NCBI RefSeq assembly: GCF_002994745.2
Contig: NC_037093.1
Span: forward strand, 11,078,400 to 11,142,399
DNA from: Rosa chinensis
Taxonomy: Eukaryota; Streptophyta; Magnoliopsida; Rosales; Rosaceae
Direction: 5' to 3'
Length of the DNA stretch: 64,000 nucleotides
Shown: piece after piece, positions 1 to 64,000 of the stretch
Layout of the letters: every line of letters begins with the position of its first letter
Numbering within the stretch: position 1 is the first letter of the stretch
Notes under the pieces: generated by a model
Told to the model about the DNA's origin: nothing
The model's database searches: none
What the model saw: the letters and a program-made list of their open reading frames with translations, nothing else
Translations under genes and position numbers: made by a program

Positions 1-810
1 CATTAGATAGCGTGATGAGAAAAAGAGATGGTAATATCGCCTTATGGCGCAAGGCTTCTCACAAAACTCTCTGAAATCAACTACGAGAAGACATTGTTAA
101 GCCCCGAATTTAGAATAAAGAAATTCAAATCCGAAAAGCGATAACTTAACAAGCACAAGAAAAACACATAGAAATTTTTTCATTTAAATTAAGCAACTAA
201 CAAACTGAGCTCACAATGTCAATACCGATTCATTCTTTAGAGTCACATATTACATTACAGATAGTTTATAAATTAAACTGAATGACAATTCAATAAGTAA
301 ACACACCCACCACAACTCACTACACAACGGAAGACTTAAAACTAAGAGTACCATTCGACGTCCAGGCTACCAAACGTACACCTCAGCTTCGACGACGATT
401 AATCAATATTCTAACCTGCACAATAAACCCCACACCATGGAATAGTGCGCCGGGTTGAAACAACAAACCCGGTAAGCTTTTGCAAGCTCGTGTGAGTAAA
501 CTCAATTAAAATGACTCACGTTACGCGTGCTTATAATTTCTCAACTCTTGAGATAAATTAAAGCAACAACATTTAACTCCACAAAACACAACCAAACATA
601 CAAAACCATCATTCATTTGTCTCAACAAAAGTAGTTGTCACCTCAGTGACGTTTCAAATTTTTTTTAGTCTCGACAACACAACCACGAAATCACACTTCT
701 TTCCTCACAACATAAAGCATTTATCACCACAATGACGTGATAAAACATTTCTTGACTCACTACGAGTCTCAACCACAACTGCACTCACATCATTAAAGTA
801 AATAAAACCA

Positions 811-967
811 GTAATCCCTGCTTAGAAAATTAGTTCAGGAGATCACTAAGAGCACACAATCCAAAATCATAGTAATCCCTGCATATAGTTTAGTTCAGGA
901 GATTACATTAAAACCAATCAATTCAGAAAACGGTAATCCCTACGTATAATTTAGTTCAAGAGATTAC
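811..967. repeat. Three imperfect palindromic repeats in the LTR
   Basis: Three units of about 36 bp, at roughly 811-846, 871-906 and 931-967, each start with GTAATCCCT and end with GAGATTAC or a close variant. The ends of a unit are near-inverted copies, so each could form a hairpin. Spacing is about 60 bp. They could be repeated regulatory sites of the LTR; that is inference. Confidence 0.6.
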
Positions 968-1341
968 GAAAGACAATAGCAATTTAATAATAGAAATAAA
1001 CTAGAAACAATACACCATCAACCATTGATACACTAATCACTCAACAGCCACAACCCACATCGTTTACACACAATCATCACGCAAATCATCTCACATATCA
1101 CCACACTGATATCACAAACGATTGTTTCCTCAACTCTAACAACCTCAAAACAATAATGAAGTCATTTTCCAATTATTGTTTTCTCAACTCAAAACCATCA
1201 TCAAAATCGTACACATTTCAATCAACGCTCAAACCGACAAAAATCTCTTTTCTTTCAAATTCCATTTATTTTGCTCAACATCAAATCGCACAACAAAAGT
1301 GAACAACACACCCAATTCCACCAAGATATATATTTTTCACG

Positions 1342-1344
<3 letters not shown>

Positions 1345-1376
<32 letters not shown>
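1345..1376. repeat. (AT)16 microsatellite
   Basis: Sixteen uninterrupted AT units inside the solo LTR. Confidence 0.95.
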
Positions 1377-1383
<7 letters not shown>

Positions 1384-4255
1384 GTCATCCACTCAGGGAT
1401 GCCACTAATACCAACTATAGTTTTACAAATTATACTTCTTGAAAATCATTTTATATCAAAACATTGTTTTAACTTACCCATGAACCGTTGTCAATCAAGT
1501 TCATATATTTTAAAACAAATAATTTGTTTCGAAAACGATTTCACAATTTAATGATTAAACCGAACAATAATGTAACTCGGTTCGTAAATGAACTACGTAG
1601 ATTTACTCACCTCTAATCCAGCTGCGTCTTCGTAACAGCTCAAAAATAACGATTCACAAATCGTTCGCCAATCAAATCCGTCAATCACCTAAACAAATAC
1701 GACCTTAACTTAGCAACCGATTCAATAAACACACTTAAATGACGATCCAATGGTTGGATCCACATCCGTGACCACACAAGGTCATCGGAACAGTTCTACG
1801 ATCAACATATCAGAATTACAAGTCGATCGGATGGTTTGATCCACACAGATCGGAACCGAAACAATCGAAAACCAGAAAATTCACAACTTGCTCATTCGAT
1901 TTCCAAAAATTACAAACTATATATCGAAATGATCGTATCAATGTGTAGAATAAAAAGAGGAACTGAAATTGTTCTTGGGGTGGCCGGAAGTGGCCGGAAA
2001 TCACCACCACAGTGGCGGCGGCGCCACCCACCCAAAGTCAAAATTAGACAAAAGTTCCTCATCTCAACTCTAATTACAACTTTCATAACTACACTAAAGT
2101 CAAATTATAAGCCAAATTGTCGAATTTTACCTCGATAGCTTTGAAACCCGAAGAACCCTAGTTTCCCAATCTTCAAAATTCGATCACCACGAGTTGAATC
2201 GTTGCAAGCCACCTTGGGATAAAGCTTCTACATCGTTTGGGCTCCAAAAGCCCCCAATAATCTCCGGCTATGGTGGCCGGAAACGTGAACTCCGACCAAG
2301 GCGATTTGCAGCCTCGCCGCCAAACTTCCCGGCCTTGCTGCGTCGTACACGGGCCGACCCACATCGTGAAACTTCACAGGGTTGTAGATAGGAGTGAGGT
2401 GAAGAAATAGGGATAAGAATCTCGGCCTATTGTGGCCGGATGACAGAGAATGAAGCCGGCAAAGTCGGCTGGGCGGAAACGAGGTCGGGCTGAAGAGAGA
2501 GAAAAAGTTTCCCGATTTGGAAACTTCTGATTTTTCTAATTTTTTTTCCTATTTAACCAAAATGGAAACTTTTTCCAAAGGTCATAACTTCTTCATACGA
2601 ACTCCGATTTTCGCGTTCCACATGTCCACAAACTCGTATCAACGCACTCTACAATTTTCGTGAAGAAAATTTTCACAGAATCCTAACGTATAAAATGTCA
2701 ACCTTCGCACCCCTCCTAAAACCATACTTTTCAAATAATTAATCGTCCGAAACACTTCCGCTCCATTCACGATCCTCGAAATCATACCAATGAACACTTT
2801 AATAATTCCTGAAGCATTTAGGAATTAATAACAAATTTTCGGGGTATTACAGACATAGTCTCTCATAATGGATGTCATTGCACTCCATTACCTTGTCCGT
2901 TTGGTAGTTTCTGAATAACTGAACATACAGCTTACGAATGTGGTCACAACATACCTTTATGGGGATCTAGATACAGAATATAATAAAGGTTCTTCTGAAC
3001 TTCATTTACCCAAGTCAAGTGGCTCTAGACCACGGAGCGCGTTTGCAATGAACTTGAAATGCTCACAAAAGTGACTACTTGATTGGGAAGGGATATGATG
3101 AACTATGCCCGCGCGTTTCCATGACAAGTACCGGATTTGCAATTATCACGGTTTATGTTGATAAACATAATTGGAACCCTTGAGAGATAAGGGAAACCTT
3201 TGAACACCTGAAATCTGAGTTTGAGATGAAGGATCTTGGGAGAACACAGTTTTGTATAGATTTAGAACTTGTATACCGTGTTAATGAATGCTTTGGCATT
3301 TTGATAAAGTCAAGATGCACTCCCATGACCATCCGTAGTCTTGACCCTAAGAGGGATACGTAGTCTTGACCCTAAGAGGGATACATTTCATCCTAGGGAT
3401 GATGACGAAGACGTGTTAATTGGTAGAAGTGGCTTACCTAAGTGCAATAAGTGCATTATTGTACTTAACAAAATGCAAGACTGGACACCTCATTTGTTAT
3501 GAACTTGTTGGCTAGATGTAGTCATGCGCCAACGCGATGCCATTGAATTCGTGTAAAGACAATCTTTCGATACTTAAAGGGTATAATAGATATGGGCTTG
3601 TTTTATCCCTACAGAGAGAAGAGGAATGACAAAATTATGGGATCGAACCCCATACGGCAAAGCGCCGCCATCTACACCGCCATGGCCGGCCATGTCGCCA
3701 TCGCCAGCACTGCTGCAGCCACCAAGGGTGGCCAACCTCACCACCTACCTTACATCAAAATGATGGTGATGTTTTGATAGGTTTTGCTGATGCAGGACTC
3801 TGACCCTCACAAAAGTCGCTCCCAAACGGATTATGTCTTTACCATGGAAAGTACCACGATATCTTGGAGGTCTACAAAACAGACTCTTGTTGCTATTTCC
3901 TCGAATCATGCAGAGATTATTGCTCTACATGAAGCTATGTGTGAATGCATATGGCTAAGGTCTGTAATTAGACATATTCGAGGAACTTGTGGTTTGAAGT
4001 CTACCACAGATGACCTACATGCATTTATGAGGATAATGCAGCTTGTATTGAGCAAATGAAGTTAGGTTTCATCAAGGGCGACAACACCAGGTATATATCG
4101 CCTAAGTTCTTTTATAATCAGTGACAACAATCACTTCTAAAGATTGAAGTGAATTAAATCCGATCAAATGATAATGTAGCGGACTTATTCACTAAGTCAT
4201 TACCTAAATCCACTTTCGAGAAATATGTGAAGAGCATCGGATTGAGAAAGTGATA

Positions 4256-4623
4256 TGTATTCTCCATAATTACTCTGTAGGAAAAGGAAGATAATGATGA
4301 AACAGTTGCTTATTAATTACACAGCTAAGAAAGGAGTTGTTCGAAGTTGAAGTTATTAATAAAGGTACGTTTTTGTCCAAAAATATAAATTATGGTACGT
4401 TATATTAGATTACTGCTAATGAATGAGATTATTTGTCATAATTCCTTGAGGTTGTATCGGCTAGTGATGACGTTTTTTTTACCTTCCTTCATATTCCTGA
4501 TGCATGTAAATTGCATAAATAGTTATTGTTGTTAGTGATAACACATATTGAGAAGAAAATTTTACTTTCAAAAGAAAAGGAGAATTGAAGATCCAGAAGA
4601 ATACAACACTCAATTAGCTAGCC
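4256..4623 (+). promoter_or_regulatory. Intergenic stretch with TATA-like box for the defensin-like gene
   Basis: AT-rich sequence between the Copia remnant and the defensin-like gene. A TATA-like cataaata at 4514-4521 lies about 100 bases before the ATG, a usual spacing. No other gene was seen. Confidence 0.4.
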
Positions 4624-5001
4624 ATGGCTATGAGGTTATCTGGTTTCATGCTCATGCTCTTCCTGATCTGTTCGACTGCAACTTCGTACGAGTGTAAGTC
4701 TCTCATACTCCTCTGCAATTTATTTAAGCATGAATCATTTTCAAATGTGCAGTGATAGAGATGTAATTAAAGTTTGATGAATATTGCAGATGTTGACCCA
4801 AGAACGCACATATGTTATAGGGGACACAAAGATGGTCCAAAAACTTTATGTATGAAACAATGGGTCACTGGATTTGCATTCTGTATAGAAGAGTGCAAGA
4901 AAATGGGTTACCCTGCCCCTCGAGGTGCATGCAGTTTGGGATTTTTCGGTTTAGGGGACAGATGTTTATGCATGAAATCTGTACCTTGTGAAGACCTTTA
5001 A
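4624..5001 (+). CDS. Defensin-like (CS-alpha-beta) secreted peptide
   Basis: Two exons, 4624-4693 and 4790-5001, with a GT-AG intron (GTAAGT donor, TTGCAG acceptor) give a 93-residue protein. Exon 1 codes for a signal peptide (hydrophobic residues 7-21). The mature part has eight cysteines at 32, 44, 55, 59, 71, 82, 84 and 90, with the CX3C and CXC spacing of plant defensin-like proteins that fold with four disulfides. Such peptides are secreted and act in defence or cell-cell signalling; which applies here cannot be told. The intron just after the signal peptide is typical of this family. An ATG at 4774 is not the start because it would drop the signal peptide. Reading frame intact. Confidence 0.85.
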
Positions 5002-5142
5002 AGTTGGAAGAAATTGTAAAAATTAACTCAAGTAGAGAGGAACATAATGTATGTTATTTCCTACAGATCCTCCGTTTTTAAAACTCTGTTATTAGTTATA
5101 GTTGAGTTCATTTTGGACATTTATGCAAGATTAGAAAAAGTT

Positions 5143-5382
5143 TCATTTGATGAGAATGCATCTTGCTGTGATCCATCAAAACCATCAACCTTAAAGCAAG
5201 CAATGAACGTAAAAGTATATTCCTGTTGGAATACCATTAATCTGTAAACACTCAACAAGAATTATCTCATGATGTCAATTAGTCATCTTAGCAAACTCAT
5301 TAAAACATCTTCATTGTAATATTCAAGTAACAATAACAATGAAGCTCGGATCCTTACTCTGACATCCGTAATAGCATAATGT
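5143..5382 (-). pseudogene. Cyclase pseudogene copy B, 3' end (exons 5-6)
   Basis: Reverse-strand 5143-5268 matches the last exon of the intact cyclase at 26251-26376 (PTGIY, VHCL, ending TGA at 5143-5145) but is frameshifted. Reverse-strand 5358-5382, followed by a GTAAGG donor, is the 3' part of exon 5; its 5' part lies at 11456 to about 11501, on the other side of the Copia insertion. Only these two exons are recognisable. The copy is a partial tandem duplicate lying just downstream of copy A. Confidence 0.75.
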
Positions 5383-5698
5383 TGATAGTCATGGTACCAG
5401 TGAAGACCTAGGGTTTGTTAAGAAGAACAACGAAATGGAGAAGAAGGAAGTTTGAGAGAAAAGTGTATACTCGTATATTGATTCTTAATACTTCATTACC
5501 TAGAATGAGAGAGCAGTTTGCTATTTATACACCACGTAAAATAGCCTACACACACCTAACTAATTAACCTAATCAGCTAATTAGTAACTAATTAACTAAT
5601 TAGCTGACGAAAGAGACTTAATGACTGGAACCAGCTGGTATGAAGCACGTGTCCAAATAGTTCTTGAAACTTCCAGAGATTTTGGTAGTCAACTAACA
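5383..5698 (-). repeat. 3' LTR of Copia 1
   Basis: 316 bp, TG...CA ends. A TATAAATA box lies on the minus strand around 5520-5527. It keeps 8 bp (one copy of a short TAATTAGC-type repeat) that the other LTR lacks. Confidence 0.95.
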
Positions 5699-8600
5699 CC
5701 CCTCCTCAAGCTCAGCTAGGGTAACTAGTCTGAGATTGACAGAATGTGTCCGAAAGATAGGTGAAGGTAACCCTTTTGTCAAAATATCAGCAGTCTGTTC
5801 TGTGGTGGAAACATATTCCAAGCAAAGATCATTGTGATGCACACGTTCTCGAACAAAGTGAAAATCATTATCTAAATGCTTGATCTTGGAATGAAAGACT
5901 GAATTAGATGCTAAGGCCAGAGCTGACAAGTTTTCACACTTAAGTAGAGGAGCATGAGAAATCTTAATCTTCAAATCACATAACAAGTGCCTGATCCAGC
6001 TAACCTCGGCAGCAGTGTTGGCTAGACTTCTGTATTCAGCCTCAGTGGAGCTTCGTGACACAGTACTTTGCTTCTTAGATTTCCATGATACCGGACACAA
6101 ACCAATGTATACAACAAATCCAGTGGTAGAACGCTTCTGTATAACCTCGCCAGCCCAATTAGCATCACAGAAAGCTTTGACATCCACAGTATTTCTCAAG
6201 GCACCAGTAGAACTATCGAAGAGACCTTTATGCAATGATCCCTGTAAGTACCTTAAGATTCTTTTAACTGCAGCATAATGCACATCAGTAGGGCTTGTCA
6301 TGAATTGACAAACAGTGTTGACAGCATAAGCTATATCAGGGCGAGTGAAGGTTAGGTATTGTAAAGCACCTACAATACTTCTGTAAGCAGTGGGATCCTT
6401 AAGTGGAGTACCTTGATCCTTTGTCATTTGATAATGAGGAAGACAAGGAGAGCTACACGATTTGATAGTATTCATTCCTGTCTTTGCAAGCAGATCCTTA
6501 GCATACTTGGTTTGACTGAGAAATATGCCATGTTGCACTTTGTTTACTTCCAATGCGAGAAAGTATGTTAATGCACCTAAATCCTTCATGTCAAAGACCA
6601 TACTTAGTTCAGAGATAACCTCATGAATACCTCTAGAGTCTGAGCCTGTAATCACTATGTCATCTACATACAGTAGTAATGCAATCATTCCTTTTGTAGT
6701 GTGTCTAACAAAGAGGCTTGGATCAAAGTGAGAAAATGTAAATCCAAGACTTGGTAAGAAACTTGTAAACTTCTCATTCCAGGCTCGTGGAGCTTGCTTT
6801 AGACCATAGAGAGATTTTCTTAGTAAGAACACATACTCAGGATGTTTAGGATCAACAAAACCTTGAGGCTGGGCCATATAAACTTCTTCCTTCAAGTCTC
6901 CATGTAGAAATGCATTTTTAACATCTAATTGTCTTAACTCCCAGTTGTTCATAGCTGCAAGTGCCAATATAACTCTTACTGTGCTATGCCTTACAACAAG
7001 ACTAAAATTCTCATCATAATCAAGACCTTTAGCTTGACTGAATCCTTGAGCTACTAACCTGGCTTTGTATCTTGAAATAGAGCCATCTGGATTTTTCTTA
7101 ACCTTGTATATCCACTTGCTTCCCACAATGTTTCTATTCTTGGGACATGGAACAAGAGACCAAGTACCATGCTTCCTTAGGGCATCAATCTCCTCCAACA
7201 TAGCTTGATCCCATTCAGACCTACCATTAGCTGCCCTGAAAGACTTAGGTTCAACAACATCACTAATATCTGATATAGCAGTGAAGCCACTAAAAAAAGG
7301 ATACTCATCATAGAGCTTTTGTTGTGTAATGGCAGAGAAATAATAATAATCTTCAAAAGTTTTCTGTTTGACTATCCCATTTTTGGCTCTAGTCATCATA
7401 CTGTGATCATTGTAATTCTGGTTCACAATGAACTCCAATTCCTGGGGTAGATTTTCACCATTAATATTTCCACCAAATTGTAAAGCAGTAACCTCACTTG
7501 TATTCAGACCATCAACTGGAGTAGCTACAAGTTGAACAACATTATTCACATCATTCTCCTGATCAAGATGATCAGCACTTCTTATTTCAGGAACACCAAC
7601 AACAATATCATCACTTTGACTGACCCTAGAAACATTCTGCTCACAGGTTCTCACTTCATCAGTACTATCAGTAGTTTGATTAGCACTTGCCTCTACTTCT
7701 ATCAACACATCATTAGTAGCTTTTACTCCAATGCTTATATCACCACTGCTTACACTATTACTACCATCACCATTGTCCCCCTCCAACTCAGTGGGGACCT
7801 CACTGAGTGGAACTGTAGAATGAAGGACAGGCATGTCCCTGGGAAGAGTAGTGGGAGGTGTAGATGAGGGAAAGAATGTGACAGGATCAACAGGAGAAGA
7901 CACACATGAAGAAGGAGATAGAAAGGGAAAACACTCATCATGAATGACATGTCTAGATAACCACAGTTGTTATGAGAGATGCTATAACAGAAGACTCCCT
8001 TGTAGCCAAAGGCATATCCTAAGAACACACATTGTGTAGTCCTGGGATCTAATTTGTCATGAGTATAAGGGCGAAGATATGGATAACAAGAAGAACCAAA
8101 CACCTTAAGTTGAGAGACATCTGGAACCTTGTGAAACAGTAGCTCATAGGGAGAATGCATATTGAGTGACTTGCTTGGCATCCTATTGATAAGATAGCAG
8201 GAATGAGCTACACTGTGAAACCAAAAATGTTTTGGGAGACCAGCAGTAGACAAAAGGGAAATGGTTGTTTCTACAATGTGCCTATTCTTCCTCTTAGCAA
8301 TTCCATTTTGCTGAGGAGTATAAGGGCAAGTAATGTGATGCAGGATTCCTTTAGAAGCTAAGAAATTATGGAAAGCTTTGCTATTAAACTCACCCCCTCA
8401 ATCTGTTTGAAGAATTTTAATTGTGGAATCAAACTGTGTATGAACATAAGCACAAAATTTCACAAATTGAGCAAGAACATCTGATTTATTAACAAGTGGA
8501 TAAATCCACACAAACTTTGTACAATCATCAATGAAGGTAATATAGTACTTATATCCTTCAAGAGAAAGGCAGGGAGCAGGTCCCCACACATCTGAGTGTA

Positions 8601-10551
8601 TTTTATGAAAAGGATGTGGACTTTTGGTTACTGAAATGGGAAAAGGTAGTCTATGCATCTTGCCTTCCAAGCAGTGTGTACAAACAGTACTAGAAGCTGA
8701 ACTAGGTGACTTTATTTGAGAACAAGATAACATTTTGGACAATATGGGTTGAGTGGGATGACCTAAACGCTGATGCCACACAGGATATGATATGGAAAAG
8801 CCAAGTAAGGCAGTATGAGACAACTCAGGTATGGAAGTAATAGATGGTGTCTTGAAGAGGAACAGACCCTCCTCACTACTCTTTCCTTGATAGAGAACAG
8901 TTTTGGATGCCTTGTCCTGCACAGCAATATCATTCTCATCAAGTGTTATAAAGCAATGATTATCTCGACAAAGTTTTGTAAAAGATAGCAGATTCATAGC
9001 AAGATTAGGAACATGCAACACTTTGTGAAGTCTCAAGATATGATCAGCAGGCTTGATATAACCAGAACCAGTATGTGCTATATTCAAACCTGTACCATTA
9101 CCAATGGTAATTTTGTTGTCAGAAGTGTATGGTTGAGCAATTGTAAGATTTCGAAGATCAGAGGTCATATGGTGTGTAGCTCCAGAATCTCCTACCCACA
9201 CTTCATTGTTGGCATGAGCATTTGTTGTAGTAGATGTGCCAGTTTGATTCATAGAGAAGCCAGAAGTTGATGTTGAAGCACCACTGCTTGGATGGAAGCC
9301 ACCAGGAAAGCAAGAGTTGGATGCTCTAGTTGATACAAGATATCCACCTTGAGATTGTTGAAAGCTACTATTGTAACCTCCAGAAGATTGAGCAGCTAAT
9401 GCAGTAAGAGATGCAGGAGGATCAGATCCTTGGCAGGCAAAGTTGGTCCTATGTGTGCAATTCAAAGCAACATGACCTTTTAATCCACAGATTTGACAAG
9501 TTAGAATGGACAAGGATGGATATCTAGCTGGTACATCAGTTCTGTAGAAATAGTTAGCAGCAGTGTGACTCTTCTTAGAGCAAATTTGACACTCAGGTGT
9601 GAGTGCATTGCTTGATGGCCTGGCTGAAGGTGCTTGCTGGCCTTTATACTCAGGATTTTGATAGCATGTGCTTGTGAGATGCCCATGTTTGCCACAGATT
9701 TGACACTTGTGAACACGAAAGCATGTGTCCACAGTATGACCTCTTTTCCCACACACTTGACATTCAACACTACCACCACTTTGTTTTCCACTCTTGGCCT
9801 TACTGTCATCCTTGAGACTCCATCCTCTGCTATCACCATCTCTCTCACCAGTCCTGGTTTCATCTCCTCTAGCTATCATGGCACTCATGTTGGAATGAAA
9901 AGAGAAACTTCCCTCAATGCGCCTTTCTGCAAAGAGTAATTGGGACCTCAAATCACGAAGATTAATTGGTGTCTCTCTTCCTTCTATCACAGTTCTAACT
10001 GTTGAATATTCTTCAGGCAGTCCATTTAAAATAACAATGATCACATCTTCATCAGGAATAGCAACTCCAACAGATAGCAATTGGTCACAAGCACTTTTCA
10101 CACGTTGCAAGTACTTCTGAATAGATTCACCACCTTTACGAAGTGTTTGTAACTCTGTCTTTAGTTGCATGATGCTCACTCTTGACACAGCAGAAAAATG
10201 TTCTTGAAGGGCAAGCCAGGCTTGTCTAGATGTCTTGCAGCTAATAATCACGTCCACAATGTCTTCATTCAGTATTGCCATAAGCAGGCTCAATAATGCC
10301 ATATCAGTTTGCTTCCAGACATTACATGCTGCAGTTTCTTCACTAGTGACTTCACCTTCAGTTGTAAGAGCATATCGAGGAGGTGCTAACTCTGTACCAT
10401 CATAGTAGCCAAAGAGGCCAGCAAGAGTGGACTCAAACTGAAAACTCCATTTGATGAAGTTTCTTTCTCCAAGTCGAATTGTGACCATACTCAAAAGTGA
10501 GTGCACATCCGAGTGAGTAAGAGCATGTGTAGTAATAACACGAGGTGCCAT
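5693..10551 (-). pseudogene. Copia 1 gag-pol polyprotein, two lesions
   Basis: Single Gag-Pol frame from ATG 10551. In order: gag with three intact CCHC zinc knuckles and one damaged (9457-9762), aspartic protease with WVGDSGATHH (about 9200), integrase zinc region and core, reverse transcriptase with YVDDIVITG (about 6650), and RNase H with SSTEAEYRS and ADILTKGLP near the end. Lesions: a TGA at 8396-8398, directly after the integrase aspartate in LQTD and before GGEF, and a one-base-type frameshift near 7965 in the linker after integrase. The stop lies at 5693-5695 inside the LTR. The upstream in-frame GTG at 10578 is not taken as the start. All other motifs look intact. Confidence 0.9.
5699..5709 (-). 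promoter_or_regulatory. Polypurine tract of Copia 1
   Basis: Minus-strand TTGAGGAGGGG directly abuts the 3' LTR. It is also coding: the pol frame runs through it and its TAG stop is formed by the first bases of the LTR. Confidence 0.85.
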
Positions 10552-11130
10552 TAATAGTTCTTCTGCAAGATTAGACACGATGCTTCTACAGTAGATATCA
10601 AATGTAACAGTCTTAACAATTTCTAGAGGATACTAATTCGAAACATGCAGATTCAGTAGAGTGTACACAGATCGACACTATTTTTGCTCAGAATTTTCAC
10701 TCAATTTACTCAATCACAACTCAATTTACTCGATTTGCTCTGATTTAGCTATCAAACAACACAATCTTTCCTCTAGTTTTGCTCTACATGCAATTGAACT
10801 CCCTGATTTTCATTCCACACTTAACTCACACAAGTTTTGCTCAATTAATCACAGTGCTCAAGATTTACACACGTTTTTGCTCATTTGTTCAAGATCACAG
10901 TGCAAAGTACATAGATCACTACACAAAGCATCAGAGACAAGGGCAATTCACCTTAGATGTTCAGCAAATCACAAGAGTAGCTTGAAGTTGAAAGACGAAG
11001 CAAAGCCTCACTCGATCTAGGCTCCAGAGAGAATCGAAGCTCCAAATCACAGTACGACTGAATCAAGAATTGAGATTTCACTAAGATAATGGATGCGGAA
11101 GCATGAATCACAGGTCCTGGATCTATGAGG

Positions 11131-11142
11131 GCTCTGATACCA
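11131..11142 (-). promoter_or_regulatory. Primer binding site of Copia 1
   Basis: Minus-strand TGGTATCAGAGC lies directly inside the 5' LTR and is complementary to the 3' end of plant initiator methionine tRNA, the classic Copia primer. Between it and the gag ATG is an untranslated leader of about 580 bp. Confidence 0.95.
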
Positions 11143-11450
11143 TGATAGTCATGGTACCAGTGAAGACCTAGGGTTTGTGAAGAAGAACAACGAAATGGAG
11201 AAGAAGGAAGTTTGAGAGAAAAGTGTATACTCGTATATTGATTCTTAATACTTCGTTACCTAGAATGAGAGAGCAGTTTGCTATTTATACACCACGTAAA
11301 ACAGCCTACACACACCTAACTAATTAATCTAATCAGCTAATTAGTAACTAATTAACTGACAAAAGAGACTTAATGATTGGAACCAGCTGGTATGAAGCAC
11401 GTGTCCAAATAGTTCCTGAAACTTCTAGAGATTTTGGTAGTCAACTAACA
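11143..11450 (-). repeat. 5' LTR of Copia 1
   Basis: 308 bp, TG...CA, with a minus-strand TATAAATA around 11280-11287 as the likely element promoter. Confidence 0.95.
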
Positions 11451-11455
11451 AATGT

Positions 11456-11501
11456 AACTAAATGTATCAACAAAATTAAGCTGCAACGCCGATATGTGAG
11501 T
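11456..11501 (-). pseudogene. Cyclase copy B, exon 5 5' part
   Basis: Continuation of exon 5 from 5358-5382 across the Copia insertion. The joined 71-base length equals that of exon 5 in copies A and C. It aligns with the exon in copy A (shared GTTGCAGCTT-type core) but is full of substitutions and stops. Confidence 0.6.
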
Positions 11502-11932
11502 GAGACATATTTAGAGAAGATGTGAGGGTTTTATAGATTTTCATTTTTGGAGTTCAAAAAGACTCAATCAAGAAGGTATTGTGGAGATCGGATACCAATT
11601 CAGATAGGTTGACATGCCATCAAGAATGTGCTATATGAGATACCGTGTCGAGAGATCCTTTTGTGGATGTATATAGAAATTAAGTAATTAATTAACCAAC
11701 GAGCGTGTATCCTTCTCTAGCAATTGAATATATTGACCACGATGATAATTTAGTAAATTGACGATAAAAACCCAAAATTCTAGGAAAGCAAGGGTAACAA
11801 GAATGCCCAAGACACAATAAAGACTAAAAAAAATGCAAAACAAAAGATCAAGACCAGACAAGATATGTGTATGAGGATACAAGTTTTATTTTTACGATTA
11901 GCGTGGCTGTTGAAAACCTAAACCCTAAGTGC
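11502..11932. other. Spacer between cyclase copies A and B
   Basis: About 430 bases of non-coding AT-rich sequence between the stop of copy A and exon 5 of copy B. No exons 1-4 of copy B and no other gene were recognised. Confidence 0.5.
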
Positions 11933-12399
11933 TTATTTGATGAGGATGCATCTTGCTGGTGATCCATCAGAACTTATCAACCTTAAAGGCAAACAATGGA
12001 CAGAATATATTCCTGCTGGAACTCCATCGAGCTTTAAACCCTCAACAAGAAGCATCTCCTGAACCACATAATTGGCAATCTAATTACTCTTACTAATTTG
12101 AATAATTTATAGATTCAATTAGTTCTAATCCATGATGAGATGAATTAATAATCTTACCCGGCCTTGTAGAAACGCATAATGAACTGGTAATACATCAATA
12201 GAAGCTGCGACGTTTAAGTAATCAAGCCCTGCATTAATCATGTGGAGAAAAGGAATGCATCAGGCCCTTTATTCAAAAAAAAAAAGAAAAAGGAATGCAT
12301 CAGCTATATATACCAAGAATAATGTATATAGGTCACTAATTAGTTAACTCTAATTAAAAAAAATTACTGCAGGGCTTGCTTAAATGTGTTACCAATAAG
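11933..12399 (-). pseudogene. Cyclase pseudogene copy A, exons 4 (tail), 5 and 6
   Basis: Exon 6 is 11933-12058 (126 nt including TAA, reading [20 protein letters not shown] and ARCILIK). Exon 5 is 12158-12228 (71 nt, flanked by AG and GTAAGA). The exon 4 tail is 12393-12399, before a GTAACA donor. All lengths equal those of the intact paralogue at 24449-26376 and the frames are open. The rest of exon 4 lies beyond Copia 2. This copy looked like a good coding sequence at its 3' end when the Copia landed. Confidence 0.85.
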
Positions 12400-12404
12400 T
12401 TTAA

Positions 12405-12617
12405 TGTTGGCGTGAGTCACTCTTCATAATTGTAGGAATTGTAGTATAATTAGGATTGTATAGTTAAGGAGGATATCATGTAGTTAAAGGGGAGAATAAC
12501 ACGGTGTAATTAGTTTCCTATTAGAGATGTGTATACTTTGTATATGTATCCATCTTTCGAGAAGATCAATACATCAAAAATTCCCAAACTTTCTCTTTGT
12601 CTTTGAACTGTTTGACT
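12405..12617 (+). repeat. 5' LTR of Copia 2
   Basis: 213 bp. It begins TGTTGGCGTGAG and ends TTTGACT directly before the primer site, so the ends are TG...CT rather than TG...CA. The same ends are seen in the other LTR. Confidence 0.88.
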
Positions 12618-12629
12618 TGGTATCAGAGC
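12618..12629 (+). promoter_or_regulatory. Primer binding site of Copia 2
   Basis: TGGTATCAGAGC, complementary to the 3' end of initiator methionine tRNA, abuts the 5' LTR with no spacer. Confidence 0.95.
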
Positions 12630-12691
12630 AGAGATCCGTCTGGATTCTGTTCGTTTCCGCTGCAAATTTGTCTTTGTACTCATTAAGAGTT

Positions 12692-14673
12692 TGACTTGAT
12701 ACACATTTACACAAGCGTATGTATCATTGTCAAAATAGGGAAATATTAAGCCCAAAATTATTGTACCACTGGGATTAGTGACTAACCCACAATCATTGGG
12801 TAGTCGGAACTAAAGTCACTAAGCAAACAAAAGAAAAAGAAAAAAAAATAAATAAATAAATAAAAATGCTATTCTAAGGCACCAAGCCTTAGCAATGCTC
12901 GGCTTTGGTTTTCAACTTTTCACCAAAGCCTAATCAAAACTAAGAGCCTAGTGATGGCTATTTACAATGAGATAGAAATTGTCATTTGAAATTGTAATTG
13001 TAATTTTCTAAAAGATTAAGCCAAAAACTAAATGAACAACAACAATTAAAAATGAAGAAAAATAAGATAGAGAGATTTTGGGTACTAGGGATCGCTCTCT
13101 AGCAATTTCAATGAACGAACATATTTCAAGCAAACAAACATATCTTCTTGAGAACCAAATCCCGTACTTAATGCCGGTCAAGGCCACTAAGCCGAATTTC
13201 CTTAAGGGTATTCACATTTTCGGTTAGGACAAATATGAACTCTCTAACTCATGAGTTAGTACCTTACTAGGGCTACCAAAATATGAACTAAAGGCCTAGA
13301 GCTCTAGAAATTAGGGATTTAAGCATGCAATAGTTACAACCTAAAATTTAACGATTACTTAGTTCTCTACCTAATGCCGGTTAAGGCCACTAAGTCAATT
13401 TCTCTTATTTGGTATCCATTCTTCCTGTTAAGGCAAGAATGAACTCTCTAACCCTAATCATTATGCCTTGTTAGGGCCACAACGTCTAGAATTAAAGGCG
13501 AAGGGCACAAGAAAATAGGAATCTAGGCAATCATTAATTCTCGATTAAGCAACTTCTTGACATACCACACTAATTACGTGAAGCTAGTGAACAAAAGAAC
13601 CACCAATTGTATCACACATCACAAATCTCAACACATAACAAAGAGAGTGGTTAATTCCCTAAATTCATGCATCAAGAATCAATTGACATAGAAATTAGAG
13701 TGCACCCATATGAAAATACATTATTTATCACTTGAAAAATATGTCAATTACATCAAAATTGAGCTAGAGTTAGAAACCCTAGCCCCCAAAAGTAACTACT
13801 CACAACCCATATTCATGAACATCAAAATTACAAAATTCAAATAGCAAAGAGTAGAGAAGTGTAGGAGAAAACAATGATAGTCACAAATAGCTATGAAACT
13901 AGCATGACTAGCCTTGAATTACAACCCCACAAAATACCAAAATCTTAAATCTTGTAGAAATTGAGTCCCTTGGAGGATCCTTGAAGCTTTGTGTGAGTAG
14001 TTCTTCAAATCTCAAAATAAAATAGAAAGAAATTAAATAGGAAAAATGGAGGAAAAGGAGGAGAGAGAGCAGCCCAAAGGGGCTGCCTCTGTTTTGGTGG
14101 TTTCGGCTACTGTTGCTCTAGGGTTCTCCTCTCGCATGCTCAAGGGTTAATTGAATATATATGTGGGCTGCTGAGGAGGGAAGAACTGATGAATGGATGG
14201 TTGGGATTTAAGAATAAAATATGGTCAGTGTGTTATGTGGCTCGGATTCGCAAAGAAGAGAGAGAGAATTGTGGTTGATTGATGGGTGGCTGCTATGCGT
14301 CAAGGAAGAGAGAGTGAATGAGAGGGAAAAGGTCATGTGAGTGATGTCAAAAGAAGGGAAAGAGCACATGCTTTGGATTTGATAAGCATAATTAACCAAT
14401 TGGTTAATTAATTGATGCACTGCCACATTTAATTAACCCCTTTTTTTCTTTCTTTTTTTCCTCTTTTTTCCTTTGCTACCGTTGACCACAGTTGACCGAG
14501 TTTGTCGAAAACTCCTATCATCTTCAATTTTATATCATTTTATCTCATTTCCGCCATTCCGCTTATTTTCTGTAAAATAAATAAAATGGATTAATCACAT
14601 ATTAATTGACTTAGGGATTAGCTTATTTCTAGTGTTTTAGATACAATTACATGTATAGAAATACGTGTAATTA
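12692..14673 (-). mobile_element. Solo LTR (family of 33159-35085) in the Copia 2 leader
   Basis: Begins TGACTTGAT and ends GTGTAATTA on the plus strand (the final CA has become TA), with target duplication gagtt at 12687-12691 and 14674-14678. It shares both end regions and general organisation with 33159-35085, for example the segment near 12750 about a base-rich ATTGTACCACTGGGATT and the tail around ATTAATTGACTTAGGGATTAG. Both are read in minus orientation. Non-coding; a Ty3/Gypsy LTR of about 2 kb. Confidence 0.82.
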
Positions 14674-14797
14674 GAGTTTGTCCTTTGTCTTCATCCTCTG
14701 TTCCTTTTGCCCTAAAGTTTGCAATACCTTGCCGTCAACCTCTCCTTCCTTAGCCGTGTCAAATTTTGTGGTGTGTGTTGTTGCTTGAAGAAGAAGA

Positions 14798-15071
14798 ATG
14801 GTAGATTTGTCCCTTAGTTCGTTGTTCAACAGTCAGGTGACTTGCAACTATTGTAAAACTGTTGGCCACTACAAGAGTCAATGCCCCAAGTTGCTAAGAC
14901 TCAACTCCAATAACTTTGGTTGGAAAAGAACTAACAATGGTCAGAAAAGCAAGGCGGCAATCCAACTGGTGCAGGAGCAAGAACCTGATTTCTATGATGT
15001 GGAGGGTCAAGATCAAACTAAGGGTAATGTTTCCCTAACTCAGGAGAATCGAGGTAAAATTGGTGTCGCTT
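14798..15071 (+). pseudogene. Copia 2 gag remnant (zinc knuckle)
   Basis: A short gag piece carries one CCHC knuckle, CNYCKTVGHYKSQC (14831-14872). The usual N-terminal gag domains are missing: only about 120 bases separate the nested solo LTR from this point. The frame runs into the MITE at 15075. Confidence 0.75.
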
Positions 15072-15074
15072 TAA

Positions 15075-15396
15075 GGCCCCGTTTGGGATTGCTTCGTTTT
15101 TTAAAAAATCAGCTTTTGTTCAAAATTTTTAGATTTTATTGTGTTTGGTAAATAAATAAAAAGCAGCTTTAATTGAAAGTTATAGGTCACTGGCAGCAGA
15201 TTCTAGAAGCAGCCTAGATGTTGCTTTTAGAAGCTGTTGTGGATCAAAACATGATCTGCAGTTGTTTTATGTACTGGTAGCACTTTTAAAAATATTATTT
15301 ACCAAACACGAAACTGTTTTAATTCACAACTGATTATTCTCACAACACAGCAGCAAGCAGTTTTTTTCAAAAGTCACAACAATCCCAAACTAGCCC
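15075..15396. mobile_element. Tourist-like MITE
   Basis: 322 bp. It begins GGCCCCGTTTGGGATTG and ends CAATCCCAAACTAGCCC, an inverted repeat of about 17 bp, flanked by TAA (15072-15074 and 15397-15399). The 3-bp TAA target and the GTTTGG-type end fit the PIF/Harbinger (Tourist) group. No coding capacity. It separates gag from protease in Copia 2. Confidence 0.85.
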
Positions 15397-15399
15397 TAA

Positions 15400-18300
15400 A
15401 TGTTTCTGGCTTTACTGGTAGTAATACATGGATAATTGATTCTGATGCGTCTGATCATATGACCTATGATAAGTCTTTCTTCGTCACGTTGTCCTCCCCA
15501 TCCATAACACGTACATGTCTCTAATGCCAATGGTGAGTCCTTTCCGGTCTTAGGAATTGGGTCAGTTCAGGTTACACCGTCCATTACTCTTCATAATGTC
15601 CTTTATGTACCCTCTTTATCTCATCATCTTTTGTCTGTGTCTCAATTAAAATCACAAAACAAATGTTCTGTCACCTTTTATCCTAGGTATGTTATCTTTC
15701 AGGATCTATGTACTCAGGTGATAATTGGCAAGGGAGATCTGAGGGAGAGACTGTTTCACTTGGATTGCATATACGGAGAACTGACACAAGCACCATCAAG
15801 TCCACAAGGTCATGTTGCCCCGACATTGAGTTCTGATCGGATGAATGAATTGTGGTTGTGGCATTGCCGTTTGGGCCACCCATCCTTTGGTGTCATGAAT
15901 AAGTCCATGCCTTCCCTTTTCTTGGGAATAAGTGATTCTAGTCTACATTGTGAAACTTGTTCTTTAGCCAAGAGTCATAGGTCTAGTTATCCTTCTAGAT
16001 TTCAGGCTAGTACAATTCCTTTTGAATTAATTCATTCCAATTTATGGGGACCTTCCAAAAATTCAACTCTTTCAGGAATGCATTATTTTATTTTATTCAT
16101 TGATGACTTCACCAAATTAACTTGGGTTGTTTTGCTTAAGTCAAAAGATGCAGTTTTCTCTGCCTTTACAGCCTTCCATAATCTTGTTCATACCCAATAT
16201 GATGCTCGTATTAAGGTCTTTCAGTCTGATAATGGGGGGGAGTTTGTTAATCATTCATTTCGTGATTACTTCCAATCTCATGGAATTGTTCACCAAACCA
16301 CTTGCCCACAAACACCAGAACAGAATGGGGTCTCTGAGAAGAAGAATCGTCATTTGTTAGACATGGGTCTCGCCCTTCTCCTTAGTGCCAATATGCCTAA
16401 ATACCTTTGGGGAAAGGCAGTGTTGTGTGCCTCCCATCTTCCTCTCTTCAAGGTCATATTCCATTCGAGGTATTGTCTAGTTATGTCTCTATCCCATCTC
16501 TTAATACCCTTCCTGCTCGTGTCTTTGGTTGTGTAGCCTATGTCCATCTCTATAAGAATCAACGTTCTAAGTTAGGTACAAAGGCTCTCAAGTGTGTCTT
16601 TGTCGGGTATGGGACTTAGCAAAAAGGATACAAGTGTTATCATCCTCCCTCTCAACGATTTTATGTCACTATGGATGTGACATTCAGTGAGGATACATGT
16701 TATTTTCCACCTTCTACGACTCATAGTCAGGGGGAGCAGGGTGTTTTTTATGAAGGACAGTGCCAAACAGGGCCAACGATCGATCGCTTTATCTCAAACG
16801 ATCGATCAGTTAGTGAAGAGGACGTGTCCAATGCCCCAGAAACCAATGACACTCCTGCAGAAATAGAAAAGGCAATTGCCGAACAGAGCGTTGCGAGTTC
16901 TGAAACAGAAAAGGAAATTGCTGAATCATCTAGCCTTGGCCATGCAACTGCCGAACAGAGCATTACAAGTTCCGAAATAGAAAAGGCAATTACTGAATTG
17001 TCTACTCTTTGCCATGCAACTGCCGAACAGAGCATTGTGAATTTTGAAATAGAAAAGACAATTGCAGAATCATCTACCCTTCAAGAAGAAGCTCCTAATC
17101 ATTCAATCTCTCCCTCTCCATCAATGGTCTCCCCCTATTCAATCTTCATCTGAGGTACGTAGTAGTTTGCCTTTGTCCCATAACCCACCTTTGTCTGATA
17201 GTGTTACTTCTTTAACTGATTCTACACATGTTCCAACACGAGTCTTACCAGAACGGTCCAATCGTGGCCAGCCTGGCAAGAAATATGAACCAAGTTTGTG
17301 TGCTAAGACCAAATATCCTGTAGCTAATTATGTGTCTACTCATAGGTTGTCTAAACCATATGTAGCCTTTGTGAATCAATTATCTTCTGTGTCACTTCCT
17401 AGTAAAGTGCAGGATGCAATGAAGGACGAGAAGTGGGAAAAAGCAATGGCTGTGGAGATGGATGCACTTGAAAAAAATCAAACATGGGAATTAGTATCAC
17501 TACCACCTGGAAAGAAAACAGTTGGGTGTCGATGGGTGTAAAAAGTGAAGCACAATTCAGATGGTTCGGTAGACAGATATAAGGCAAGGCCTAGTAGCGA
17601 AGGGTTATACCCAGAAGTATAGTGTGGACTATGATGAAACTTTTGCACCAGTAGCAAAGATCAATACAATCCGGGTACTTCTGTCTCTAGCTGCTAATCT
17701 TAATTGGCCTCTGCAACAATTTGATGTTAAAAATGCCTTCTTGCATGGTAATTTGAATGAAGAAGTATACATGGACTTGCCTCCAGGATATGGTACTTCC
17801 ACTGGAGTCAAGGTGGTGTGTCGTTTAAGGAAGTCCCTATATGGCCTCAAACAATCTCCTAGAGCTTGGTTTGGTCGATTCACGACATTCATGAGGAGGA
17901 TTGGGTACAAGCAGAGCAATTCAGATCATACCCTATTCCTTAAGCATCAGAAGGGTAAAGTTACAGCTTTAATTATTTATGTGGATGACATGGTGGTGAC
18001 AGGTAATGATCTTGAGGAGATTAAGAAGTTGCAAAGTGCATTGTTAGCAGAATTTGAAATGAAAGACTTGGGAAGTTTGAAATATTTCTTGGGAATTGAA
18101 GTTGCTAGAGGAAAAGATTGTATTATGTTGAGCCAAAGAAAGTATGTCTTTGACTTATTAGCATAGACGGGTATGCTCGATTGCCAACCAGCTAACACAC
18201 CCATTGAGCAAAACCATCGGTTAGTTGAGTATCCAAATCAAGTACCCATGAATAAGGCAAGATATCAGAGGTTAGTTGGAAGATTAATTTATTTGTCACA

Positions 18301-19920
18301 TACTAGACCAGACTTAGCTTATGCAGTTAGTGTTGTGAATCAGTTCATGCATAATCCTAGTAAGGCTCTGTTGATGCCAAAAAATCCAGCTATCAGGCCC
18401 AATTCATTTCTCAAGCCCAATAACCAAATTATACTGACAATCATCATGCCACGCATGTGGACCCCAGCCACATTCACTCATTTGGGGCTTGTAAGAACGG
18501 GTGTGGTGTGGAAGGTAACACAAATGCATGAGGCCCATTATTAGTTTTAGGCTTGTCGATAATTTCAGACTTGGGGACCGAAATTCAAGCCCAACAGCCC
18601 AATTCTGATTATGAGTAAGTGAAGAAGAAAGAACCCAAAAAACCCTTAATTACGACAACATTTCTTTTACCCAACACCAAACCATTTTACTTAAAAAACC
18701 ATACATCTCAAATACCATACCACATCCTTTTACACAAATACCAATTCTCTACCTTTGACTTCCCTTTTTCCAGCAGCAAATCTTGGAATCATTCCTGGGA
18801 TTACAGCAGCAAAATTCCTAGAATCACAGCAGCAGCAGGATTCCTAGGATTACAGCAGCAGACCTAAGCCAACACCACTCTATAAAGCGATGGTTATAGC
18901 TGCTGTGAAAGGGGGCAGAAGCTAACTAGTAAACTGCCCAAGCAACTCTCCCACTAGAAGGACAGAAGCCACAACAACCCAGAAACATCAAGCAAGAGAT
19001 CAAGCCCTATCTCTGAATCCCTAGCCATCAATTCCTCCCAATCAATCTTAACCAAAAAAAAAAACCAAAAATCATACCATTGTCGGAATCTCTTCTTCCG
19101 AAACTCATGCTTTTCTAGCTCCCACGCCACGCACATCTTGCCAAGTCTTTACTAGAGTTGCACACTAATTCACTGTCGTGAACATGAAGAAGAGCTGCCG
19201 GGAGTAACACAACAGCAAGCTTCCCAGGATTTTCTGGTCCTTCGAAGTTTACTGGGCCTAGTCTTCGCTAACTCAGATAAAGGGGACAAGATTTTGGGCT
19301 CGGCTATGGTAATTTCACTGCCGTACAACCCCGATCAAAAGCGTCTCTACAGGCTCATATGGAAGCTGTTGTTCGAATCTTGATACTTGAAGTCTGCTCC
19401 TGGAAGGGGGTTGGTGTTTTCTAAGCATAGGCATTTGGACGTTTTGGGATATACAGATGCAGACTGGGCAGGTTGTATAACTGATCGACGGTCCACTTCC
19501 GGATACTTTACGTTTTTAGTTGGGAATTTAGTTACTTGGAAGATTAAGAAGTAGAAGGTGGTGGCTCGTTCTAGTGCTGAGGCGGAATATAGAGGAATGG
19601 CTCATGGAGTTTGTGAGATGTTGTGGTTAAGGCACTTGTTGAGGGATTTGGGGTTCAAGCAGAAGAAAGCCATGTCCTTATTCTGTGATAACAAAGCTGT
19701 AGTTGAAATTGCTCATAATCCTGTCCAACATGATCGCACAAAACATGTGGAGGTTGATAGACACTTCATCAAAGAGAAGCTGGATCAACAAATCATCTCT
19801 TTTCCTTTTGTACCTACTGAGGAGCAGTTGGCGGACATTCTTACAAAGGCAGTTTCTAGCAAGGCGTTTTGTGACTCACTTGATAAGTTGGGCATCCGTG
19901 ATCTGTATGCTCCAACTTGA
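15400..19920 (+). pseudogene. Copia 2 pol (protease to RNase H), broken
   Basis: Protease at about 15420-15480 reads WIIDSDASDHM, where the family has DSGA, so the active-site glycine is lost. Gag-pre-integrase and integrase zinc and core domains follow (15631-16536), then a spacer with several repeats of the type AEQSI (16850-17060), RT (17390-18166, with YVDDMVVTG near 17980) and RNase H (19359-19920, with SSAEAEYRGM). Lesions include frameshifts near 16430, 17100 and 17590, TAA after GCRWV (17539-17541), TAG at 18164-18166, TAG at 19552-19554, and the inserted LTR at 18369-19351. Cannot make enzymes. Confidence 0.88.
18369..19351. mobile_element. Solo LTR, 983 bp, in Copia 2 RNase H
   Basis: Begins TGTTGATGCC and ends GTCTCTACA, with target duplication ggctc at 18364-18368 and 19352-19356. 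Removing it rejoins the Copia frame at the codons before HMEAVVRIL. It holds a TATAAAG at 18881-18887 as a possible promoter, and just before that three diverged repeats around GGATTACAGCAGCA (about 18793-18864). No coding region; it could also be a very short TRIM-type element, but no internal LTR pair was seen. Confidence 0.78.
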
Positions 19921-19927
19921 GGGGGAG
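19919..19927 (+). promoter_or_regulatory. Polypurine tract of Copia 2
   Basis: GAGGGGGAG directly precedes the 3' LTR. Confidence 0.85.
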
Positions 19928-20141
19928 TGTTGGCGTGAGTCACTCTCCATAATTGTAGGAATTGTAGTATAATTAGGATTGTATAGTTAAGGAGGATATC
20001 ATGTAGTTAAGGGGGAGAATATCACGGTGTAATTAGTTTCCTATTAGGAATGTGTATACACTGTATATGTACTCCATATTTGGAGAAGATCAATACATCA
20101 GAAATTCCCAAACTTTCTCTTTGTTTTTGTTCTGTTTGACT
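19928..20141 (+). repeat. 3' LTR of Copia 2
   Basis: 214 bp, TGTTGGCG...TTTGACT, about 93% identical to the 5' LTR by hand count. Confidence 0.9.
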
Positions 20142-21036
20142 TTTAATGTCTGTGTTGTCCACCAGCCATTTTGCCCCATCCTCCATAAGCCCTACAGCAC
20201 TTGTATCAAACTCTTTCTTCCACATAAGCTTCCTGAAAACGTAAAAAAGTATTTTCCTTACACTGGTAATACGTATTCTATGAAGAACAATTTCCTACTT
20301 CTTTCTCTTATTTGCATAAGGCTAAGGCTAGTTATAATTAATTTAGCCATTACCTTGGTGACTAACAACATGCTTACATGCAGTTGATTAATTTAGTTCT
20401 ACCCAATGAAAAAAGTAAGATATCATACCTGTCGGTATTTAGGGTTCTGAAAAGCACACGACGCACCACTTTAGGAATATTTAAAGCCTCCATGACTTCA
20501 GCTGATAAATGTTCAAGTCACTTATTAATCTCCATTCAAATTTACAAAAGGATAATAAATAGTAACATACTACACTACACTAATTAAGAGACTAAGAATC
20601 AATAACATATTCAGAACAGAGACAAAATTCTAACTCATGATGCATTTTGTTCCTTTAACTCATGAGTTGTTGACATCTATACGTGAATTGTAATAGTCTA
20701 AAACTAAACAAACAATTTAATTAGCTTTGTAATGTTAACAGAGAATCCTCAGATCTTGAATAGCTCCTTCCGAATGACTTTTTCTTTTATTGCAATAAAA
20801 TGCTTAATGTGTGTATACATACTGTGATGAGCAAATTCAAACATTGTTGAGCATACCAGTTCTCGGAACATCAACCACCAGTGCAGGACCTATATCAAGA
20901 GTTAAGAGTATAGCATTAACCATCACCAATCCTCAATACTATAAATGATATTGACCAAGAGTAATCAATTAAGTAAGAGGCTGCTAGCTAATAGCTATAC
21001 TAGTTACCATTTAAGAATTCGAGGTCAAGCGCATCG
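20142..21036 (-). pseudogene. Cyclase pseudogene copy A, exons 1 (tail) to 4
   Basis: Reverse-strand exons: exon 4 20142-20232 (reading EDGAKWLV and DNTDIK; 91 nt here plus 7 beyond the Copia gives 98, as in the intact gene), exon 3 20429-20501 (73 nt, reading EALNIPK and RTLNTDR), exon 2 about 20843-20889 ([10 protein letters not shown]) and the last about 29 bases of exon 1, 21008-21036 (DALDLEFLNG). Everything upstream in exon 1, including the catalytic HxGTHxDxPxH motif and signal peptide, is missing. The copy was 5'-truncated and later split by Copia 2. Kynurenine-formamidase-type cyclase family. Confidence 0.85.
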
Positions 21037-22960
21037 ATCTTGAGGATAACTTTTTCAAATGCAAAACGAAGTTATCGTTTCTTATACGGGTCTTCATCCT
21101 CGTTTTCGGTCTTTGTATGTAGATATATAGATCATGGTCATGGTTGTATCCCATCAAGTTTTCAACTCTTATTTCGTCTTTGGTCCGAAAAGAAGGTCAG
21201 TCAATACTCGGTCCTGAAATTTATGATGGTTTCTGAGGATATGTTATAATGTCAACTTCGAGACCCTTAATGTAAGCATGTTTTTTGCACAAACATGTTG
21301 TTTAAGTGTTGTAGATGTGGTAACTAAGAAAAGATCACCGTGAAGAGAAAAAAAATCACAGTAAAGGTGCAAGATCCCCCACATACTAAAATAAGTAGAA
21401 TTAGTAATAACATGTATATCTTGCATGCATATACAACACAAATAATCTGTCAATCAGAGTTAGTCAAATGGAGATTGCAAGGAAAATGTACTGTGTGCTA
21501 GAAAGTTGATAAAGATTGTGTAGTAGTTTGAACATAATAGAAAGTCGATCATGAATTTTTGAATTTAATTAATTGGAATCCTTCAAATTAGAGTAATCAA
21601 GAACAAAAGATGAAAGTAATATCGACCAAGGAAACGAGTTCACATGCAGTAGACCACATTTTTTTATGGTTTGGTGAGTTGTTAAAAATTATATTTTGTC
21701 TTTGTCATACCCTGTAGTGAAATCGCATCTTCTAATATGGTGGGCGATTACACGAGGAGAAGATATATAAAAATGCTCTTTCACTTTATAACAGGGAAGA
21801 AATTACAGGCCAAAACTAACGAATATCAACTATAGGCCAGATTGAGCAGGCAATTGACTCTCAACCACGGAATTGATTATCTTCACCCTGTATATACCAA
21901 AATTTTAGTTACTGGTATCCAAACCAAGGCAAGCAGAGTCCATGGGAGAACGAATCACTGCCAAGCTCAGGTTGAGCTTTTTTGAAGACACGTCCTGCTC
22001 CTCATCTCGCTTTCACCCCGATCTGCTCTCAGCAAGGGGATAGCGTAGGCTTCCTCTGACGTAAGGCTACTATATATATCAAGATCAAATGAAACTCATA
22101 ACCCCGGCCACCAGACTACCCTAGCACTTTCCCTGGGATAGAACTCGAAAGTTGGACCACGATAAACCACTTTAGGACTAGGAGCAGACAAAGCCCTAGC
22201 TTTAGAATTTTCGATAAAAAAAAAAAAATGGAAGTATAAGTCAAGTTTCAGGCCTGTCTTATAGTTGGGGGTATGCCCCAAGAGTTGTAATGTTGTATTG
22301 TTGTTGCATGCACACTGCATAACACAGTTTGTTTTAGTCTTAGTTTACGGCTGATTTGGGTGGGAGTTGAACCACCACAACGTACCTCTACCCTCATTGA
22401 AGATAGTTTGGACTAGTGCTACTCTACAGTGTTCTGTTTTTCCGTTCGATTGTCATCAATCAAGGTTAAAGAAAAAATCAGTACAGTACACAATTCTAAC
22501 ACAAGGAAAAGTTAGAATGCGCCTCACGCACTTGGTCACAAATCTCTCCCGGATCATGTGCTGTCTTGGGATGTTGTCATCGTCAGACGTGCCGATCCTT
22601 CTAGCAACCTGAGCGGTAGGGGGGTGAGCTTACGAGATGGGTTCCTCCATATTGGTCTCGACTGGACTGTTTAGCAGTGACGGGGGTGTTGCTTGGAGAG
22701 GTGCGAGGCTGGTGGTTAGCGATTGAGCAGTAGTGACAGTGGCCTAACAAGGAGGCAAGCCGGTTGCTTCGCCAAATGGACACAACTTCCTAGCAGCAGG
22801 ATGAAACAAAGTGTTGCCGATTTTATCTTTAGTTATCAATATAGTGGAAAACTGATTTAATTGTCTTATATGTCTTTGCATTGAGAGTGGTTTTGTTGAT
22901 ATGTCACTATATATTACTTAATTACTATAAAGCTATAAGAGTACTCCTTACTTTAAACTA
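21037..22960. other. Intergenic, unassigned
   Basis: Non-coding sequence upstream of cyclase copy A. No exon, repeat family or RNA gene was recognised. Short open frames here are not supported by codon pattern or motifs. Confidence 0.4.
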
Positions 22961-22969
22961 TAAAAATGA

Positions 22970-23490
22970 TTGATCGAATTTTGATTAGGCCTCTCTTATA
23001 CCTTAGAATTGATGTAGAACGAATGGCGATCTGAATTGAAGAACAGCTCGATCGTGGAAAATGAGGAAAACCTGGTTTGCTACAACTTTGACATTCGGTG
23101 TCCGAATCGTGATTGCTATACCTTTCCAGAAAGGGAACGACGCCAGGAACAAAACTCATCGCTTTGCCAAGACGTGTAGGTTTTTTCAGGCTTTAGGGGT
23201 CATTTAGGGCCTCAAAACTGCAATTTACTATTTTTCAGAATTTTTGGCTTTCTAGTTTGTTTTGGATTTGTTTTGTTTTTACCCGTGGGGTTTAGGGTTT
23301 CATTGTTAGTCGCCCTAGTGTTTCTTTTCTCATATATAAGCAACCTTAAACGGCTACATAACCTATCTTTTATCATATTATCAATCAAATTGAGAGTTTT
23401 CTCATTTATCTCTTGTGGACTCCAGAATTCTTGTTTAGGTTTATTGCTTGTAAATCTAAGATTACTTTCCGACTGCGTCAAGAACTAAGA
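22970..23490 (+). repeat. Possible LTR remnant
   Basis: The layout looks like an LTR: a GC-richer upstream part, a run of TTTAGGGTTT-type sequence near 23290, a TATA box (CATATATAAGC at about 23332-23342) and a leader-like downstream stretch. No terminal TG...CA pair or target duplication was found, so the limits and the call are tentative. Confidence 0.3.
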
Positions 23491-23899
23491 TAGGTCATTG
23501 AGTCAACCCAAAGCCATGAATGAGATCAATCACATTATTCTCATCAAATTAGGTTAGGTGACAAATAAAAGTTTGGGTGAAGAACAAAAGTTTTGTTGTG
23601 GAGTTTATCTTCATCAATGATTTAGATTTTGCCAGGTGTAATGGGTTTTGCTGGGTTTAATTAAAAATAAGGGTATTATTGGAAACTTGATTGGTGTAGT
23701 TTTTTTTTTTTTTTTTAAATAAGGGCCGGTGCGGCTGCCCTCAAGCCTTGATTGGTGTAGTTGGAGATTTTATGATTTTGCTGGGTGTAAAATCTAGTGG
23801 GTGTACTTGGAACTGGAAGACTCATACTGTTATTTCACCCAAAAAAAGCACGAAAAATAAAAGTTAGAACCAAATCCAAAATTCCCAGAGAAGTTTTGT
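23491..23899. other. Intergenic, AT-rich
   Basis: Nothing recognised apart from a poly-T run at about 23700-23716, which may mark the end of a retroposed sequence on the minus strand. Confidence 0.3.
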
Positions 23900-24079
23900 C
23901 TAAAGTAATTGATACCAGATATTGCATGTAGGGTTGGGAATCTAATGCATAAATGGACTAAAGTAATTGATACCAAATATTGCATGTAGGGTTGGGAATC
24001 TAATGCATAAATGGACTAAAGTAATTGATACCAAATATTGCATGTAGGGTTGGGAATCTAATGCTAATGCATAAATGGA
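23900..24079. repeat. 58-bp minisatellite, three copies
   Basis: Units at 23900-23957, 23958-24015 and 24016-24079, each starting CTAAAGTAATTGATACCA. Copies 1 and 2 differ at one base; copy 3 has a 6-bp insertion that doubles TAATGC. It lies about 370 bp upstream of the cyclase start, so it could affect that promoter. Confidence 0.95.
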
Positions 24080-24379
24080 CTTCACTGCTCCAAACTGCAC
24101 GGATCGAGCTGAACTTGCAATGTTTCAAGCTAGTAAGTTTCACAAAATAAGAAGCTCTTTTGTTGTTACTTTACTCTCAACTAGAAGCCATTTTCACACT
24201 CAAGGTACTTATTTTTTCTTTTCGATCTTTTCGTTTCTTTTCTTTTTGGCCCAAAGAGAGTATCAATAATTAGGACTTACCTAAAAGAGGACCACACTGT
24301 CATTTTGGATCGAAAAACGTGGAACAGTGAGAAAATAACGTGCATAAATTACCTCCACTTCTCCAGTCCTCTACCTTCC

Positions 24380-24387
24380 TATATATC
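24380..24387 (+). promoter_or_regulatory. TATA box of the intact cyclase gene
   Basis: TATATATC at 24380-24387 predicts a transcription start near 24410, downstream of an in-frame ATG at 24305, so translation should begin at 24449. Confidence 0.6.
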
Positions 24388-24448
24388 ACTTTTGTTCTCA
24401 CCAACTCAAATTACACAGCCTACTCAATATTCCACCAAGGCCAAAACC

Positions 24449-26376
24449 ATGAACCGACCCCTTCTCCATCCCCTCTTTCTCACATTTTCTTGCTTATTCT
24501 TCCTTGCTTCCTCCTCCTCCTCCTCAGGATACGGTCCCGGCGACACTTCAAAACCCGTTAGGAGGGAAGTATACGGCAATGGGAGAATCTTTGACATCAC
24601 CCACAGGTACACCCCGGAGATTCCCGTGTATGGTTCAAAGCTTGGGATCGGACATTTCCGCTGGCTCCAACTGAGCATGAAGAATGGTTCACTTACCAAC
24701 AACTCGGAATTCAAGCTGCCTGTTCACACCGGAACCCATGTTGATGCCCCTGGCCATGTGTTTGATGATTACTATGATGCTGGGTTTGATGTAGATCAGC
24801 TTGACTTGGAGGTACTCAATGGTAATAATGCATATTTGGCCTCTCTTTTTTTTTGAAATAGTTACACAAATGGTCACTCACCTATGAGTCATTCGACACT
24901 TTGGTTACTCAAATTTCAAATATATCACTTTGGTCACTCACGTAATGGGTTAAAAGTTTCTAAACAGTAGTGCTCTTTAGGTAATCTGTTGATGATTATT
25001 CTCAATGCTCACTGGTCATTACTCCTTTGAATAGGCCCTGCCCTTGTTGTTGATGTTCCCAGGGATAGCAACCTAACTGGTGCGCATTTCTTACTTCGAC
25101 TTCTCTGTATATACTTCAAATTCCCCATGTTTCCAGTAAGCAGTTTCAATTTTGTTCAATTTCTTACTATCAAAATGTTTAGATTGTTCTAGCACTTTTG
25201 TATCTCATGTTTCAAGAAACTGGTTTCAATTTTTCTGTATTTGAAATACTTGCTCTTGGCTTACCTTCACAGCTGAAGTGATGGAGTCGTTAAATATTCC
25301 CAAGGGTACTCGCCGAGTACTTTTCAGGACATTAAATACTGATAGGTAAACCATGAGAAATCGGATCCTCTGCTTATGTTCTTATATGTTGAATTGTTGA
25401 TAACGTACTTTTGTAACACACGTAGAGGAAAAGAAAAATGGAGTACGTCTTATAACTTGTTCTTATGCATTATGAAACTTAATCAATTGCAATTTTTAGG
25501 GGTCTTATGCATAAAAAGGAATTTGACTCAAGCTTTGTGGGATTCACGGAGGATGGAGCGAAATGGGTGGTTAAGAACACGGACATCAAACTTGTTGGTA
25601 CAACATTACTTCATTTTTTAGCTAATTTTAAAGATTGAACCTCTCCTTGATCACCTATGCAACCCCAAGCAGATGATTGCATTTATAAATTCATCCCACA
25701 CTTTCCAGTAATTAGTTACATGTAATCCATTTCTGTGCTTGATCTGATGCACTCCTGTTGATCTGTTATGAATGTAGGAACTGATTACTTTTCCATTGCT
25801 ACCTATGATGAAGCTATTCCGGCACATATTGCTTTTCTAAAGAGAAGGGTAAGAATTCTTATTCAATAGAAAAGAGAGCTTCTTCTAGTTTACAGCCCTA
25901 TACTAGTACAGCTGCTTGCCTGCTTCTTATTTAAACCAATGTGTCATCTTTCTTGGAAGTATTTCATTATGTTTATTGGGCCAAGTTATGATTTTGGTAG
26001 CTCTATTAATTTTGTCCGAGTTCCATTTAGGCATCTGTAAGTTTTAATTCTGTCAACATTTTTGCAACGAATCAACAGACTTACTATTTGGACTGGACTC
26101 GCATATGTGAATTGTTAATTATCATTACAAAGAACTTAATTTGTTTTCCAAACCTACTTGCCCATGCTTTTCTGAGCTTTCGTTAAAATGTAATAGGGAT
26201 TTAATTTGTTAATTATACCCTGCAGTTCAATGTTTAAACTTATGTTTCAGGAAATCATACCTGTGGAAGGCCTAAAGCTTGATGGCATAAAACCAGGAAA
26301 TTATTCTGTGCATTGCTTACCTCTAAGGTTGCTTGGTGCTGAAGGAGCACCAACAAGATGCATTCTCATCAAATGA
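24449..26376 (+). CDS. Secreted cyclase / kynurenine formamidase-like protein (copy C, intact)
   Basis: Six exons: 24449-24821, 25035-25079, 25273-25345, 25500-25597, 25778-25848 and 26251-26376, all with GT-AG borders and consistent phase, giving 261 residues. Residues 1 to about 22 form a signal peptide. The metal-binding motif [11 protein letters not shown] at 93-103 is the hallmark of the cyclase family (Pfam PF04199), metal-dependent hydrolases that include kynurenine formamidase; the Arabidopsis CYCLASE relatives are extracellular. The substrate here is unknown. The upstream ATG at 24305 is in frame but precedes the predicted transcription start and would bury the signal peptide. Exon sizes match broken copy A exactly, which makes them close paralogues; copies A and C point away from each other. 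Confidence 0.92.
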
Positions 26377-26989
26377 TCCGGACTCTATTCCATTGTATAT
26401 ATGTATATATATTTAAGTTACTTGGTTGCAAACACTGAACTACAGCTAGCTTTAACTTTAAACCAAATTATAGGTTGGCCACCAGCTTAATTAACTGTTC
26501 AACTGCTTTCATCATAGTTTCAACTATGGCAGAACACATTTCTGCTAGTAGCATCTTGAATCAATTCGAATGATGTACTAATTAAAACTCGTTACCAATT
26601 AATTTATAGGAGCTGATCGAGATGGTCTACAAAGGCTTTGAAGTTTGAACTGAATAAAAAAACAGTAGATGTTATGGATAATTCTCTCTCGTACTCTTGT
26701 TGTTAATATATAGAGACAGAGCTATGCCTGTTGTGTATGGCATCTGCTACTGCTAGACAGGGTACTGCAGGCTCTAAAAAATATAATACTCTAATCCAAC
26801 TTCTAGAAATTGTACTGCGTGCTCATAAGTTGACAATTCCATATGAAAGTTGCCCTTTCAAACCAAATTATAAAGAAACAAAAGAAAATTGACATATGGA
26901 GTTAGATTGTTGAGAATTTTAAACCTCACAGTGGTTTTTTAATTTCAAGCATTGAATACTCAATCAATTCGAGGGGTTTAGTCTTCAAT
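26377..26989. other. Intergenic between cyclase and Root cap gene
   Basis: Cyclase 3' untranslated region followed by the upstream region of the Root cap gene. No clear TATA box or repeat was picked out. Confidence 0.4.
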
Positions 26990-27366
26990 ATGGCTCTCTC
27001 CAAACTGCTAGTTTTTGTTCCAATTATCTTCCTAATTCTGATGGGAATGATGACCGAGGCAGCAACTCCTCCGGGAATTGCCAAGAATCCTAGCAATGCA
27101 AGGTGTTTGATAGAGAAGTACAAGCACTGTTACAATTTGGTGCATGTGTGCCCCAAGTTTTGTCCCGATAAGTGCACAGTTGAGTGTGTGTCATGTAAAC
27201 CCATCTGTTCTGGGGGCACAACATCTCCCACTACACCTTCACCGACACCTACACCTACCGCACCAACTCCTACTCCATCACCTCCCATATATTACCCTCC
27301 TCCTCCTAAAACGCCCACACCGCCTACTCCAACCCCAACACCGCCAACTCCAACTCCCACACCACC
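26990..27366 (+). pseudogene. Root cap-family gene, 5' part (split by Gypsy element)
   Basis: Open from ATG 26990: signal peptide (residues 1-25), then eight cysteines (39, 47, 54, 58, 62, 66, 69, 73) in a CPxxCPxxC and CxxCKPxC arrangement, then a proline-threonine-rich tail of repeated TPTPTPP type. It is cut at 27366 by the Gypsy LTR; the frame would end four bases into the LTR. The same gene resumes at 43426. The family (Root cap, PF06830) is known from proteins of root cap and related plant tissues, probably wall-associated; molecular function is unknown. Confidence 0.85.
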
Positions 27367-28183
27367 TGTTTGAGCCCAAAATTAATTTTGGCAAGATCTT
27401 TTAGTGGATTTAGCACAGCGGGCCGATACCTGCGGCCCAAAAATAAGTCTACTTAGGTTTGGATTACAGCTTCGCCCATTCCATAATCCATGAGGAAAAC
27501 GAAACCTTATTAGAGTCAAGTAGCAGAAATTGAATAGGAAACTTCAATCAATAATCCTTCTATAGTAAGGAACGGTCAAAACCCTAAGTATAAATACTAG
27601 GTTTCAAGGACAGGAGCAGGAGCTCTCTCAAAATCAATCAATCCCAGCGATTACAAAGCCTCCCCGGAGCAAACCTTCAACCTCGTTGAAACCCGGTGAC
27701 CGCGTGCCAGTCCTAGTCTCTCCAAGAGCCGACTGTCAGCATCACCAGAACAACCCGGCGACCGTGCTTCCAGTCCTAGTCTCTCCGCGAGCCGACTGCC
27801 AGTACTACTGCCACCGAGACTCTCTCGACCAGCGAAGCAAGGGTAACGCCCTCGCAACCCAGCGAAGCTAAAGTCACGCTTTAGCAAAACCCGTGCTTTC
27901 TCCAAACTTCCCAGTGATTGCTCTGCTCAGCCTACAACGTTGAGTATCGATTCGGTGACGCGAAGAGATCACATCCAAAGTCCTTATCCGTAAGGCAAGA
28001 AGTCCTTTCTCGGAAGGCTAGAGAAGAACCTAGTGGCGAGGTTGGTGCTCTCCTCGTCCACAGTGCTTGAAGAAGAAATCAGGTCAAGGGACTCCCCCGA
28101 CGACTGCACCCCATGGTGCTGGCACACCCGCGCACAGGCTCAAAAGAGACAGTTTGCACGCCAATTGGTTTTGGAGCCAAACA
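27367..28183 (+). repeat. 5' LTR of the Tat Gypsy element
   Basis: 817 bp, TGTTTGAGCCC...GCCAAACA. TATAAATA at 27589-27596 is the likely promoter. It keeps about 273 bp (27868-28140) absent from the 3' LTR. Confidence 0.93.
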
Positions 28184-28204
28184 TTTTGGCACGCCCAGTG
28201 GGAC
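28184..28204 (+). promoter_or_regulatory. Primer-binding-site region of the Gypsy element
   Basis: TTTTGGCACGCCCAGTGGGA directly follows the 5' LTR, the position of the primer site. The tRNA was not identified with certainty. A similar TTGGCACGCCCGC occurs at 61272-61284. Confidence 0.6.
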
Positions 28205-28390
28205 GGACAATAGTGTCTCTTCGTGAACGTAGCCATTGGGAAGTCGAGCGAAAACCCTTACCAAAAGGCTTACGCTAACTACTCAAAGCATAAGACCTCC
28301 AGTTACAGACTGCATTCTCGTGCAGACTGTCGTGGTCTTTCTGAAGAACAAGTGACTCAAAGATTTTCTCGTCATTCCCAATCATCCGAT

Positions 28391-30958
28391 ATGTCAACTG
28401 AACGAGGAGAGAATCACCCGACCGCTACTGAGGGTCAGAATGTCACTACTAATCAGGCCAGTGAGCCTGTCATCACTACCGCTGTCTCCAATACAGTGGA
28501 AAGTGGAGGAAGAGAGGCTTTCGTTGCGAAGCCTATTCCAGAGGGAGCGACCTCCGAGGTGAGGTTCGCGATCATCATGGAGAATATTGAAAATCATCGC
28601 AAGAAGATAGCCGCTGATTTTGAAAGGGAAACCGCGAAAACAGACCGGCTCATAGGCGAACTAGACCAGCGCATTACCCGACATGCAGAAGATACTAAGC
28701 AACAAATCGCACAATCAGAGAGTGCAGTAAGGGCTCATGCCACAGGTATCGCTAGTGAGCAGAATCAGTGCCAAAAAGAGATCATGGAGGCTATCACGAA
28801 CCAAACCAAGCAGACTGCGTTAGATATGGCAGGTCTTCGCAAGGATGGCGCTAACCTCGCAACCGAGGTGGCCATGCAAAGAGCAGAATTGAACCGGGCA
28901 AGAGAAGTATTGAACAAAGCTTTAGGGGATCCTAATGCTATCCTCGGCTCCCTTGGCCAGCCATCTGGTTCGGGCAAGTACGTGCCGCCAAACCAGCGAG
29001 AGAAGGTTAGCAGCAATACCGCTACACCTTCCACAGCCGTTACTGCTACGCAACTGAAAAGTAAAGAGCAAGCTTTGGTTATTGGAGGCAGCAAAGAAAA
29101 TGCCACCCCGTCAGGCGAATAGACCACCAGACAAAAGCATCAGGCATCAAAAGTTGGTGGAACCTCGTCCGGCTCTACCACATTCGTTCAATACGACAGC
29201 GACGGGGCAGAAAACGTATACCAAGAACTGCCAGGAAGCTATTATGGTATTGACCAGGCTGGCAACCCGATTAAGATAATAGCCTTAACAAAAGAGATGC
29301 CCATACCAACAGTGACTCTTCAGCAACCAGCTACAACCCACGTTGTACATGTAGGAGAAGGGACAGTGACTCTAAACCAAGCAATACCCTTGCAGGCTAC
29401 TCGCCATACTGTGGCAACACCCCCTCCTCCGCCTTCGGGTCCAGAATATGTAAGATGTGAAGAGGTAGAGGAGATGATCAGGCTGGCTAATCCTAGGACC
29501 CAAGTGGATGGGGTCTATGAGGGACCTTTCCCGCCGCATGTAATGCTCGCGCCTTTTCCCAGGGGTTATAAAAATATCATATTTTCTACTTTTTCAGGAG
29601 AAGACACCGAGAATGCGGCTACCCATCTGGCCAGGTTTAGGGTACAATGCGGCCAATACCAGAATGATGATATCCTCAAATGTAGGATCTTTGGCACTTC
29701 TCTCTCGGGAGCTGCCTTTAGATGGTTTTCCAAACTTCAGCCAGAGACCGTGGCGGATTGGCCCGCAATGGAAAAGCTTTTCCGTGAAACCTTTGGAGCC
29801 ATTGAGCCTGAGGTTGACTTGGCTTCTCTCACTCAGATGGCCCAACAGCCTACAGAGTCCGCTGTGGCCTATCTTCAGCGCTTCCAAATTCAGAAAGCCA
29901 AGCTGAATGTCATCCTACCTGAGAAAGAGTTAGTCAAACTGGCGATCAAGGGTTTGGAACCTCGTCAGCGAAAGAAGCAACATGGCAGCATGATCCAGTC
30001 AATGGGAGAGCTCATCACAGAGGTAGGCAGCTTTGAACATCTCCTCAGAGAAACTGACGCAAGGAAGAATGCGTCCAAAGGGACTTATGTACCAGGAAAA
30101 CATCGCACCGTAGTGGCCCTGAGCTACCAGCCGGCTACTTATGACCCTTACTACCATTATCACATTGAAGAAGTGGTTCAAGATGACGATGAGGAAGAGG
30201 AGAATGATATCGCTGCTTATGAACTAACCGGGAGGAAGAATCCAGCCCTGAAGCAACTGAAAATTTCCAAGGAGCCTGTCAAGCTCAAATTGATGGCCTT
30301 CACCAAACCTGAATTCGCCACATATACTTATGATGCCAATAAGGCACATAAGATTATGGATGAGATGATCGCCGCGAAGATGGTGAAGACCGACTTTGGA
30401 CCTTTTCCTCGACCAGACCAGCTGAAAGGGAAGAAGTACTGCAAATTCCACAACCTGTGGAATCACAATACCGCGGACTGTGTGAAGCTCAAAGACCAGA
30501 TTCAGGTATGGCTTAATAACGGCAGTTTGCAGGTGGAAGCTCCAGTAACGGCGACAGTGCTCGTAGACTTGAACCATTTTCCTGACACTGGGATCAATAT
30601 GGTCGATATGAATTGGGCCAAGCAGAACCAGAGGAAACCAACCTTGGATTCGAGTACAAGGGAACGAGAAGAAAAGTCTGCTGAGGATGAAACCCCTGCA
30701 AAGAAGAAAGCAAGACCAGTCGGAAAAGCCTCACCCGTGGTCCTATGCTCGCGATGCAAAGAAGAGTGTGGCATCCAAGTGTCACATGAAGAGGTCGACC
30801 AGACATTTCATTTTGGCTCTCTCCCGCCCATTAAGTGGGCCTCGCCATCGCGGAACTATCAACCTTCTAGCCCAAGAGAAAAAGAGAAAATGGAGTCATC
30901 ACCATCCCCAAAGGACTCCAATTTATTCAAGAAACTGAGAGCGGCCGCGGTTGTTTAG
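28391..30958 (+). pseudogene. Gypsy gag
   Basis: One frame from ATG 28391 with a stop (TAG) at 29120-29122. The N-terminal part contains a long alpha-helical, probably coiled-coil stretch (28560-28900). The Retrotrans_gag core lies at about 29570-30060 (IFSTFSGEDTENAATHLARF, GAAFRWFSKL). Further on is a CKFHNLWNHNTADC knuckle-like motif (30439-30480). A second TAG at 30956-30958 separates it from the rest of the polyprotein, which stays in the same frame. In the living element gag-pol was probably one long frame. Confidence 0.85.
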
Positions 30959-33158
30959 AAACAAGAGGAGAAGGCCACGAACGAGCGCAAGGACATTCTG
31001 ACCAAGCCCTATATCCCACCTGCTCCATCCGCCACCATCAAGGAAGGAAAATGGTACACCAGGGAAAAGGGGAAGGCAATGGAAATAAGCCCTTCCAGGA
31101 AGAGGAAACTGCAGCGCAGGTTTGGGGAAGCCAAGCGCGCGCTAGAGGCTCTTGACCAGGGCCTGATCAAGCCTTTGCAATTGGTCAAATCACCTGAGCA
31201 GTATCAGAAGGAGATGGAGGCACTAGGTGCTAAGCCATTAATGGCTCCCCGCAGCCTTCAGAAACAAGCAACAGGGGCATCTAAGCCCAGTGTTTTTTGC
31301 AGGATCACTGAAGAGAGAACACCTCCTCCAGCTCGAAAAGAGAGTTCGCCGACTCGGCGACCACATGTCAGGCGCAGGTTGTTTCGCGAAGAACCAGAAG
31401 CTAAATCTTCGATTTTTGAGAGACTGGGGGGCAAGGACAAGACTACCGATACTTTACAGTGGAGACCAAAAAGAGTCCAGAGTGTAGTGGTCGCTCCCCT
31501 AGAGGTAAGCACAGCAAGGGAACCGAAGTCAGACTCGCCCAAGCAGGCTCCTGTGATACAAGAACACAAGCAGTGTGAGGTAAAAGGCCTTACAGAGGAG
31601 TAGTTAGTAGATCGGTTGGCTAAGCAATTCAACATTGACGCCCATGTCAACGAACCCAAGCTTAATCTGGAAGATGACATGGAGGAGACAGATATGACTG
31701 ACACGTCTTGCAACATGGTTTACGTACTCCCCGCGCGGTATGCGCTACCGGTCGCCGCTCAGGACTACGTCGAAGCTGAGGAAAGTAGTTTGCAGCCCTT
31801 GCAGATCACATCGGCAGTCACGACACCTGTGGAAGAAGCTGTGTTTCTTGAAACGGAGGATGCTCACAGCAAAGAATTCGTCATGAGCTTCACCAAGCTA
31901 ACACCTGCTATGGTCCAACACATGAGACCTTTATATATCACAGCAGAAGTTGGCGGCACCAAAGTTAGCAAGATCATGGTTGATACCAGAGTTGCCGTTA
32001 ATGTCATCACTACCAGGACCATGCACTTGCTCGGAATCATGAAGGAGAAAATCCAGTCTACATCCCTCACCCTAAAAAACTTCACGGGGACTGTAACAAA
32101 AACCCTGGGATTACTTTTCTTGCGCATCAAGGTTGGCCCTGCTGAGGGAGTTTATGCTTTCTTTGTGACAGATTGTTATGTGGCCTACAGTGCTATTCTG
32201 GGCAGAGACTGGATCCATCGGAGCTACTGTGTTCCGTCAACTCTCCATCAGGAACTAGTTATGTGGAACAGGGAGACAGATAAAGCGGAGGTGATTAAAG
32301 CGGATCCTCGTCCATTCCCAGTTTCCGCGAATTATGTAGATGTCGGGTACTATTTAGAGCCTATCACTCCATTGCAGGTCAGTGGCATCGATGACAAAGG
32401 TCGCCCCACAAGGGTGACCGCCTCTAAATTGGCACAGTGGGGGCTTACGCTCGCAAAAGAAGGCTTGGAAAGGCCTGGCCACGCTGTGCCCAAGCCCTTA
32501 AACGATTAATGGATTACGACCTTCCAGAGGAAGGGATAGAGGCCTTCCACTCGCTGTATGAAAGACTATCTTCGTACTTAGTGGAAAAAGAGGCCTATGA
32601 TCGAGTCGCGATCTTAGAGGCCGTTAATGAAACACTCTCTGAACAGGAACAAGAAGATGAGGTCGATATTCAGCTCGCTCCGGCAGCGCTGGACGACACA
32701 CCTCCTTAGGTCAGAGATACTACCGAGAAGGTCAATCTCGGAACAGCAAATGAACCTATGGAAGTGGTTATCAGTGCTTACTTAGGGCCTAGCGAGAAAC
32801 AGAGGCTCATTGACTTATTACATGAATTCAAAGACTGCTTCGCGGAGAAATATGAAGACATGTCCGGCCTGTCACCGAACTTGGTTTGCCATCAACTGCC
32901 AACACTCCCTGACAAGAGGCCTGTGAAACAAGAGCCACGAAGAATGAATTCAGACACCCAAGTCCTCATCAAAGAAGAAGTCGAAAAAATGCACAAATCG
33001 GGCATTATCAAGGTAGCCAAATACAATCAGTGGCTATCTAATATAGTGCCTGTTCGCAAGAAGAATGGCAAGATAAGGGTCTGCGTAGACTACAGAGACC
33101 TTAATATCGCTACACCTAAAGATGTCTACCCCATGCCGGTCGCGGATATGTTGGTAGA
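30959..33158 (+). pseudogene. Gypsy protease and N-terminal RT
   Basis: Continues the gag frame with a TAG at 31601-31603. The retropepsin-like protease lies at about 31930-32230 (KIMVDTRVAVNVI), where the usual D-T-G active site reads D-T-R, so it should be inactive. A frameshift lies near 32480-32510 and a TAG at 32707-32709. RT begins about 32990 (KSGIIKVAKYNQWLSNIVPV, IRVCVDYRDLN) and is interrupted at 33158 by the solo LTR. Confidence 0.88.
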
Positions 33159-35085
33159 TGATTTGAGTGCTTGAATGCAACTTTCGCGCAATAAGGGCAC
33201 GGTCATCAAAGAAGTGGCAAATATTTAGACCCGAAATTATCGTACCACGGGGATTGAAAAGGTAACTTCAATCCTTGGTTATGCCGATTACTAAGTCACT
33301 AACAATTAACAAAAAAAACCTAAAAATAGCACCAAGCTATTTACATACCCGGCTCGGAACAACCAAGCCTAAAATGGGTCAAGAGAACCACAAATAAATG
33401 CGGAAGCTCACAACCAAATGGTATGGACAATGAAAGTGGTTTGTGAAAATTGATTTTTTTAATTACGAAGAAAATAAAATTGACAATTGAAAATTAAAAT
33501 TAAAATTAAAAATAAAGATAATAGAAACTAATCAAGAAATGGAAATTAGGTCACTAGGGTATCCTCCTAGCCAAATTTAATGCACAAATATATTCGGACA
33601 ATGGTCATTCAATTCATAGTGGCATCAAGAATCGTACCCAAGGCTTTTCAAGGCTCATGGATCAATAGATTCCTTAAAGAGTATTCCTACTCCGGATCAA
33701 GGGTCGTAGAAACTCAATTGGGACAATCTAGAGTCTTGTTAGGGCCTCTAGTTGCACCAAAAGGCGAAGAGTCCTAGAATCAAGGTTCCCAAGCTAGCCA
33801 ATACGGCAATCGAAATTGGTATTGTAACTAACCATGTTCTAAACAAGTGTCCTAGCCATGAATTAGAGAAGTGATTAGGTCCCCTAATTTGTTCTAGACA
33901 TGCTCATCTACACATTCAAGAGTTAATCAAGCTCCTAAGCATGCATCTAAGCCAAATATTATAGAATAGAACATACGCCAAACACGAAATTGAAAACCAT
34001 TAAATCAAAACATATTTATTACATTAAATCCATGCTAGGGCTCAAACCCTAGCTTCCTAAATAGACTACTCACAATCCATCCACAAATCAACAACAATAT
34101 TCATCAATTAAATAGGTAAAGGTGAAGAAGAGTGAGAAGTAACAAGAACAAGTCACAAATTGCTATGGAGCAATTATGACAAGCCTTGATTGATGGCTTC
34201 CCACTATACCCAATCTCAAATCTTGATGCCTCTTGAAATCCCTTGAGAAATTGATGAGGATTTGATGGAATTTTGGTGTGGTGAATCTTGTTGAGGTGAT
34301 GGTGGATCTTGGTGAGGAGAAAAATAATCTTAGTGAGGAGGAAAATGGATCTTGGTGAGGTGGAGTGGATCTTGGTGAGGAAGTTCTTGGTGTAGAGGAA
34401 AATGGTGTGGAGTGAGAGAGAGAGGGTGCGGCTACTGTTGTTGGTGTCTGAGAGAAAGAGAGTCGTCCTCCCTGGGAATAGGGTTCTCTGTCGAAGAGTG
34501 AAGGGATGATTATATATGGTGCTGCAGTCTGAGGGTTAAATAGGCACGTGAAAGCATGTGAGGTGAGAGTCATCTTTGCAGAGAAGAGAGGAGCTAAGGT
34601 TGCTACGTGTCAAAAATTGAATGGCTGCACCTATTGATTAATTGGACCATAATTAAGCGGCTGTGGCTCCCCTCCCCCTGCACGTGCATGGCTTCTACAG
34701 TTCAACCAAAGCTTGATTAATTAAGCTAATTAATCAAGTGATTAATTAACTTAATTAATTAAGCTGCATTATTTTCTTTTCTTTTCTTTTCCCCATTTTT
34801 TTTCTTTCTTCTCTTCTACCTCAACGCACTTCCACACATTATCAGAGATGGTTTGATTCCGCTCTCTTGATGGTGTTGACTACGGTTGACCCGCGTTGAC
34901 TTTTTCGTTCTTTTGTCGGAAACTCCAATTTGCTCCAATTTGGAACCATTTTCTCTCGTTTCCGCAATTCCGCTTATTTTCTACAAAGTAAATAAAAATA
35001 GATTAATTACATATTAATTGACATGAGGATTAGCTTAATTCTAGTGTTTTAGATATAATTACACGCATATAAATGCGTATAATCA
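33159..35085 (-). mobile_element. Solo LTR, 1.93 kb, in Gypsy RT
   Basis: Begins TGATTTGAG and ends GTATAATCA on the plus strand, with target duplication gtaga at 33154-33158 and 35086-35090. Same family as 12692-14673 and in the same (minus) orientation. Insert plus duplication is 1932 bp, divisible by three, so by chance the host frame is kept on both sides. Non-coding. Confidence 0.88.
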
Positions 35086-35090
35086 GTAGA

Positions 35091-37960
35091 CGTCGTAGCA
35101 GGACATGAATTGTTGTCCTTCATGGACGGCACCGCAGGGTATCACCAGATTCCGGTCGCAGAAGAAGACATACATAAAACCGCGTTCCATTGTCCTGGCT
35201 TCGCGGGAGTTTTTGAATATGTGGTTATGCCTTTTGGACTGAAGAATGCCGGAGCAACGTATCAGAGAGCCATGAACCTGATCTTCCATGACATCTTGGG
35301 GAAGATTTTAGAGGTCTACATCGATGACGTAGTTGTGAAGTCTCAACAGAGAGGAGACCACATCACTGATATCAGAAAGGTATTCGAGCGCATGCGGCAA
35401 CACAAGCTCAGAATGAATCCCGCTAAATGAGTTTTTGGAGTTCAAGCAGGAGATTTTCTGGGATTCATTGTCCATCAGAGAGGGATTGAGGTCCCTGAAG
35501 ACAAGGCAAGCGCAGTCATCAATGCAACCGCTCTAAGAACGAAAAAGGAATTGCAGCATTTGCTGGGTAAGATCAACTTTCTGAGACGTTTCATCTCTAA
35601 CTCTGCAGGTAAAATCCAACCCTTCTCTCCATTGCTGAAACTGCAAGGTCAGAATGAGTTTGTATGGGAGCCTAAACATCAAGAGGCTTTCCATAGAATC
35701 AAGGCCTACCTTGCGAGTCCGCCAGTGCTTGTTCCCCCGAGAACTGGATTTCCATTGAAGTTATATATTTCAGCAGTTGAGGCTTCCATTGGCAGCCTAC
35801 TCGCCCAGGATGATAAGGAAGGCGTCGAGCACGCCATTTTCTACCTCAGTAGGACACTTACAGATTGTGAAACCAGGTATACTCCAATGGAAAAGCTGTG
35901 TCTTACATTGTACTTCTCAGCATGCAAGTTGCGGCACTACATGTTATCCTTTACTACTTGCATCATCGCTCAGACCGATCTGGTCAAGTACATGCTGTCG
36001 CAACCTATTCTGAGAGGCCGCATTGGCAAGTGGGTATTGGCCCTGTTCGAGTTCTTGCTACAATAAGTTCCCCAGAAAGCAGTGAAAGGACATGACATCG
36101 CAGACTTTCTGGCACATCACCCTATCTTGGATATCCCCACAGTGAAGGAGTTAGAGATAGCAACCGTAACTACCACTCGATCAGATTTGGCGCGCATTCC
36201 AGAGTACGCAATATGGTATCAAGCCACAGTCTCCTTGCAACCCTGGGTATTGTCTTTTGATGGCTCAAGAACTGAAACATTAGCAGGGGCAGGAATTGTC
36301 CTGGAGAACCCAGCGGGCGATCGTTTCTCTTACTCTTTCCAATTGGAGTTTAAGTGTACAAACAACCAAGCAGAGTATGAGGCCCTTATTATTGGCCTAG
36401 AAGTCTTACTGGAAATGGGAGTAAGAGATGTTCAGGTACGCAACGACTCTTTGCTCGTGATCAATCAGCTTCAAGAGAAATACAGATGTGCAAGCTATTT
36501 GCTCGTCCCATATCTGAATCGCGCCATTGAGCTTTTGGATCAGTTTGATGACGCGGATTTGGAGTACATCCCTCGCGAGCGCAATTTCGCGGCCAATGAA
36601 CTTGCTCAACTGGCTATAGGCATTACATTGAAGTACGGGGTTCGCGAGCGCATTCTGAAAGTCGAGTGCCGCACACTGCCTTCATGGCTCACGCGGCCTG
36701 ACCCTCCTGATGAGCCGGTCGTCGCTGTCCTAGAGCCTATTGACATCGATTGGCGCATTCCGTTGATCGATTACCTCAAACAACCAGCTCTTACAGCAGA
36801 CAGGAAGATTCGCTTTCTTGCCTTAAATTACTTCCTCAGGGGTGACGAGCTGAGACGGCGTGGGAAGATGGCATTGACTTCCGATGTGTTTATGGCCGTG
36901 AAGCGAAACGATTAATGCGCGAAGCACACACAGGAGTATGTGGAGCCTATCAAGCGGGACCTAAGATGCGTTGGCTCATCAGGAGACATGGGTATTATTG
37001 GCCCAGCATTTTGAAGGACTGTATCGCTTTCGCCAAAGGATGCCAAGACTGTCAGGCACACGGTCCAGTCCAGCACATTCCCAATATTCCCATGCAACCT
37101 ATTATTAAACCTTGGCCTGCACAAGGCTGGGCACTGGACTTGATTGGGATGATTCACCCCCACTCTTCTCTCCATCACAAGTTTATCATCGTCGCTACTA
37201 ATTTCTTCACCAAGTGGGTCGAAGCTGAGCCTTTGAAAGAGGCTTCAGGTGCCACCATTCGCCAATTCATATTTCATAACATCATCTGCAGGTTTGGTAT
37301 CCCTGAAGTGCTTGTTTCCGACAGGGGGGGAGCATTCATGAGAGGTGAGGTGGAGAAACTTGTCAACGACTTGGGCATCCAGTTCATCCACAGCACTCCA
37401 TATTATGCTCAGTCCAACAGTCAAGCGGAAGCCGGTAACAAGATTATTATTACCCTGCTACAACTCCCTATGCACTAATGTTTAGCCATGATGCAGTTTT
37501 ACCCTTGGAAATCAACGTTCAATCGTTACGGGTGCAAGATTAGCATCACTTGATCGGTGAAGATTATGTCCACGCGATGTGGCAAGAATACGAAGATCTG
37601 AGCGAGCAGCGCTTAGCGACTTTGGATAATTTAGTGATGGAAAAACAGCGTATCGCCCACGCCTACGATAAGAGGATGCGTGGCAGTAGTTACAAAGAGG
37701 GGGACCTTGTTTAGAAAGCTGTTTTGCCCTTTGGCAAGAAATTGACCGGTCGCGGTAAATGGACTCCACGATGGGAAGGACCCTTTGTTGTTCACCTCAT
37801 TTTGGAATGCGGGGCTTTTCACCTCAAGGATTTGGATGGCGAAATCCATCGCAATCCCATCAACGGGCGATTCCTGAAGAAATATTACCCTAGTGTTTGG
37901 GAGTTCGAGGATCCACTGGATCAACCTTCTTCCCAGACTGGGGGCAACCATAGTCTTCAT
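35091..37960 (+). pseudogene. Gypsy RT, dual RNase H and integrase
   Basis: RT resumes after the solo LTR (LLSFMDGTAGYHQI, then VYIDDVVVKS at about 35316), followed by the first RNase H (35650-36050), a second archaeal-type RNase H (about 36235-36620, with SFDGSRT and NNQAEYEALI) and integrase (36915-37478, zinc motif with KGCQDCQ and catalytic residues in ALDLIG, SDRGG and AEAGN). Lesions: TGA 35428-35430, TAA 36064-36066, frameshift near 36905, an apparent deletion at about 37465 after the last catalytic residue, and stops in the C-terminal part to about 37960. The second RNase H marks the Tat lineage. Confidence 0.88.
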
Positions 37961-39308
37961 CGGCTCGCATCATCTATATATTCAGGCCCTTTTGTGTGGC
38001 CTTAGTCTCATGTGTTTGCTTCGCCTATGAACACTAGGGGGGCAACACTCTATACATTCAGGCCTTAGTTGAGGCCTTATTTTTTATTAACAATTTCAAC
38101 TTCCGCTTTTGTTTTTGTTGTAACTTTTTCTTCCTTGACCATGTGTGTTAAGAATATACATGATGGCCTGTACATGAGGCCTTATTTTATAACAATATTT
38201 TTAGCTATACTCAGAAACATTCATTCATAGAGTGGCTTTGCGGCCAAAAGCAGTACAAATTGAAACGGTTACATTCACAATTATAAGGCCAAAAGTGGCT
38301 TAAAAATCATAAGGATTGCAGATCTTCTACGAGTTTCTGGATCTTGTGGCGACAAGCGGAAGTGATGTGATCGCTCATGCTCTTCCTCTCTTCACCCACA
38401 TCCCTCCTCCAATATGAGTCACAGCTGCTATCATCTGTACCGGAGGAAGAGGGAAGGAAATAATCCATCGCAACCAGAGATGAAGATGGAGATGGTCTTC
38501 AGTTGATTATCCTCCGGGATGGAGATGGTCTTCAGAGAGAGCGCGACTCACAACCACATCTACCTCCAGGGGAAAAATGGAAGCCTGATAGTCAGACCCC
38601 GGAGGTAGGCTTCGGAAGAAGAACAATAGGCCTCAAAGTGGCCTTCCGCCCTTCACCCTCCTGCTCCACGCGAGAAGTCTGAGGAGAGGGATCCCTCAGA
38701 ATCTTGTTCTGCCGCTTTAGGAGCGCCACATGTTCTTCGGTCTAACTGAAACCGGTAAATCCCATCCGGATTTCCAGAGACCAAAGACATGCGGCTGGAC
38801 CTGAGATTAGGCCATAAGACCTACCCAGGTTTTGAGATTAAGCCATAAGGCTTAGGAATTTGAGGCTAAGGTTGAGATCATGAGGAAAAGCTTTCAGAAA
38901 CTGAAGGAAGAGAAGTAAGGATTGCGAAACTATCTCTGGGAAAGCCATATTTGCTGGTGCTTATCACTTCTCCAAAGTACAAGTATTTATAGGGCCAATC
39001 TCAATGGCCTCAACCGTGCGATGGACAGTTGAAGCATTTTTCAACGCCATCAATAAGAGTATCAATGGAATTGAATGCTAGGATCTCGGAAATTAAGGTA
39101 ATTGAAAACGCGTGGGAAGCGGGGTAGTCTTCAAGGAGGTAACCGCTCCATTGATATTATCTTTTCCAACTTCAATAGCAATAAAGGTAAATTAAAACGC
39201 TGAACTGCTTAAAAATTTGAGCATATATTTGGGCCAAGCAAAGTGGGCTAAATATTTAAATTATGAATAATAATATTGTTCATACAAAATCGGCTTAACA
39301 ATAGAGGC
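37961..39308. other. Gypsy untranslated region between pol and the antisense gene
   Basis: No long open frame. Contains short repeats of the kind GAGGCCTTATTTT (around 38070 and 38180). This stretch is the 3' flank of both pol (plus) and the antisense gene (minus). Confidence 0.5.
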
Positions 39309-42300
39309 CTAAAGTTTTCGGCCTGCATGAGTTAAACGAAGTAGATGCTGGTCCAAGCGAAAACTGGCATCGACAGCGGCTCGCTCCGCTTGTCGGACCG
39401 CCTCGCGAGCTTGAGCTAGGTTCTGAGATAGTATTTCAGAAGCCGCTAGGGGTTGCTCCAACAAGGGTTCCTCATGCTCAAGTCGGGCCGTCACGACAGT
39501 CAATTGGGCCTGAAGATCTTGGATTTGGGACCGGAGATGATTTTGCATGATCCGCAAGTCTCTAACAAGGGTAGCCCTATCTCCTAGAAAGTCATGAGAA
39601 GAGTCCATTTGTTGAGCGAGGCCCTGATAGTGGGCCTGGGTCTGCCTGGCTTGCGCAGTCGCGGTCGCTCTTTCATTAAGCCATTGGGGAGATTCTGTAG
39701 TAGTTCGTCTATCTCAATGAACTCGTCCTCAGTGATGGCATGCTTGCGACGAAGAACCCTCAAATATTCCAGAGCCCGCACGGATGCGCCAGGCAGCAGG
39801 ATATCGGGACTCAAAAGACGGTGAAGTTCATCCCTGGCTTCATCTATAACTCCGGGAGGAGTCACCTCAAGTACGCGAGCCAGTCTGTCCAATCTGGAAG
39901 GAGGCACAGGCAGTGGATTTAGGGCAGCAGCAGCTGGAGCCTCAAGAGGCTCCACAATAGGAACCGCTTCCAGCACCGGTTCGGCGTTCACCCCTCATTC
40001 TTCTTCAGGAGCAGCAGGGGCAGGCTCTTGGTTGACCACATCTTTACCAACTGGGTCAGTGGGATTAGCGCCAAGTTCTTCCACAGTGATAGCTACTTCC
40101 TCGACAGGGCCAGGATTCTGGGTTTAAGGAGGAATCATGAGAACGCCCAAAGAATCAGGCAAGAATCAGGACATCATGCTTGTTAAAGAGAAACGTACCT
40201 CTGCAGTTGGAGGCTCGCCGAGGATTGCTATCGGCACGGGTTCTTGGACCACCTCTTCAGGAATTGGATCGGGCGCTATCTCTGCCAGGACAGGTGTGAT
40301 GTTTGGCTCCTCACAAGTTGCATCTGAAAGAGGCAGTCTTTCTTCCACTTCAGGTGAGCTATCATCTATGACCTGTACCGGGATCAGGGCCAATTGTATA
40401 TTGCTCGCAATGCTGGTAGGAGGTGGAGGATTATTGGAACCAGTGGGCGCTTGGGCCTGTGAAGCAGATGTGCCTTCACCGACAGCTGAGGGGCCTTCCC
40501 TAGTCTGTCTTGAGGACCTACGACGAACCTGCAAGCGAGGATTGTTATATGGTCGCACGGAATAAAAACAAGATTCCAACGTGCACTTTTAGTTTTTTAC
40601 CAGCCGGTCAGCGATTGGTTCATCTTCCGCCTACGAATCAGTTCGAGGGTCAGAGCGACTGCGCTTGCGGGCCAAGATAGCAGCGATCTGCCGGGTTCAA
40701 AGGAAAGGATTAGACTCGACTTGGAAAGAAAGCATTGTTTGTTTAATCAAAAAAGTTTTTATCGTTTGCGGGTCATCCTCGTCGGAAGAGGAACCTTCTA
40801 CTTCAGGCTCCGTTATTACTGTTTTTTGCTTCCCAGATTGGCCAGTGGCTGGGGAAGCATTAACCGCGTGGATGCCAGAAGGTGGCACATTTCCCTGGTG
40901 CAGCAAAGTTTGAGTTAAAAGGAAGAGTGAGAGAAGGAATAAAATATGAACTAAGATACTTACATCTTGAGGGGGCTCGCGAATTACGATACCAGCCTGG
41001 GCTTGGCGCGGGGCTAGCGCCGGTTGAGGAGCCGGCTTAGGAGGAGGAGGCGGAGATTGTGCAGCATCTTCAGAGAAGCGATCAAGTAGCTCAATGTCAG
41101 CAGCATAGGGACATCTCAGTTCCCCAAAGATGGTCGCGAAGAGTTCATCAAACCGTTGTCTCCAACAATTGACAGAAACTTCTGACCACCATTCCTCATA
41201 TCCTTCTTCAGTCCCATCCACGGCATCGATGTCCTTAGCCCAATCAGGAAGATCGACCAATGCAAGCATGCTTTGTGCTGGCAAAGGCCCAGAAGGGGGC
41301 CCAAATCTACGCCAGGAGGTGTTGTAGTTCCAGGCATCATACAGCAGGAATGGCACTAATTGGACAAGGCTGAGTTGGTGAGCGAAATGGTTAGGAGCGT
41401 AAAGCTCATAGCTGAGTTCTTCGACAGCAATCCTGATGTCTGAACAGGAGATCGCGTGCGCGATCGCTGTAGCGAGGAGCGCCAGGGAGGAATCCGTTTT
41501 CAAGCGGAGCCGGGAATCTCCTGCCCAGTACTAAGTCGCAGTAGGGCATCTCATGCAGAAGGTACAGGTATGTAAAGCACTCGGAGTAAGGAGGAGATGA
41601 GTACTTTTCCTCGCGGCTGAACCATTGACCCAGGAGTTGGTCAGCCGGTGGAAGCAGTGGGATGTCATCACGACAAAAATATGGGAAATAAGTTTGGATC
41701 CAGAAGTCAAGGATCCAAAAAGGGCCAGAGACGCTGGTCTCGAAAGGATGCATAGTGGCCTGGTACAGAGTGCGATAAAGGGCGCCCAACATGGGTTGTC
41801 TGAGCCCGACACGGCAGCCGTTGTAGAGGGTCGTTGCCAGAAGAGTCCAAGCACCAGAGGGCTTACAGGAGGAAGTACAGAAGATGAACTTACAGAGCCA
41901 GTATTCTAAGAAAGCAATTCCGCCGGTCGCATTGTGCTCCCAGCTGTAATAAGATAGCCACCGCAGATAGGAGCCGCTGTGAGCGCTGCGACTGTTTTGG
42001 GCCATGGTTGAAATGAAAGTGACAGAGTCGAATTGGCCATGCAGATAAGGCTCGCCATCAATGGGTAGGCTAGTGATGGTGAGAATATCCAGTAAAGTGA
42101 TACCCATTTGGCCAAATCGAAAATCAAAAGTGTTTGTGGCAGTGTTCCAAAAACAGAGAAAGGCAGCGAGCGGTGAAAGATTGCCACCGCGCGGAAGACA
42201 AAAACAAAGATCAATAGTGTGAGTGATACCTGCCGTGTTCCAGCAAGCCAAATCTCGTGTTCGTGCTTCGCAATACCAGGAAAGCTCCGCCGCGCTGATA

Positions 42301-42611
42301 AAGGATGGCCAGTGCCCTATCTTTACTCGATGATTCTGGGCACCCCAACTGTTGAAATCCCCAGGAGTCCTTCAGAGGACTGGGGTGGGTCGACGAACGG
42401 GCAGGCCATAGAAGGCGATGGCGTCGGCCGGGATAGAGTCTCGCGGCGCTGGGCCCAGTCCAACATGGTAGTTCGGGAACCGGAGAAGTAGGGGTCTTTG
42501 GATATTGGTGTGGAGGAAAATGCGGGCGTCGATGTTGGTTCCCCAAGAGTGGGCAGCATGTTCATTCAGTTCTTCTTCTTGATCGATGACTATCTTCTTT
42601 GGGGGAGCCAT
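39309..42611 (-). pseudogene. Antisense plant-mobile-domain-like gene with introns, inside the Gypsy element
   Basis: From ATG 42611 on the minus strand. Exon 1, 42611-40964, holds the plant mobile domain (aminotransferase-like) signature, for example WNTATNTFDFRFGQMGITLL and LPIDGEPY (about 42060-42150). Exons 2-5: 40894-40763, 40687-40601, 40528-40199 and 40117-39309. Introns of 69, 75, 72 and 81 bases all keep phase 0; three have GT-AG ends, the second has AT where GT is expected. Exon 4 is acidic and proline-rich; exon 5 ends in a probable coiled coil. Lesions: TGA at 42372-42374, frameshift near 41510, TAG in exon 3, TGA near 39994 and a frameshift near 39670. Function unknown; such genes in Tat elements are thought to be captured host genes. 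Confidence 0.8.
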
Positions 42612-42859
42612 TTTTGGGTTTCTGTGAGGAAGATGTTGGCAGTAAAAGGGTTTCTGGGTTTAGGAACTAAAAGAGTTTCTGATGTGACAGGTATGAAATG
42701 GCTGCAGGTTTTAAATAAGAAATTTTGTGAGGGAAACGATACGACAGAAAGGCGTTTTCGCAAGTGAAAGGACACAACCCTCATTAATGATATCGTTTCA
42801 AGCAATCGGCATGTCGTTTTAGCCCCCTTCAATCAGTTACATCTTCGCGAGCCTGCTTT

Positions 42860-42876
42860 CGGGGCCTGGGGGGCAA
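42860..42876 (+). promoter_or_regulatory. Polypurine tract region of the Gypsy element
   Basis: G-rich GGGGCCTGGGGGGCAA lies just before the 3' LTR at 42877. Not a pure purine run, so the exact primer end is uncertain. Confidence 0.55.
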
Positions 42877-43420
42877 TGTTTGAGCCCAAAAATAATTTTG
42901 GCAAGATCCTTTAGTGGATTTAGCACAGCGGGCCGATACCTGCGGCCCAAAAATAAGCCTACTTGGGTTTGGGTTACAACTTCGCCCATTCCATAATCCA
43001 TGAGGAAACGAAACCTTATTGGAGTCAAGTAGCAGAGATTGAATAGGAAACTTCAATCAATAATCCTTCTATAGTAAGGAACAGTCAAAACCCTAGGTAT
43101 AAATACTAGGTTTCAAGAATAGGAGCAGGAGCTCTCTCAAAATCAATCAATCCCAGCGATTACAAAGCCTCCCCGGAGCAAACCTTCAACCTCGTTGAAA
43201 CCCGGTGACCGCACGCCAGTCCTAGTCTCTCCAAGAGCCGACTGTCAGCATCACCAGATCAACCCGGCGATCGTGCTTCCAGTCCTAGTCTCTCCGCGAG
43301 CCGACTGCCAGTACTACTGCCACCGAGACTCTCTTGACCAGCGAAGCAAAGGTAACGCCCTCGCAACCCAGCGAAGCTCAAAAGACACAGTTTGCACACC
43401 AACTGGTTTGGAGCCAAACA
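42877..43420 (+). repeat. 3' LTR of the Gypsy element, internally deleted
   Basis: 544 bp. Same ends as the 5' LTR (TGTTTGAGCCC, GCCAAACA) but lacks 273 bp matching 27868-28140. The junction has a short shared AGCT/GGCT sequence, suggesting microhomology deletion. TATAAATA at 43098-43105. Confidence 0.92.
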
Positions 43421-43425
43421 CCACC

Positions 43426-45616
43426 AACCTCGACCCCAACACATCCAACTCCCACACCGCCAACCCCTCCTCCCTAACCCCCAACCCCTACTCCCTCACC
43501 GCCAACCCCTACTTCTTCACCTCCATGAACTCCTACTCCACCAAAGAAAGGAAAGTGCAAGAACAAGAACTACCCCTAGTACTACCACATTGAACATGCA
43601 TGCCCCAGCTCCTGCCCTGGTGGATGTGAGGTGGATTGTGTCACTTGTAAGCCAGTCTGTAGTAAGTGATCACCTCTCCCACTCATTTCATTAGCAATGC
43701 TTGCATGCTTTTCAATCTTATTGGCTGACCATAGTACGTATGTGCATCAGTGCATAGTGGGATCAAGTCTATTTGTTAACATCGATCAATTACTATATAT
43801 ATAGGTACAAGTTTTGATCAACTTGGTGTGTTGGCATTCCATACAAAACGGGAAAGTATCTGTGCAGTTTAATGGGTTTAATATTTTTTATTTATTTAAA
43901 GATATTTTTCTGTGTACCAAAGTATATTATTAATTTCCTAAGTATTTTAATATTTGGTCTCCTTAATTGTTTATATTTTGTTAACACAAAAAGATTTGTT
44001 TTTCCTTGTAGAAGGGGATTAGGGTAAAAAGGCTGTTTTGATTGTTTTGGTGTGTGCTGCAGCTATTCATATAGCTTGGAAAAACAGACGGCAAAGTGGG
44101 AGGCTTCCAAAGACGCAAGAATATTGATAGAGTCTTGCATGTTTGTTTGAGTTTGAGTCTTCACAAAGAGTCAATACACTTGGTCCATGTATAAGTGTTA
44201 TTGATCATGTTTTCATATGCATAAAAACTCTCTTGAGATCAGTAGAGAGACTGTGAAGAAAGAAGAGCAAGATCGTGTGATCGTGCAAGTGAAGGAGTTC
44301 AAGAAGATAGACAAACTTTGTGTTAGCTTTTGTCTAAACATTGTAGCCGAGCGAGTGCTATTCAAGTTTGTAAAAGAACATATCCTTTTTAATAAGATGA
44401 TTCTTATTTTGGGCTCTCAAGAGTAAGAGCCCCGCAGTGTTTTTAATCTCATATTTTTGAGGTTTTCACTGCGTGACCAAAATCTGTGTTCAGTTTGCTA
44501 TTTTGGTTTCTGCTGCCCAGTAAGGATTGATCCGTGCACTGCAATCCCCATTTTCCAGAAAAACACATTTTGTCCTTGTATTCACAATATATGCATGATC
44601 ATTGTTCATATGGTCATTCTAAAGTTACTGAAGATCGAACTGAGATTAAAAACAGTTAGTTAATTATATTGTTTAGTACGCGCATGAACAGAATTTTGAA
44701 GTTAAAATTTTGTGGGTAAGTAAATCAATTAGAATGAGCAACCTAACTAGGAAGTGATATATCTATTTCTAATTAATGCACATATTTCTCATTGGTACTG
44801 GCAGAGTGTGATCAACCCGGAGCAGTGTGCCAAGACCCTCGTTTCATAGGCGGTGACGACATTACCTTTTACTTCCACAGCAAGAAAAACCACAATTTCT
44901 GCCCCTTATCCGACTCCAACCTTCACATCAATGCCCACTTCATCGGCAAGCGAAATGCCAACATGAAACGCGACTTCACATGGGTCCAATCCATCGCCAT
45001 CCTCTTTGGAAAACACCAACTCTTCATCGGCGCCCAAAAAACTACAACATGGGATGACTCCGTTGACCGCCTTGCTCTCTCCTTCGACGGCGAGCTAATC
45101 ACCCTCTGGGAATCCGAAGGCGCTAGGTGGCAATCCGAGAGCTTCCCACATGTCTCATTCGTAAGGGTGGGTGACACCAACAATGTGATGGTTAAAGTTG
45201 AAGGCAAGTTTAGGATCACAGCCAGGGTTGTGCCTATAACTGAAGAAGACTCTAGAGTTCACAACTATGGTGTGACAAAAGATGATGCGTTGGCTCATCT
45301 TGATCTTGGGTTTAAGTTCTTCTCTTTGAGCAACCGAGTTAATGGTGTGTTGGGTCAGACTTACAGACCCGATTACGTGAGCCGGGTCAAGATTGGAGCC
45401 AACATGCCTGTGATGGGTGGTGACAGGGAGTTCCAAACTTCAGGACTTTTCGCTGCGGATTGCGCCATTGCTAGGTTTAATGGTGCTAGCGACTCTGAGA
45501 ATGAAGGGTCTGTTGAGGGTTTGGAGTTTCCAAGCTTGAACTGTGCTAGTGGGATTGATGGTCGAGGAGTAGTGTGCAAGAGATACATGAGACATTGTTC
45601 GATCTGCATGTCTTGA
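43426..45616 (+). pseudogene. Root cap-family gene, 3' part
   Basis: Exon 1 resumes at 43426 and ends at 43661 before a GTAAGT donor; exon 2 is 44805-45616. Joined to 26990-27366 with the duplication counted once, the proline-rich frame continues but meets TAA, TGA and TAG in the stretch 43475-43580. A second cysteine cluster (CPSSCPGGCEVDC and CVTCKPVC) repeats the first. Exon 2 is fully open for 270 residues and is the Root cap domain: FYFHSKKNHNFC, LHINAHFIGKR, WVQSIAILFG, WDDSVDRLALSFDG, VPITEEDSRVHNYG and MPVMGGDREF. The domain exon is well kept although the gene cannot make one protein. Confidence 0.85.
43662..44804 (+). other. Intron of the Root cap gene
   Basis: 1143 bp between a GTAAGT donor and a CTGGCAG acceptor. 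No repeat or internal gene was recognised. Confidence 0.6.
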
Positions 45617-45744
45617 GAGACATGTATACAAGTTTCATTCATAGAAACAAATAATTTGTAATTGGAGGGTCAACAAAAACCTCCAGTTGAGTGTTGGTCA
45701 ATTTAATTTACATCTGTATTTAAAATACGAGACAATAAAGTACA

Positions 45745-45945
45745 TGTTTTAGAGAAACTGGAATTGAGAGAAAATTGTTGTGTATTCTCATTGATAATAG
45801 GGGTCTCTTTATATGGAGGATTACAAGGCATAGAGTCTGAATCATACAAGGAAAGATAATCTCTAGATTCTTCTAAATTAAACCCTATTACCACTAGGTC
45901 AACCTAGAGTTTAGGCCAAACACAAATTAGGGTTTTACTATAACA
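45745..45945 (-). repeat. 3' LTR of Copia 3
   Basis: 201 bp, TG...CA. Confidence 0.93.
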
Positions 45946-45954
45946 CTCCCCCTT
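45946..45954 (-). promoter_or_regulatory. Polypurine tract of Copia 3
   Basis: Minus-strand AAGGGGGAG directly abuts the 3' LTR. Confidence 0.85.
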
Positions 45955-46137
45955 GTGTTGCCCAAACACGGTGCTTCTCTCGTTGCCTCGTTAAAAACCT
46001 TGCCGAGTAACAAAAACCTATTGGGACAAAAATAACCTCGGTCGAAGGGGAAAAGAAGCACAACACACCCATCACGTTTCGAGGTGAACTTGTAGACATC
46101 TCCCCCTGATGTCTGTGTCTCCCCTTGATGACTACGA

Positions 46138-47664
46138 TCATGGGAGTTCAGATAATTTCAGCAAGCCAATTCTTGCCACATGTTTCTCGAAAGTGGATTT
46201 GGGAAATGACTTAGTAAACAAGTCTGCCACATTTTCCTCAGATCGAACCTTGTTCACTTTGATCTTGAGGAGCTTCTGTTGTTGCTGATTGTAGAAGAAT
46301 TTGGGCGATATATGCTTGGTATTGTTACCTTTGATATAGCCTTGCTTCATTTGTTCAATGCAAGCAACATTATCCTCATAGATGCTTGTTGGCTCATCTG
46401 TGGTAGATTTCAGACCACAATTACTTCGAACATGCGTAACTATAGATCGAAGCCATATACATTCACGAACTGCTTCGTGAATAGCAATAATCTCAGCATG
46501 ATTCGAAGAGGTAGCGACTAAGGTCTGCTTTGTAGACCTCCAAGAAATAGTGGTCTTTCCCATGTTGAAAACATAACCAGTTTGGGAGCGACCTTTGTGT
46601 GGGTCAGAGAGGTACCCAGCATCAACAAAACCTTCCAAAACACTTATATCGTTTTGGGATGGGGAGAGGGGACTTAGTCCACCATTTATGGCATCCCTGG
46701 CACTTGATGGGTCCGAATCCATCTTCTCTCTGTAGTGATAGAACAAGCCCATATCAATCGTACCACTTAGGTATTGAAAGATATCTTTAACACCAGTCCA
46801 ATGGCATCGTGTTGGCGCAGAGCTATATCTAGCTAGCAAGTTCACAGCGAATGAGATGTCTGGTCTTGTGCATTGCGCTAAGTACAATAATGCGCCTATT
46901 GCACTTAGGTATGGCACTTCTGCCTCTAGCACTTCTTCATCGTCATCTTTTGGACGGAATGGATCTTTCTTTGGATCAAGACTACGGACGACCATTGGGG
47001 TGCTTGAAGGCTTAATCTTGTCGTCATCACAAAGAACTTGGGTGGCGTTATGGCGTCCCAAGACAGCTGCAGTGCCAGATGCTGTGGTAGCTGCTGTCTT
47101 ACTAAGTCCTGAAATCAATTTTTGATTCTTACTTCTTCTCACTCTGAAGAATGGATGTCTGTGTGAAGTCTTTAGTATACAGAGCATCATATCACGACCA
47201 GGATGTCCTAGTCAGTCATGCCAAAGCCAGTATGTATCAGAATCCAAGAGATCTTCTCTTATTACATTATTGGATTCAATTGGTCGAATTGTAGTGACAT
47301 AAAGTCCATTAGATTGACACATAAGCTTCTTTAAGATGCACTTTTGTCCGCAATCATTAGAGGTAATGCAAAGGAACTCTTTTCCGTTTTCATTATGCGT
47401 TTCCGCATGGAATCCGTTAGCTCTTATATCTTTAAAACTTAATAAGGTTTGATTTGCCTTAGGAGCGTAAAGAGCTTCTACGACATTGATCAAGGTGCCA
47501 TTTGGCAATAGGAATTGGGCCATTCCATGTCCTTGAACTAAACCTGATGGCCCAGCCATCATAGTCACAGAGGAATATGTAGGCAACATCTCCAAGAATA
47601 ATTGCCTATGTCGTAGAATGGTGTGCGTAGTCGCACTATCCACGAGACATTGTAGTTCATCCAT
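46138..47664 (-). pseudogene. Copia 3 protease, gag-pre-integrase, RT end and RNase H
   Basis: One frame from about 47664 to the stop at 46138. It starts with a protease-like segment (LVDSATTHTILR) and the gag-pre-integrase motif (YWLWHD, then LGHPG), interrupted by TGA at 47210-47212. About 60 residues later it jumps, in frame, to the C-terminal RT region (YLSAIGALLYLAQCTRPDIS) and RNase H (TISWRSTKQTLVATSSNHAE, ending LFTKSFPKSTFEKH). The integrase core and the RT catalytic YVDD are absent. Confidence 0.88.
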
Positions 47665-49132
47665 TCCTAAAAGAAAAGTTCGTAATTAAAAGGAGTCATA
47701 AAGAAAAGAACTCGACTTTTATTAATAAGCCAAACGGAATTACATCATTGTTTCTTTTGGCCAAAGAAAATCTAATCCAATAAACGAGCTAATGCAAAAC
47801 AATGGTAGTCGTCTAACTCCTTTCGGTAATTCCAATGCAAATGTGACTAGGTGAGTAGAGAGATGTCAGTGGACCAAGGCTCGCTTAAGTACCACTTATC
47901 TCAAAACCTTCCTAGACATCACACTTACATTGAGTACGCCTACTTTGAAGAAAGACTAATACCATTGGCATCTACTACAAAAATAATATGGCAATTGCCT
48001 ACATCTCTTGGAAAATAAAAAGACTTAATCAAAATCACCAGTTTCTGGGTCTTGATTCTGGAAGTCTTCCACCCTTAGATCGAGATCACCATCTTAATCT
48101 TCTTGTTCCATGTAGTTTGCCTCCCTTGCTTCGCAATACCTCCTGTATGCTTCTGCAACATTCTGGGATGCTTTACATGCTTTGGCCCAATGTGCAGTTG
48201 ATCCACATCTGAGACAAGCATCATTATGGTCAGGTTCCCTTGATCGAGGTGCTTTGGGAGCGCTTTGAGGACGGTTATTGCCTTTGGTGGCGTCACCACC
48301 ATAACCGGAGGCTTGGCCTCTCTCTCTTCACACGTTTTCCTCCACAGTTCCGTGTACGCCTATCTTGGCGGTTTCCTTCCTCTTTGGGGCGAGAATATGG
48401 ACCAGAACGTCTAGAATTATCCCTATGTTTAGGGTTTTGCTCTTTGCGTCCTCCCTTGGAGGCGCGACTATAATTAGACTCCAGAATTGACTTGGCTCCC
48501 ACGGGTCTAGAGTTATAGTTCTTCACAAGTATGTTGTCGTGCTTTTCAGCTACGTTCATGGCACCAATTAGCTCATGAAATCTTGTGATGCGTCTAGCAT
48601 TGACATCAATCCAATAGTTTTTGGCTACCATCAATGCAGAGATGGGGAAGGTGGAGAGAGTTTTCTCGATCAACATTGTATCAGTGATTTTCTGTCCACA
48701 TAATTCAATCAAAGACTTGATACGAAGTGTTTCTGAATTGTAGTCAAGTACAGACTTGAAATCACATAAGCGGAGGCTATGTCATCTCACTTCTAAGTCT
48801 GGAAGCAGGGAATCACGGAAGTTGCCAAAACGCTGCTCGAGTTCTACCCATAGTTTTCTTGGGTCTTCCTCATTGAGGTACTCATTTTGGAGCGCGTCAT
48901 TCATGTGCCTTGTCATGAGAATGATGGCTTTTGCTTCATTAGCCTCTCTCGTAGCTCTATTTGCTTCAAAAGCAGCAGGTTGTTGAGGAGTAAGCAAGTC
49001 CTGACTTGGCTCTTGGATCTTACTCAGGATCCCATTAGCCTTAAGATGCTAGCACACATCACGGACCCACTTGTGGTATCCTGCGCTTGTTATCTCTAGT
49101 GGAACGAAAATCAACTTGTTCAGGTTACTCAT
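47665..49132 (-). pseudogene. Copia 3 gag
   Basis: Starts at ATG 49132 (MSNLNKLIFVPL). A UBN2-type gag core follows (RHMNDALQ, LWVELEQRFGN), with a CCHC knuckle CLRCGSTAHWAKAC at about 48175-48216. Lesions: TAG soon after the start (codon after VRDVC), TGA after DLEVR near 48780, and at least one frameshift before the knuckle. Not functional. Confidence 0.8.
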
Positions 49133-49386
49133 CCTGAAAAACAACAAGAAAATAGGGTTAGTTTCGGAGCGAAAAAAAGCTACCACTAAAAACTATTAAA
49201 TTTCTGAGCGTAGTCGCTTCCAAGAAATTAGGGATTTTCTGAGCATAGTCGCTTCCAAGAAAATCCGATTCCAAGAGAGGTTTTAGATTAGATCGAAACA
49301 ATGACGTATGTGGTCGATCGTTTTTCTTCTCAACAAACTCTAAGTTTGGAGGACTCTACAAGCTCTAAGCTTGGAGTGAACACGAA

Positions 49387-49398
49387 CCCCCCCCCCCC
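49387..49398. repeat. Poly-C tract (12)
   Basis: Twelve consecutive C in the leader of Copia 3. Confidence 0.95.
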
Positions 49399-49987
49399 AT
49401 TTCGACTATTTGGTCTCCCCTATGAAGAAGAAAGGGGGGTAGAAGAAAGGAGGTTGCAAGTCCCCGAGAAGAAGAAGAGAAAAGAATAAAAACTTCAAAA
49501 AAACGGGAACTTTTAGAAAAGTTTACCTCTTAGGATTGCAGAATGTATTTGGTCCTTGTCGTAGGATTTGGAGACGAACTTCAGTCCTAGTGCAAGCGAG
49601 CAGACTTGTAGGATTGCAGCGTGGTCACGAAGTCGCGGGTTCGCAGAGTCACGAGGCAGCAGGTTCGCAGAGTCATGAGGGCGCGGGTTTGCGGAGTCGA
49701 GGTCGCGGGGTCGCAGATTTGAAAGGTCTCGAGGATGTTGCGGAGATGTCGCAAGCGTGCGCGGGGAAAGGCGAGTGTTCGCCCGGAAAGCCGAGTGTTC
49801 GCGGGGGTAGAAGGCAAGGAGGGCTTGTGGGCGCTGCAGGGGCAGCGAGGCTAACCTGGTAGGGTTAGCGTTGAGTTGCAATGTGGGGGCAGTGTTAGCA
49901 CTGGCGAGGCTAATCCGGTGAAGTATTTTTTTTCGGCTTTTAGGGTTTTGGTTTTTAAAGCTAGGGTTAGGGCTCGTGCTGATAATG

Positions 49988-50192
49988 TGTTTTAGAGAAA
50001 CTGGAATTGAGAGAAAATCGCTGTGTATTCTCATTGATAATAGGGGCCTCTTTATATAGAGGATTACAAGGCATAGAGTCTGAATCATACAAGGAAAGAT
50101 AATCTCTAGATTCTTCTAAATTAAACCCTATTATCACTAGATCGAGTAACCTAGAGTTTGGGCCAAACACAAATTAGGGTTTTACTAGAACA
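49988..50192 (-). repeat. 5' LTR of Copia 3
   Basis: 205 bp with a minus-strand TATATAAAG around 50050. Directly inside it the minus strand reads TTATCAGCACGAGC, the expected primer-site position; the matching tRNA was not identified. Confidence 0.92.
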
Positions 50193-50197
50193 GTACA

Positions 50198-51300
50198 ACA
50201 TTTCTTCACAATTTTTTGTGAATCTATTTCATCATTATTCAACATTATTTCAACTCATGTCATGAATTAGCTAGCCCTCCATGAATAACACCGATAATTA
50301 TCGAATCCCTTATTAGGCAGCTTTAATTTTTTTTTCTTACATAGAGGTTTCTTGTCGAGAGTATACAGTTTTTGATAAAGTAATTTGGGGTTCACATCCA
50401 AAACTAATTGGCAATTGATGGAATGATTCAAACCCTTATAAACCTATAGGCAAGGTCCCATTTTTCCCATGTGGGATGTATATATTCTCAACAGTTTTAT
50501 CCCGTATTAGACATTAAGGCCTTCAAAAGAATTAGATAGTTTGGATGACTTTCTTATCGTGTCAAAATGTGTTAGCATGAATGTTGACGATCAATAACAA
50601 TTGTTGAGAAAAAGATGGCTTTTTCTGGAAGGTTTAAATCTTTCAATCTTATGTCGTGAGAGATGTGACCTATTTTAGGGCAATGCCCGTCAGGAATGCA
50701 AAGTGGGCAAATAAGGAAGAAAGCACTTTGCCTTACCTATGATGCAATGTACCACACATACTTCTTCACGTCACTAAATATAAATTGTTAACATATTTGG
50801 CTTGAAATTTTACTATATGTGAGTTCTTTAATTCAATCTATTTAAATATTTCAGTTTGTCGTATTAAGTTTATCAAATTAATTCAATACTTGTGTTGTTT
50901 TATTTTTTTAATCAGCTTCACAAGAAGAATTCATTGAGAATCCAATAACAATTCAGTGGCCAGCCATCTAAATTTTGCATAATTTTTAGCTAATTCTAAT
51001 GCAGAAATGAATAGGTAGAGAATGAAAGCTAAAACATCATTGACACATCTAAGAAATGAGAACGATAAAAAAAAGTCTAGTTTCTATAGTGTCTCAATAG
51101 AAATTCTCATAAACAAAGTCTCATATCCTGTTACATCAATATTTCTGCTTGTAGGATAGTTTAATCGCATACGATAAAAAATGACACAATTTTGCGGGAC
51201 ATATCTTTAATAGCGTGATAAGAGGCGGTCAGAAATATCGACCAGAGCGAGAGCGAGAGAGGGCAAAATTGGTAGTTTAATGATTTGGAAGAATTGTAAA
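50198..51300. other. Intergenic, AT-rich
   Basis: Between Copia 3 and the RPB3 promoter. No gene or repeat recognised. Confidence 0.5.
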
Positions 51301-51309
51301 ATGAAATAC

Positions 51310-51400
51310 AAGCCCAAACGCCAAAACCCTCCTTCTCTATTTCAATCTTTTCACTAAAAACCCTCTCTCAAACAGACAGTCTGAGAGAGAGAGAGAGGAG
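51310..51400 (+). promoter_or_regulatory. RPB3 promoter motifs and 5' UTR
   Basis: AAGCCCA at 51310-51316 (site II type, TGGGCTT on the other strand) and telo-boxes AAACCCT at 51324-51330 and 51358-51364. This pairing is known from plant genes of the transcription and translation machinery that are active in dividing cells. A GA repeat at 51383-51397 precedes the ATG. No clear TATA box. Confidence 0.55.
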
Positions 51401-54400
51401 ATGGAGGGGAAATCGTACCAGAGGTTCCCGCGGGTGAAAATCCGTGAAATGAGGCACGACTACCTCAAGTTCGAGCTCCGCGACACCGACGCGAGCGTGG
51501 CCAACGCGCTCCGGCGCGTGATGATCGCCGAGGTCCCCACCGTCGCCATCGACCTCGTCGAGATCGAAATCAACTCCTCCGTCCTCAACGACGAGTTCAT
51601 CGCCCACCGCCTCGGCCTCATCCCCTTGACCAGCGACCGCGCCATGAGCATGCGCTTCTCACGTGACTGCGACGCCTGCGACGGCGACGGCCAGTGCGAG
51701 TACTGCTCCGTCGAGTTTCACCTCCGCGCCCGCTGCCACTCCGACCAAACCCTAGATGTCACCAGCAAGGAACTCCTCAGCTCCGACCACACCGTCGTCC
51801 CCGTCGATTTCTCCGACGCCTCCGGTTACGAAGCTTCCGAACAGAGGTCTCCCCTTTCTCTCGCTCTCTCTCTCTAAGCTCATATTTTTAGGGTTTTTGT
51901 TTCTTAGGGTTTGAATTTGCTTCCATTTAGTTTGATTTCAATTGCAAGTGTAAACTTTTGAGTTGAATTGAGTCCGTATGATTAATGCATGTTGACATTG
52001 GGATATGCAGCCCCTCATTTAGAGTTAGGGTTTCGTAGGGTTTGAATCGACATTGCATTGCTTCCATTTAGTTTGATTTCGGTTGCAAGTGTAAACTTTT
52101 GTGTTGAATTTTGAGGCCATCTGATTAATGTATGTTGAAATCGGGATACTTTTGTGTGGTGTAGAGGAATTATCATTGTGAAGTTGCGAAGGGGGCAAGA
52201 GCTGAGGCTGAGGGCTATTGCTAGAAAGGGGATTGGGAAAGATCATGCGAAGTGGTCACCTGCGGCTACTGTCACTTTCATGTATGAACCCGACATTCGC
52301 ATCAATGAGGAGATGATGGATACTTTGTCACTCGAGGAGAAGACAGCTTGGGTTGATAGCAGTCCTACCAAAGTCTTTGAGCTTGATCCTAGTACTGGCA
52401 AGGTTGGTACTTGTTTGCATCTGTGTTTATTTTGATATGATAGTTGCATTGCGTGTAGAGATTTAAATTGTGTCAACATTGAATTTGGCTTGGAAACATC
52501 TCGTAAAGGTCGTTCCTTTCTAGTGTTTGGTGTGCTGCTGTCTGATTTTTGCATTAGTGGTTCAATCATAGAGGCGCTTCCATGTTTGCTCAGCTTTACC
52601 AAGTATGATTACAAGTTTAATACAGTATTAGTGTACCTTCGGTGCTTCTCAGGTGACATAGGAGATGGACAAGATTGTTATACTGTTTTCATTCTTGTGC
52701 GTACATTATATTGATTAATGTGTATGAAATGTTTGGCATAGTGTTATAGGCAGATGCCTGCATCAAAGCTATAATTCTGCAATTTCCCTTTAAAATATAC
52801 TGGGCTTAGGCTTCTCTCATGTCTAAAATCTGTGTCATGTTCTTTAGCTTTAAGGATATAAGAAAGTAAACTTGTTTACCCCATGAAATTTCAGAACCAT
52901 CTAATAGGGTGCATGTGCCTTAGAAAAAGGTCAACCAGTTCTAGGTAAACCAAGGAGTGTAGGATCTGACATTTCTGCAGAACTTAGTATTCAGGATCGA
53001 AGAGATTATGGAATATCAGTGAATATATTAAGGGTTTAAGAACATATAAACAATTAGCTGGGGAGTAAAGAGTTTTCTGTAGTATCGTATTTCATTTGTT
53101 GTACTGGTGCTCAACTGCTCACCATTTGAGTTTGTTTTTCTAGACCCCTGCATATGTATCAGTGTAATTATTATGTCTCATGACGTGTCATGACTCATCT
53201 TATAGTATGTTTCTATATATGACATTTTTCTTTTCCTTCTTTGGGGGTGGGTGGGTGATGTGTAGTTTGTTTTTCTAGACCCCTGCATATGTATCAGTGT
53301 AATTATTATGTCTCATGACGTGTCATGACTCATCTTATAGTATGTTGCTATATATGACATTTTTCTTTTCCTTCTTTGGGGGTGGGTGGGTGATGTGTAG
53401 TTTTGTTTGGTACAGTGTGATGTGTATGAAACTAACTGTAGTTATCAAACCTTTTTATGAGCAAACATCTTTATAAGCCTGTAGCATGTAAGTTTTGCAA
53501 ATACTGATCCACTTTTCAAAGGATTTCTGTGACAGTTACATCATGGCATCAGTAGTATGTGATTAGATGTTTACTGCTTCTGCTGAGACCATGCCATAAA
53601 CGTTATTAGGCTGCAGGGACTGGAGAAAATTATGTTCGCAGCAAGATTGTATGTCTAGGAAGGAACACATCATGATTGATAGGTTATAATTGAGGTACTG
53701 TAATTAAGAATAGATACCAGTGGTTTGGCATTTGAGTTCAGAGATAGAAAAGCACCACTTTTCAAAGTTTCTCTAGAGATTCATCTCAGCTTTGGTCATC
53801 CCATGTTATTTGAATTGTTGTATGTTGATTTTATCACTTTATGTGAAGTTGATATGCCGGTATGGTGCTATTATTTGACATAATGTGATTAGCTTATTCA
53901 ACTTTGACAGCCGGAAAGGTTCCTTGTCATTTTCCATCTGTCAGATGAGTGGTGCTATGATTATAGCGCAATTATAGCTACCATTAATATATTAATTCTA
54001 TTTATTCTTTATTTTGGGGATCTCAATTAAGGATAGAAGTGTTACAGGTTTGATCCAATTTCTGGAGTGCATTTAATATAGTTATTCTCTGCCTTACATA
54101 TATCTGAATGGCAGAGTACACATAATGGAACTGTGATATTCAGTAGATTTAGATCTGTGATTTGTTAGCTAGTTTGTATGTTGTCTTGTCTTGTGCCGTA
54201 ACAACTTGCTTAGACAAGCTCAATTATGAATTTCCAATGAATTAAAAAAGGTCAATAACAGTTTTTTTCTTATTTTGATAATCTGTTCATTGTTGCCCCT
54301 TTTTATGATTATCATGAGCTAACTTTGGGCCTGTGTTAATCTCTTTTTTCTTTTTCTTTTTTGTACTTTTTACCTCAAAGGTCTTGGTGGTTGATCCTGA

Positions 54401-54653
54401 AGCATACACTTATGATGATGAAGTGATCAAGAAAGCAGAAGCTATGGGGAAGCCTGGGCTTGTGGACATCACTGCCAAAGAAGATAGTTTTATATTCACA
54501 GTGGAATCTACTGGTGCAATTAAGGCTTCTCAGCTGCTGCTCAATGCCATAGAAATCCTGAAACAGAAACTTGATGCTGTGCGCCTTTCAGAGGATACTG
54601 TTGAAGCTGATGATCAATTTGGTGAGTTAGGTGCACATATGCGAGGAGGATGA
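51401..54653 (+). CDS. RPB3: DNA-directed RNA polymerase II (IV/V) subunit 3
   Basis: Three exons, 51401-51846, 52165-52402 and 54381-54653, give 318 residues, the usual length of plant RPB3. It is the alpha-like subunit that pairs with RPB11 to start Pol II assembly in the nucleus; in plants the same protein or a close copy also serves Pol IV and V. Seen: N-terminal dimerisation region with [20 protein letters not shown], the zinc-binding cysteines 90, 93, 99 and 102 (CDAC...CEYC), the insert domain, and C-terminal [19 protein letters not shown] and [16 protein letters not shown]. The frame is intact, GC-rich in exon 1 and AT-rich in exon 3. Both introns have GT-AG borders; intron 2 is 1978 bp. 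Confidence 0.96.
51907..52135 (+). repeat. Imperfect tandem duplication in RPB3 intron 1
   Basis: A stretch starting GGGTTTGAAT at 51907 is repeated from about 52038, offset near 131 bp, sharing GCTTCCATTTAGTTTGATTTC and GCAAGTGTAAACTTTTG-type blocks. The intron has doubled part of itself. Confidence 0.75.
53130..53399 (+). repeat. 135-bp tandem duplication in RPB3 intron 2
   Basis: Copy 1 53130-53264, copy 2 53265-53399, differing at one base (GTTTCTA versus GTTGCTA), so the duplication is recent. Confidence 0.95.
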
Positions 54654-57129
54654 TCTAATTGAGGGTAAACAAAGCTCAAAAATTGATCTTTATGTGATGT
54701 CTATGGGATCAATTGACTTCCGTTTTGTTTGTCGGAAATGTTCATAACTGCCTGTACTAATTTCATTAGACTGGATGCTAAACTATTATCCCCTAACCAT
54801 GTCCTCGGATTTCTGTCAGATGTTTAATATCTTTTTTCTGTGGGAGTCCTCTCACTTGAGCACCTTGTGCTAGGATAGTAGTATTAATCTATGGCCGCTC
54901 GATAAAGTACTTTGCTAGATTATATAAGGTGGAATGGCAGACCTTTACGTAACAGGATTTTTGGAAATCATTTTCTCACAACCATTGTGACTCCTTTTGT
55001 GTGTTTCAAATTATTTTGGAGCAGTCCTGTTAGAATAACAGAAGGGCTTGTGGGTAACGTGGAAATTCTTGGAACAAGTTTAAAGACTATATTGTATGAG
55101 CGAGGCCCGAGGATGAGAGACGAAATTGGAATGTGAACGTTCTTATTTATATTCGTTTTTTCATGCTTGGTTATTCATTTTTTGTGTAGTACTCGTGTAT
55201 AAGAATTATATAAGTATTGACTTACAAAATTATTTCTATTCGTACTTTTGAAAGAGAGCCGTTAAATTTTTCATACTTTCAAATATAGGAAAGTACTATA
55301 CATATGTGATACACGATTTTTTTATGTTTTTTTTTCTCATGCTATACCTAATTTTTATCATAGATGTACATCTATATTTTGCTAAAATAATCCATGACAG
55401 AGCAGTCATAAGCAGAAAAATTTATAGTACCCAAGTAGTTACTGAGGGGGATGCTACCAAGTTGAACTTATCCAACAATCCGCGGAAGTATTAGGAAGAC
55501 CCGAAGCAATAACCTCTGCCTCAGCGGAAGCCCTCACTGGTGTACCTTGAAAGGCAAGTATCACCATCTCCACCAACATGCAATTCCGACTAAACAACTG
55601 GCCGCTCCATCAAGATGCACTGACAAGTGACAAGGAACAAATCGATGAAGCTCATCACAGAGAGAAGACCCAAAAATGGTCATAGCCGGAAACCATAATA
55701 GACCCTGAAAAGTCGAGGAACATAGACCGTGAAAAAACACTAGGAGAAGAAAGAAACAGGCCATACATGCTAGCCCCAGCCAAAAACTACAGGATACAAG
55801 GAGCTCGACTCGCTACCAAGAGATCTAACCCTAACACAGAGAGAGAGGCACGGTTTTTGGTATTTTATATATACAAGATGTTGTAACAACAACAATCACC
55901 ATATATGATTATGAGGCAAAATGTTATTACTCACATAATTTATTTCGTTGAGAAGTTTTACTACAATTAGAGCAACTCCTGTGTTGTTACTTAAAGTCTA
56001 GCTAATAGCTTCCATAATCTGTATTATAGGAACGCAAAAGTAAAAATTTTGATAATTTTTCTTTCATAGTTCCAATAGCTTCTCTATCATATTTTCTACA
56101 ATTTATTATCTACAATTAAATATGGTATTATTTTTTCTTATCGACAACCATTGGGGTTGACTTAACATTGAATGTTAGTTAGAATCATTTTTTGTCTCTC
56201 TAAAGTGTGTCTGTTGAGTTAATAGAGATTAAAAGTAAATAAAAAATAAAAAGAACAACAAATTGTTGAAGATATAGATTTAATTGTTCAAGAGTGTTTT
56301 GGTAAAATTAAAGACGTGTGCTTAGCTTTTTAAGTATTTAAAAAAGTGAATTGGAGATTTAATAAATAAGGGAGGTCCAAATATCAAATTTGAATATCTA
56401 AATAGAGCCACCCTTAGCCATATTCTCTTTCTAATTTTTGGCTTTCAAAAGTATGGCATCTACTAATAAGCTATGTTATTCATGAGATTTAGTTTTTTAA
56501 ATCTTTTCTATTGTCATGATTGTACCTTGAATTTTTTTATGGTAAAGTATTTTGTTTCAGGATTAAAAATTTTCTTTTGTATATTGTCATATTAATTTAA
56601 TGGTTATTCACCTCAATTGTTACTTTTTTTTAAGTGTACCTAGTAGATGGTAAATGCATATAGGTATGAGATAGAGACCTTCAACCTAATAAACATGGTG
56701 AACATGCAATGATAAAATACCTAAGAAAAAGGTTCATGTGAAAAATGATTCTAATAAATAGGTTGATATGAAAATTCCTAAAAGTCAGGTTAGTTTAACA
56801 TATGCGTTCAATCTTTAAGTTGCAATTAAAAAAAAGTTCCAACCTATTAGTTAGGATAAAAACTTAAATCTCTACATTTAAGTCAGGTTGAATTAAATCG
56901 ATGAAGAATAAAAATCTAGAGTTGTGTTCCAAACTCCAAACCAAAACTTATAATCCTTGAGTTCTAGCCTAACAACTAAAATTAAGAGTTTCAAAACACA
57001 AAGTGTACCCTTTCAAAAAAAACACAAAGTGTACCTGTAAAATAGAAAGTTTAAATTACCAAAAATAAAATTCCACATTCATTTAAATCTATAAAACCTT
57101 GGAATTCAAACAAATTGTAAAGAAAAACT
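54654..57129. other. RPB3 3' UTR and AT-rich intergenic
   Basis: RPB3 3' flank, then low-complexity AT-rich sequence. A GC-richer island at about 55490-55860 may be a degraded retroposon read on the minus strand (it starts with CCGTGCCTCTCTCTCTGTG in that direction), but no domain was certain. Confidence 0.35.
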
Positions 57130-58059
57130 CCATAGTTCTAACAATAATATTGAGTTTAATGAAAAGTGCTGGAATAATGAGACCATAAAAAATCTATTCT
57201 TCCTACATGGGTGGTGTTTCCTTTGTCCTCATAATTTGGAAAACAGTTTGCATGTTTTTGTTGATTGCATCTATGCACATGAAGTTTGGCATAGAGCTGG
57301 GTTGTAGATGCCTATTGGGTCCGGCATCAATTTTCTAGATTGGCTTTTGGGTGTAGTCACCAATTTGATAAAGAAGCAGATAGCTAGGTTCTTGATGCTC
57401 TTATGGGGAATTTGGAAAAATAGAAATAGTCAATTATGGGAGCAAAAGAGACGCATGTGTCTAAGGCAGTGTAGCTCACTATGGGTAGGTATGAGGAATT
57501 TAAAAAAGTTAATGTGCAGCCAAGAGAGTCTAGGAGACAATCTGTGAAGTGGACACAAGAGACTTGGGTGAAGGTTAGTTCTGATGGTGCCTTCCAGCCG
57601 ACAACAAAAAAGGGAGGTGCTGGGGTTGTGATTCGAGATGCTAATAGTGACTTTCAAGTTGATGCTACTAGGCCTATTCCTTTGGTAACATAGCCTTTCC
57701 ATGCAGAATTGGTGGCGTTAAGGGAAGGGATCAATTTGGCAGTGGCATTACAGCATGAGCAGGTACTTTTTGAATCTGATTGCTCTTTATTGGTTCAAGC
57801 TCTGCATTCAACTGAACCGGATTTATCTACAATGAGTGTGCTGCTGGATGAGTTAAGACTAGTGCTGCAAAATAATGGTGGTTATGGAATTAATTATGTA
57901 CCAAGGGAGGCAAATACAATAGCTCATGGATTTACTTCTCATGCTTTAAGAAATAGTATAGCCAAACTTGGTTTGTCATAGCTCCCGAATTTATAAGGGA
58001 TGCCATTCGAAACGATTATGATCGTTAATTGATTCAATGAAATTCATTTAAAAAAAAAA
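57130..58059 (+). mobile_element. 5'-truncated LINE tail (zf-RVT and RNase H) with poly-A
   Basis: Reads HVFVDCIYAHEVW (zinc-binding zf-RVT end of a plant LINE RT) at about 57253-57291, then WGIWKNRN, then an RNase H-type domain (about 57570-57981: VSSDGAFQP, GGAGVVIRDA, AELVALREGINLA, FESDC, YVPREANTIAHG). Stops at 57306-57308 and 57691-57693 break it. It is followed by an A-run at 58050-58059, as expected for LINE insertion. Non-functional fragment. Confidence 0.75.
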
Positions 58060-58091
58060 GAAGAAAGAGGGCCTTCTTGCTAGTGACTAAT

Positions 58092-61000
58092 TGTTGGATC
58101 ATAATTCATATATGTGTGTGTGTGCGCGCTTCCTAGAACATGAAAATTACTTGTTCTAAAAATCCAATTTAGTGTTGAATAATCTAATTCCTTGTTTTGT
58201 ATAAAATCTTGACAAGATGAGAAAAAGTGAAATTCCAGCCAATTTTACTTGCACCACCAATTTTGGTGGCACAAGTACTTCGTGAAGCAATCCCAGAAAA
58301 ATAGCAGTTTAAATGTAGCAATGAAACTATGGACCATGAATTACTAATGCAAAGGACTAAGTTTGATCACTCATTTGGCCGGAAATCACAAGGGAAGTCC
58401 ACAGAAATCATTGTGCAAAATAGTGGCTGTAAAGCAGAAAACAGAATCAGATTATTAGGAACAGTTTTGGAGAGGCTTTCTTGCAATATTTCAAGTAGAG
58501 TCTTGCAGAAAGGGCTATCATTCCTTCAAGACATGATGTTGTAGTACAACATGAGCTCAAGAGCTGGTCAGAAATGCCATTAAGGAAGCGGGAATTAACA
58601 CTCAAATTAGGCTTCCCGAGAAAGCAGAAACTGTTAGCTTTTCACGAATCTTTTTCAGAGATCTTTTCCGGCAACTTACTAGGAGTTTCTTGAAGATTTT
58701 TGATCACTATAGAAGACATGATGTCACATAGTATGTAGGAGTCGACAACCATCCAGAAACATGGCAACAGCAAGTCAAAGCTAGTCCAAGAATGAAGCTT
58801 CAGAAGCAGAAAACAAATCCTAGTCAAATAAGGGTAACTTGGCTAAGAATCCTTTTTGAACTGGTTTGCTGTGCATTTTTGGAAGGTTTATGATGCTAAA
58901 GTTATCAAAGAGAGTCCTAGAAGAATCCTACAAGATTACGGCAAGATTAATCCATCATGTTATCCTTTGGATAATAGGCGTTCTCATGTACTCTCTCCCA
59001 TGCTTGTCACTTTGACTTTGGTGACCCAAAACCGCTCCAACACTCTTCATTTTCATGCTTCACATGCACAATAAACAGAGCTAGTTGCTTCCCTCTTCTC
59101 CCTAGGCATCTTTTTCTACTCTATACACTCTAATAGCTCATCATTACTTCTCTCTTTTTATTTCATCTCTTCCATACATTTTTCTCTTGTTTTTAGGATC
59201 TATTACCACTCTCATACTCCACCTCCATGCTTCTTACAATGCTTGAGCTACTCTTTTTTGCTTCCATTCATCATTTTACTCCTCTCTCTCTTCTTTATAT
59301 AAGCATCACTTCATTACACCCTTAAACCACCACTCATACCACCCCATTACATCTTCTTTCTCTCTTCATCTCCTCCACAAAACCTCCATATCTACCTCCC
59401 AAAATCCAAATCCATAAAACCAATACTCCTCTTACCACCCCATCTCATCCATCACCACCATTACAACCACAATTACCATCTTCCACTACCAAAAACTCCA
59501 TCACCAGTTCACCACCACCACTACTTCATCACTACCACTTAAAGTTAGTCAAAGAAGCATCATATCTTCATCACCATTTCATTGATCATCAACAAGAAGT
59601 TCATCATCCATCCATTCCATCATCAAGGAGGATTCAAGAAGCATTGAAGGAGGAAAACAAGGGAAGAGCTAGCCATTGATTTGTCAAGTTTCAACTAGTT
59701 CATTATTTCCTAAACTCTTTAATTTACTTTGATGTACTTTATAGATTTGATGCTAATTTGTATGATTATGAGTGAGTAGTTTCTTTATTGGAGATAGGGT
59801 TGAAAGCCCTATCCAGACTTGTATGAATTGTTGTTTTAATTTACATTTGATGTTATTTGTGATTTTCATCTTCATATGCTAATTCAAGAAGTGAATGCAT
59901 TCATTCAAACTTAACTACTTTGAATGTGTTATGTTTGTCATTTCATGAAAAAATGTTTTAGGAGTAGTTAACTTTAAGCATTGATAGCATGATAGCATCC
60001 TCTATGTGCATGTGAAGGTTGAGTTAAAATCACCTAGATCTAGGATTGGTTTGCTTGCATGATTATCTAAACTCAAAGGTTTATGCATCTAGGAACAATG
60101 AATTGAGTCTTAACCAGTAATAGGATTTGTTCTTAGGTAGTTAATTCTAGACTTATCTATTGTTTGGACCTGATTTTAGCAATTCCATGTGTAATAGACT
60201 TGGAGATCAATTAGAGATACATTGAGTCGTTCGACCAAAATAAAAGTATTGTTCGGTCATTCAGCCAAGATTAGAAGCTTTCAAGATGTACGGTTGAGAT
60301 GAAGGCATTAGTAGGGGTTCAAGATTTTAGGGCACATGACCAAAAATATGAAGAAAAATAGATCGCGTAGACACGAAGTTGGACGACCCAAGTTCATGTG
60401 GGCAACTACACAAACGGGCTAAGAAGAGGTTAAAAATGTGCTCGGCCAAATCCAACTGACAGTAATTTCGGTCGAGAATCCATTCAAAAAAAGGAATCCT
60501 CTCAAGGAAGGAGTTCAAGTCAATTAATGGTTTCAATTGTGAAGATTTTGGATATTGGCCAAGTCAAAGCTTTATGAGATGAATCAATCCTAAAAGGAAG
60601 GAGAATAATCCTAATTAAATTCCACGTCTTGGAGGACAAGTTAGCTAGGGTTTTGATTTGTATATATAGCACTCTGTAACTCATTGTAAAGGGTCTTGCA
60701 CCACACAAACAAATCAATATACAACTTTTACTCACAAACTTTTCTCTTACCATCTCATAGGTACTTTGCCTTCGATTCAACTTTCATAACTCATTTTCAT
60801 TTCTAGTTTCTTAGTTTCAATTCAATACTTGACATTCAAGCACTTTACTTTCTTGTTTGTTTACTTTATATGTACTTTACTTTTCACATTTAGGAGTAGT
60901 TCGTAACGTAGAATTATCGTCCATTGATCTCTTTCGGTCAGTTCGGATTGGATTGATGCGATTCGTTGTTCACACACATATCATCTCACAACGCTTTGAC

Positions 61001-61815
61001 AATCGAGTCCACTTCACCTTCGTCTTCACTGTGATTTGCGAGTACCTTCACCCGATAGATCTCTCGCTTGTCACCCGAACCTTTGAGTTTACCCAAGAAG
61101 TGGACATGATAGAAGATCCCGGTCAGAATTGATGCCTAATCGAAATCCTTGCAACAGAGGCTTTAGAACCTAACGGCCGAGAGGGTTCCTTCCTCGGCCT
61201 ACAATCACTTGAAAGTAGTCAGATACAAGCGCAAATCAGATCTGAACCTCAGTCGACCATTTGGCCGCTAGTTGGCACGCCCGCGTAATTTAGAAGGATG
61301 ATTCAACCACAAGTCCCTCGGCCCTCATTTCGGCAGAGACGATTTTGAGGCAAACACTTATCTGATTAGAATTGATAACATTAAATGAGTTAAGCATTTG
61401 TAGTCTTATCCGGATGCAAAGAGGGTAATTGGGAAATTAGAATAGCATCACTTTTATTTGAACTTCAATACTTGCAAGGGAGGTTAGTGGTAGATAATCC
61501 AACTTCTAACTTCATCCATTATATTACTAGTTTATTTTAAAGTAGTTTAGTTTACATTTGAATATTTATTTTAATTTGGTTCACCACTCTATCCAACATA
61601 TAATTTCACTACCACCACAATGCACATACTCACTATGAGCCTAAATTTCCTTGTGAATTTAGGTTTGTAATTGTTCATTAGCATATTCTAGCTCTCCTTA
61701 GATTAATACCCTAGCTAGTGAAATGAATCCAATCCTCGTGGGTTCGACAACTTTTCTTAAATTCTTATATTATTACATGTACTCATTATACTTAAGGGTG
61801 GTTATTTGGCTAACA
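58092..61815 (+). mobile_element. Large solo LTR with nested LTR-like insert
   Basis: Begins TGTTGGATCATAATTC and ends TTTGGCTAACA, with target duplication ctaat at 58087-58091 and 61816-61820. A TATATAA box at about 59295-59301 is the likely LTR promoter, and the tail carries CGTGGGTTCGAC (61738-61749), typical of large plant Gypsy LTRs. No gag or pol. The 3.7-kb length probably includes a roughly 1-kb nested insertion near 60290-61380. Confidence 0.65.
60290..61380 (+). mobile_element. Probable nested LTR-type insertion (limits uncertain)
   Basis: Composition changes to higher GC. There is an inner TATA box (GTATATATAGC at about 60659-60669) and a TTGGCACGCCCGC at 61272-61284 resembling the primer site of the Tat element at 28187. 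No target duplication could be set, so the ends are approximate. Confidence 0.35.
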
Positions 61816-61820
61816 CTAAT

Positions 61821-62318
61821 GTTTGTCAAATTTAAATAGTGGTAATTTGTGTAATTCTTAGAACAAAGAAATTCATTAGGTGTAGAGTGATAAAAAAAAA
61901 AAATATTTGGATTTTTTTTTTCATTAAAATTTTATAGGAATTTGATCTAGAACTTCCCCTAAATTCTTAGTGTACTATACAAAATGTTATACAATAAATA
62001 AATGACCTAGGATTACCTACAACTAGACCCCGCAGAGCTGATCACATTTTGATTTTTGAGTAGATAGTGTCGTCTTTGTATTGTCATGTTTTAGACAAAT
62101 TATTCGAAAAATGACCTAAAACTACCTACACCTAGACCCGCCTTTACAGAATACTTCGCAAGAAGATATAAGAAACTTGACAAGTTTATGACGTTTTCTA
62201 CAACATGGCAGAATAAGTCATTTATGTTACATACTCATAATTCCAGGAATTCATGTGGCCAAGTCCCAAAAAAGTGTAAAACAATAAGATCGTTGTGATG
62301 AATGAAGCTTCTTCTCCT
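61821..62318. other. Intergenic
   Basis: AT-rich, with a poly-A run near 61891. Two similar short stretches around GACCTA and CTACCTACA-type sequence (62000-62030, 62110-62140). No gene. Confidence 0.4.
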
Positions 62319-62321
62319 TTA

Positions 62322-62949
62322 GAGCATCTTCAACCCTTTAGTCAAAAGCCAAAGTCATTTGGAAAATTTGACACCCCTAGTGTCATTACTATTCATTTAT
62401 ATTTTGCATCTCCAACCCCCTTTAGTCAAAAGTCATACCCATTTCATAATTTTAATTATTTTAGATAATTATTTAACTACAATATGAATTTATATATCAT
62501 ACATAATAATCTTATATAATATATCGTCGTTTAATTTTTTTATAGAAATTTTTATTCTATTTTTTCAAGTTTTTCTCGTTTAAAACTACATTACTCTATT
62601 ATTAGCCATTGAATTTAATTCATCGCATTTTTCTCACTGTTAGATTAGAAATTAAATAATTATATATTTATTTTTTAATTTTTGATATCAATTAATTTTG
62701 GCATTCTATTTTGAATCGAATTCATGAGGAGTGAATCAGAGCAACTCATTTTAAATAGTGGAAGGTGGGACCCAGCCTTCTTCTCCTAAGTCATTTTGGC
62801 TTTCTACCTTCATTCCTTAGTCATTTAGTCATTTTGACTCAAGCTATGACTCAAAAGCCATTTTGACACCCTTTTAATTTGGGTTGGAGATGATGAAAAA
62901 AAAAGCAACGTAGTCATTTTGACTTTTGACTCTATTGTTGGAGATGCCC
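62322..62949. mobile_element. MITE with about 40-bp terminal inverted repeats
   Basis: Begins GAGCATCTTCAACCC and ends GTTGGAGATGCCC. The terminal about 40 bases are imperfect inverted copies (both include GTCAAAAG-type blocks), flanked by TTA (62319-62321 and 62950-62952). The 3-bp TTA target suggests the PIF/Harbinger group. Non-coding, with internal repeats of AGTCATTTTGAC type. Confidence 0.75.
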
Positions 62950-62952
62950 TTA

Positions 62953-63980
62953 TTGTTATCTATTCATCTGTGTTTCTGCCCAAGGGAAAGAGTAGATGGC
63001 ATACCAACTTTGACCGGTATACTATGACAATGGTCACGGGCTCTGGTTTTTAGTAGGAAATGTGGGCCAAAATTATAATACCATTTTTGGAGTTGCAGGG
63101 TGAGGTATGAGGCTACATATATAAAAGCCAGAACCTCTTGTTTCCACTAAGTCAGTGATAAACTCTAAAGTCTAAGACCCTAGTTGTTTCATTTAATTCA
63201 TATATAATTCTAAATATATTGGTCGTTTAATAATGTCTATATCACATTACAAAACATGGGAATTGTGTAGTCCATGTCACATTATTACACCATATGTTAA
63301 TATCTAAATCCCAACAAGGTGCCTCAATTCTTCGGGCAACAGCTATGTGAAGTAAACACACGGGTTCTTAAGGTGGTGGTGGACACATGTTCTTGTGGTC
63401 CTTTGTAGAGATTTTGAAATGTAATTCCGTTTTGTTGTAGGGATACCCTTTAACTGATTGGTTATATGCCCCATGAACCATTAATGCATCACGAGAATCA
63501 TATAGTCCTTATGAACCTCTCTGAGGAGTTTTTTGACAAGATAGGTTTGCCTCGTTTTTTCAGTTGTTTTACATTAACTGTTTTTGAGGCGATTTTTTTA
63601 AGACTTTAATTGCAATCTGGGTACTTCCTTATCCATTAACAGGCATTTTGACAAATATTTTTGTGCTTACATTTTTTAAAATGTGTAAAATTGCTAAGCA
63701 CTTTAAATTAAGAAAAGTTTGAGTAAATGTAACTGCTATCTCTCAATCCTTGTTCTTTGACTTAATAAACAGATGTTAATTAGTGTATGTTATGTAGTTA
63801 TAGATACAATCGACCTAAAACTATCTATCATAAATACAAGGGCCCAATTCTTTCATTATTCATAACATTTATGTATCAAGTAAATATTCACTTGGAAAAA
63901 TTGATTTCAAGACCAAAAGAGAGAATTCCTTCCTCCTTGGATGTGTTCTATAAAATATAAATCAGTTGGAAGTGGAAGTA
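62953..63980. other. Intergenic or promoter region
   Basis: No open gene. A TATA-like CATATATAAAAGCC at about 63114-63127 could start a transcript, and CTATAAAATATAAAT at 63949-63963 lies just before an ATG at 63981. Confidence 0.35.
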
Positions 63981-64000
63981 ATGGAGGTTTTCAGAAATAT
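63981..64000 (+). CDS. Possible start of a gene cut by the window end
   Basis: ATGGAGGTTTTCAGAAATAT reads MEVFRN and then leaves the window, with a TATA-like box only about 20-30 bases upstream, closer than usual. Too short to name; it could be chance. Confidence 0.2.

What the first reader, a model, noticed from the sequence alone, without database searches (positions are those of the whole stretch)
39309..42611. Intron-bearing antisense gene carried inside a Tat-lineage Gypsy element
On the strand opposite gag-pol lies a five-exon gene with a plant mobile domain in exon 1. All four introns are short (69, 75, 72, 81 bases), all are phase 0, and the frame carries correctly across each. Introns survive because they are read backwards in the element's RNA and cannot be spliced. 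Exons 2-5 (acidic linker, coiled coil) are not part of any retrotransposon domain I know. Antisense ORFs and PMD genes are known from Tat elements, but this exon set and C-terminal fusion may be undescribed. A product could silence or regulate the element or host.
Basis: partly seen in the sequence, partly recalled or inferred. Interest (0 to 1): 0.8.

Follow-up and report, generated by a model that had tools for sequence, protein, structure and literature searches.

The report
Spliced antisense gene in rose retrotransposon
A repeated jumping element in a rose genome carries, on its opposite strand, a five-exon gene for a large plant-mobile-domain protein; the copy examined is broken, but related copies keep its coding frame and splice sites, so it is a real gene that may help the element escape silencing.

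Summary
The structure is there: ATG 42611 to stop 39309, minus strand, introns of 69, 75, 72 and 81 nt at phase-0 junctions, PMD (PF10536) in exon 1. This copy is a pseudogene: three in-frame stops, two frame changes, a non-canonical intron-2 donor. The family is not. In 40 further copies from the same genome (of 124 scored hits; 37 chosen because the matched stretch had no stop) GT..AG stands at introns 1-4 in 36, 34, 36, 36, at all four in 28. Intron lengths take every residue modulo 3, so they are not coding. Ten of 40 have all five exons open (1,009-1,012 aa). dN/dS in open exons is 0.10-0.37, against 0.90-1.68 in shifted frames. TATTTAAA precedes the ATG in 39 of 41 sequences. A second PMD family, 54-57% identical, has four corresponding introns. 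PMD and antisense ORFs in Tat elements are known; I found no description of introns in such a gene in the open papers searched. Function is inferred: a nuclear oligomeric factor helping the element, perhaps counter-silencing. No RNA evidence was available.

The parts
27367..28183 (+). 5' LTR, begins TG, ends CA
   Evidence: self-BLAST and end match
42877..43420 (+). 3' LTR, shorter than the 5' LTR by an internal deletion; flanked by CCACC as is the 5' LTR
28214..32509 (+). gag-protease frame with internal stops; Retrotrans_gag at E=7.7e-11
35431..36063 (+). RNase H (RT_RNaseH_2, RT_RNaseH)
36067..36912 (+). second RNase H (RVT_3), the aRH of Tat elements
   Evidence: lineage meaning from PMC6317226 passages
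36846..37475 (+). integrase (rve, Integrase_H2C2)
42710..42717 (-). TATTTAAA box upstream of the antisense ATG (inferred promoter)
   Evidence: exact motif within 150 nt upstream in 39 of 41 sequences, at -103 to -109 in 35 of them
42675..42689 (-). conserved block about 30 nt below the TATA box (possible transcription start)
   Evidence: 10-base windows with majority fraction above 0.93; role inferred
40964..42611 (-). exon 1 (broken here: one stop, one frame change)
41676..42167 (-). PMD (PF10536) match within exon 1
   Evidence: residues 69-232 of window:41409-42371:-
40895..40963 (-). intron 1, 69 nt, GT..AG
40763..40894 (-). exon 2, acidic
40688..40762 (-). intron 2, 75 nt, donor non-canonical in this copy
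40601..40687 (-). exon 3, basic patch; in-frame stop in this copy
40529..40600 (-). intron 3, 72 nt, GT..AG
40199..40528 (-). exon 4, acidic/Pro-Ser-rich linker with a hydrophobic-acidic motif
40118..40198 (-). intron 4, 81 nt, GT..AG
39309..40117 (-). exon 5, helical and coiled-coil C-terminus; one stop and one frame change in this copy
   Evidence: helix from the model of P0021

Best explanation
The window holds a decayed copy of a real accessory gene carried antisense between pol and the 3' LTR of a Tat-lineage Gypsy element. Shown by comparison: the family keeps five exons, four spliceosomal-type introns at phase-0 junctions, a TATA box of its own and a coding sequence of about 1,010 aa under purifying selection. 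Inferred: RNA polymerase II reads it from this internal promoter, the mRNA is spliced, and the protein (PMD, acidic linker with basic patches, helical region, coiled coil) enters the nucleus, oligomerises and acts in trans. The introns persist because the genomic RNA carries them in reverse, where they cannot be spliced. Most likely role: a factor that helps the element, by countering the host's PMD silencing pathway (MAIL1/MAIN/PP7L in Arabidopsis). My odds: 0.93 for the spliced gene family, 0.7 for a trans-acting nuclear protein that helps the element, 0.35 for the counter-silencing mode itself. The confidence below is for the gene plus a helpful trans-acting protein, not for the counter-silencing mode.
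For: Splice dinucleotides kept in 92-100% of 38 copies per site against 54% inside the introns; GT..AG counts 36, 34, 36, 36 of 40. dN/dS 0.10, 0.19, 0.20, 0.37, 0.19 for exons 1-5 against 0.90-1.68 in shifted frames. All five exons open in 10 of 40 copies. TATTTAAA in 39 of 41; ATG in 40 of 41. Four corresponding introns in a second family. Public Rosa models join exons 1|2 alike in 6 (P0018, P0020, P0021, P0022, P0031, P0033) plus the second-family model P0030, and 2|3 in 7. Host PMD proteins act in TE silencing (passages); counter-silencing by TE-encoded PMD is suggested in a review (passage).
Against: No RNA evidence. The sample was biased towards copies without stops in the PMD stretch (37 of 40). 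Only 28 of 40 have GT..AG at all four introns. Some public models do not follow the junctions: P0017 and P0032 skip exon 3, P0018 and P0030 run into intron 2, P0022 into intron 4, P0023 reads through intron 1, and P0016, P0019 and P0032 join differently before exon 2 (by eye). Nuclear entry, oligomerisation and counter-silencing are untested; both structure models are poor.
Confidence: 0.65

Rival explanations
1. A replication accessory protein: like retroviral accessory factors it serves nuclear import, RNA handling or integration of the element rather than silencing.
For: Vicient and Casacuberta 2020 propose such roles for antisense ORFs in general, noting a nuclear product of maize Grande (passages); the C-terminal coiled coil would suit assembly.
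Against: No match to a replication protein in Pfam or PDB sequences; an independent promoter and introns are not needed for that.
Confidence: 0.3
2. The protein restrains its own element (copy-number control) by recruiting silencing, as host MAIL1/MAIN do.
For: Host PMD proteins MAIL1 and MAIN promote silencing (passages).
Against: The coding sequence is kept through amplification of a family with at least 124 matches, easier to explain if it helps the element.
Confidence: 0.12
3. The antisense transcript, not the protein, is what matters: it pairs with genomic RNA or feeds small RNAs.
For: Antisense transcripts can restrain retroelements (passages of PMC7264820 and PMC12786077); in tea, PMD genes are sources of phased siRNAs (PMC10673657 passages).
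Against: Codon-level constraint in all five exons and conserved splice sites are not expected of a non-coding role.
Confidence: 0.06
4. A chance reading: degenerate sequence with accidental GT and AG.
For: This copy has three stops, two frame changes and a non-canonical donor.
Against: Forty copies and a second family keep the structure.
Confidence: 0.01

Closest known systems
PMD-bearing extra ORFs of Ogre/Tat Gypsy elements (Neumann 2019, PMC6317226; PMD-A1/A2 clades of Ikeda 2017, PMC5418596; first reported by Steinbauerova 2011, not held)
   Same: PMD encoded by Tat-lineage Gypsy elements; 57% of Ogre elements have it (passage); PMD-A clades are exclusively Gypsy-encoded (passage).
   Different: The passages I saw describe no introns and no spliced C-terminal half; Neumann used uninterrupted ORFs of at least 250 codons. 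Membership in PMD-A was not tested.
Antisense ORFs (aORF-3R) of Grande, RIRE2 and Retand; TRP28 ORFs of Retand (PMC7264820, PMC11963269)
   Same: Antisense, between pol and 3' LTR; own promoter reported for Grande gene23 (passage).
   Different: PMD instead of Transposase_28; four conserved introns.
Sense-strand intron of Ogre and splicing of EVADE (passages)
   Same: Spliceosomal introns in plant LTR elements.
   Different: Those are on the gag-pol strand; these are in an antisense gene.
Host PMD proteins MAIL1/MAIN (passages)
   Same: PMD; nuclear pathway that controls TEs.
   Different: Host genes that promote silencing; not compared in sequence here.
HTLV-1 HBZ (recalled, no call)
   Same: Spliced antisense gene of a retroelement, made from the other strand.
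   Different: Recalled; a retrovirus, initiated in the 3' LTR, unrelated protein.
VANC21 of VANDAL21 (passage of PMC8616336)
   Same: TE-encoded suppressor of silencing of its own family: the mode proposed here.
   Different: A class II element; no sequence comparison was made.

Membership tests
Tat lineage of Ty3/Gypsy | second RNase H (aRH) present; between RH and INT in angiosperm clades | tested here: met
   RT_RNaseH, RVT_3, then rve in this order; criterion
Tat lineage of Ty3/Gypsy | RT phylogeny | not tested
   no reference RT set was used; RT is interrupted in this copy
Ogre clade | PMD in an extra ORF (57% of Ogre) | tested here: met
   PF10536; criterion
Ogre clade | gag-protease and RT frames separated by an intron-like stretch (274 bp on average) | tested here: inconclusive
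   32509-32710 separates the listed ORFs, but an ATG overlaps the gag-protease stop and that frame runs to one stop before RT
Ogre clade | primer site complementary to tRNA-Arg | not tested
   site seen at 28184 onwards but not compared with tRNAs
Retand clade | antisense Transposase_28 (PF04195) | tested here: not met
   six pieces of the antisense gene gave PMD and no PF04195 at E<=0.1; other antisense ORFs of the element were not scanned
PMD family (PF10536) | score above Pfam's cut-off | tested here: met
   84.8 bits against 34.9
PMD-A clade | phylogenetic placement | not tested
   no MAIL1/MAIN reference sequences were aligned
Spliced protein gene | conserved GT..AG with non-coding interiors | tested here: met
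Spliced protein gene | purifying selection on the spliced frame | tested here: met
Spliced protein gene | spliced transcripts observed | not testable with these tools
   no reads held; public gene models and P0025 (1,001-aa frame on a 3,306-nt contig, source type unknown) are only suggestive

The most novel reading that the evidence does not exclude
Tat-lineage elements carry an ancient, intron-bearing, independently promoted antisense gene whose introns are a working part of the design: only the nuclear antisense transcript can yield the full PMD and coiled-coil protein, which turns the host's own PMD silencing pathway against itself. The small frame-preserving exon 3, which holds a basic patch and is skipped in two public gene models, would let splicing switch the protein's localisation.
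Probability: 0.2. Interest if true: 0.85.

Novelty: new variant of a known kind. Interest (0 to 1): 0.6.

Why it matters
A 2025 review says plant LTR retrotransposons generally lack introns, with Ogre and EVADE as notable exceptions (PMC12786077, passage). A conserved four-intron antisense gene shows how a retroelement can keep spliceosomal-type introns through reverse transcription: by carrying them backwards. It also means that surveys of uninterrupted ORFs see mainly the PMD exon and miss the linker and coiled-coil half. Complete coding sequences under selection make the open question of what TE-encoded PMD proteins do, and whether they counter MAIL1/MAIN silencing, directly testable.

Tried and rejected
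Rejected: that the introns are coding insertions (lengths take all residues modulo 3); that the gene is intact here; that all-3n intron lengths mean anything. Weak Pfam hits in exon 5 (Laminin_II, Matrilin_ccoil, SHOCT_2) lie below their cut-offs.

Led nowhere: the viral-contig scan with P0003 found no relative; the PDB sequence search gave only weak hits to fatty acid synthase in the linker region; two AlphaFold runs (mean pLDDT 43.9 and 42.1) were too poor for a fold search, and none was made. Steinbauerova 2011 and 2008 are not held. Not answered by the genome server: a junction-spanning search for intronless copies and flank fetches to see pol beside the second family. The loci already held, checked, showed no integrase beside the gene; one (L046) has a gag piece near its edge. 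A regular expression meant to count the exon 3|4 junction in public models was too narrow (1 hit); by eye seven models have it.

Print searches behind the statement that I found no description of introns in an antisense PMD gene. One search was rejected for a bad character. Only open-licence PMC papers are in that library.

Full report
Setting. The window lies in a plant genome of 515 Mb in 53 contigs, held as G000. The best protein relatives are from Rosa, so the source is taken to be a rose (inference). An LTR element spans 27367-43420: LTRs 27367-28183 and 42877-43420, TG..CA ends, CCACC on both sides (in a C- and A-rich host repeat, so the target-site copy is not certain), K2P between LTRs 0.037 over 502 sites. 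At recalled rates of 1.3e-8 and 7e-9 per site per year that is about 1.4 to 2.7 million years. On the + strand are gag, RNase H, a second RNase H and integrase in the order given for angiosperm Tat elements. Gag-pol is itself broken.

The gene. Exon 1 carries the plant mobile domain, E=8e-24. In this copy exons 1, 3 and 5 each have an in-frame stop, exons 1 and 5 each have a frame change, and intron 2 lacks a canonical donor. The statement that the frame carries correctly is therefore wrong for this copy.

Is the structure real? The genome search gave 124 scored PMD matches of 1,036 candidates, a lower bound. I fetched 40 gene regions: 37 matches without a stop in the matched stretch and 3 with stops, so the sample is not random. 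They were aligned to the window copy. GT..AG is present at introns 1-4 in 36, 34, 36 and 36 of 40, at all four in 28 of 40. Thirty-seven of 40 keep all four intervening stretches; L023 and L033 have deletions that also remove exon sequence, and L043 does not align there. Of 38 copies per site (window copy, L043 and gapped rows left out), splice dinucleotides are kept in 92-100%, while 180 interior dinucleotide positions average 54%, with 4 of 180 at 92% or more. Mean pairwise identity is 0.82 in exon 1, 0.73 in exons 2-4, 0.72 in exon 5 and 0.61 in introns. GT..AG introns run from 61 to 81 nt and take every residue modulo 3, so the four multiples of three in the window are chance.

Is it a protein gene? 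Exons 1-5 are open in 15, 32, 36, 30 and 15 of 40 copies; all five in 10, nine of these with all splice sites canonical; proteins 1,009-1,012 aa. Nei-Gojobori ratios over open exons (15, 33, 35, 31 and 13 sequences; L023, L033 and L043 left out, the open exons 2 and 4 of the window copy included) average 0.10, 0.19, 0.20, 0.37 and 0.19 for exons 1-5; the same alignments read in the other two frames give 0.90-1.68. In exons 2-4 the ratio is 0.96-2.0 in the closest pairs (6 to 17 pairs per exon) and 0.15-0.37 in the most distant; in exons 1 and 5 it is low throughout, 0.12-0.22 in the closest pairs (3 and 4 pairs). For the short exons this looks like free decay after insertion added to constraint in the lineages that keep moving. 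Taking only open exons removes the most decayed copies; the frame-shift control uses the same copies.

Own promoter. TATTTAAA occurs within 150 nt upstream of the ATG in 39 of 41 sequences, at -103 to -109 in 35 of these, at -90 in one and -58 in three; L017 and L028 lack it. Its 10-base windows are 99% majority, against 85% on average between box and ATG and 91% between LTR and box. A second conserved block sits about 30 nt below it, and the ATG is kept in 40 of 41. Both lie between the LTR and the gene. In the second family TATAAA stands 44 nt upstream of the ATG in 10 of 10 loci, and again about 137 nt further up in 9 of 10. Promoter activity is inferred.

Depth. Eleven more regions were fetched: nine of a second family (L053-L061), L063, which is 95% identical to public protein P0024, and L062 of the first family. 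The second family is 54-57% identical to P0021 over exon 1 (one match also runs into exon 2) and 66-68% to P0024; in L053-L057 tblastn shows separate matches to exons 2, 3 and 5. By DNA alignment, introns 1-4 sit in corresponding places with GT..AG in 8, 9, 9 and 9 of 10 loci (L053-L061 and L063); L061 is damaged. Phase 0 was read off L054 by eye. Its exon 4 also has a hydrophobic run followed by acidic residues. I could not fetch the flanks to show pol beside this family.

Outside this genome. Public Rosa models join the exons as in the finding: junction 1|2 in P0018, P0020, P0021, P0022, P0031 and P0033 (and P0030 of the second family), junction 2|3 in P0016, P0019, P0020, P0021, P0022, P0031 and P0033, junction 3|4 in the same seven by eye. 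P0021, from Rosa chinensis, covers 97% of the read-through query at 75% identity. Against it: P0018 and P0030 run into intron 2, P0022 into intron 4, P0023 through intron 1, P0017 and P0032 skip exon 3, and P0016, P0019 and P0032 join differently before exon 2 (by eye). Whether these models rest on reads I cannot tell, and P0021 may come from the same genome. P0025 (1,001 aa on a 3,306-nt contig) and the Fragaria model P0026 also have PMD, a long linker and a C-terminal coiled-coil-like stretch; in pairwise BLAST the similarity is confined to the PMD part and its surroundings, with only trivial scores further on. The common layout beyond PMD is therefore seen by eye.

The protein. After the PMD come an acidic, serine- and proline-rich linker with basic patches (pattern in exon 3 in 25 of 36 open copies), a hydrophobic-plus-acidic pattern in exon 4 (26 of 30) and a C-terminus of the type xRKL in 12 of 15. 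AlphaFold predicts a long helix at 937-1008 of P0021, block pLDDT 56-91; the rest of both models is mostly poor. Nuclear entry and oligomerisation are inferences from these features.

What it does. Shown: a selected protein gene with selected splice sites. Inferred: a trans-acting nuclear factor. Host PMD proteins MAIL1 and MAIN act in TE silencing with the phosphatase PP7L (passages of PMC5418596 and PMC8616336; [quoted passage not shown] I take that as the likeliest mode at about 0.35; a replication-accessory role is nearly as likely at 0.3, self-restraint 0.12, an RNA-only role 0.06.

Known or new. PMD in Gypsy elements is known: 57% of Ogre elements (PMC6317226, passages) and the exclusively Gypsy-encoded PMD-A clades (PMC5418596, passages; it holds no 'intron' or 'antisense'). 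[quoted passage not shown] PMC11963269, abstract, first part of section 11 and section 12). In the papers searched I found no description of introns in such a gene; the 2019 survey used uninterrupted ORFs of at least 250 codons, and the 2025 Retand paper ORFs of 600 bp or more. The original report of PMD in Tat elements is not held and may mention introns. I rate this a new variant of a known kind.

Noticed in passing
26906-27366 and 43421 onwards: The element sits inside a coding stretch for a proline-rich, cysteine-containing protein; the right flank continues a similar proline-rich repeat.
   Followed up: no
33175-35200: The RT region is interrupted by about 2 kb with minus-strand ORFs (34104-34609), probably a nested insertion.
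   Followed up: no
32507-32511: The stop of the gag-protease frame overlaps an ATG (TAATG) of the next frame, which runs to one stop before RT.
   Followed up: partly
L054 and L063, about 330 nt upstream of the ATG: In the second PMD family the upstream region is duplicated in tandem (about 137 nt), each unit with a TATAAA.
   Followed up: partly
P0017, P0032 (Rosa rugosa gene models): Two public gene models skip exon 3, the 87-nt exon with the basic patch, keeping the frame.
   Followed up: partly
P0010, P0026: Public gene models fuse kinase domains to the PMD of this family, probably annotation chimeras over inserted elements.
   Followed up: no
43350-43420 against 27840-28183: The 3' LTR lacks roughly 280 bp that the 5' LTR has.
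   Followed up: partly
5693-10632 (-), 14789-19920 (+), 46138-48781 (-): ORFs that look like Copia gag-pol pieces of three other elements (by eye); the last lies between repeats 45745-45900 and 49988-50143.
   Followed up: no
53129-53398: A 135-bp unit occurs twice in tandem at 99% identity.
   Followed up: no
exon 4 of the antisense gene: The hydrophobic-acidic motif resembles a SUMO-interacting motif (recalled resemblance, not tested).
   Followed up: partly
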